DNA of 31,712 nt from a virus. The notes below the pieces were generated by a model. The model saw nothing but the letters and a program-made list of their open reading frames with translations, searched no databases and was not told the origin of the DNA. The DNA lies in IMG/VR virus record IMGVR_UViG_3300048121_001055, positions 1 through 31,712 of that record; one strand, given 5' to 3'. Of this stretch, positions 1-31,712 are shown one piece after another. Every line of letters starts with the position of its first letter. Within the stretch, counting starts at the first letter, position 1. A program made the translations under genes and the position numbers.

Positions 1-1
1 G

Positions 2-805
2 GGTACTACTGATAACACTCCATATAACAATAACGCAGGAAGTACTGCTGATAATGGAATCGTTCTATCAGAAGCAGGTTGGTTAGCAGCTGCTCGTTAT
101 CAAGGTACTGTAGCTTTTTTAAATAGAACTGATAACGATGGAGATATTGCCGTATTCAGAAAAGATGGCACAACAGTTGGAAGTATTGGTACTATTTCTT
201 CTGATTTAGAAATTCATTCTTCTGTTTCAGGACATGTGGGATTACGTTTTGGAAATGGTGGTTTATTCCCTACAGACAATACAGGAACAGTAACAAATGG
301 AGCTGCTGATTTAGGTGCTTCTACTTTAACATTCAAAGACCTCTACCTTTCAGGCGGTGCTTATCTAGGCGGTACAGGTTCAGCAAACCATCTTGACGAT
401 TATGAAGAAGGTACTTGGACTCCAGTTGTTCATGGTTCTACAGACGGAGCGTACACATATACTGGAGTAACTTCTCGTTACACAAAAATTGGCAATCTAG
501 TAACATTAACTTCCCAATTAACAAATATAACGACAAGCGGTTCTGGTCACGCAGGATATTTGCAAATACGCAATGCTCCTTTTAATAAAATAGGAGACAC
601 CTTCCCTGTTGGCAGTGTAGAACTTTCAAGCGTAGATATGTCGTCAGGAACAACTTTTGCAACTGCTCAATTTATTACATCAGGTTCAACCAACACTCTT
701 TATGTAAGACAGCATGGTGACAACTCGGGTGGTGGAGATTTACCTGTTTCTGCAATTAATAGTGGAACTAGCGATATTACAATTACTATCCAATATACAG
801 CATAA
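2..805 (+). CDS. Tail fibre-like structural protein, C-terminal part (5' end outside the window)
   Basis: The reading frame is open from the first complete codon to a TAA at 803-805, so only the C-terminal 267 residues are seen. The protein is rich in Gly, Thr, Ser and Asn and predicted to be mostly beta strand, as in trimeric fibres. It carries the motif DDYEEGTWTP followed by a YTKIGN turn, which I recognise from the C-termini of many marine phage fibre or appendage proteins. No catalytic motif is visible. An internal ATG at 236 exists but the upstream frame has the same composition and no stop, so it is not the start. A role in host surface binding is inferred from family and position. Confidence 0.8.
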   Translation, partial: GTTDNTPYNNNAGSTADNGIVLSEAGWLAAARYQGTVAFLNRTDNDGDIAVFRKDGTTVGSIGTISSDLEIHSSVSGHVGLRFGNGGLFPTDNTGTVTNGAADLGASTLTFKDLYLSGGAYLGGTGSANHLDDYEEGTWTPVVHGSTDGAYTYTGVTSRYTKIGNLVTLTSQLTNITTSGSGHAGYLQIRNAPFNKIGDTFPVGSVELSSVDMSSGTTFATAQFITSGSTNTLYVRQHGDNSGGGDLPVSAINSGTSDITITIQYTA

Positions 806-821
806 CAATTTAACTAATATG

Positions 822-837
822 CCTAGTGGACTCTAGG
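822..837. repeat. Short inverted repeat between the fibre gene and the next gene
   Basis: CCTAG and CTAGG arms of 5 bp surround a 6-nt loop. It lies 17 nt after the fibre stop codon and 24 nt before the next start. There is no T-run, so it is not a convincing intrinsic terminator; it could be an RNA processing or stability hairpin. Confidence 0.3.
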
Positions 838-860
838 TACGGACAAAGGAGAAAAATAGA

Positions 861-1154
861 ATGGCAATAACAAAAGAATTAACAGAAGATAAAATAGAAG
901 TTGTAGGAGACTACAAAACTATACAAGTAAGAACAGCTACAGTTATCAAAGAAGATGGTGAAGAGCTTAGTAGGTCTTTTCATAGACACGTATTAGATTG
1001 CGTATCATCTGTACAAAATGATGACGATAGTTGGACTCATACAGATACTGATGTATCAGGAGAGTCTTCAGAGGTTCAGGGCATAGCTTCAGCCGTTTGG
1101 ACAGACGCAGTGAAGACTGCAAAACAGAACGCTAACGAAGCAAACTCAATATAG
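861..1154 (+). CDS. Small hypothetical protein next to the fibre gene
   Basis: A 97-residue acidic, soluble protein. The ATG is preceded by an AAAGGAG Shine-Dalgarno at about 846-852. I do not recognise a named domain, though small proteins of this size and style often follow fibre genes in marine phages. It has no signal peptide, membrane segment or Cys motif. A Trp/Asp-rich centre (residues 54-66) and a polar helical C-terminus are the only visible features. A structural or chaperone role for the fibre is possible from position only. Confidence 0.7.
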   Translation: MAITKELTEDKIEVVGDYKTIQVRTATVIKEDGEELSRSFHRHVLDCVSSVQNDDDSWTHTDTDVSGESSEVQGIASAVWTDAVKTAKQNANEANSI

Positions 1155-1162
1155 GAGATATT

Positions 1163-1321
1163 ATGGATATAATGAGTATGGTTACTTGGATAACCACTAT
1201 TGTGACTGTTGCATCAATTGTTGCAGCATCCACGCCAACACCTAAAGACGATGAGTGGATCGGTAAACTTTATAAGTTTGTAGATCTTCTTGCTCTTAAT
1301 ATAGGCAAAGCTAAGCAATAG
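1163..1321 (+). CDS. 52-residue single-pass membrane protein, holin-like candidate
   Basis: The ORF starts at ATG 1163, with a GGAG Shine-Dalgarno at 1154-1157, and ends at TAG 1319-1321. Residues about 7-24 form a hydrophobic helix (MVTWITTIVTVASIVAA), followed by a charged segment (PTPKDDEW) and an amphipathic C-terminus. Small one-TM proteins in this position, between fibre and lysis genes, are often annotated as holin-like, but this class cannot be assigned by sequence alone. It lies 8 nt after the preceding gene and 5 nt before the next membrane protein gene, so the set is probably co-transcribed. Confidence 0.65.
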   Translation: MDIMSMVTWITTIVTVASIVAASTPTPKDDEWIGKLYKFVDLLALNIGKAKQ

Positions 1322-1326
1322 AATAA

Positions 1327-1677
1327 ATGTCTGAAGCTGTTTCAATAATAACCGAACTAGGTTTTCCCATTGCAGCAGCTTTAGGATTAGGTGTTTTTGT
1401 TTGGAAACTAATCAATAGAATTATTGACGGGATGGAAACCAAACTTGACACCATGGACGATAAAGTTCAAACAAGTCTTAACACCATGGAGGAGAGAGTC
1501 TCCACAAAACTTGATAGTCAGTATGGCATTATAGTAAGCTTAATAGACAGGGTAAGGGCATTAGACAATCAAAGCATAAGGCAGGATGTTCTTTTGAAGA
1601 CATTGTTGGGTGTTCCAAACTTAGTTGATATTGACAAGATAGCGAAGGCGGATAGAGATGATCAAAGAAAAGATTAA
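1327..1677 (+). CDS. Membrane-anchored coiled-coil protein (holin-like or pore-associated)
   Basis: A 116-residue protein. Residues about 10-30 (GFPIAAALGLGVFVWKLI) form one transmembrane helix, and about 35-85 form a heptad-rich coiled coil with repeated METKLDTMDD / MEERVSTKLD segments. One TM followed by a coil resembles BhlA/UviB-type small holins, but the match is only architectural. Its last 20 nt overlap the csgF start, which implies translational coupling with the curli-like cassette. It could be a membrane partner of the CsgF/CsgG pair rather than a lysis protein. Confidence 0.65.
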   Translation: MSEAVSIITELGFPIAAALGLGVFVWKLINRIIDGMETKLDTMDDKVQTSLNTMEERVSTKLDSQYGIIVSLIDRVRALDNQSIRQDVLLKTLLGVPNLVDIDKIAKADRDDQRKD

Positions 1678-2155
1678 CGAAGAAAGAGAAAAGCTTTTTC
1701 TTATAAGAGTTATTTTAACCATTGGGTTATTTCTTTTCGCAGGAGTTGTTGTTCAAAACATAGAATCCGATGAGATGGTTCACAAATTTAAGTCGCCGTC
1801 TTTTAGTGGTATAAACACAAGCTCTCACTATTTAACAATAGAATCGCAAGAGAATATAAGAAAAATGAGCTTAAAGGCTGAAATAAAAGCTCTGCAAGAT
1901 CAAATAGCAAGAGATGCCGAAAACACAACGCTGGCACGTTTTATTCGAAACTTAGAAAGTCGAATATATGCACAGCTTAGTAGACAGCTTGTGGATAACT
2001 TGTTTGGTGATACAGCACAAACATCTGGGGTTATAGAGCTGGAAGGTAATAGGATAGAATATACATCGGATGGAATTGTAATAACCTTAAAAATAACGGA
2101 CCCAGATGGAAATATCACAGAAATTAGTTTGCCTATCGGCAGTTTTACTTTCTAG
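1658..2155 (+). CDS. csgF: CsgF-like curli assembly factor
   Basis: In bacteria CsgF binds the outer face of the CsgG pore, narrows it and links it to the growing curli fibre. This 165-residue protein has an N-terminal hydrophobic segment (about 14-33), acting as a signal peptide or anchor. It is followed by VHKFKSPSFSG (41-51), which matches the CsgF N-terminal pore-insertion segment (pattern F-K/R-x-P-x-F-x-G, then a Y/F-L pair at 58-59). The C-terminal half has a helical region (72-116) and a beta-rich tail (125-165), like CsgF. It is longer than the E. coli protein (138 residues), mainly in the cytoplasmic n-region and middle helix. It overlaps the preceding gene by 20 nt and csgG by 50 nt. 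Identification is by my recollection of the family sequence, not by a search. Confidence 0.85.
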   Translation: MIKEKINEEREKLFLIRVILTIGLFLFAGVVVQNIESDEMVHKFKSPSFSGINTSSHYLTIESQENIRKMSLKAEIKALQDQIARDAENTTLARFIRNLESRIYAQLSRQLVDNLFGDTAQTSGVIELEGNRIEYTSDGIVITLKITDPDGNITEISLPIGSFTF

Positions 2156-2972
2156 TTGTGCATTAATAGTAGACCCACTAGAAAATAACCTACCACCATT
2201 TCAGCACATAGAAGAAGCACAGATAGATTCTTTGGTTCTTACTGAGCTTGCTAATATAAAATCTAATCAAGAGGCAAAGCCAATCGTGGCTATATACTCT
2301 GGTGGTTTTACAGATCAGACGGGGCAAAGGAGAAGTAATAGTAACTACGCAACCTTCTCATCTGCGGTCACTCAGGCACCAGATGCATATTTAATAAGAG
2401 CACTCAAGCATGCAGGCAGTAATCATAAAGGATTCTTTGAGGTAGTAGAAAGGGTTGGGCTCGACTTTGTAACTAAAGAAAGACAAATTATAAGAAGCAC
2501 CAGACAGGAGTTTGGGGAAAAAAAGAAAATGCAACCTTTAATGTTCGCTGGCTTGATAATGCAAGGCGGTGTGATATCTTATGAAAGTAATGTGAAGAGT
2601 GGTGGTGCTGGAGCAAGATATCTGGGCATCGGAATGTCCAGGCAATACAAACAAGACACAGTAACCATATCACTTCGTACAGTTTCCGTAAGTACGGGAA
2701 AGGTGCTACTAGAAGTATTAGTAACAAAAACAATACTAAGTGCCTCTATTGATCAAGATATATTTAGATTTATTACTGACAGCACAGAGTTAGTAGAAGT
2801 AGAAAGCGGTCTTGTAAGAAATGAATCAATTAACATAGCACTACAAACAGCAATAGAGACTGCTGTTTTACAGACTATAAAAGAAGGTGCTCAAAATGGA
2901 TATTGGAGTATTTATGAAAAGACTAAAACTATTAATTGCGATGATGCTTGTATCTCCGCTATACGCGGCTGA
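2106..2972 (+). CDS. csgG: CsgG-like outer-membrane curli secretion pore lipoprotein
   Basis: CsgG forms a nonameric outer-membrane beta-barrel that exports unfolded curlin. The 288-residue protein starts with a lipoprotein signal peptide and lipobox LSSC, with Cys18 as the expected lipidated residue. The core is highly CsgG-like: FSSAV (84-88), YESNVKSGGAGARYLGIG (159-176, nearly identical to E. coli CsgG), VSVSTGK (193-199) and the FRFI segment (220-223). Mature length (271) is close to the 262 of E. coli. In the constriction loop Phe56 (E. coli mature numbering) is kept as F84, while Tyr51 and Asn55 are not conserved at the aligned positions and the loop is one residue longer. It overlaps csgF by 50 nt and the curlin-like gene by 59 nt. 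Confidence 0.93.
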   Translation: MEISQKLVCLSAVLLSSCALIVDPLENNLPPFQHIEEAQIDSLVLTELANIKSNQEAKPIVAIYSGGFTDQTGQRRSNSNYATFSSAVTQAPDAYLIRALKHAGSNHKGFFEVVERVGLDFVTKERQIIRSTRQEFGEKKKMQPLMFAGLIMQGGVISYESNVKSGGAGARYLGIGMSRQYKQDTVTISLRTVSVSTGKVLLEVLVTKTILSASIDQDIFRFITDSTELVEVESGLVRNESINIALQTAIETAVLQTIKEGAQNGYWSIYEKTKTINCDDACISAIRG

Positions 2973-3624
2973 TAACGAGATATATATTGATCAAAGCGGT
3001 GCAACTGCAAATATAGACTTAGAACAGTTAGGATCTGGTAACTTAATAGGAGGTCTGTTGGCAGTAGCTGGTCAGATGACCGCAGCAGATTTTGACGGAG
3101 GAAGCCTAACCTTAGATGTTAATCAAATAGGTAATACTAATAAATTTTTAGCAGATGTGTATGCAGACTCGCTCACAGCATTTCTTGAATTTGATGGAGA
3201 TAATAATACATATACCTTAACAGTAGACCCAGATAACACCTATGGTGCTGATAACTCAGACCTAAATATAGTTGCAACAGGATCATCTAATACATTTACT
3301 TTAGATCTAGCAACAACAGGACTTGCTTCTAATACAGACCTTGACTGGATAATAAACGGTGACAGCAATACTTTTGATTTTAATATAAACTATGATGGTG
3401 CTACCAACTATGTAGATGTGGACGGGGACAGCAACACAGTTAATTTCACAGGAAGTGGATTTGCAGGTGGTTACTTTTATTTAGACCAAGAAGGTAATGG
3501 CAGAACATTTAATATTAACCAATCATCAACGCAGGACAACGACTGGCTCAGGATACTGTCTAATGGTGATAATGGTACTATTTGTGTCATTCAAAATGAC
3601 CAAGGTACAAGCACAGGCTGTTGA
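2914..3624 (+). CDS. Secreted curlin-like repeat protein (candidate CsgA/CsgB-type substrate)
   Basis: I chose ATG 2914, with GGAG at 2905-2908, because it gives a compact signal peptide (KRLKLLIAMMLVSPLYA) with cleavage near residue 19. A longer GTG start at 2887 would bury the signal. The mature protein of about 218 residues has seven or eight irregular beta-type repeats of about 20-25 residues around G-[DSN]-x-N turns: QLGSGN (38-43), QIGNTN (71-76), FDGDNNT, TGSSNT, NGDSNT, DGDSNT (171-176), QEGNGR. These resemble curlin repeats (QxGxxN) but several have Asp in place of Gln. C224 and C236 could form a C-terminal disulfide. Position directly after csgG supports a role as the exported substrate, probably amyloid-forming. 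Amyloid formation itself is not shown. Confidence 0.8.
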   Translation: MKRLKLLIAMMLVSPLYAADNEIYIDQSGATANIDLEQLGSGNLIGGLLAVAGQMTAADFDGGSLTLDVNQIGNTNKFLADVYADSLTAFLEFDGDNNTYTLTVDPDNTYGADNSDLNIVATGSSNTFTLDLATTGLASNTDLDWIINGDSNTFDFNINYDGATNYVDVDGDSNTVNFTGSGFAGGYFYLDQEGNGRTFNINQSSTQDNDWLRILSNGDNGTICVIQNDQGTSTGC

Positions 3625-4651
3625 GGTTGGAAACATATCTGAGTTAAACGGCTCTGCACAAATACTAAGAGACAAGACATACACAGCAGAAGAATCATTT
3701 AACATACAGCAGAATGATGAGGCTGTAACAACAAATGGTCGTATGGCTATAACATTCTTAGATGAATCCCAGGTACGATTAACTGAACATTCACAGCTTG
3801 TTGTGGATGAATTTATCTATGACCCAGATCCCAGTAAGTCCAAGATGGCTATCACCTTTGGTCTTGGTACTGCAAGGTTTATTACTGGAAGCCTTAACAA
3901 GATAGATAAAAACAATATAGATCTCAAAACACCTACAGCAAACATAGCAATCCGAGGGACTGACTTTACAGTTACAGTAGACGAGACTGGAAGATCATTG
4001 CTAATACTTTTACCAGATGAGTTCGGTATATCTAGTGGCGAGATACTAGTAACTACAGCCATGGGTACAGTAACCCTAAATAAACCTTACGAGGCAACAA
4101 CCGTAGATGTTTTTGAGAAGGCTCCAAGCAAGCCAGTTATATTAGATTTAACATTAGACCTTATAGATAACATGCTTATCGTCACCCCGCCGAAGGAGCA
4201 GGTAGTAGATGTAGAAAGGGTTGTTGTTAAAAAAAAGAACATACTTGATTTTGATGGACTGGATGAGGACTTCTTAGAAGAGGACTTCTTAAAAGAAGAC
4301 GAGCTGGAGTTTGGCGAGCTGGACATAAACTACTTGGATGTTAATTTCTTAGAAGACTTGCTTGATGTTATTGATGCACTAGAGGAGATAAGAGAGGAAG
4401 ATCAGCTAGCTCAAGACGCAACATCTACTAATATAACTGGAACAAAAATGGGTCAGGATCTTAACACACAGATAACAACCTTTCTTACAGGACAAACATT
4501 AACATTATTAAGAAGTGTCAGTGATACTGCAAGGGTAGATATAGATGGGTCTGCATCTTATACAGTAATATTTATACAGGACGGCACATCTAATATTATT
4601 AAGGTCAATGGCGGCAATGGAAGCACTATTAAAATAACTCAAAGTAACTAA
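3563..4651 (+). CDS. FecR-domain periplasmic or surface protein with curlin-like C-terminus
   Basis: With start ATG 3563 the protein has 362 residues and a short hydrophobic leader ending near VQAQA (16-20). Starts at 3497 or 3596 are also possible; the first overlaps the curlin-like gene by 128 nt, and neither has a better ribosome site. Residues about 24-175 form a FecR domain, with the typical TPTANIAIRGTDF motif at 123-135. Residues 226-285 are very acidic, with DEDFLEEDFLKED repeats. The last 33 residues include IFIQDGTSNIIKVNGGNG and end in KITQSN, which looks like a curlin repeat. FecR domains act in envelope sensing or surface anchoring, and are often encoded next to CHASE2 proteins. 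The TAATG junction at 4649-4653 couples it to the cyclase. Confidence 0.8.
   Translation: MVIMVLFVSFKMTKVQAQAVEVGNISELNGSAQILRDKTYTAEESFNIQQNDEAVTTNGRMAITFLDESQVRLTEHSQLVVDEFIYDPDPSKSKMAITFGLGTARFITGSLNKIDKNNIDLKTPTANIAIRGTDFTVTVDETGRSLLILLPDEFGISSGEILVTTAMGTVTLNKPYEATTVDVFEKAPSKPVILDLTLDLIDNMLIVTPPKEQVVDVERVVVKKKNILDFDGLDEDFLEEDFLKEDELEFGELDINYLDVNFLEDLLDVIDALEEIREEDQLAQDATSTNITGTKMGQDLNTQITTFLTGQTLTLLRSVSDTARVDIDGSASYTVIFIQDGTSNIIKVNGGNGSTIKITQSN
4265..4294 (+). repeat. Two tandem 15-bp units in the FecR-protein gene
   Basis: GAGGACTTCTTAGAA is followed directly by GAGGACTTCTTAAAA. They encode two EDFL-type acidic units; further degenerate copies follow downstream in the protein (LEFGELD, LDVNFLED). 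Confidence 0.85.
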
Positions 4652-6399
4652 TGAAAAAACTAATATTCTTACTTCTACCCATATTGTCTTTGCCATTGGT
4701 ATTTCAATCAACACCAACAGAAATACTTAAACTAAAAATATTTGATAGCTTGGTTACTAAACAAGATCCTTCTGGATATTTCACAATACTAAACATAACC
4801 GAAGATGATATAGATAGAGAAGGGGGATATCCCATACCTCGTAAAAGGCTTGGCGAAATACACTCAGATATTATGGCAAGAGGGGCTTTGGGTGTTGGTT
4901 GGGTTATTTCCTTTCCCCACCCCGATCGACTCGGGGGAGATAAAGAATTTGCAGAGTCTTTACAACAAGGTACATCAATATTGGCTATGTTTGAAGCCCC
5001 AAATCAAATATACCCAAAAACTATTGGAACGGTGATACAAGGACCAGATGTTAGTGGTATGTTATCCAAAGGTGTGGTTCAAAATACTAACAACCTTAGA
5101 AATTATATACAACAGGGTATTGCAACTGCACCTACCGACATAGACAACCTAGTCAGAAGAATGCCCTTACTTTTAAAAACGCCAGACGGTTATGTTAGTT
5201 CGTTTGGTACCGAGGTACTCAAAAGCCTTGTTGGTGCAAAAACCTATATTATAAAAACCAATGACAATGGTATAGAGCAGATAGCAGTAAGAGGACTACC
5301 GCCAATCAAGACAGATAGCCTTGGTCGTAAATGGATTAGTTGGGTAGATACTCCACAAACCGATTTGCAAGAAATGAATGTTGAGGGTAGGTTTGTTTTT
5401 GTTGGAATTACCGCACCAGGAATCATGCCACAGGTTGCAACTCCAGTTGGATTATTAGAGCCGCATAAAATTCAAGCAGCACTATCCGAGTCAATTCTTA
5501 TAGAAAACTCTCCAAGGATTCCAGATTGGTCTTTGGCTGTCGAAATTGTGATTTTCGGAATTTTTGTGTCGTTGACGTGGCTTGTAATCAACTATCTTGG
5601 TATAACCAAGGGCATAAGTATAGCTGTAGTATTGCTATTAACCACGGGCTTCTTAGGAGCTTATAGCGTTCAGAGAGGTTATTTAATAGATTTCTCTTGG
5701 ACTTTTATTTCACAACTCTTAATTTCTGGTATTGCCTTCTATTTAAACTTTAGAAAACAGTTTAAACTCCGCCAACAGGTCAAAAAACAATTTGAACATT
5801 ACCTTGATCCAAGACAGGTAAAACAATTACAGGATAATCCAAAGCTATTAAAACTAGGAGGAGAAAAAAGATACGCAACATTTCTCTTTACGGACGTAAG
5901 AGGATTTACGTCCTTGTCAGAAAAGCTAAAGCCAGAAGAAGTAACTGAGATAATGAATAAGGTTCTTACCATACAGTCAGATACTGTAAAGTTTTATGAT
6001 GGAATGGTAGATAAATATATTGGCGATGCAATGATGGCAATCTTTAATGCACCCTTAGACCTAGATGGTCATGAACAGGCTGCTGTTTTATGTGCCAAGG
6101 AGATACAGGACAAGGTACAACTATCTGGTCTAGGTCTTGAAATAGGCGTGGGTGTTGCTACAGGATTTGCGGTTATAGGTAACATGGGCAGCTCAACTAG
6201 ATTTGATTACACAGCTATTGGTGATTGTGTTAACACTGCGGCAAGGCTTGAATCCGCTACCAAAGAGGTAGGGTTTGATATATTGATAGGAGAAGAGACT
6301 GCCAAAAAGTGTGGTTTTGAGTTAAAATTATTAGAACCAATTAAAGTTAAGGGAAAAGAAGATCCCTTACAAATTTATACTATTAATCATGGCAGTTAA
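4651..6399 (+). CDS. CHASE2-domain transmembrane class III adenylate cyclase
   Basis: This 582-residue protein should make cAMP from ATP in response to an extracytoplasmic signal. An N-terminal hydrophobic segment (3-19) precedes a CHASE2-type sensor (about 20-292, with LNITEDDID, RLGEIH and VFVGITAPG motifs). Three TM helices follow (about 295-315, 321-340, 347-366), then a short linker and the cyclase domain (about 403-580). Catalytic residues are all present: metal-binding D415 (FTDVRGFTSLSE) and D459 (VDKYIGDAM), adenine-selecting K455 and T521 (DYTAIGD), and N528 and R532 (VNTAARLES). The K/T pair fits an adenylate cyclase of the class IIIb kind. CHASE2 ligands are unknown. It is the last gene of the cassette. 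Confidence 0.92.
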   Translation: MKKLIFLLLPILSLPLVFQSTPTEILKLKIFDSLVTKQDPSGYFTILNITEDDIDREGGYPIPRKRLGEIHSDIMARGALGVGWVISFPHPDRLGGDKEFAESLQQGTSILAMFEAPNQIYPKTIGTVIQGPDVSGMLSKGVVQNTNNLRNYIQQGIATAPTDIDNLVRRMPLLLKTPDGYVSSFGTEVLKSLVGAKTYIIKTNDNGIEQIAVRGLPPIKTDSLGRKWISWVDTPQTDLQEMNVEGRFVFVGITAPGIMPQVATPVGLLEPHKIQAALSESILIENSPRIPDWSLAVEIVIFGIFVSLTWLVINYLGITKGISIAVVLLLTTGFLGAYSVQRGYLIDFSWTFISQLLISGIAFYLNFRKQFKLRQQVKKQFEHYLDPRQVKQLQDNPKLLKLGGEKRYATFLFTDVRGFTSLSEKLKPEEVTEIMNKVLTIQSDTVKFYDGMVDKYIGDAMMAIFNAPLDLDGHEQAAVLCAKEIQDKVQLSGLGLEIGVGVATGFAVIGNMGSSTRFDYTAIGDCVNTAARLESATKEVGFDILIGEETAKKCGFELKLLEPIKVKGKEDPLQIYTINHGS

Positions 6400-6532
6400 G
6401 ATAAAAGTAAAAAGTGTAGACCCACAAAGAAGAAAGTCTAAACGCACTTCAATAGGCAGTTCATTGAACACCTATCCAAGAAACAAGAATGCCAAGAATC
6501 AGTATAAAAAATATAGAGGACAAGGAAGATGA
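6389..6532 (+). CDS. 47-residue basic small protein
   Basis: ATG at 6389 lies inside the end of the cyclase gene (11-nt overlap) and TGA at 6530-6532 overlaps the holin ATG by 4 nt. The product is rich in Lys, Arg, Ser, Gln and Asn, with no hydrophobic helix. I do not recognise it. The two tight overlaps argue that it is translated and links the accessory cassette to the holin gene in one transcript. Nucleic-acid binding is possible from charge only. Confidence 0.6.
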   Translation: MAVKIKVKSVDPQRRKSKRTSIGSSLNTYPRNKNAKNQYKKYRGQGR

Positions 6533-7014
6533 AGTTTAAGTTAATAAAAAATTTAGTAGGTGCGGTTGCTCCAACATTAGGCTCTGCATTAGGCGGACCT
6601 CTTGGTGGTCAGGCGGCATCGGTTGTAGCAAAAGTACTTGGATGTAATGCAGATCCGAAGTCTATCAACAATGCAATACAAAGTGCAACACCAGAGCAGA
6701 TGCTGGAGCTCAAGAAAGCAGAACAGGAGTTTGAGGTGCAAATGAAGGAGCTCGATGTTGATGTTTTTAGATTGGAAGTAGCAGATGGTCAAGACGCAAG
6801 AAACAAGTTTAGCAAGGATTGGACAGCCCGTATTATGGGGATTGCAGTAGTTGGGGGTTTTATGGGGTATATATTTCTTGTTACTTTACAACCACCAGAG
6901 CAGAACTCAGAGGCTTTAATTAATTTAGTTTTAGGATATTTGGGTGGATTGGCTAGTGCTGTGATATCTTTTTATTTTGGTGCATCAAATACATCAAATA
7001 ATGAAAAGGAATAA
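6529..7014 (+). CDS. Phage holin, 3TM type (GTA-holin-like)
   Basis: A 161-residue protein with a Gly/Ala-rich hydrophobic N-terminus (about 8-38), a charged helical middle ending in ADGQDARNKFSKDWTARIMG, and two TM helices (about 101-118 and 128-150). The D-x-x-DAR element before a W/R-rich turn and two closely spaced TMs is typical of the 3TM holin family. Holins perforate the inner membrane at the end of infection. No endolysin gene is visible nearby; it may lie outside the window or be replaced by an unrecognised gene. ATGA overlap couples it to the preceding small gene. Confidence 0.75.
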   Translation: MKFKLIKNLVGAVAPTLGSALGGPLGGQAASVVAKVLGCNADPKSINNAIQSATPEQMLELKKAEQEFEVQMKELDVDVFRLEVADGQDARNKFSKDWTARIMGIAVVGGFMGYIFLVTLQPPEQNSEALINLVLGYLGGLASAVISFYFGASNTSNNEKE

Positions 7015-7017
7015 ACT

Positions 7018-8700
7018 GTGGCTGGATTTAAATTAAATACATTCGGAGGGCTAAATAAAAAAATAGCCCCAAGACTATTGCCAGAGGACGTTGCCCAAGA
7101 AACCTCTAATACATTTTTGGACAGAGGTAGGCTTGAAGGGTTGCCACAAGATCTTAATGATCCATCTGAATCGGGACCAACACACCCAGCCTCAAACATA
7201 AGTGCTGCAACAAGCACAATATTTAAAGCAACAGACAGTGCGTGGTTCACATTTAATAATGATGTAGATGTTATTAAGAGTCCAATAAGAGAAGATGCGT
7301 TTAGCAGATTTTACTTTACTGGATTTTCTGGAAGCTCTGGATTCCCAAGAATGGTCGATGCTGCAAACGGCATATCAGGAAGTGGTCCTTACCCAGTTAC
7401 TAGCTATAGATTAGGTTTACCAACCCCAGGTGCATTTACTTCTGCTCCAAGTGTTGATAATACAACTGCGGCTGATGGTGCTACAACAAGCTCAAGAGCC
7501 TATGTTTATACAGAGATAACAACATTCGGAGAAGAAGGACCGCCAAGCCTCGTTACAGCTGCGGACATTATTGATGCGGCTAATGGGTCTACAGTAACTT
7601 TATCACTACCAGCTGGATCAAGTGGTGTTTACTCTATAGCTAAAAGAAGAATATATAGGACAGATCTTAATGGTGTATTTAGGTTTGTTAGAGATGTCGC
7701 TGGTGTGTCATCGGGAACAACAACGGATGCTGTCTTGGATGCCTCTCTCGGGGAAGAAATAGAATCAGCAGACAATCTAGCACCGCCAGATGATGTAACA
7801 TCAAATCACCCAGACGGACCAATGTTTGGAATAACAACAATGCCCAATGGTATAACAGCAGGTTTTAGTGGCAACACTCTACTATTTAGTGAACCATTCT
7901 TACCACACTCATATCCTTTAGCAAATCAATTAACAACAGCAACCGATGTTGTAGGTATAACAACTATAGGATCGGGCTTGTTGGTTACAACAAAAGGCAA
8001 GCCAGTTATAGTTTCTGGTACAGATCCAAGGGCTATGGCTTCTTTGGAGATAGACGCTAACCTACCAAATACAAATAAAAGATCTTTGGTGGATATGGGT
8101 GAGTATGCTATTTATGCATCACCAGATGGCTTAGTATTAGCGGCAAACTCAGATGTTCAATTAATAACCCAACAAATATTTACTCGTGATCAGTGGCAGG
8201 AATATTATCCAAACAATATAGAGGCATATGAATACGAAGGAAAGTACATAGGCTTTACTTGGGATGGTTCTAACACATCAACGAAGAAAGGTTTCTTGTT
8301 TGATCCTAGGGGTCAGAAGAATGCTTTTATTGATTTAGATTTTTATGCACATGCTGGATTTAATGACAGGGAGAACGATGAGCTTTACCTTGTTATTGGA
8401 GGAGTCCTTAAGAAGTTTGCCAGATCAACAAGTCCAAGATCTTACTCTTGGAAATCAAGGGAGTTCTATTCAAACAAACCAATATCTCCAGGCGTAGCAA
8501 AAATAAGTGCTGAGTCTTATAGCGATCTTACTTTTAAGTTATACGCAGATGGATCCCTTAAACATACCCAGGTTGTCACTAATAATAATATCTTTAGATT
8601 ACCTGGAGGTTATCAGGCTAAATCATTTTACATAATTATTGAGGGCACAGATGCTGTCAATGAGGTTTGTGTATATGAAAGCCCTAGGGAGATAACTTAA
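7018..8700 (+). CDS. Tail structural protein (560 residues)
   Basis: It starts at GTG 7018, with AAGGA at 7006-7010. No signal peptide, TM or catalytic motif is visible. The N-terminus (FGGLNKKIAPRLLPEDVAQ) resembles the opening of podoviral tail proteins that describe themselves as 'tail' or 'virion structural' in marine phages. The middle (about 160-260) is a Thr/Ser-rich beta region with an RRIYRT motif. The C-terminal half has repeated short beta blades (MGEYAIYASPDGLVLA), suggesting a propeller-like fold. Position directly before the gpJ-like protein supports a tail hub or tube role. The stop overlaps the next ATG (TAATG). Confidence 0.7.
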   Translation: MAGFKLNTFGGLNKKIAPRLLPEDVAQETSNTFLDRGRLEGLPQDLNDPSESGPTHPASNISAATSTIFKATDSAWFTFNNDVDVIKSPIREDAFSRFYFTGFSGSSGFPRMVDAANGISGSGPYPVTSYRLGLPTPGAFTSAPSVDNTTAADGATTSSRAYVYTEITTFGEEGPPSLVTAADIIDAANGSTVTLSLPAGSSGVYSIAKRRIYRTDLNGVFRFVRDVAGVSSGTTTDAVLDASLGEEIESADNLAPPDDVTSNHPDGPMFGITTMPNGITAGFSGNTLLFSEPFLPHSYPLANQLTTATDVVGITTIGSGLLVTTKGKPVIVSGTDPRAMASLEIDANLPNTNKRSLVDMGEYAIYASPDGLVLAANSDVQLITQQIFTRDQWQEYYPNNIEAYEYEGKYIGFTWDGSNTSTKKGFLFDPRGQKNAFIDLDFYAHAGFNDRENDELYLVIGGVLKKFARSTSPRSYSWKSREFYSNKPISPGVAKISAESYSDLTFKLYADGSLKHTQVVTNNNIFRLPGGYQAKSFYIIIEGTDAVNEVCVYESPREIT

Positions 8701-11129
8701 TGGGTAAGCCAAAGGGCACATTCTCAGTACCAAGAAGCTTTGATTCTGAACAGAAAAGATTTGCTCAATTGCTTAATGAATCCGTGGCTGTTCTTAAAGG
8801 AGAGTTGGGAGATCCTTTGGATGCTGCTGTAACTTATAATGATTTAATAAATTCTGGTCTAGCAAAAAGAGATCTTAGAATTGGAAGTAATGGATTCATA
8901 GGTGGCGGTGGTGTTGGAATTATACCGGGAGATGGTCCTGTATTGGATATCCCACCAGCACCAACTGGCGTACAGGTAAACGGAGCATTTCAAAACATAC
9001 TTATTCAATGGGATAAACCAACCTTCGTTGGGTTTTCATACGCTGAGGTGTGGGCAGCAACATCTGACACCTTTGCAGACAGAGTTTTGGTTGGAACATC
9101 TACAGCATCTTTATTTTCCCACCAAGTAGGCAACGGACAAACTCGATATTATTGGGTTAGGTTTGTAAACGCACAGGATGTGGCAGGACCGTTTAACTCA
9201 ACAACAGGTATAGGCGATAGCACGGTTATTGATATAGGTGCACAAATGCAACTTTTATCGGAAGAACTACAAAACCTACCTGGGTATACAGCATTAACCA
9301 CTTTAATTACTAACGCAGATGTTGCAAATGCAGCAGCCGCCGCCACCGCAAACACCGCTGCAAGGGTTATAAGATCAACATCAGCTCCAACAACAAGAGA
9401 TGATGGGTCTTCTTTAGTGCAAAACGATGTATGGATTGATACAGATGATAACAATCAGATGTATATAAGAAATGCTTCTAACAATGGTTGGGAAGAAGCC
9501 AGAGATGGAACCTTGGTGACTCTTGTAAACAGTATTAATACTCAGCAAGGAACCAATACTACAAATATAGCTTCTGCAACGAGTGATATTATTACCCTTA
9601 CGAGTGAAAACTCTAGCAGGGCTTCTGAAATAACATCCCTAGAAAGCACAATTAATAACTCTTCAACAGGATTAGCTGCAGCTCACTCAGCAATATCTAC
9701 AGAAGCCACAACCAGAGCAACAGCAGATACAGCACTAGCATCTGACATAACATCCCTAACCTCTACAGTTAGTTCAAATACTTCAGCTATTAGCAGTGAA
9801 GCCACAACCAGAGCAACAGCAGATACAGCCTTGGCTACTGACATAACCAATTTAACGTCTACCGTTGGATCAAACACGTCTGCAATATCTACAGAGCAGA
9901 CTACGAGAGCAAATGCAGATACGGCACTTGCAACAGATATAACTAATTTAACATCTACTGTTAGCGGGAATACATCCGCTATAGCTACAGAACAAACAAC
10001 AAGAGCAAATGCAGACACTGCGTTGGCTACTGATATAACAAACCTAACCAGTACTGTTAGTGGAAACACTTCTGCTATATCTACAGAAGCAACCACCAGA
10101 GCAAACGCTGATACAGCTAACGCCACGGCTATAAGCAACCTTAGCTCAACAGTTGGAACGACCAATGCCAACGTATCTACATTACAAACATCTGTATCTA
10201 ACCTAGAAGGAGATGCAGACGCGATGTTTGTTATACAAGTTGCCACTGAGTCTAATGGCAGTAAGTCAGCAGCAGGTATGGTTATTGGATCTAATGCAAG
10301 TAGCGGTACTGGTGCACAATCATATGTACAATTTCAAGCTGATAAGTTTGCAATATGGAGCGGATCTACAAACATAGCTCCATTTATTGTTGACGCTGGA
10401 ACTGTCTATATAAAAGAAGCCATGATTGAGAATGGTTCTATAACAAATGCAAAAATACAAGATGCAACTATAGATAATGCAAAAATAACTAATACTTTAG
10501 ATGCTGCAAAAATAACAGCTGGAACCCTTTCCGCAGATAGATTAGATGCCTCTGTCATACTTTCAACAGACTTGGCAACAAACACATCCACTGTCATACA
10601 TGGTGGCAACATAAGTACCAATACTTTAAATGCAGACAGTATAGTAACAGGATCAATCACTGGAGATAAGATCAATGTTGATACTCTTAATGTTAAGAGT
10701 TTTGATAATGTAAGCTCAACCATAGTCAGCCATGTAACGGCAGGTACTAAATTTCCATTAGCTAGAGATGGTCAAACATATATACAAAGAACAGGAACAT
10801 ATACAGGAAGTAATGCCTCGTTCGTTCCAGTAACTATTACACAGATAAGAGACAACGCTGGTTATGTTGCTATCTTTTCAGGTGTTTTGGGTAACGTAAG
10901 TGGTGGCAGGGTTCAGTATTCATTAAATAATTCTACTTGGGTTAACGCAAGTGGTAATACCAATATTTATTGGAATGCAGGAACTTATAGAGGTTATACC
11001 TATGTCTATACGGGACAAATAACCACGCTATCTGCTTCACAGTCTACGGTCTACTGGAGAGTATATTTCTCTGGAAGTTATAACCACACACAGCTTTCAC
11101 TTAATGTAATGATGGATAACACAAGATAA
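8700..11129 (+). CDS. gpJ-like tail tip or central fibre protein with repeat stalk
   Basis: An 809-residue protein. The order is: N-terminal domain (1-75); fibronectin III-like domain (about 78-168, PPAPTGVQV start and YYWVRFVNAQ end); a DVWIDTDDN segment; five 32-residue coiled-coil-like repeats (334-493); a DUF1983-like region (about 505-660, with FAIWSGS and NAKIQDATIDNAKI repeats); and a beta-rich C-terminal tip (675-809). This is the C-terminal architecture of phage host-specificity protein J. The tip probably contacts the cell surface. The repeats probably form a trimeric stalk. Confidence 0.82.
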   Translation: MGKPKGTFSVPRSFDSEQKRFAQLLNESVAVLKGELGDPLDAAVTYNDLINSGLAKRDLRIGSNGFIGGGGVGIIPGDGPVLDIPPAPTGVQVNGAFQNILIQWDKPTFVGFSYAEVWAATSDTFADRVLVGTSTASLFSHQVGNGQTRYYWVRFVNAQDVAGPFNSTTGIGDSTVIDIGAQMQLLSEELQNLPGYTALTTLITNADVANAAAAATANTAARVIRSTSAPTTRDDGSSLVQNDVWIDTDDNNQMYIRNASNNGWEEARDGTLVTLVNSINTQQGTNTTNIASATSDIITLTSENSSRASEITSLESTINNSSTGLAAAHSAISTEATTRATADTALASDITSLTSTVSSNTSAISSEATTRATADTALATDITNLTSTVGSNTSAISTEQTTRANADTALATDITNLTSTVSGNTSAIATEQTTRANADTALATDITNLTSTVSGNTSAISTEATTRANADTANATAISNLSSTVGTTNANVSTLQTSVSNLEGDADAMFVIQVATESNGSKSAAGMVIGSNASSGTGAQSYVQFQADKFAIWSGSTNIAPFIVDAGTVYIKEAMIENGSITNAKIQDATIDNAKITNTLDAAKITAGTLSADRLDASVILSTDLATNTSTVIHGGNISTNTLNADSIVTGSITGDKINVDTLNVKSFDNVSSTIVSHVTAGTKFPLARDGQTYIQRTGTYTGSNASFVPVTITQIRDNAGYVAIFSGVLGNVSGGRVQYSLNNSTWVNASGNTNIYWNAGTYRGYTYVYTGQITTLSASQSTVYWRVYFSGSYNHTQLSLNVMMDNTR
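9699..10178 (+). repeat. Five 96-bp repeats encoding a 32-residue stalk unit
   Basis: The unit starts with TE-A/Q-TTRA-x-AD and ends in NTSAIS; five consecutive copies are readable in frame. Copies 3 and 4 are almost identical in protein but differ at synonymous sites, so the array is not brand new. The strong minus-strand ORF over this stretch is a by-product of the repeat. Confidence 0.9.
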
Positions 11130-11497
11130 TGAATTTATTTACAATATACAAAACATCTACTGGCGAAATTTTATACAATACATCAACCGTTGCCGAGATA
11201 GATGAGCTTGGTTTGCAGGAGGGTGAGGGTGCTGTTGAGGGGCATTACCAGTCTAATGAGTACAAGATCCTTGAGGAAGTTGCTGTATTGAGGACAGACA
11301 ATGTATTGGAGATGTTAAGGATAAAGAGGGGTCAATTACTATCAGAATCAGACTGGACTCAGACATTGGACACACCATTAACAGACTCAAAGAAGGCAGA
11401 GTGGGCAACTTATAGACAATCGTTAAGAGATTTACCATCTAATAATTCAGATGCGACTTCTATAGATGATGTAACATTCCCTACAGAACCAGCTTAA
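11129..11497 (+). CDS. Phage tail assembly chaperone-like protein
   Basis: A 122-residue protein starting at the TAATG junction with the gpJ-like gene. The C-terminal part contains the characteristic pattern R-x3-LL-x-ESDWTQ, then DTPL, KK-x-EWATYRQ-x-LRDLP (about 69-104), found in tail fibre assembly chaperones of the Phage_tail_APC kind. The N-terminal part is a small beta domain (TGEILYN). Such proteins assist folding or attachment of the fibre encoded beside them. Confidence 0.8.
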   Translation: MNLFTIYKTSTGEILYNTSTVAEIDELGLQEGEGAVEGHYQSNEYKILEEVAVLRTDNVLEMLRIKRGQLLSESDWTQTLDTPLTDSKKAEWATYRQSLRDLPSNNSDATSIDDVTFPTEPA

Positions 11498-11550
11498 TTA
11501 GTAATATAATGGTACATAATTATGCAATTTAATGATATCTTACAAGGGAA

Positions 11551-11955
11551 ATGTTAACTCAAGTTGATATAAGAACTTACTGGGATTCTGTAGAGCCTGG
11601 TTTGCGGGAAATAAAAAAAGAAGCAAACCCAGATTGGCGACCAGAAGATATTTACACTGCTATAGTGAACGGAGTAGCAGAGCTTTATATAGATATAGAG
11701 CAGGATCCATGTGAAAGCTTTATTATTTTACAAGAAAAGCCAAGCATGTTTAGCCCAACCAAGTCTTTACTGATTTGGGTAGCTTATGATAAGAGAGGAG
11801 ATGCCAACGAGATGTACATGGAATATATAGAAGAAATGGCAAGAAGTAGAGGGTGTGATAGGGTTGAACTTTGGACACCTTGGAGGGGACTAGCTCAGGC
11901 ATTATCTCACAAGGATTATAAAACGAAATTATACATAGTAGAAAAGGAGTTATAA
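11551..11955 (+). CDS. GNAT-like protein at the start of the internal virion block
   Basis: A 134-residue protein, ATG 11551 with AAGGGAA at 11544-11550 just upstream. The pattern is alternating beta/alpha, with a central LLIWVAYDKRGDANEMYMEY segment and a following helix and strand (MARSRGCDRVELWT) that fits the acyl-CoA-binding half of GNAT proteins, ending in a YIVEKEL strand. The position before the core proteins matches the acetyltransferase-like protein A seen in T7-like gene orders. Catalytic activity cannot be judged. Its TAATG end is coupled to the next gene. Confidence 0.65.
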   Translation: MLTQVDIRTYWDSVEPGLREIKKEANPDWRPEDIYTAIVNGVAELYIDIEQDPCESFIILQEKPSMFSPTKSLLIWVAYDKRGDANEMYMEYIEEMARSRGCDRVELWTPWRGLAQALSHKDYKTKLYIVEKEL

Positions 11956-12542
11956 TGAGTGGCGGCGGATCAACAACAATAGAAGATACAAAATCACAGA
12001 AGGCTTTAGCCTCTATTGCAGCACAAAGATTTAATCTTTATCAACAATACTATGTACCCTTTGAGAATCAGTACATGTCTGATGTTTTTTCAATGAAAAG
12101 CCCAACTGCTTTTGAGAATGTAGAGAGCTTCGTAACCTCTGTTCAACAACCAGAATTTCAGGCTGCAAGAAGAGGTATGCAAGAAAGGGCGTTTGCTATG
12201 GGTGCAGACCCAACTAGCGGTCAATATCAGGCGGCATCAGCTCAAGCCCAACAAGCACAAGCTGCTGGAATGGGGAGAGGTGGAGCAGAAGCCCTATCAG
12301 GTCAGGTCGATAGGTATTATCAAGGAATGGAAAATATAATAGCAATGGGGCAGGGTCAGGCTGGTCAGGCTATGTCTGGTCTTGGTGATGTTGCAAACAT
12401 TGCACAGAAGAGAGGAAGAGCAGTAGCTCAGGAGTCAATGGGAGATTATACTTCTGCTCTTGGGGCTATTGGAACAGGAGCGGGTCTTGGGTATGGTTAT
12501 TTTGTTGGTCAGGGATCTAAATCCGGTAAGGGCGTAAGTTAG
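11955..12542 (+). CDS. Internal virion protein (gp14-like core protein)
   Basis: A 195-residue protein. It is rich in Gln, Ala, Gly and Met, with a helical central region (about 70-120, QAAS/AQQAQAAG) and a C-terminal glycine-rich hydrophobic stretch (GAIGTGAGLGYGYFVG, 168-183). This composition and the gene order are typical of the smallest podoviral ejection protein, which forms the outer-membrane pore during DNA entry in T7. The motif after the start (GGGSTTIED) is common to such proteins in marine podoviruses. Identification is by composition and synteny. Confidence 0.65.
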   Translation: MSGGGSTTIEDTKSQKALASIAAQRFNLYQQYYVPFENQYMSDVFSMKSPTAFENVESFVTSVQQPEFQAARRGMQERAFAMGADPTSGQYQAASAQAQQAQAAGMGRGGAEALSGQVDRYYQGMENIIAMGQGQAGQAMSGLGDVANIAQKRGRAVAQESMGDYTSALGAIGTGAGLGYGYFVGQGSKSGKGVS

Positions 12543-12544
12543 TT

Positions 12545-13015
12545 ATGGCTTTTTATAATTTTGGAAATGAAAGAAAAGATGATCCTTATAACCCCAATGA
12601 CGGCAGCTTGTATGTAAATCCATATAGAACAGGAGATCAGTCAGCACAAGATACTTTAGCAGACCTATATGAGTCTGAGTTTCAGGATTATTTAAATAGA
12701 TTTTTTCCCGTAGAACAAGATTTAATAGCACAAATGACAACGGGATTTGAGCAATTACAGCAAGAAGAAATAGGCAGAGCACAGTCAGCAGTTGCAAGAC
12801 AATATGCAAATACAAGAGGTCAAGAAACAAGAAGAAGGGCTGGGTTCGGTTTAACTAACGGACTGGCACCAGAAGGAGATTATCAAAGATCGGAAACATC
12901 TGCCTTGGTTGCGGCAAGGAACTTTGCAAGGATGAGATCAGAGGAAAGAAGAAGTCAGATAATGTCTGGCGGTCTAGGAAGTGCAATGACACAAAGGAGT
13001 GCGTTAAGTGGCTAA
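12545..13015 (+). CDS. Internal virion protein, Gln/Arg-rich helical
   Basis: A 156-residue protein, beginning 2 nt after the previous stop. After a Pro/Asp-rich N-terminus, residues 40-140 look like a long amphipathic helix rich in Gln, Glu and Arg (EQLQQEEIGRAQSAVARQYA). It has no TM or Cys. It resembles the first core protein in composition and may be a structural paralogue or its second half. It overlaps the next gene by 8 nt. Confidence 0.6.
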   Translation: MAFYNFGNERKDDPYNPNDGSLYVNPYRTGDQSAQDTLADLYESEFQDYLNRFFPVEQDLIAQMTTGFEQLQQEEIGRAQSAVARQYANTRGQETRRRAGFGLTNGLAPEGDYQRSETSALVAARNFARMRSEERRSQIMSGGLGSAMTQRSALSG

Positions 13016-13538
13016 AGGATTAATAGGAATTGGAAGAGAACAAAAAAGACAGGCGTTGGCGGGTCTTACAAGATCTGCTGAGCTGGAAGCACAACAGGAC
13101 ATAGCAAATATGCAGCTTAGTGCACAAAAAAAGGCAGCTCAAATGAATGTTGTTGGAACCGCTGGTGGTATTACAGCCGCCTCTTTGTTAGCAAAGCGTG
13201 GTGCAACAAAAGCGGTAAGCGGTGTATTGATGTCGCCAATACCGGGGGGTACGGCAGCGGCTACAGCGGCAGCAAATCCAATAGCGGCACAGATGGGTTT
13301 GTTGGGTGGAACAACAGCAGCAGCAGGCGGGGCAGCAGGAGCAGCAACAGCAGGAACAGCAGCAGCAGGAACAACAGCAGCAGCAGGTGGAGCAGCAGCA
13401 GGTGGAGCAGCAGCAGGTGGAGCAGCAGCGGCAGCGGGACCGGCGGCGGCAGGTGGTGCGGGAGCATTGGCGGCGGCGGCACCATGGGCAGCATTAATTA
13501 TAGGCGGAGGGTATCTTCTTAAGAAGTTATTTGATTAA
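13008..13538 (+). CDS. Ala/Gly-rich low-complexity internal protein with terminal membrane helix
   Basis: It starts at GTG 13008, inside the end of the previous gene. Residues 1-50 are a Gln/Ala helix (QEDIANMQLSAQKKAAQ-like). Residues about 80-155 are almost only Ala, Gly and Thr, coded by GCAGCA and GGTGGAGCA repeats. Residues 157-171 (PWAALIIGGGYLLKK) form a membrane-active helix with basic end. Such a protein could insert in a membrane during ejection, like its neighbours. The low-complexity block probably varies in length between strains. Confidence 0.65.
   Translation: MAKGLIGIGREQKRQALAGLTRSAELEAQQDIANMQLSAQKKAAQMNVVGTAGGITAASLLAKRGATKAVSGVLMSPIPGGTAAATAAANPIAAQMGLLGGTTAAAGGAAGAATAGTAAAGTTAAAGGAAAGGAAAGGAAAAAGPAAAGGAGALAAAAPWAALIIGGGYLLKKLFD
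13386..13430 (+). repeat. Three tandem 15-bp units in the Ala/Gly-rich gene
   Basis: GGTGGAGCAGCAGCA occurs at 13386 and 13401, and with one change (final G) at 13416. It encodes GGAAA units. The 15-bp period keeps the frame when copies are gained or lost. Confidence 0.9.
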
Positions 13539-13540
13539 AA

Positions 13541-15121
13541 ATGGCAAATGAATTTGGAACAGGTTTTAGTCAGGGATTAAACTATTATACTAAGTTTGCA
13601 GAAATGCAACAGAACAAACTCTTAGACGAAGAAAGATTAAAAACAGAAAGGCTTAGACAAGAAAGCTATCAGTTTGAATTGGAAGAAAAAAAATCTACTC
13701 AAGATGTAAGAATGGAAGGCATACAGTCTGAGACAGATTTTAGAACCGCAAGAGCAGAAAAAACAAGAGTCGAAACAGATGAATTTATTGCTCAAGCAAA
13801 CAACAGAAAACAAAATGCAGAATTGCTTCTTGAAACAAACAAAAATAATTTAGAAATTACAGACTTGAAATTAACAGAACAGGCAATAAAAACGGATGAT
13901 GTTGTAAGGGCAAGAGCTTTTAAGAACTTAATGAACGCATATGCTATTGCTGGCGATACATCAATAGATATTGACGTAAGGGCGTCCATGGTGGAGGATG
14001 CGTTAACACAAGTAAGACCATACATCGACTGGACAAAATACTTGGATGATAGTTACTGGCAGGGCTGGGAAAAAATTACCCCACAACTTGAATCTGGTGA
14101 CTTTGAGGGCATAGCAAGAGATCATTCAGATGTTCTTTCCGTTATATACAAGGACAGCCTAGATAAATTTAAAGGAAAAGATTTTGTTGCAAAAGACGGA
14201 AGGAAGGGAGTTATCCAGGGAGTAAAGCTTTCAGGAGACTTTAATCCCATAGCAGAATCTGCAAACTCTTTGGTCGGGGGAACATATTCTGTTCTTTTTG
14301 AAGGACAAACAGAGCCAGAGGATGTGTTTACTTTTATGCCAGACAAGGCACAGTATGCAAAAACCATAAAAGAAGATCAGGAGGGCTCTGATGCCAAGGT
14401 TGTTTCTATTGCAGATATGGTAGACAAAGTTGCAGCAGAGAAGGACTTTGCTATGTATTTACTACAGAGTCCAGAGACATTTAACTCCTTAATGAAAGCA
14501 TCTAAGGGCAGTATTAGCCTTACTGGTTCGCCTGCTGAAAAGAAAGATAAGGTAGAAATCTATAATAGTGAAAAAGATAAAAGAACAAAATTTCTGGGTG
14601 ATTCATTTAAGCAAGCCAGTGAGTTCGCTGAAGACTACTATAAAAACCCAGAAAGTGCATACCTGCAATCTCTTTATAACAGCCTGCCAGCAAAAATAAC
14701 AACATCAAATATTCAAAAGACAACAGATGAGGACGGTGAAGAAGTATATGAGTACAAGGATGGTAAGAATGCAGATACTCTTACTGCGGAATATCATAAA
14801 GAGTATTTGACTCCAGAAAAACTCTCGGGTGAAATAGAAAACGCATATGCTGCTTTTGAAAAACTTGAAAAAAGACTACCAGGACAAAAGGCAATATATA
14901 GCTTTGGTCCAGTCTCTATGTCATTTGATAAAACAAAAAGCTATGTGGATGCAGTTCTTGAGGATAGCTATGGTGCAGATGTCTATAATAAATATAAGCA
15001 AGACGCGTCTATTCTATATGAAAGAAGTTATAATGGCAGAAGTCTTGAAGATGCAACCGATGCAGAGTATCTTGCATTTATGGAAGCCTTTATAGAAAGA
15101 AAATCAACTATAGGAAACTAA
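13541..15121 (+). CDS. Large internal virion protein (gp15-like)
   Basis: A 526-residue protein, ATG 13541, 2 nt after the preceding stop. Residues about 15-115 are a charged coiled coil (KLLDEERLKTERLRQE). Residues 120-340 are mixed alpha/beta, with FKGKDFVAKDGRKG and a Glu/Asp-rich segment. The C-terminus is helical. Size and place, just before the giant protein, match the second ejection protein of T7-like phages, which with gp16 spans the periplasm. No enzyme motif was found. Confidence 0.65.
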   Translation: MANEFGTGFSQGLNYYTKFAEMQQNKLLDEERLKTERLRQESYQFELEEKKSTQDVRMEGIQSETDFRTARAEKTRVETDEFIAQANNRKQNAELLLETNKNNLEITDLKLTEQAIKTDDVVRARAFKNLMNAYAIAGDTSIDIDVRASMVEDALTQVRPYIDWTKYLDDSYWQGWEKITPQLESGDFEGIARDHSDVLSVIYKDSLDKFKGKDFVAKDGRKGVIQGVKLSGDFNPIAESANSLVGGTYSVLFEGQTEPEDVFTFMPDKAQYAKTIKEDQEGSDAKVVSIADMVDKVAAEKDFAMYLLQSPETFNSLMKASKGSISLTGSPAEKKDKVEIYNSEKDKRTKFLGDSFKQASEFAEDYYKNPESAYLQSLYNSLPAKITTSNIQKTTDEDGEEVYEYKDGKNADTLTAEYHKEYLTPEKLSGEIENAYAAFEKLEKRLPGQKAIYSFGPVSMSFDKTKSYVDAVLEDSYGADVYNKYKQDASILYERSYNGRSLEDATDAEYLAFMEAFIERKSTIGN

Positions 15122-15124
15122 GGT

Positions 15125-18100
15125 GTGGCAGATACATTTGACTTCAACAACCCTCTCGGACTTGACGAGGAACTAGAAAAAGAAAACTCTTTATTGGGAT
15201 CTCCTGATATTGAGAAACCGCAAGAAGAGAAGCCCTCAGAGTTCAGCTTTGAAGACCCCCTCAGAGCAGAATACTTAAAACGAACAGCAACAGGTCCAGT
15301 TCCTTCTGACTTTGATGGAACCCCTATAGGTGCTGCCGTTGGTTTTATCGGAGATGTTTTTGTTAAGCCTATTCTTGAACTGGGAAAAGAAGCAGAAGAA
15401 AGATATCCTGACACAGTTTTTGAAAATACAAAGTATGTACTTGATGGCATTAAGGCAACAGACTTAAAATCTTCAGCAGAAAAAGTTTTTACTTTTGCCT
15501 CAATTGTTTCAACAGAAGAAGCAACAAAGTATGCAAGGGGTGAGGCTCAGTTAGGCGGTATTGATTATGGTGGAAGCGGATATGCTGACATGTATAATGC
15601 ACAGCTTCAGATCAGGTCCAAAGATAGATATAAAAATGACCCAAAATATAAAAAAGCTGTTGATGATAATTTAAAAAAAGCTCAAGAAGAGTCACAAAAA
15701 GAATTTAAACGCATTGATAAAGCTATTGCTAAAAAAAGAGCTGACAATAACCTAGGTCCTTACGGAAGTGATATATCAAGTGCAGTTGAAAGTATTGCTG
15801 TTATAGGAACGGGCATGGCTGTAAATTACCTTAGTGGTGGAACGTCTACTCCAGCCGTAACAAGTGCAACTCTTTCATACTTTGGTATACAGACCGCCGC
15901 CGCTTCATACTCAGAGGCAGTCCAGCAAGGGTTGCCGCATGAAACTGCCTTGGGCTATTCAACCATAAATGGAATACTGGAAGCTGGAACGGAAATGGTG
16001 CCAATTGTGAGATTTCTTTCCCCCAAAGGAAGAGGAACAATTAAAGACATAATTAAAACTGATTTAACAACAGTTGCCGCTGATGTTGGGATGGAAAATA
16101 TAAATTCTGTTTTACAAGAAATAAACTCAGTTTGGTTCGATCTAGAGTCAGAGTTAAAGACCGCATACGATAATCAAAACAATCCGCTGTATGAAGGAAG
16201 GTCTGTTGGAGAGGTTTTAGTAGATATAGCTGGTCACACCACCTTGTCTGCTGGAATGGCTTCAGGATCTATATCTGCAACCAGATCTGCTGGTGGCGTT
16301 GTTTATAGTCAAGAAGTAAAAGACTTTATAAGAAATCAAAAGGATAATCCTGAACTAGAATTATTTATAGAAAACTTTAATAACAATGTTAATAATTTAA
16401 CCCTTAACTACAACGCAATTGATAGTGCATCAAGAATACTTTTAGATCCAAACGCCAACGGCAAGGGATGGACCGCAGATGAGGTAATTGCATTAGAATA
16501 CTTTAATCAACCTTTTATAGATTTTAGAAAACCCCTGGTGGTTGGAGAGGAGGGAGAAGTTTCTCAGCCAGATGAATATGTAGAATCTCTTCAACTTAAG
16601 TTTCCAGCAAAAAAACAAGAAGGTTTTAATTTTGAGGACCCTCTTTCAGGTGGCTTGAAAAAGAAAGTTGCAGGACCTTTAACTTCTGAAATAGACCTGG
16701 ATCTGTCTCCAATAATAACTCAGAGGCTTGATGCAAACATAAATCTTCTTGAGACAGACCTGCCCCTCAACCCAACTTTAAATATAGACCAGATAAGAAA
16801 TGACTCATATGATCAAAAAGAATTAGATCTAACAAAAAATTTAATCATAGATACAAGAACCTTCGAAGAAAAATTCCTAGAGGAGCCATCTGGACAACAA
16901 AAGTATTATAGGTTTAGAGACTTAAATAACGAAGAGGGTATAAACGCTTCTAAAGGAATTATAGATTTAACCAAGTCAGGAATGCCACTTGATATATTTA
17001 CAGATCTTGATTTTGTTGGCGTGCATACCAAAGACAATAGATATAAAACATTTGATGCTTCATATGGAATCTACATGCCGACACTCAGGGGCGTATCCTT
17101 CTCTCCTATATCTGGAATATCAGAATTAAAATTTACAAACAAGTTAGGATCTAAGTTAAATTTAAGATCAACCATAGCCCATGAAATGGGACATCATATA
17201 GACTTTACAATTGCAAGATCTCCTAGCGATAATCTTAATATACTTCAACCAGCAACAGCAGAATCTCCTTTATTTAATTTACCAAACTTTAGCTACAACG
17301 AAGGCACAGGAACTCTAGATATTTCGGACAACTCTGGGGGGGAGATAATGAGAGAGGCACTCAGAATGTTCAATGAGGGTCAGAAGGGCAGATACTATGA
17401 CGGCAACATGCTTAGATATCCATTTAATGAAATGATTGGAATGAATGGAAGCATGACCCCAGCTCAAGAAAGAATGATTAAATCAGAGGTGTTTGGTCAG
17501 CTTCATGAATTATATTATACTAATAGATCACTGCTAGAAGAGAAGGCTCCAACAGCACTAAAATTAATAGAGGAACTAAACGATGCAATTTCAATTGACG
17601 GAACTACAAAGAAAGCTGAGAGAGTACAACTTGCTTTTCAAACACCCAGTGCCCAGCGAAGTATTGAGGTTTCAGACAGAAGAACAGACGCTGAAAATGA
17701 TAGATCAGGCGATAGCGTCCCAGAAGCCAGTGCAGGATTGGTTGGACAGGAAGAATCTACAGACGGGAACGGTGTTCGACCTAAAATATCAGAACTAAAA
17801 CAAGTAGGTACAACTGGTCAGGTTGTCGGAGCTCCAGAAGGAATGGACTCCAAACAAAAGGTAGGGGCACTCAGACGAAAAATGAGAGGTCTAGCCAAGG
17901 AAGGCGTTTCTCAAAAATTCTGGTACGAGCAAAGCGGTCAAGCTTTACTGGATATAACAAACAACAATAAAGAAGACGCAGATAAGCTTGCACAAGTTAT
18001 TGCAATAACCTCAACAGGAACCCCAGTAGAACCAAACTTCAACTATGCATTACAGGCTTATTATCAATATGTTGCTGGAGAAACGATAAAGACTGGAAGA

Positions 18101-21100
18101 TTCCCCCAAACGCAGAGCGAAAAGATAGTTAATGTTTTTGAGGGCAGGGACTGGAGCGGAAGAAAAACCAACGAATTTTATAACAACATTATGAGGGTCA
18201 TAGATCCGTCCAGGACACAGGGAGTAACCGTAGATGTTTGGATGGTCAGGGCATTTGGCTTTGATACTGACGCACCAACGCCAGCACAATATTCATTTGT
18301 AGAAAATGAAATACAGAAAATATCTAATCAACTTGGTTGGGAACCTCAACAGGTACAGGCTGCTATATGGACGGCACAAAAAGCTATCGGTGATGGGACC
18401 GATGTAAATGCTGCTGGGTTTAATTATGCCAATGCACTAGAAAAATCATTAGGTCAAATAAGCTGGGAGTCTATACCAGGAAGAACATCAGGGCATATGC
18501 CTGAGATGTTTGATGCACCATATGAACAGCTTCAAGAATACCATGTTGCAATATCAAAAGCCCTACAAGATGAAAACGGATCAGATTTTATTGCCAATAC
18601 TTTAGGAATACTATCGCCTGGAATAGTTGAGGCACCAGGATTCTTTGAGGGCAAGGTCAGCCCAGGATCACAAACACAAATAGCCTTAACAAAGATATAC
18701 AAGGCAGATCCAAAAACTCAATTTGCAAAACTAGAACCAGCGGCAGAGGACTTAGCAAAAGCATACTCAGCAGCTATTGGAATACTTTTGAAGCAGGACG
18801 GAGTTGGGTATCACAAACCATTCTTCCAAAAGGGAATAGCTAAGACCAAGTTAAATGGCATGGATATAGATATAGGAAGACCATTAACTGAAAACGAAAC
18901 TCAAATGATTGCGGAAGCAATGGAAAAAGAGTCAGGAATCAAGGACTATAACCCCATAGGAACAGCAAATGGTGCAAGGCTAATTAACTTCTCATACCTT
19001 GACATACCAAACTTAAAATTTAAAAAGATTGTAACCAATGTTTTAGATGGTGTACAATTTGAAAATAACGAAGAATATGTTGCTGGACAGTTTGCTTCCA
19101 GCGAAGGATATCTTTCTAACGACTGGAGTAAAGACAAAAATGGCGAAGGGTACATTCAAAATATTGGACGAATCTCACCCGATCTTCAAGGAAAGGTTGA
19201 GAATATCGTCAGGGAACTCAAACAGAGAATTGATGAAGTCGATCAAACCTTCTCAGAAAAATACGGATGGAAAAGAGATGAATCAATCAACTCAAACTAC
19301 ACAGGACAAGCAGACCTAACACCCCCAACCTTATCTAAAAAGGTTCTACCAGAAGAAGAATCTCAATTCGATATTTACGAGACAATGACATCCAACGATG
19401 CGTCTCAACTATTTCAAGCATTCTCAACTTTTCAAGAACAGGCTGTAGATAAACTAGACAGGCTAAAGGCTTTTGAAGAAAAGCTAGGAAAGTTTGTTAG
19501 CCCAAAAGAAATGAGAAGACTATCTGTTGTAAGAAAAACAGATGTGTATCATGGAAAGGTCAAATACGGAATGGACAAGGCTGTGGAGGCAACCACAGAA
19601 ATATCTGATTTTTTAAATAGCGTTAATATATCAAGAGAAGAGTTCAACGATTTTCTTAAAAACCTGCACGCCCCAGAAAGAAATAAAAAGATCAATGAAA
19701 AATACAACAAAGAAATACCCGAGCTTGAGGCTGAGCTTCTTATTGAAACGGAAAAAAGCAAAAGAACTGTCCTTAAAGGAAAGATCACTAAAAGAAAAAA
19801 TGTATTAGCAAAATACCAAGACAGTGGATCTGGAATAAAAACAGATAAGGCGATTGAAACTCTCGAGTCTCTTGGAATTAAGTTTAACGAAAAGACAAAC
19901 AAGGCAAGTGCAAATAATGAAAAAGGCAAGAACCTCTTAGACGCATTTAAGTTATTTGAATCATATCAACAGGACACATTAAATATATATAGAGATCAGG
20001 ATCTTGTGGATGAGCAAACCCTGGAGGACTGGGATAGTTCATATAGGTACTATGTCCCACTAGTTGGATTCTCTGTTGAAACTATTGAAGACAACTCACC
20101 AAAAGCAACTGGCGGTGGAATAAGTGTGTTTGGAAGAGAGGTAATGGAGGCTAAGGGAAGGACCTCTGAGTCAGGACCACCTCTAGAACAGGCTGTTATA
20201 AGAAGGCAGTCGGCTGTGGTTCGGGGAGAAAAGAACTTCATAGACAAATCCTTGGCGGAGCTTGTTAATACATTCCCAGATAAAAAGATATGGCAAGTTA
20301 GAGGTGTAAAAAGAAACGAAAGACCACACGCATGGGATGGCAAAGAATCTAAGATAGGATTTAAAGAAGACGGCAAACAAAAGTTTATTGTTATAAGAGA
20401 TGAAAGACTGGCAAAGGGATTAGATGCTTGGGGAAATAACAGCATGCATTGGTCAATTGGTGTTATGAGGGGGCTAACAGGAACACTATCCAGCCTATAT
20501 ACTTCTCTTGCACCAGAATTTATTGTTGGAAACTTCTTCAGGGATTACCAAACAGGGTACTTCAATCTATTAAAAGAACAAGAGATAGAGGGCGGGAGAG
20601 CACAGAACCTAGATCTAGCAAAAGCTTTTAAGCCAAACAATATAGCTAAGACAATGAGACAGCTTAAGGACGGCTATGTAACTAAAAACCTACAAGAAAA
20701 AGATCCAGAGACATTCGCACTCTTCGATGCATTCCAGAAGTTTGGCGGTCAGACTGGTTACGTTAATGCCAAAGACATAGATCAAATAGCAAAAGCCATG
20801 GAAGAGCTGTCTTTAGTTCACTCCGGAAAGGGAAAGGTAAACGCCAAGAAGGTCTACAATTCAACATTTAAAATGGTTGAGAACATAAACAATGCTATTG
20901 AAAACACTGCTAGGTTTGCTGTTTTTAAAGAATACATTAATGCCGCTGGTGGAACAAAAAAGGCATCCAAACAAGACTTCGATGATGCCGCTGTTCTCGC
21001 AAAGAACCTAACCATAAACTTTAACAGATCTGGAAAGCTTGGACCTGTTGTTAATGCATTTTATATTTTTGCAAACGCATCGGTTCAGGGTTCAGTAAAC

Positions 21101-22348
21101 ATGTTTAGGGGAATGAACCCAATAGGATTTGAGGATGGAAAAGTTGTTTGGAGTGGAGTTTCAAAGTCCGCAAAAAATATAATCGGTGGTCTTACTGGTC
21201 TTGGTGCACTTGTACAGATGTACTCAATGTTAATATCAGATGAGGACGAGGATGGAAAACTCCTTATTGACAAGATACCAGATCACGAAAAAGAAAGATT
21301 CATGGTTATCCCGATACCTGGCGTAAAGTTTCAGGATGGCGAGGTTAAATTTAATAAATACAGCAGAAGATATACCGTTAATGGCAAGCCATTTGCTTTA
21401 GCTATTCCTTTGCCATATGGGTATAACATATTCTATAACTTAGGAAGAATGGGAACCGAGGTGGCAAGTAAACCAATACTTGGATATCAAAAAAGAACAC
21501 CAGTAGAAATGAGCAAGGATATGGCTGGAATAGTATCTGGGGCATTCTCCCCAGTGGGTATAGGCTATTCTCAGGATCAAGGAATAGACCTTATAAAAAC
21601 AATTGTTCCATCAGTAGCTAAGCCATTGTATGAATCCAGGGTAAATGAAAAATGGACAGGAGCTCCAGTTTATAAAGAACAGTTTCCAGGAACAGCAGAA
21701 ACCCCACAATCATCAAGAAAGCTTAGAAACACTAATGAGTTCTATAGAGAATTTACAATGATGGTTAACAGTGCTACTGGTGGCGGTAAGTTTGACAAAG
21801 GAATGGTTGACTGGAGCCCAGACAAAATAAAGTTCTACTTGCAGTCCTATCTTGGTGGCATGTACACCATGGCTGAAAGAACAGCATCAATATCTGGAAA
21901 GGTATACAACAACCTTACAAAGGGAGCAAACGAAAGTATTGAGCTGAACGAGGTTCCATTTGTTAGAGTCATCACAGCAGATCCAATGGACTATGTTGAT
22001 GCAAGTAACTTTTACAAAAAGAAAGATCTTGTTGTTCAAAAAGTTGGAGAGTTTACAAACTATAAAAAAGATAACAACAAAGCTGCATTAAGAGACTATG
22101 TAGAAAGGACAGGATTTGATTCAGAATATCTTAAACTAGACAAGGCTGTAAAAGCAGCAGACAAAGAACTTAGAAAGCTAGGTCAAAGAGAAAAGACAAT
22201 TATGAATTTGCGAGAAAAGGATTACGCAAGGTATTCAAGACTGTCAGATCAAATAGATGAAGATAAGCATAAAATACATCTTAGATATAATAAGATCCTA
22301 CAAGATGGTTTAGATAGAATTGAGAAAAAGAAAAAGAAGCGGGACTAA
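15125..22348 (+). CDS. Giant polyvalent ejection protein with metallopeptidase motif and LPD38-like region
   Basis: A 2407-residue protein from GTG 15125, 3 nt after the previous stop. It probably travels with the DNA into the cell, as gp16-like proteins do. Visible parts: three F-x-F-[NE]-[ND]-P-L motifs (5-11, 40-46, 501-507); a Gly/Ala membrane-like stretch (about 225-260); a zincin motif HEMGHH (686-691; H686, E687, H690) with E near 740 as possible third ligand; a conserved-looking helical region (about 930-1090) with VTVDVWMVRAFG; Lys/Glu coil (1490-1590); an APERN element (about 1516-1520); an LPD38-like part (about 1790-1995) with VGNFFRDY and VNAFYIFANASVQG; a hydrophobic helix (2018-2037); and a Lys-rich C-terminus. 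Family: large polyvalent proteins. The peptidase target is unknown. Confidence 0.8.
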   Translation: MADTFDFNNPLGLDEELEKENSLLGSPDIEKPQEEKPSEFSFEDPLRAEYLKRTATGPVPSDFDGTPIGAAVGFIGDVFVKPILELGKEAEERYPDTVFENTKYVLDGIKATDLKSSAEKVFTFASIVSTEEATKYARGEAQLGGIDYGGSGYADMYNAQLQIRSKDRYKNDPKYKKAVDDNLKKAQEESQKEFKRIDKAIAKKRADNNLGPYGSDISSAVESIAVIGTGMAVNYLSGGTSTPAVTSATLSYFGIQTAAASYSEAVQQGLPHETALGYSTINGILEAGTEMVPIVRFLSPKGRGTIKDIIKTDLTTVAADVGMENINSVLQEINSVWFDLESELKTAYDNQNNPLYEGRSVGEVLVDIAGHTTLSAGMASGSISATRSAGGVVYSQEVKDFIRNQKDNPELELFIENFNNNVNNLTLNYNAIDSASRILLDPNANGKGWTADEVIALEYFNQPFIDFRKPLVVGEEGEVSQPDEYVESLQLKFPAKKQEGFNFEDPLSGGLKKKVAGPLTSEIDLDLSPIITQRLDANINLLETDLPLNPTLNIDQIRNDSYDQKELDLTKNLIIDTRTFEEKFLEEPSGQQKYYRFRDLNNEEGINASKGIIDLTKSGMPLDIFTDLDFVGVHTKDNRYKTFDASYGIYMPTLRGVSFSPISGISELKFTNKLGSKLNLRSTIAHEMGHHIDFTIARSPSDNLNILQPATAESPLFNLPNFSYNEGTGTLDISDNSGGEIMREALRMFNEGQKGRYYDGNMLRYPFNEMIGMNGSMTPAQERMIKSEVFGQLHELYYTNRSLLEEKAPTALKLIEELNDAISIDGTTKKAERVQLAFQTPSAQRSIEVSDRRTDAENDRSGDSVPEASAGLVGQEESTDGNGVRPKISELKQVGTTGQVVGAPEGMDSKQKVGALRRKMRGLAKEGVSQKFWYEQSGQALLDITNNNKEDADKLAQVIAITSTGTPVEPNFNYALQAYYQYVAGETIKTGRFPQTQSEKIVNVFEGRDWSGRKTNEFYNNIMRVIDPSRTQGVTVDVWMVRAFGFDTDAPTPAQYSFVENEIQKISNQLGWEPQQVQAAIWTAQKAIGDGTDVNAAGFNYANALEKSLGQISWESIPGRTSGHMPEMFDAPYEQLQEYHVAISKALQDENGSDFIANTLGILSPGIVEAPGFFEGKVSPGSQTQIALTKIYKADPKTQFAKLEPAAEDLAKAYSAAIGILLKQDGVGYHKPFFQKGIAKTKLNGMDIDIGRPLTENETQMIAEAMEKESGIKDYNPIGTANGARLINFSYLDIPNLKFKKIVTNVLDGVQFENNEEYVAGQFASSEGYLSNDWSKDKNGEGYIQNIGRISPDLQGKVENIVRELKQRIDEVDQTFSEKYGWKRDESINSNYTGQADLTPPTLSKKVLPEEESQFDIYETMTSNDASQLFQAFSTFQEQAVDKLDRLKAFEEKLGKFVSPKEMRRLSVVRKTDVYHGKVKYGMDKAVEATTEISDFLNSVNISREEFNDFLKNLHAPERNKKINEKYNKEIPELEAELLIETEKSKRTVLKGKITKRKNVLAKYQDSGSGIKTDKAIETLESLGIKFNEKTNKASANNEKGKNLLDAFKLFESYQQDTLNIYRDQDLVDEQTLEDWDSSYRYYVPLVGFSVETIEDNSPKATGGGISVFGREVMEAKGRTSESGPPLEQAVIRRQSAVVRGEKNFIDKSLAELVNTFPDKKIWQVRGVKRNERPHAWDGKESKIGFKEDGKQKFIVIRDERLAKGLDAWGNNSMHWSIGVMRGLTGTLSSLYTSLAPEFIVGNFFRDYQTGYFNLLKEQEIEGGRAQNLDLAKAFKPNNIAKTMRQLKDGYVTKNLQEKDPETFALFDAFQKFGGQTGYVNAKDIDQIAKAMEELSLVHSGKGKVNAKKVYNSTFKMVENINNAIENTARFAVFKEYINAAGGTKKASKQDFDDAAVLAKNLTINFNRSGKLGPVVNAFYIFANASVQGSVNMFRGMNPIGFEDGKVVWSGVSKSAKNIIGGLTGLGALVQMYSMLISDEDEDGKLLIDKIPDHEKERFMVIPIPGVKFQDGEVKFNKYSRRYTVNGKPFALAIPLPYGYNIFYNLGRMGTEVASKPILGYQKRTPVEMSKDMAGIVSGAFSPVGIGYSQDQGIDLIKTIVPSVAKPLYESRVNEKWTGAPVYKEQFPGTAETPQSSRKLRNTNEFYREFTMMVNSATGGGKFDKGMVDWSPDKIKFYLQSYLGGMYTMAERTASISGKVYNNLTKGANESIELNEVPFVRVITADPMDYVDASNFYKKKDLVVQKVGEFTNYKKDNNKAALRDYVERTGFDSEYLKLDKAVKAADKELRKLGQREKTIMNLREKDYARYSRLSDQIDEDKHKIHLRYNKILQDGLDRIEKKKKKRD

Positions 22349-22375
22349 TAAGTACATATACTAGTAGGGGGAAAT

Positions 22376-22459
22376 ATGACAAAGATTATTAACCCCGCTG
22401 TAAAACTAAGATATCAGAGTATTACTTACCTCACAAGCATCGCTCAAATAATCTTTTGA
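22376..22459 (+). CDS. Possible 27-residue ORF at the convergent junction
   Basis: ATG 22376 follows AGGGGG (22366-22371) at 4 nt spacing; the ORF ends at TGA 22457-22459, overlapping the 3' end of the opposing integrase gene by 54 nt. The product has a basic start and hydrophobic end (SIAQIIF). There is no support beyond the ribosome site, and the frame may be chance. The 57-nt gap between the giant gene and the integrase holds no clear terminator. Confidence 0.2.
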   Translation: MTKIINPAVKLRYQSITYLTSIAQIIF

Positions 22460-23206
22460 CAGATGTGCATACCTGTTGACGATGTTAAAGTCTGACCAAC
22501 CACCAAGATGTTGTAATGTGTGAAGCGGTGTTCCATTCTGCACATGGTGAGTAGCCCAAGTGTGGCGTATATCATGCCATCTAAATCCCTCAAGCTCAGC
22601 TTTCTTTAAAGCGTTATACCAGCCAGTGTTAGAAGCCCTGTTCATTTTTCTTCCAGAGTAGGTAAAAACATAAGGACCCTGTTGTTTAATTGATCCTAGA
22701 AGCTCTCTGCATTTATTGTTTAATGGAACGCAAAGGCTCTTCCCGTTCTTTGTTTCACTTCCGTCTATTGCTATCTGGTCTTTTTTTATGTCATCCCATT
22801 TAAGATTAAAGCAGTTGGACATCCTCACCCCAGTTAGGAGGCTAAATATAAAAGGCTTTTGCAAGTGAGAGGGGAGCTCCCTTTGCAGTCTTTTTATATC
22901 ATCAATGGTAAAGTATTTAATTCTTTTAGAATCTTCCTTTACTCTTTTGATTATGGGCTTAGTATCCAACCACCCTAACTCTTCGTAGGCGTACATAAGC
23001 ACAGCCCTGAAGTAGTTTAAATATCTGTTAACGGTACCAGGACTTTTCTTTATTCCCGATCTCGCCTTCACGATATGTTCTTTAGTAATATCTTTAAGAT
23101 CAACCCCATCAAAGAGCGGATCAAAGTATTTGCGATAGGTAAAGTCGTTCTTACCCATCTTATTGAACCTATAGTACTCAGTAACTGCTTCTTTCCATGT
23201 ATTCAT
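22406..23206 (-). CDS. int: Tyrosine recombinase integrase
   Basis: A 266-residue protein. An N-terminal SAM-like core-binding domain (1-95, TWKEAVTEYY, KSPGTVNRYLNYFRAVLMYA) is followed by the catalytic domain (about 96-266). Catalytic residues are R128 (TGVRMSN), K153 or K156 (TKNGKS), H211 and R214 (WHDIRHTWATH), W237 (GGWSD) in the H/W position and nucleophile Y246 (NRYAH). It lacks an arm-binding domain of usual size, so it is shorter than lambda Int. It should integrate the phage in the host chromosome. No attP core or tRNA fragment is recognisable beside it. It is the last gene of a leftward operon. Confidence 0.95.
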   Translation of the reverse strand: MNTWKEAVTEYYRFNKMGKNDFTYRKYFDPLFDGVDLKDITKEHIVKARSGIKKSPGTVNRYLNYFRAVLMYAYEELGWLDTKPIIKRVKEDSKRIKYFTIDDIKRLQRELPSHLQKPFIFSLLTGVRMSNCFNLKWDDIKKDQIAIDGSETKNGKSLCVPLNNKCRELLGSIKQQGPYVFTYSGRKMNRASNTGWYNALKKAELEGFRWHDIRHTWATHHVQNGTPLHTLQHLGGWSDFNIVNRYAHLSKDYLSDACEVSNTLIS

Positions 23207-23333
23207 TCTGAATCCTTTTTGGTCCGTTTAATAATTCTTTTAGTTTCAAAGCCCAAAGTTTTTTAAACTCTGGATCCCTAGCTCTCTTCTTCGCTTCGTT
23301 TAAAGCAACACATCTTCTGGTTATATTATCCAT
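23178..23333 (-). CDS. 51-residue basic protein upstream of integrase
   Basis: ATG at 23333 and TGA at 23178-23180; it overlaps the integrase start by 29 nt and the preceding 26-codon ORF by 3 nt or more. The product starts MDNITRRCVALNEAKKRAR and is a charged amphipathic helix rich in Lys/Arg/Glu with one Trp. I do not recognise a family. Its position and coupling suggest it could be a small partner or translational leader of the integrase, such as an excision or control protein, but no winged-helix or Xis motif is visible. Confidence 0.55.
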   Translation of the reverse strand: MDNITRRCVALNEAKKRARDPEFKKLWALKLKELLNGPKRIQNEYMERSSY

Positions 23334-23406
23334 TTAACAAAACCATTGCAGCGGCACACAAAAGCATACCCATTACAGAAATTATCATTAAGGTGTCATG
23401 CCTCAC
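23326..23406 (-). CDS. 26-residue membrane microprotein with strong ribosome site
   Basis: GTG at 23404-23406 is preceded on the minus strand by AAGGAGGT (23412-23419), a perfect Shine-Dalgarno with 5 nt spacing. The product, MRHDTLM then IISVMGMLLCAAAMVLLNG, is one short hydrophobic helix. It overlaps the end of the upstream gene by 11 nt and the next ATG by 8 nt. It may be a real single-pass peptide or a coupling leader for the following genes. Confidence 0.5.
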   Translation of the reverse strand: MRHDTLMIISVMGMLLCAAAMVLLNG

Positions 23407-23659
23407 AACTTACCTCCTTCTTGAATTCAACCATATGACCCAGCCAATCTCCTAAAGGTTTTACAACCTTGAAGTCATCTGTTGGGGTGCAATCTTCTAT
23501 TTCTACTTCCCACCTTTCCCAAGTATTGCCATGCTCTACAACAAGCACATCAATAATTACCCATATACGTTTACAGCGGATAACTCTTGCAGGATATATT
23601 TTATCGTTGTCAGTCCAGTCTTTATAATAAACAGTTTCATATGTTTGTAATTTAGCCAT
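23396..23659 (-). CDS. 87-residue hypothetical protein
   Basis: I chose ATG 23659, which overlaps the previous gene by 8 nt. A longer frame from 23776 would lie mostly inside that gene. The product has a small beta-rich domain (YETVYYKDWTDND, KRIWVIIDVLVVEHGNTW) and an acidic centre. No family is recognised. It belongs to the leftward operon that ends with integrase. Confidence 0.65.
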   Translation of the reverse strand: MAKLQTYETVYYKDWTDNDKIYPARVIRCKRIWVIIDVLVVEHGNTWERWEVEIEDCTPTDDFKVVKPLGDWLGHMVEFKKEVSCEA

Positions 23660-23939
23660 TTTTTGCCGCCTTCTTGTTGTCTCTGTGTAATTTATAAAGT
23701 CTTTTAAAAAACTGTATTTCTTCCTGCATGTTTCCCCATATTTCATCTTTGGCTTCTTGTCTTTTGTCTGTATCAAGTTTTGTTAGTATTTGAAAGTCTG
23801 ACTTCTTTGGTGTCCACCAGTTATAGTTTAAAGACTTGTATGCTGGTGATGGGTCTCCTTCTGTTTTCCACCTCCATTCAACAGTCCCATGTTTTGTGTC
23901 TTCATTAAAGACCAGTAATGCGTTTGGATATATGTCCAT
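23652..23939 (-). CDS. 95-residue hypothetical protein, first gene of the integrase operon
   Basis: It starts at ATG 23939, with AGGG upstream, and follows a near-consensus promoter. The protein has aromatic N-terminal strands (WRWKTEG, YNWWTPKKSDF) and a long charged helix from about residue 50 (RQEAKDEIWGNMQEEIQFF). I do not recognise it. First place in an integrase operon makes a regulator or host-takeover protein possible, but there is no HTH motif. Confidence 0.65.
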   Translation of the reverse strand: MDIYPNALLVFNEDTKHGTVEWRWKTEGDPSPAYKSLNYNWWTPKKSDFQILTKLDTDKRQEAKDEIWGNMQEEIQFFKRLYKLHRDNKKAAKNG

Positions 23940-23964
23940 ATTATTTCCCTATTTAATTAATAAT

Positions 23965-23980
23965 GTAAACATTGTAATTT
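23965..23980 (+). promoter_or_regulatory. Shared element GTAAAC-N4-TAATTT, copy 1
   Basis: The same two blocks with the same 4-nt spacing recur at 26993-27008, in the other promoter region of this window. Here it overlaps the -10 of the integrase-operon promoter. Candidate operator for a phage regulator. Confidence 0.4.
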
Positions 23981-23999
23981 ATTAATTCATGATTGTCAA
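23971..23999 (-). promoter_or_regulatory. Near-consensus sigma70-type promoter for the integrase operon
   Basis: On the minus strand TTGACA (23994-23999), a 17-nt spacer and TACAAT (23971-23976) precede the 95-residue gene by about 32 nt. The -35 box contains the TGA stop of the 143-residue gene, so it serves genes from 23939 leftward. An inverted repeat AATGT-AA-ACATT (23962-23973) overlaps the -10 and start region and could be an operator. Confidence 0.7.
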
Positions 24000-24427
24000 A
24001 TTGTATATCTTTTAAAGATGTCAACAGGAACAAGGCATGCTATTTTTTCTTGATCATCTCCCCTTCCAAGTATTGATTGAGACTTTATATTGTTGATCAT
24101 AATGCACTCTATAATCTTTTGAGGTTTTATCCAGAGCATCTGCTTCCCGGTTTCTATGATCCAAAAGTCTGCCTCCGTGGTAAGAAGTGCTGATGGTTTA
24201 TTAAACATGAATAGTTCAATAAGAATGTTGCCAGTCTCTTGGCTTTTGTAGTCAACCTTAACTTCTATCTTAAGGTTTTTTTCTGGCACAAATATATCGT
24301 AAGGTTTAAATTTTCCCGGGACAAGAACCGCTGATGGGTATTTTTTTCTTAAAGATAAAAGTATTTTGTTTTCTATTTCATGCCCAACCGCTAGATCTTT
24401 TTTAAAAGCATCCGATGAGGTTGTCAT
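23996..24427 (-). CDS. PD-(D/E)XK-like nuclease, small
   Basis: A 143-residue protein. Residues 40-61 read KFKPYDIFVPEKNLKIEVKV, giving D44, then E55-x-K57, the standard PD-(D/E)XK active-site spacing, with E17/E19 in the preceding helix (GHEIENKI) as the fourth acid. A C-terminal strand-rich part follows. It resembles phage restriction-fold or Holliday-junction nucleases. Neighbouring YqaJ and ERF genes suggest recombination or DNA repair. It could also cut host DNA. Confidence 0.7.
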   Translation of the reverse strand: MTTSSDAFKKDLAVGHEIENKILLSLRKKYPSAVLVPGKFKPYDIFVPEKNLKIEVKVDYKSQETGNILIELFMFNKPSALLTTEADFWIIETGKQMLWIKPQKIIECIMINNIKSQSILGRGDDQEKIACLVPVDIFKRYTI

Positions 24428-24702
24428 TATTCTTCTTCGTCTTTTGGTTTACTTGTAAAGGTTTGTCTTATTTCGTAGCCCTGAGAAATGTTCTTCATGT
24501 TTATCCCTTTTCTCACAACCTCTGATAACTCATTCCATTCAAGGACCTCATCCTCATACCTTCCGCATGTCTTACACCTCTTGTCTCCAAGGGTTGTAGT
24601 ACACACGCCGCCAGTACAAGGAGATCCAGACAAAGAACCCTTGCCTAAAATAGCCGAGAGTCTCTCAAAATTTGAAAGACCCTTGTCTATATCATCAGTC
24701 AT
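24427..24702 (-). CDS. DUF1289-like Cys-cluster protein
   Basis: A 91-residue protein with C29, C34, C43 and C46 in the context SPCTGGVCTTTLGDKRCKTC, followed by GRYEDEVLEWNELSE. This matches the DUF1289 pattern (SPC-x-C, C-x2-C-GR, then E-x3-W), with one more residue between the first cysteines. It may bind zinc or an Fe-S cluster. Function of the family is not established. Its ends share one nucleotide with both neighbouring genes. Confidence 0.75.
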   Translation of the reverse strand: MTDDIDKGLSNFERLSAILGKGSLSGSPCTGGVCTTTLGDKRCKTCGRYEDEVLEWNELSEVVRKGINMKNISQGYEIRQTFTSKPKDEEE

Positions 24703-24965
24703 TAGGACTCTTCTTTTTCCTTAACCTCTTCTTGCTCAATAACCTTGTAGGTTTCTGGTAGATAAGAAGTAAGGTTAGTTCTTTCAACCTCAGCACCTAC
24801 TTGGATAAGTCTTACGAGCTCTCCTAGAAGCGGCTGTATGGTCTGTTGATAGAACTGTTGTGCAGCAACAGCCCTGTTAGCCTCTTCAGATAGGTCCTCT
24901 ATATTGTAGGACCTTACCTCTTCATCCACCTTTACTGTTATTGTTGGTTTTTCTTTATTTTCCAT
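24702..24965 (-). CDS. 87-residue acidic hypothetical protein (DUF6447-like)
   Basis: The N-terminus ITVKVDEEVRSYNIEDLSEE is a small beta hairpin followed by DLSEEA, then a helix (ANRAVAAQQFYQQTIQPL), similar to small phage proteins I associate with DUF6447. The C-terminus is a charged tail. No catalytic motif. It lies in the leftward recombination operon, 9 nt from the previous gene. Confidence 0.6.
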   Translation of the reverse strand: MENKEKPTITVKVDEEVRSYNIEDLSEEANRAVAAQQFYQQTIQPLLGELVRLIQVGAEVERTNLTSYLPETYKVIEQEEVKEKEES

Positions 24966-24974
24966 GGTTACTCC

Positions 24975-25247
24975 TTAAAATGGAAGATCATCTTCTGTGA
25001 TCCCGGAAGGGAAAACTTCTTCAGATTTTGGTGCTGGTGCTGACGCCCCATAACCTTCTGTCTTTGGCATTACGCTGAAGCTTAGAAGTGGTGCCTTTGG
25101 GTTTGCTCCATCTTTTCTTTTCCAGCCGTTTAAAAAGTAATCTTTACCTTCAACATTTATACTTCCAGTAAAATCTGGTTGAGTTTCTTTTTCTTTTTTT
25201 TCGTTTTTCCATAAAGATCCACGATTGCTATTATCATACTGTTTCAT
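24975..25247 (-). CDS. DUF736-like protein with SSB-type acidic C-terminal tip
   Basis: A 90-residue protein. Residues 8-60 (RGSLWKNEKKEKE, DFTGSINVEGKDYFLNGW) resemble DUF736 and small OB-like beta domains. A flexible Ala/Pro segment (67-75) leads to a last nine residues GITEDDLPF, matching the acidic tip (DDDIPF type) by which SSB proteins recruit repair enzymes. Within an ERF/YqaJ operon, a single-strand DNA-binding or recruiting role is a good hypothesis. A direct DNA-binding surface cannot be confirmed by reading. Confidence 0.7.
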   Translation of the reverse strand: MKQYDNSNRGSLWKNEKKEKETQPDFTGSINVEGKDYFLNGWKRKDGANPKAPLLSFSVMPKTEGYGASAPAPKSEEVFPSGITEDDLPF

Positions 25248-25406
25248 TTATTTCTCCTTTTTAGACCAGTCCTCTAGAACTTTATTTACAATATAAGCAA
25301 CCTTCCGATCATTAAATCTATGACCTTCTATCTTGCTAACTTTTACAAGCTTATCGTATATATCGCTGTCGATTCTTGAGCTAATTGATTTTTTTTCATT
25401 AGCCAT
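25248..25406 (-). CDS. Ribbon-helix-helix-like small regulator
   Basis: I chose ATG 25406, which has GGAGG 7 nt before it and yields 52 residues; a longer frame would overlap the exonuclease gene. SISSRIDSDIYDKLVKV forms a strand-helix typical of RHH proteins, followed by a second helix (KVAYIVNKVLEDW). RHH proteins bind operator DNA as dimers. It is the only clear small DNA-binding candidate of this leftward operon, so it could control the two promoters seen here. Confidence 0.7.
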   Translation of the reverse strand: MANEKKSISSRIDSDIYDKLVKVSKIEGHRFNDRKVAYIVNKVLEDWSKKEK

Positions 25407-25407
25407 T

Positions 25408-26355
25408 TTATTCCTCCAGTAGTTTGGTATAAACCCTAGAGTCACCCTCAGATCTGTAATTCTCCATTACATCCACGGGTATCTCTTGATCCTTTACCAG
25501 TCTGGCATAGTTTATTCTCCCTCTTGCTTGTGTCATATGACATTTCACTTGTGAGGTACTAAAAGCTCCGCCATGCTTTGATATAAGCTTGACAGACAAT
25601 TCTTTTTTCCTCTCATCAAGGATAGAAGCTTTGTCTTTGAGCTGCTTTAGTTCTGTTAAAACAGATGCTAATTCAGATGTATCATCCTCATCATCAACTG
25701 CCTTGTAATTTATTCCGGGCTCCTCTTTTTCTTGAGTCCACCTTTCAATATAGTTTGGATCTATTCTTTTTTCGTTGTACCAAATCATAAATTCTTCTGC
25801 TTTTGGTATATATGTTTCTGCCCAAGATCTATCTCTTTCAATCCATTCTTGATAGTGTTCATCGTTGCTATACCATTGAAAGAAAAGCATCTCGTCTAGG
25901 TCCATGCACTCCATAGCCATCTGCATTTGATGCCAGTAATTTCTTTTTTGTTCTTTAACATTGGTACATGGTTTTCCCTGCGGGCACTTTACCTCTACGG
26001 CAGAAACCTTTCCGTTTCTCCCTTGAACCATAATGCCGTCTGGAGATATACCCATCCAGTTATATTTTGGATGTATAACAAAAGAAGGCTGGGTTATTTT
26101 ATAACCCATACCTGATAGTGTGGCTAAGGCTAAAGGCTCGCTGTCTGTTCCGTGCTTCATAGCAAACATAGCAAATTGATTAAAGGGATCTTGTGTAAGC
26201 TTGTTTGCTTCCCTATACATATCTCTTCCTAGAGACTCCCACTGATCACCCTTTGTCCAAATACATTCCTTTGCGGTTTTGCATATTCTTGTGCCAGTAA
26301 TTCTATTGGCTCTTTGTTCATGCCACTCAGGGGTGCCTTGTTTTATTTTAGCCAT
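25408..26355 (-). CDS. YqaJ-type viral recombinase exonuclease
   Basis: A 315-residue protein. It has the YqaJ/lambda-exonuclease pattern: GTPEWHEQRANRITGTRI (7-24), acid E73 (GTDSEPLA), D106 (SPDG), E121-x-K123 (VEVKCP) and YWHQMQMAM (140-148). It should degrade one strand of double-stranded DNA 5' to 3' and pass the other to the annealing protein encoded next door. The C-terminal third (about 225-315) has a coil and a Lys/Arg-rich end beyond the nuclease core. It shares one nucleotide with the ERF gene. Confidence 0.93.
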   Translation of the reverse strand: MAKIKQGTPEWHEQRANRITGTRICKTAKECIWTKGDQWESLGRDMYREANKLTQDPFNQFAMFAMKHGTDSEPLALATLSGMGYKITQPSFVIHPKYNWMGISPDGIMVQGRNGKVSAVEVKCPQGKPCTNVKEQKRNYWHQMQMAMECMDLDEMLFFQWYSNDEHYQEWIERDRSWAETYIPKAEEFMIWYNEKRIDPNYIERWTQEKEEPGINYKAVDDEDDTSELASVLTELKQLKDKASILDERKKELSVKLISKHGGAFSTSQVKCHMTQARGRINYARLVKDQEIPVDVMENYRSEGDSRVYTKLLEE

Positions 26356-26969
26356 TACTTAATCACCTTGCTGTATAAAAGATTTAATTGAACTCTAGCC
26401 TCTTTATCGTTACTAAGATCCGCAACCTTGTCATACTGTTGGAAAAGTTTTAATGCTTCTTCCTTGGTCTTGAGTTTCTTAAGTTCTTTTTTAAACTCGT
26501 CTATCATTGACATTTCTTGTTGATCGTTTTCTGGTTTTGAGTTTTCGTCTACGCCCTCAAGCTCTGGTTCAACAACGCCCTCAAACGGCACACAAAATGT
26601 TTCAAGTAATGCATTCCTATAAGCAAACGATCTTGCTGCTTCTAAATCCTTCGCCTGTTGCGATAGGCTATGACCAACATAAGACCTATCTACATATGAA
26701 CCATCTTCAGTACACAAAAATCTTAAGGTTCCAACAACTCTGGTAAGAGTATTTTTGCCATCAATAAATTTTGTAGAAACATTTAAGTCTGGCTGGACTA
26801 TTGTAAGAATTTTGTTTTCATACAGGGGTTTTGAAAAAGATTGTATAATCTGATCAATACCTCTATATTTATATTTCTGATAGTTATTCACACCCTCTTT
26901 CGCAATTGGGTTGTGCATCATGTAGGTTTGTACGTTTTGCAACGCCTCGTATATTTTTTCTTTTGCCAT
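26355..26969 (-). CDS. erf: ERF-family single-strand annealing protein
   Basis: A 204-residue protein. The core (1-125) has the ERF features YKYRGIDQIIQSFSKPL, a long beta hairpin with GTLRFLCTEDGS, and SLSQQAKDLEAARSFAYRNALLETF (105-129). The C-terminal part (140-204) is acidic then helical. ERF proteins form rings that anneal complementary strands, and it pairs with the adjacent YqaJ exonuclease. AAGGAG lies 8 nt before the ATG. It is the first gene of the leftward recombination operon. Confidence 0.93.
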   Translation of the reverse strand: MAKEKIYEALQNVQTYMMHNPIAKEGVNNYQKYKYRGIDQIIQSFSKPLYENKILTIVQPDLNVSTKFIDGKNTLTRVVGTLRFLCTEDGSYVDRSYVGHSLSQQAKDLEAARSFAYRNALLETFCVPFEGVVEPELEGVDENSKPENDQQEMSMIDEFKKELKKLKTKEEALKLFQQYDKVADLSNDKEARVQLNLLYSKVIK

Positions 26970-26989
26970 AATTATTTCTCCTTGGAATG

Positions 26990-27018
26990 ATTGTAAACTT
27001 TATAATTTCTTATAGCAA
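26990..27018 (-). promoter_or_regulatory. Leftward promoter for the ERF/YqaJ operon
   Basis: On the minus strand TTGCTA (27013-27018), a 17-nt spacer and TACAAT (26990-26995) stand about 20 nt before the erf ATG. The -10 is the same hexamer as in the integrase promoter. On the opposite strand a TATAAT (27001-27006) faces the rightward replication genes, without a good -35 box. Confidence 0.55.
26993..27008 (+). promoter_or_regulatory. Shared element GTAAAC-N4-TAATTT, copy 2
   Basis: Identical blocks and spacing to 23965-23980. Here it lies inside the divergent region between the leftward recombination operon and the rightward replication operon, so a bound protein could control both directions. 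Confidence 0.4.
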
Positions 27019-27070
27019 GTCTTTACAATAATTATTTTTTGAGGTTTAATTGTCTTTCACGAGGGAAAAT

Positions 27071-27703
27071 ATGTCATTAGAATACATCACTAAAGTTTTA
27101 AAGGTGGAGGTAAAACCCACTCAGAAACTTATATTAATAGTTTTAGCAAACTACTCAGACGAGTTTGGTCACTCATACCCGTCACACAAAAAATTAACAG
27201 AGCTGACGAACCTGTCCCTGACCGCAATTAAAAGCAACTTAAAAGCACTCCAAGATATTGGATATGTGGACTGGGAAAAAAGAAACAATACAAGCAATCT
27301 TTATAAATTAAATGTATGGGCGGGAGGTGACTACCCCCGGGCGGGAGGTGACTACAATACTAAAGGTAATACTAAAAAGAAATATATACTTGATTTGAAT
27401 AGAATTAATGAAATTTTTAAAGAGCAATGCGATAAGGTGTTTTATGTACATAGTGCAAATGCTTTCAAGGCAGAGCCAAGATGGAAGGAACTGCGTGAAC
27501 TGGGGAGGAAAGGAATCATCTCACCAAAGACTGGTATTGTTATTGATCTAACACTAGAAGAGTTCTGGTATAAATATTTTGAGGTAGCCAATTCAGAAGG
27601 GCATAAGAAATGGATCAGATCTTACTGGAGTAAGAAACCACAGTTAGTAACAATGTTAAGCGTAAATCAATTTGAAGCAATTATAGAGAGGCGATATGGA
27701 TAA
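27071..27703 (+). CDS. Helix-turn-helix replication initiator-like protein
   Basis: I prefer ATG 27071, with GAGGG at 27061-27065, giving 210 residues; a TTG start at 27050 adds seven. The N-terminal part (5-85) is a winged helix-turn-helix (YPSHKKLTELTNLSLTAIKSNLKALQDIGYV). A linker has a duplicated RAGGDY/WAGGDY piece (about 84-98). The C-terminal domain is basic and aromatic (EFWYKYFEVANSEGHKKWIRSYW). Its place before a DnaB helicase fits a lambda-O or DnaD type initiator or loader. It overlaps the helicase gene by 8 nt. Confidence 0.75.
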   Translation: MSLEYITKVLKVEVKPTQKLILIVLANYSDEFGHSYPSHKKLTELTNLSLTAIKSNLKALQDIGYVDWEKRNNTSNLYKLNVWAGGDYPRAGGDYNTKGNTKKKYILDLNRINEIFKEQCDKVFYVHSANAFKAEPRWKELRELGRKGIISPKTGIVIDLTLEEFWYKYFEVANSEGHKKWIRSYWSKKPQLVTMLSVNQFEAIIERRYG

Positions 27704-29000
27704 TATATATGAATTAGAAGCAAACACAATTGGGTCCATGATCTTAGACTACAGCAAGTTTCAGGACGCACAAGACAAGGGATTGCTTCCAGAGGATTTT
27801 GAGTTCATTTCCTACAGGCAGGCATATGAGATCATGTTGGAGAAGAATGCCAACGACATAGTAACAATCAGAAGCAATATGAAGGATGACTTTGCGTTTA
27901 AAGATGTACAAGAGGCAACAGCACACTGTATTAGTCCTGCTGGTTTTAGTAGTTGGTTAAAGCTCATGCACGCAAAGACAGCAAACAATAAGCTGTTGAA
28001 GCTTGCAAAAGAAATACCAGCAATTGTTGAAGAAAGAACTGGCATTGATGAAAAAGTAGACAGGGTCAATCAGCTACTTATTGAAAATAAAATAACCAAG
28101 AACTCTGGTGCACCAAAAGAGGCTAGAGATATTCTTGAGACGGTTCACGAAGAACTCAGGAGTGCCGGAACTGAATCACAGAACATTGTAAAGACGGGGT
28201 TTAAAGGTATAGACTCAAAGATCAGGGGGTTCAAGCCGGGTGATTTAATTATTGTTGCTGGCAGACCAGGAATGGGTAAAACTACATGGGCTCTAAACAT
28301 TGCATCAAATAATATATATAACGGAAAAAATGTTTTGATCTTCAGTTTAGAAATGACTAATGAGCAGTTGGTAAAAAAGATAATAAGTTCAGAGTCTGGA
28401 ATATCAACAGATAAAATGATGAGCGGAGAGCTAACAAGTTCTGACTGGAAGAACTTCGAGAGATCGAAGGAAAGATTGGCTGGGTGTGACTTATATATTT
28501 ATGACAAGTCCCCAATTACAATTGAAACCCTAGTTAATAAAACAAAAGCAATACACGCCGTCAAGGACATTGATCTAATAGTTGTGGATTACTTACAGCT
28601 ACTTATGACCACAAGCAAGGCACCTAGCACATCTGATAACAGGACCGCATCTATGACATACATATCAAACCTTTTAAAGGGACTGGCGAAAGAAATAGGA
28701 TGCCCTGTCATATCCCTGTCACAGTTAAACAGGGGTGTGGAATCAAGACCAGACAAAAGACCGGTGCTATCTGATCTTCGTGACTCAGGTTCTATAGAAC
28801 AAGATGCGGATATGGTTATAATGTTATACAGAGAAGATTATTATGATGCACTGGAAACAGGAAACTCTGAAATAATAATTAAGAAAAACAGAATGGGAGA
28901 AACAGGAACATTTGAATTAAGTTTTGATGGGGCTATGTCTAAATTTGTAGACCCAGAGGACTTGGCATTCGGGAGAAGAGAAGAATATGGAATCATCTGA
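27696..29000 (+). CDS. dnaB: DnaB-like replicative helicase
   Basis: A 434-residue protein. It has a short N-terminal helical domain (1-130, ELEANTIGSMILD) and a RecA-fold motor: Walker A GRPGMGKT (about 189-196), H1a E in FSLEM, Walker B LIVVDYLQL (about 294-302), a Gln-containing motif SLSQLNRGVESR and the DLRDSGSIEQDAD arginine-finger region (about 355-367). It should unwind DNA 5' to 3' at the fork. No primase or polymerase gene is in the window. It overlaps both neighbours. Confidence 0.95.
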   Translation: MDNIYELEANTIGSMILDYSKFQDAQDKGLLPEDFEFISYRQAYEIMLEKNANDIVTIRSNMKDDFAFKDVQEATAHCISPAGFSSWLKLMHAKTANNKLLKLAKEIPAIVEERTGIDEKVDRVNQLLIENKITKNSGAPKEARDILETVHEELRSAGTESQNIVKTGFKGIDSKIRGFKPGDLIIVAGRPGMGKTTWALNIASNNIYNGKNVLIFSLEMTNEQLVKKIISSESGISTDKMMSGELTSSDWKNFERSKERLAGCDLYIYDKSPITIETLVNKTKAIHAVKDIDLIVVDYLQLLMTTSKAPSTSDNRTASMTYISNLLKGLAKEIGCPVISLSQLNRGVESRPDKRPVLSDLRDSGSIEQDADMVIMLYREDYYDALETGNSEIIIKKNRMGETGTFELSFDGAMSKFVDPEDLAFGRREEYGII

Positions 29001-29322
29001 AAATTTTCATCAACAGCTAAGAGATATAATACCAAAAATATCAGAGGCTAGGGTAAATGTATTGAAGGCGGACGTTGGTCTTAAGAGAGTATTTTGGAGA
29101 GAACTATGTATTGCCAAGGAAGACGGCGAGAGAAGTTACAACTCACAGAAATCTAAAGCAGAAGCAACTGACGAATATGCACAGGCATCAATGAAAGTTG
29201 CTGTGGCTAAGGCATCACTTGATGCATTACAGACAGAGAAGCTGGCAGTAGATATGCAGTTTGAAGAATGGAGAACTAAAATGGCAAACCTAAGAGTGGA
29301 GAGAAATAGATATGGTGCATGA
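28987..29322 (+). CDS. 111-residue coiled-coil protein after the helicase
   Basis: It overlaps the helicase end by 14 nt. The product is almost all helix: IIPKISEARVNVLKADVGLK, then a long Ala/Lys/Glu heptad region (QASMKVAVAKASLDALQTEK) to the end. No enzyme motif and no TM. I do not recognise it. A helicase partner or structural spacer is possible from position alone. Confidence 0.65.
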   Translation: MESSENFHQQLRDIIPKISEARVNVLKADVGLKRVFWRELCIAKEDGERSYNSQKSKAEATDEYAQASMKVAVAKASLDALQTEKLAVDMQFEEWRTKMANLRVERNRYGA

Positions 29323-29470
29323 TAATTTTAAAAGCTTTTGCAGAATGATGCATGAAGAGTGTAGGTCTGAGAGAAGGAAGCATAACGAAAAAGAAATAAG
29401 TTTTGAGGACTACATCAAGACTAACAACAAAATGTTATTAAAGAAGTATGCAGGGCAGATCGCCAAATAA
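29312..29470 (+). CDS. 52-residue hypothetical protein overlapping the Ref-like gene
   Basis: ATG 29312 overlaps the previous gene by 11 nt and the stop TAA 29468-29470 overlaps the next gene by 23 nt. The product has a Met/Cys/His-containing N-terminus (FCRMMHEEC) and a helical EISFEDYIKTNNKMLLKKYA end. It is coherent with its neighbours' composition and fills the gap between them, so it is likely real. No family recognised. Confidence 0.55.
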   Translation: MVHDNFKSFCRMMHEECRSERRKHNEKEISFEDYIKTNNKMLLKKYAGQIAK

Positions 29471-29756
29471 AGAAGAGAGAGATTGGATGGATTCTATATC
29501 TAATTTTGGATGTATAGTATGTCATCTTTTCTATGATTGCCAATCACCGGCAGAGGTTCATCACATAGACGGGAAGACAAAACCACGGGCACACCTAATG
29601 ACTCTTGGTTTATGTTACAGGCATCACAGAGAGGGTATCAACAACGATCTTTATGTTTCACGACACCCCTTTAAGCGAGAGTTTGAAAGAAGATATGGAA
29701 AACAAACAGACCTTTTGGAGAAACTAAAGAGCTTAATTAACAACAAAGGAGAATAA
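29448..29756 (+). CDS. Ref-like HNH nuclease
   Basis: A 102-residue protein. GCIVC (C22, C25), EVHHI (H38, H39), H49, LCYRHH (C56, H59, H60) and the RHPFKREFERRYG end match the P1 Ref family of RecA-dependent, Zn-binding HNH nucleases. Ref cuts DNA at RecA-bound sites, and it suits a phage with its own recombination set. The start ATG 29448 has no strong Shine-Dalgarno and is probably coupled to the previous gene. Confidence 0.85.
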   Translation: MQGRSPNKEERDWMDSISNFGCIVCHLFYDCQSPAEVHHIDGKTKPRAHLMTLGLCYRHHREGINNDLYVSRHPFKREFERRYGKQTDLLEKLKSLINNKGE

Positions 29757-29757
29757 C

Positions 29758-29919
29758 ATGAAGTGTTGGCAATGTAATGAACAATTAATATGGGGTGGCG
29801 ATCATACAGGAGAGGACTACGGTAATGAAGATTATGAAATTGTAAGTAATCTATCTTGTCCTAAATGTGATGCACTTGTTATGGTTTATCACCAAAAAAA
29901 AGAGGGTAAAGATGAGTAA
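29758..29919 (+). CDS. 53-residue zinc-ribbon protein
   Basis: AAAGGAG at 29746-29752 precedes ATG 29758. C3-x2-C6 and C34-x2-C37 form a four-Cys zinc ribbon, with LIWGGDHTGEDYG between and LSCPKCDA after; this is a common small protein in phage early regions. Function unknown. The stop overlaps the next gene by 8 nt. Confidence 0.75.
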   Translation: MKCWQCNEQLIWGGDHTGEDYGNEDYEIVSNLSCPKCDALVMVYHQKKEGKDE

Positions 29920-30055
29920 CAATGGAGAGTGGAGGGGTGGCAAGGGTTCTGTAAGAAGAAACTCTAATGAGAAATTATATTCAGAAAACTGGGACAAGAT
30001 TTTTAATAAAAAAAACAAGGAAGACAAATGCCAAAAAGAAAAAAAGAAAAAATAG
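29912..30055 (+). CDS. 47-residue basic protein, GKGSxRR type
   Basis: ATG 29912 overlaps the previous stop. MSNNGEWRGGKGSVRR followed by an ENWDKIF element is a short pattern I know from many phage genomes, with no assigned function. The end is Lys-rich (KEKKKK). A longer upstream in-frame start would sit inside the zinc-ribbon gene and is less likely. Confidence 0.65.
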   Translation: MSNNGEWRGGKGSVRRNSNEKLYSENWDKIFNKKNKEDKCQKEKKKK

Positions 30056-30321
30056 ATTATAAATATAACGAGGGCGAATTAATTAACGAGTTTGCAAGGT
30101 ATGTAGATAAAACATATGAGCAACATTATTCCTTAAATAAGTTTCAGGCTACAGAATTTATTATGGATAGCGGTCATGGAGAGGGATTCTGCATGGGCAA
30201 TGTAATGAAATATGCACAACGCTATGGAAAAAAAGAAGGTAAGAACAGGGCTGACATACTTAAAGTAATTCATTATGGGTTCTTTGCATTGTACAACCAC
30301 GACATTCAGAACAAGAAGTGA
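30028..30321 (+). CDS. DUF3310-like protein
   Basis: A 97-residue protein. The core FCMGNVMKYAQRYGKKEGKNRADILKV-type helix pair (residues about 59-85, motif GNVMKYxxRY, then a K-x-x-D turn) is the DUF3310 signature, seen in phage proteins sometimes called nucleotide-kinase-like. Here the usual Glu/Asp acid residues are few, so activity is uncertain. It overlaps the previous gene by 28 nt and the next by 4 nt. Confidence 0.75.
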   Translation: MPKRKKEKIDYKYNEGELINEFARYVDKTYEQHYSLNKFQATEFIMDSGHGEGFCMGNVMKYAQRYGKKEGKNRADILKVIHYGFFALYNHDIQNKK

Positions 30322-30611
30322 AACACGTTACTGCATTTGGAGATATAGATGTATTGGGTTATGCAAATAAGATAGCTGGTATGTCCTCACACGCAGACAG
30401 AAAAAAATATTTAGAAGATGTAGATGAAAAGTTTTATGATTTGTTGTATCTTTTATGTATGCAGATGGGAGTCTGCAATACCATTGCGAGGCTTTCGACT
30501 CGGGAAAAAAGAAAGAAAGCATGGGAAGAATTACCAGATCATACCAGATCACTTAAAAGTATGAAGGGAATGGTCTACAGTAGAGTAGTTAGAAAATTTA
30601 AGAGGAAATAA
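30318..30611 (+). CDS. 97-residue hypothetical protein
   Basis: It begins at GTG 30318, overlapping the previous TGA (GTGA). Two helical regions (residues 10-55 with LLYLLCMQMG, and 55-97) end in a basic tail (RVVRKFKRK). I do not recognise it; no Cys pair or HTH is clear. Coupled translation with the DUF3310-like gene suggests related jobs. Confidence 0.65.
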   Translation: MKHVTAFGDIDVLGYANKIAGMSSHADRKKYLEDVDEKFYDLLYLLCMQMGVCNTIARLSTREKRKKAWEELPDHTRSLKSMKGMVYSRVVRKFKRK

Positions 30612-30613
30612 TT

Positions 30614-30706
30614 ATGCCAAAAGGACCAGGAACATACGGAACTACAAGAGGTAGACCGCCAATGAAAAAAAAAGGTAAAAAGAAAGTCGCTAAAAAGAAA
30701 AAGTAA
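30614..30706 (+). CDS. 30-residue Lys-rich peptide
   Basis: ATG 30614, with GAGGAAA upstream at 30602-30608. MPKGPGTYGTTRGRPP is followed by a Lys/Val tail (KKKGKKKVAKKKK). Start motif and Lys tail are seen in short proteins of many phages. It joins the next gene by TAATG. Nucleic-acid binding is inferred from charge. Confidence 0.65.
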   Translation: MPKGPGTYGTTRGRPPMKKKGKKKVAKKKK

Positions 30707-30891
30707 TGGCTCCTAAAAAGAAATCCACAGTCAACTCTGCGGGTAATTATACGAAACCAACAATGCGTAGAAACCTGTTTAATCAAATTAAGGCAGGAGT
30801 AAAAGGCGGAAGAGCTGGTCAGTGGTCAGCAAGGAAAGCCCAGATGCTAGCAAAAATGTACAAAGCAAAAGGCGGAGGTTATAAGAAATGA
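30706..30891 (+). CDS. 61-residue basic protein, APKKKSTVN family
   Basis: The TAATG junction gives the start. The patterns GNYTKPTMRRNLFNQIK and WSARKAQMLAKMYKAKGGGY are widespread in marine phage and phage-like contigs; no function is assigned. Very Lys/Arg-rich. The last codon overlaps the next ATG (ATGA). Confidence 0.8.
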   Translation: MAPKKKSTVNSAGNYTKPTMRRNLFNQIKAGVKGGRAGQWSARKAQMLAKMYKAKGGGYKK

Positions 30892-31019
30892 TTGGTAAAT
30901 TATTTGACAGGTTTATTGAGTGGAGTCTTAACAGACAAGAAGAACACCTAATGAAAAAAGCCAAACCCAAGAGAAGAGTATCAAGGGTAAGACGCAAGGC
31001 TAACGCCAAAAAGAAATAA
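30888..31019 (+). CDS. 43-residue basic protein
   Basis: ATG 30888 overlaps the preceding TGA. An amphipathic start (MIGKLFDRFIEWSLNRQEE) precedes an arginine/lysine tail (KPKRRVSRVRRKANAKKK), much like a histone-tail or nucleic-acid-binding peptide. Not recognised as a named family. Confidence 0.6.
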   Translation: MIGKLFDRFIEWSLNRQEEHLMKKAKPKRRVSRVRRKANAKKK

Positions 31020-31022
31020 GTT

Positions 31023-31265
31023 ATGCCGTTAAAGAAAGCACAAAAGTCTTTAATTAAATGGACAAAACAAAAATGGAGAACAGCTAGTGGTAAAAAATCT
31101 AGCAAGACTGGAGAGGTTTATGCTCCAGCTAAGACCATTGCTAAGTTGAAGTCCACAGCCAAGGGCAGGAAGAAACTGTCCAAGGCAAATACCGTTAAGA
31201 GAAAGGCAACCGCAAAAGGCAAACAACATGCCAAACATGGATTGCACAAGGGAAGGAAAAGATAA
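31023..31265 (+). CDS. 80-residue very basic protein (DUF5872-like)
   Basis: WRTASGKKSSKTGEVYAPAK and the repeated Lys/Ala tail resemble the DUF5872 family of phage proteins. Residues 50-80 are about half Lys, Arg and His. It joins the next gene by TAATG overlap. DNA binding or capsid packing are possibilities; family function is unknown. Confidence 0.75.
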   Translation: MPLKKAQKSLIKWTKQKWRTASGKKSSKTGEVYAPAKTIAKLKSTAKGRKKLSKANTVKRKATAKGKQHAKHGLHKGRKR

Positions 31266-31600
31266 TGGCTACAGTAAAAGATACTAAGAGAGTTTCAAAC
31301 GGAGTCGTCTACAGGGGTAAGAAATATCCCGGATTTAATAAACCAAAAAGAAATAGTGGATCAAGCAAACACAAGATGGAGGTTCTTGCTAAAAAGGGTA
31401 ATGAAATTAAGGTCGTCAGATTTGGTCATAAAGACTATGGTCATAATTACTCTACTGAAGCTAGGAACAGCTATCTTAAACGATCCGCAGGAATCAAGAA
31501 CAAATCTGGTGGGCTTACGAAGGATGATAAGTTCTCTGCAAACCACTGGGCGAGAAAAGTATTATGGGCAGGCAAAGGCGGAAAGAAAAAAAGTCCCTAA
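31265..31600 (+). CDS. 111-residue basic conserved phage protein
   Basis: The pattern KMEVLAKKGNEIKVVRFG (38-55), then YGHNYSTEARNSYLKR and SANHWARKVLW (92-102) is shared with a common phage family (DUF5754-like in my recollection) that holds RFGD-type and SARxxF-like elements. Rich in Lys and Gly at both ends. It ends the basic-protein cluster; a 48-nt gap with an inverted repeat follows. Confidence 0.75.
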   Translation: MATVKDTKRVSNGVVYRGKKYPGFNKPKRNSGSSKHKMEVLAKKGNEIKVVRFGHKDYGHNYSTEARNSYLKRSAGIKNKSGGLTKDDKFSANHWARKVLWAGKGGKKKSP

Positions 31601-31601
31601 A

Positions 31602-31614
31602 ACCTATCATAGGT
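31602..31614. promoter_or_regulatory. Perfect inverted repeat with a partial copy downstream
   Basis: ACCTAT-C-ATAGGT is a perfect palindrome of 6-bp arms. A related TATCATAATAGGTGTGA is found at about 31636-31652, so the block TATCAT(AA)TAGGTG occurs twice, 32 nt apart. No GC-rich stem or T-run, so not a terminator; a pair of operator half-sites is more likely. Confidence 0.45.
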
Positions 31615-31648
31615 GAATTAATTTACAATTTCGTTTATCATAATAGGT

Positions 31649-31712
31649 GTGATCTTATATAGCGAACAGGAATTACATACTGCCTACAGGAAATATGTTG
31701 CCTCGTTTAAAG
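31649..31712 (+). CDS. Possible 5' end of a further gene (partial)
   Basis: From GTG 31649 the frame stays open to the window end and reads ILYSEQELHTAYRKYVASFK, which has phage-protein character (helix with YxxY spacing). The frame is open back to 31622, so the start codon is unsure and no good ribosome site fits GTG 31649. Too short to assign a family. Confidence 0.4.
   Translation, partial: MILYSEQELHTAYRKYVASFK

Follow-up and report, generated by a model that had tools for sequence, protein, structure and literature searches.

A phage-borne curli-type cassette, a proposed secretion and sensing module, in the lysis region of an integrase-bearing lineage

The stretch of marine phage DNA analysed here (IMG/VR record IMGVR_UViG_3300048121_001055, 31,712 nucleotides, hereafter the window) carries at 1658-6399 five ORFs encoding CsgF, CsgG, a curlin-like protein, a FecR-domain protein and a CHASE2 adenylate cyclase, which overlap at each junction (Table 1). 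We regard the cassette, at a probability of roughly 0.55, as a late-transcribed phage module for sensing and for type VIII (curli-type) secretion, which would act on the envelope of the infected cell shortly before lysis. The sequence shows a pore, its cap, a curlin-like substrate predicted to be a beta-solenoid, a FecR protein whose N-terminus is hydrophobic, a CHASE2 cyclase that retains the catalytic residues, and a setting among late and lysis genes. Curli export kits of ocean viruses are already known; what is new is the lysis-gene setting, the junction found in contigs devoid of csg genes, the up116 gene, the exchange unit, the integrase-bearing lineage and the reading of the FecR protein.

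Table 1. Location and main features of the cassette, its flanking genes and other genes of the window
Feature	Coordinates	Strand	Remarks
orf52 (phrog_9685, unknown function), 52 aa with a single hydrophobic segment	1163..1321	+	fills the gap ahead of the cassette
up116, 116 aa, TM 7-25, long hydrophilic part	1327..1677	+	opens the conserved block, before CsgF
CsgF	1658..2155	+	PF10614 2.8e-15
CsgG outer-membrane lipoprotein pore	2106..2972	+	PF03783 3.5e-45; PDB CsgG 2.5e-40
Curlin-like fibre candidate	2923..3624	+	homology to Curlin_rpt-bearing myophage proteins; AlphaFold2 beta-solenoid
FecR-domain protein	3497..4651	+	PF04773 3.1e-10; hydrophobic segment, tail motif
CHASE2 - class III adenylate cyclase	4651..6399	+	PF05226 1.1e-26; PF00211 (Guanylate_cyc) 2.2e-17
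orf47, 47 aa, basic	6389..6532	+	overlaps cyclase end and p1544 start
p1544, 161 aa, two C-terminal TM segments, phrog_1544 (unknown function)	6529..7014	+	holin-like by position only
Internal virion protein p511 (phrog_511), late structural gene	7018..8700	+	
Tyrosine integrase	22406..23206	-	PF00589 3e-25; phrog_1 2.2e-53
RecE-like exonuclease and Erf-like annealing protein	25408..26969	-	
O-like initiator and DnaB-like helicase	27050..29000	+	

The first-pass annotation had described five overlapping genes, and all five ORFs are found where it placed them. The Pfam matches of CsgF, CsgG, FecR, CHASE2 and Guanylate_cyc all exceed the curated cut-offs. A CsgF profile matches the N-terminal segment of E. 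coli CsgF from solved CsgG:CsgF complexes (7.8e-06), which we take to be the segment binding CsgG; unlike the profile, a single-sequence search gave no match to the same protein. The Cys18 residue of CsgG is kept in 56/57 viral rows, the remaining one having a gap. CsgE was detected in 0/13 records, some of which are fragments, and the E. coli control gave a match. The window cassette has no second curlin gene, and neither Rfam nor a tRNA search retrieved anything from the window.

The identity of the curlin-like protein is that of a candidate. The ORF is listed as 2887-3624, the ATG at 2923 being the likelier start. The product gave no Curlin_rpt match in Pfam, and its assignment rests on homology to myophage proteins, on sub-threshold NCBIfam matches to CsgA and CsgB (0.0072 and 0.012), and on an AlphaFold2 model which is a confident beta-solenoid (pLDDT 84.9, pTM 0.82). 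Among seven curlin-type relatives scanned, the Curlin_rpt cut-off was passed by the L082 protein (8.6e-06) and by the second gene products of L081 (5.2e-08) and L082 (1.9e-04); both L110 genes are sub-threshold (0.027, 0.059), and neither L111 nor the first gene of L081 gave a match. No match to the model was found by Foldseek in the PDB at E<=0.001, and the sequence profile retrieved nothing better than 0.14 from the same source. VIA-align places beta-solenoids of the SufB/SufD type at the top (Z 17.5 at best, with rmsd 2.6 over 191 aligned residues), with no curli entry among the rows listed, and the result is therefore indicative of fold class, not of kinship.

The FecR protein, whose true start may lie downstream of 3497, consists of a hydrophobic N-terminus, an acidic linker and a curlin-like C-terminal motif, the latter picked after looking, on related rows. 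When ten 51-aa ends, nine of which are FecR tails, were compared to Pfam, Curlin_rpt was retrieved for L114 only, and below threshold (0.086). The structure model is unusable (pLDDT 40.7). The protein looks like a secreted product, not a FecI/FecR regulator. A Sigma70_r2 domain, expected for an ECF sigma partner, was found in 0/11 window and IMG/VR records, some of them fragments; two myophages have one match each, far from the cassette, and one of the two is above the cut-off.

Of the catalytic residues of the cyclase, D415, K455 and D459 are kept in 69/69 cyclases, N528 in 67/69 and R532 in 68/69. The association of FecR with CHASE2 is found in bacteria as well, and has been published (PMC9239204, PMC5192318). 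In bacterial genomes pre-picked for FecR matches, 7 of 36 CHASE2 rows lie <=3 kb from one of the FecR matches listed, against 0.31 expected, one CHASE2 row below cut-off being excluded. The L123 cyclase near FecR is not at the CHASE2 place. Bacterial pairs resemble the phage arrangement in having a FecR gene near a CHASE2 receptor gene, and in Campylobacterota the receptor is an adenylate cyclase, as in the phage cassette. The latter, however, has no visible phosphodiesterase or TPR gene and no kinase output, and adds a secretion pore and a fibre candidate.

The cassette is conserved. The core gene order, which the first-pass annotation had proposed to check, is maintained in 184/185 distinct IMG/VR loci, and its refuting case (single homologues only, unrelated orders, chimerism) was looked for and did not hold. 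Where there is room, CsgF is found in 110/110 non-myovirus-type and 59/59 myovirus-type loci, the curlin gene in 104/104 and 40/40, FecR in 98/98 and 24/24, the cyclase in 49/54 and 13/13, respectively. That host curli genes were artificially joined to a phage contig during assembly has a negligible probability, and nothing speaks in its favour: the same cassette resides in the 185 distinct loci and in the cultured phages HTVC008M and Melnitz, and within about 8-10 kb of csgFG in the 5/5 alphaproteobacterial loci retrieved there is no FecR, cyclase or up116 gene. Chimerism is ruled out by these relatives. A close relative, L027, differs from the window mainly over CsgF-CsgG-curlin-FecR, so that these genes behave as one exchange unit. 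On a strict CsgG tree of 41 rows, the cassette switches between backbones A and B four times, two or more of these switches being forced by starred branches, but the AU test does not reject a single clade (p 0.09). This tree replaced a first one, dropped because the 'A' label was too loose, p1544 alone being counted as A.

The first-pass annotation knew of no described system with the whole set, a claim not supported in view of Wittmers 2022 (PMC9599517), who report CsgF, CsgG, CsgA/B, FecR, an optional second CsgA/B and an adenylate cyclase in pelagiphage podo- and myoviruses, find phage curli genes to be widespread in the ocean, with occurrences at all 65 GOV2.0 stations, and already propose aggregation, superinfection defence and uptake as functions. 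In the accessible text of that paper, the words integrase, temperate and holin do not occur. The window shares with the phage T8SS described there the order of upstream gene(s), CsgF, CsgG, CsgA/B-like gene, FecR, (second curlin) and cyclase, and the absence of CsgE; it differs in carrying an integrase and in lacking the second curlin, and a search of two near relatives retrieved no PolA. HTVC008M (KC465899), a Pelagibacter phage, and Melnitz (MZ577098), a Methylophilales phage, have up116-type genes, CsgF, CsgG, curlin, FecR and cyclase in the same order. Unlike the window, they are T4-like genomes, carry a second curlin between FecR and cyclase, and no relative of the query lysis proteins was found near their cassettes; their CsgG is 44-45% identical to that of the window. 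Bacterial curli operons of E. coli and Alphaproteobacteria share the CsgF-CsgG pair, the lipoprotein pore and a curlin-like substrate, whereas the phage cassette lacks CsgE and has FecR and the CHASE2 cyclase added.

Genes flanking the cassette match phage families. The preceding gene, up116, corresponds by position to the 'preceding histidine kinase' of Wittmers, but measures 116 aa and, like the HTVC008M copy, matches no kinase in Pfam or NCBIfam. From its position and doubling, up116 is probably the 'histidine kinase' ('HK') of the literature. Members of the family span 93-116 aa, have one TM segment, and were found in 31/31 and 57/57 CsgG-query loci with room. A query with the HTVC008M copy matched six phage records, all cassette-bearing, as if the gene were exclusive to the cassette; this was disproved by an IMG/VR scan. 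Among the best 80 of 564 relatives, 69 have 1 kb of downstream sequence, and 4 of these (L157, L158, L163 and L179) have no csg genes there; a p511 scan added L243, L244 and L255-L257. At the other end, p1544 had been called a holin. The position makes this plausible, but no family search names it so: the gene gave a weak holin match (phrog_785, 0.17), its L243 relative another (phrog_3427, 0.042), and its profile, when compared with that of the holin of lineage B on the basis of few sequences, gave a negative result.

The cassette adjoins lysis genes in non-myovirus-type loci, which is new. As many as 50 of the 55 such loci with flanks have a lysis relative or p1544 <=2.5 kb from the cassette, 27 of them a relative of holin, spanin or endolysin, 23 the holin-like p1544 only; neither is found in L178, L185, L212, L225 and L230. 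Relatives of the query lysis proteins are near the cassette in 0/16 myovirus-type loci. Adjacency was scored in 21/21 loci of the CsgG query set, 19/24 of the up116 set and 10/10 of the p511 set, the last figure being circular because p511 adjoins p1544. In lineage B a holin (3.9e-30) and an endolysin (5.8e-34) come after the cyclase, in L022 and L114 both spanins and lysozyme follow the cassette, and L078 has both spanins. In the csg-less L157, L158 and L163, relatives of up116 (91-92%) and p1544 (86-87%) are 6 bp apart, their junction is intact, and a small protein and lysozyme come next. Lysis genes are frequent neighbours of inserted accessory genes which play no role in lysis, Stx phages being the textbook case. 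A lysis-region position in several unrelated viruses suggests when, and perhaps why, the cassette is used.

The pore might itself belong to the lysis machine: CsgG and CsgF would time lysis by permeabilising or gating the outer membrane, with a secondary role for the fibre gene. This is unlikely in our opinion. CsgG is an outer-membrane protein, pinholins are inner-membrane proteins, and csg-less contigs still have lysis genes. The curlin-like gene, superfluous to a bare pore, is never missing where there is room, and myovirus-type loci lack the query lysis genes nearby. The hypothesis draws on the proximity of the cassette, across several backbones, to genes for holin, spanins and endolysin, on the location of the window cassette between two genes that are neighbours in csg-less contigs, and on the lack of a CsgE gate in the 13 records, and is a variant of the pinholin/secretin idea put forward for Melnitz by Buchholz 2022.

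The window cassette is closely packed and on the same strand as the late genes. Both apparent gaps beside it are occupied by small ORFs (1163-1321 and 6389-6532), and a promoter scan of 1-9000 was at chance level (23 found, 24.9 expected); the reading as a self-standing moron, equipped with a promoter and a terminator, is therefore unsupported. One promoter-like site, at 1296-1324 (+), lies shortly ahead of up116. Terminator-like sites are more numerous than expected (11 vs 5.1), none being listed in the gap behind the cyclase.

The integrase was found in 6/6 tested window-lineage contigs, and in 0/4 lineage B contigs, all four possibly fragments. The carrier phage can probably integrate into its host, and the claim of a multi-gene curli-type cassette with pore, cap, fibre candidate, FecR and cyclase in an integrase-bearing phage is supported. 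No repressor family was recognised in 10 proteins scanned. PolA, the marker by which Wittmers (PMC9599517) defines HTVC023P-type pelagiphage, was found in 0/2 window-lineage and 0/4 lineage B contigs; any of these six may be incomplete, and the search covered relatives of the window, not its own record. An integrase-bearing carrier lineage, in which this podovirus marker did not turn up, is new. Late genes of the window are distantly like those of Vibrio phage douglas 12A4. A genome scan for hosts with the window CsgG sequence alone retrieved nothing, and one with a CsgG profile retrieved six MAG contigs of 3-23 kb with the same cassette or part of it. Five of the six belong to four bins in which PolA is matched 3-9 times per bin, and the MAG contigs are therefore read as phage contigs in bins. 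The integrase gave distant matches only in 297 genomes of the G012 family (best 6.2e-17, 30%), with no close prophage. CsgG at E<=1e-20 hit 2 of 397 genomes of that family, one apparently among the MAG contigs above; p511, searched at E<=1e-20 in 385 genomes of one class with no positive control, hit none.

The integrase, and the promoter-like site ahead of up116, would suit a lysogenic conversion scenario, in which the prophage-expressed cassette provides the host with fibres, adhesion or superinfection exclusion; a FecR-CHASE2 kinase operon has been linked to biofilm in Burkholderia. We deem this scenario improbable. The closely packed late-region position speaks against a prophage-expressed biofilm trait, and the lack of the window integrase in the four, possibly fragmentary, lineage B contigs and of a repressor among the 10 proteins scanned goes in the same direction. 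Equally improbable to us is that an ungated CsgG admits nutrients or cofactors, as proposed by Zaragoza-Solas 2020 and Wittmers 2022. The lack of CsgE in the 13 records agrees with this proposal, and according to Wittmers (PMC9599517) the pore may remain open; CsgF, the curlin-like protein and FecR would not be needed for uptake, yet are kept wherever there is room, and a late position would be poor timing.

In the module we favour, the cassette would be transcribed late, together with virion and lysis genes, having plausibly been inserted beside a resident lysis module to which up116 and p1544 would belong. CsgG would form a nonameric outer-membrane pore capped by CsgF, and the curlin-like protein would make surface fibres, for which the curlin-like FecR tail may serve as nucleator. 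FecR may signal the state of the pore or fibre to the periplasmic CHASE2 domain, thereby setting cAMP. At cell burst, fibres may tether debris, virions and sibling cells, or block competing phages. Tentatively, the cassette may be a lysis accessory of several unrelated marine phages, in which FecR couples the assembly of fibre or pore to the cyclase, and an amyloid coat on the dying cell leaves tethered virions and debris or a phage-proof ghost. We know of no studied phage with such an envelope-remodelling stage of lysis. For Melnitz, however, no clumping was seen (PMC9004378).

With these data, the module is known from an integrase-bearing lineage as well. Its place in the lysis region, the junctions devoid of csg genes and the exchange unit lead to testable predictions on the timing of the cassette and on the parts working together, and the doubts on the 'HK' and 'FecR regulator' labels feed the same predictions.

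The five genes that the first-pass annotation had placed in the cassette are present at the positions given there, and overlap at every junction. CsgF, CsgG, the FecR protein and the CHASE2 and adenylate/guanylate cyclase domains are all matched in Pfam above the curated cut-offs; in PHROGs, CsgF, CsgG, FecR and cyclase fall in families of unknown function. The window CsgG matches solved CsgG structures (2.5e-40), and the lipoprotein cysteine is kept in 56/57 rows. The CsgF profile matches, over an N-terminal segment, the E. coli CsgF of CsgG:CsgF complexes (7.8e-06). Cyclase residues D415, K455 and D459 are found in 69/69 rows, N528 in 67/69, R532 in 68/69. The curlin-like ORF has no Curlin_rpt match of its own in the Pfam scan, and its CsgA/CsgB NCBIfam matches are sub-threshold; a beta-solenoid is confidently predicted for its product (AlphaFold2, 39 sequences; pLDDT 84.9, pTM 0.82). 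Among seven curlin-type relatives scanned, Curlin_rpt is passed by three, from locus L082 (8.6e-06) and from the second curlin genes of L081, which is phage HTVC008M (5.2e-08), and L082 (1.9e-04); both L110 genes are sub-threshold, and the first HTVC008M gene and L111 are not matched. In the second HTVC008M gene the repeats are joined to a PA14 domain (2.7e-06), possibly a glycan-binding head on a curlin-type protein. CsgE was not found in the 13 records searched.

Features of the window and of compared loci
Feature	Sequence	Coordinates	Remark
up116	window	1327-1677	precedes CsgF
Curli-type cassette	window	1658-6399	CsgF, CsgG, curlin-like ORF, FecR protein, CHASE2 adenylate cyclase
orf47	window	6389-6532	
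p1544	window	6529-7014	phrog_1544
p511	window	7018-8700	phrog_511, internal virion protein
2407-aa protein	window	15125-22348	phage families of unknown function matched in its C-terminal part
RecA-dependent nuclease	window	29448-29756	PF16786, 1.7e-19
Second curlin gene	L081 (HTVC008M)	10486-11811	
Two cassette copies	L048	3424-15032	one contig
Phosphoadenosine phosphosulfate reductase gene	L105	1648-2514	lineage B phage
HSP20-type small heat-shock gene	L159	6038-6448	directly after cyclase, by eye
HSP20-type small heat-shock gene	L183	13176-13586	directly after cyclase, by eye

The same annotation knew of no described system with the whole set. The gene set is already known: passages of Wittmers 2022 (PMC9599517) describe the module in full, as CsgF-CsgG-CsgA/B-FecR-AC, for both myoviruses and HTVC023P-type podoviruses. 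CsgF and CsgG have been reported in HTVC008M-like myophages (passages of Zaragoza-Solas 2020, PMC7029224), and csg genes, with a lysis-timing idea, in Melnitz (passages of Buchholz 2022, PMC9004378). HTVC008M and Melnitz have the gene order of the window, but carry a second curlin gene. The words "integrase" and "temperate" do not occur in the text of Wittmers 2022 (PMC9599517), nor does any word starting with "holin", either there or in Buchholz 2022 (PMC9004378); the passages of this phage-curli literature, as far as we noticed, mention neither an integrase-bearing carrier nor holin/spanin neighbours.

Gene order, which had been singled out as a check, is conserved. In a set of 88 loci (79 from IMG/VR, 2 phages, 7 MAG contigs) all six genes, up116 included, are present in 73, and are in strictly increasing order in 85, the exceptions being L048, with its two cassette copies, and L081 and L082, which carry an additional curlin gene. 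By flanking markers, 25 loci are of the type of the window (lineage A), 45 belong to another phage backbone (lineage B), one to both and 17 to neither. A larger set comprises 241 CsgG-bearing IMG/VR loci, 185 of them distinct, where genes were scored only if the contig has room. Counting first what the queries with up116, p511 and the window CsgG yielded, then the loci of the HTVC008M CsgG query, called myovirus-type, CsgF is present in 110/110 and 59/59, curlin in 104/104 and 40/40, FecR in 98/98 and 24/24, cyclase in 49/54 and 13/13, and up116 in 92/92, a partly circular figure, and 57/57 (31/31 and 57/57 for CsgG queries alone). The cyclase is missing despite room in L178, L186, L188, L191 and L214. 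Among the 185 distinct loci, 164 are strictly increasing, 10 have an extra curlin gene after FecR, and 10, all myovirus-type, carry another up116-type match, placed between CsgF and CsgG (L355, L356, L359-L362, L364, L366, L368, L371); L048 alone departs from the core CsgF-CsgG-curlin-FecR-cyclase order. Its doubled cassette, where FecR and cyclase matches of the first copy share one reading frame, is either a duplication or an assembly error. A CsgG gene (39% identity) also occurs in OR851715.1 (H7), a "Salmonella phage" record of 1,499 bases, possibly host DNA.

Searches with the viral profiles detected no FecR, cyclase or up116 within ~8-10 kb of the five alphaproteobacterial csgFG loci fetched. 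CHASE2 rows reside within 3 kb of a FecR match in 7/36 cases vs 0.31 expected (17 of 190 genomes of one class), in agreement with FecR-CHASE2 gene clusters already in print (passages of PMC9239204 and PMC5192318). Taken together, the FecR-less csgFG loci and the bacterial FecR-CHASE2 pairing make the cassette look like a combination, made in phages, of a bacterial csgFG-curlin module and a bacterial FecR-CHASE2 module. CsgF was found in 7/385 genomes; one has a weak match and no csg locus, and two matches are phage cassettes in G011, a Maricaulis MAG. These two differ, lie on short contigs (C42 and C32, loci L109 and L119) in a bin with nine PolA matches, and suggest phage contigs in the bin.

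The FecR protein begins with a hydrophobic segment; the FecR domain and an acidic linker come next, and curlin-type Q motifs mark its C-terminus. By a pattern chosen post hoc on related rows, Q motifs number 1.97 per 45-residue tail vs 0.106 in shuffles (observed/shuffled: rest of FecR 0.98/0.70, curlins 5.59/0.45, cyclases 0.48/1.30). An iron regulator is unlikely, since 10 of the 12 best bacterial FecR matches in the 190 genomes reside in open frames >500 aa (up to 6679), and the best NCBIfam matches, far below cut-off, are surface proteins. Eleven window and IMG/VR records yielded no ECF sigma partner.

Comparison of locus L027 with the window in 300-bp blocks gave 95-96% identity over 901-1800, 64-83% over 1801-4800 and 90-98% over 4801-8700; the block before 901, in a fibre gene, is 57% identical. 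The divergent stretch starts inside CsgF and stops near the FecR/cyclase boundary. The identities of the proteins fit the block pattern (up116 100, CsgF 83, CsgG 85, curlin 74, FecR 77, cyclase 92, p1544 99%), and L002 has no comparable drop over 901-8700. By the pattern in L027, FecR travels with the pore and the fibre, not with the cyclase. Four switches between the A and B lineages are required by a strict CsgG tree (41 rows), two or more of them forced; a single clade is not rejected (p 0.09).

In lineage B the cassette sits between portal and scaffold/capsid genes, and the cyclase is followed by holin (phrog_3427, 3.9e-30) and endolysin (phrog_894, 5.8e-34). Inner and outer spanins and lysozyme follow the cassette in L022 and L114, both spanins in L078, orf47 and then p1544 in the window. 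A lysis-gene relative or p1544 lies ≤2.5 kb after the cyclase in 58/59 loci of the CsgG scan and MAG contigs (a relative of an annotated lysis protein in 39, p1544 only in 19), in 16/27 of the up116 scan (best 80 of 564 IMG/VR relatives), in 18/18 of the p511 scan, all p1544 and circular, and in 0/16 myovirus-type loci. Eight of the 11 up116-scan misses were inspected: p1544 is found just before up116 in seven (L159, L161, L172, L175, L183, L195, L207), neither in L225. Downstream are nrdB-like genes in those of the seven listed far enough. Both sides considered, 55 distinct loci with flanks include 27 with annotated-type genes, 23 with p1544 only and 5 with none; by query (annotated plus p1544 only) the figures are 18+3 of 21 for CsgG, 9+10 of 24 for up116, 0+10 of 10 for p511, and 0/16 among distinct myovirus-type loci with flanks. 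Accessory genes often land beside lysis genes; proximity hence supports late expression more than a lysis function.

The case for p1544 as a holin is positional: the 20 listed of its 403 phage records call it hypothetical or leave it unannotated, apart from one with DNA topoisomerase, and none says holin. Among p511 loci with 2.5 kb upstream, 30/43 have the cassette; in the other 13, p511 is directly preceded by a lineage B holin relative (8) or by p1544-up116 (5). In loci L157, L158 and L163, where csg genes have no match at E<10, up116 is followed by p1544, then by a small protein whose end looks hydrophobic by eye, then by lysozyme. Their up116 and p1544, 6 bp apart, are 91-92% and 86-87% identical to those of the window, and are the intact junction of its cassette-flanking genes in another phage backbone. 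The product of up116 (93-116 aa) has one N-terminal TM segment, and the gene, located before CsgF, is doubled in Melnitz, HTVC008M, L078, L110-L112, L114 and L119. Position and doubling suggest that it is the "HK" gene in passages of Wittmers 2022 (PMC9599517). A histidine kinase would be far longer, and no kinase family is matched. Occurrence without csg genes on at least nine contigs, next to p1544 in 8 of the 9 (not in L179), suggests a lysis-region membrane protein.

The window phage encodes a tyrosine integrase, RecE, Erf, O-like and DnaB proteins; integrase is found in 6/6 tested contigs of its lineage vs 0/4 of lineage B. With no repressor recognised among 10 window proteins scanned, and no close prophage in 297 genomes of one family (integrase search) or 385 of one class (p511 search), it is the integrase that carries the label "temperate". 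Distant kin of the late genes occur in Vibrio phage douglas 12A4 and in Stx-type phages (p511 ~31% identity), and from this kinship the phage is plausibly a podovirus. The terminase of the close relative G001 is ~31% identical to theirs, its best-scoring match being Roseobacter phage CRP-7 (35%). PolA, the HTVC023P-type marker, was found in none of six contigs, each perhaps incomplete (two of the window lineage, four of lineage B).

The function of the cassette is something we infer. Added here to a known gene set are a new member, an integrase-bearing lineage, placement in the lysis region, questioned labels and a unit of exchange.
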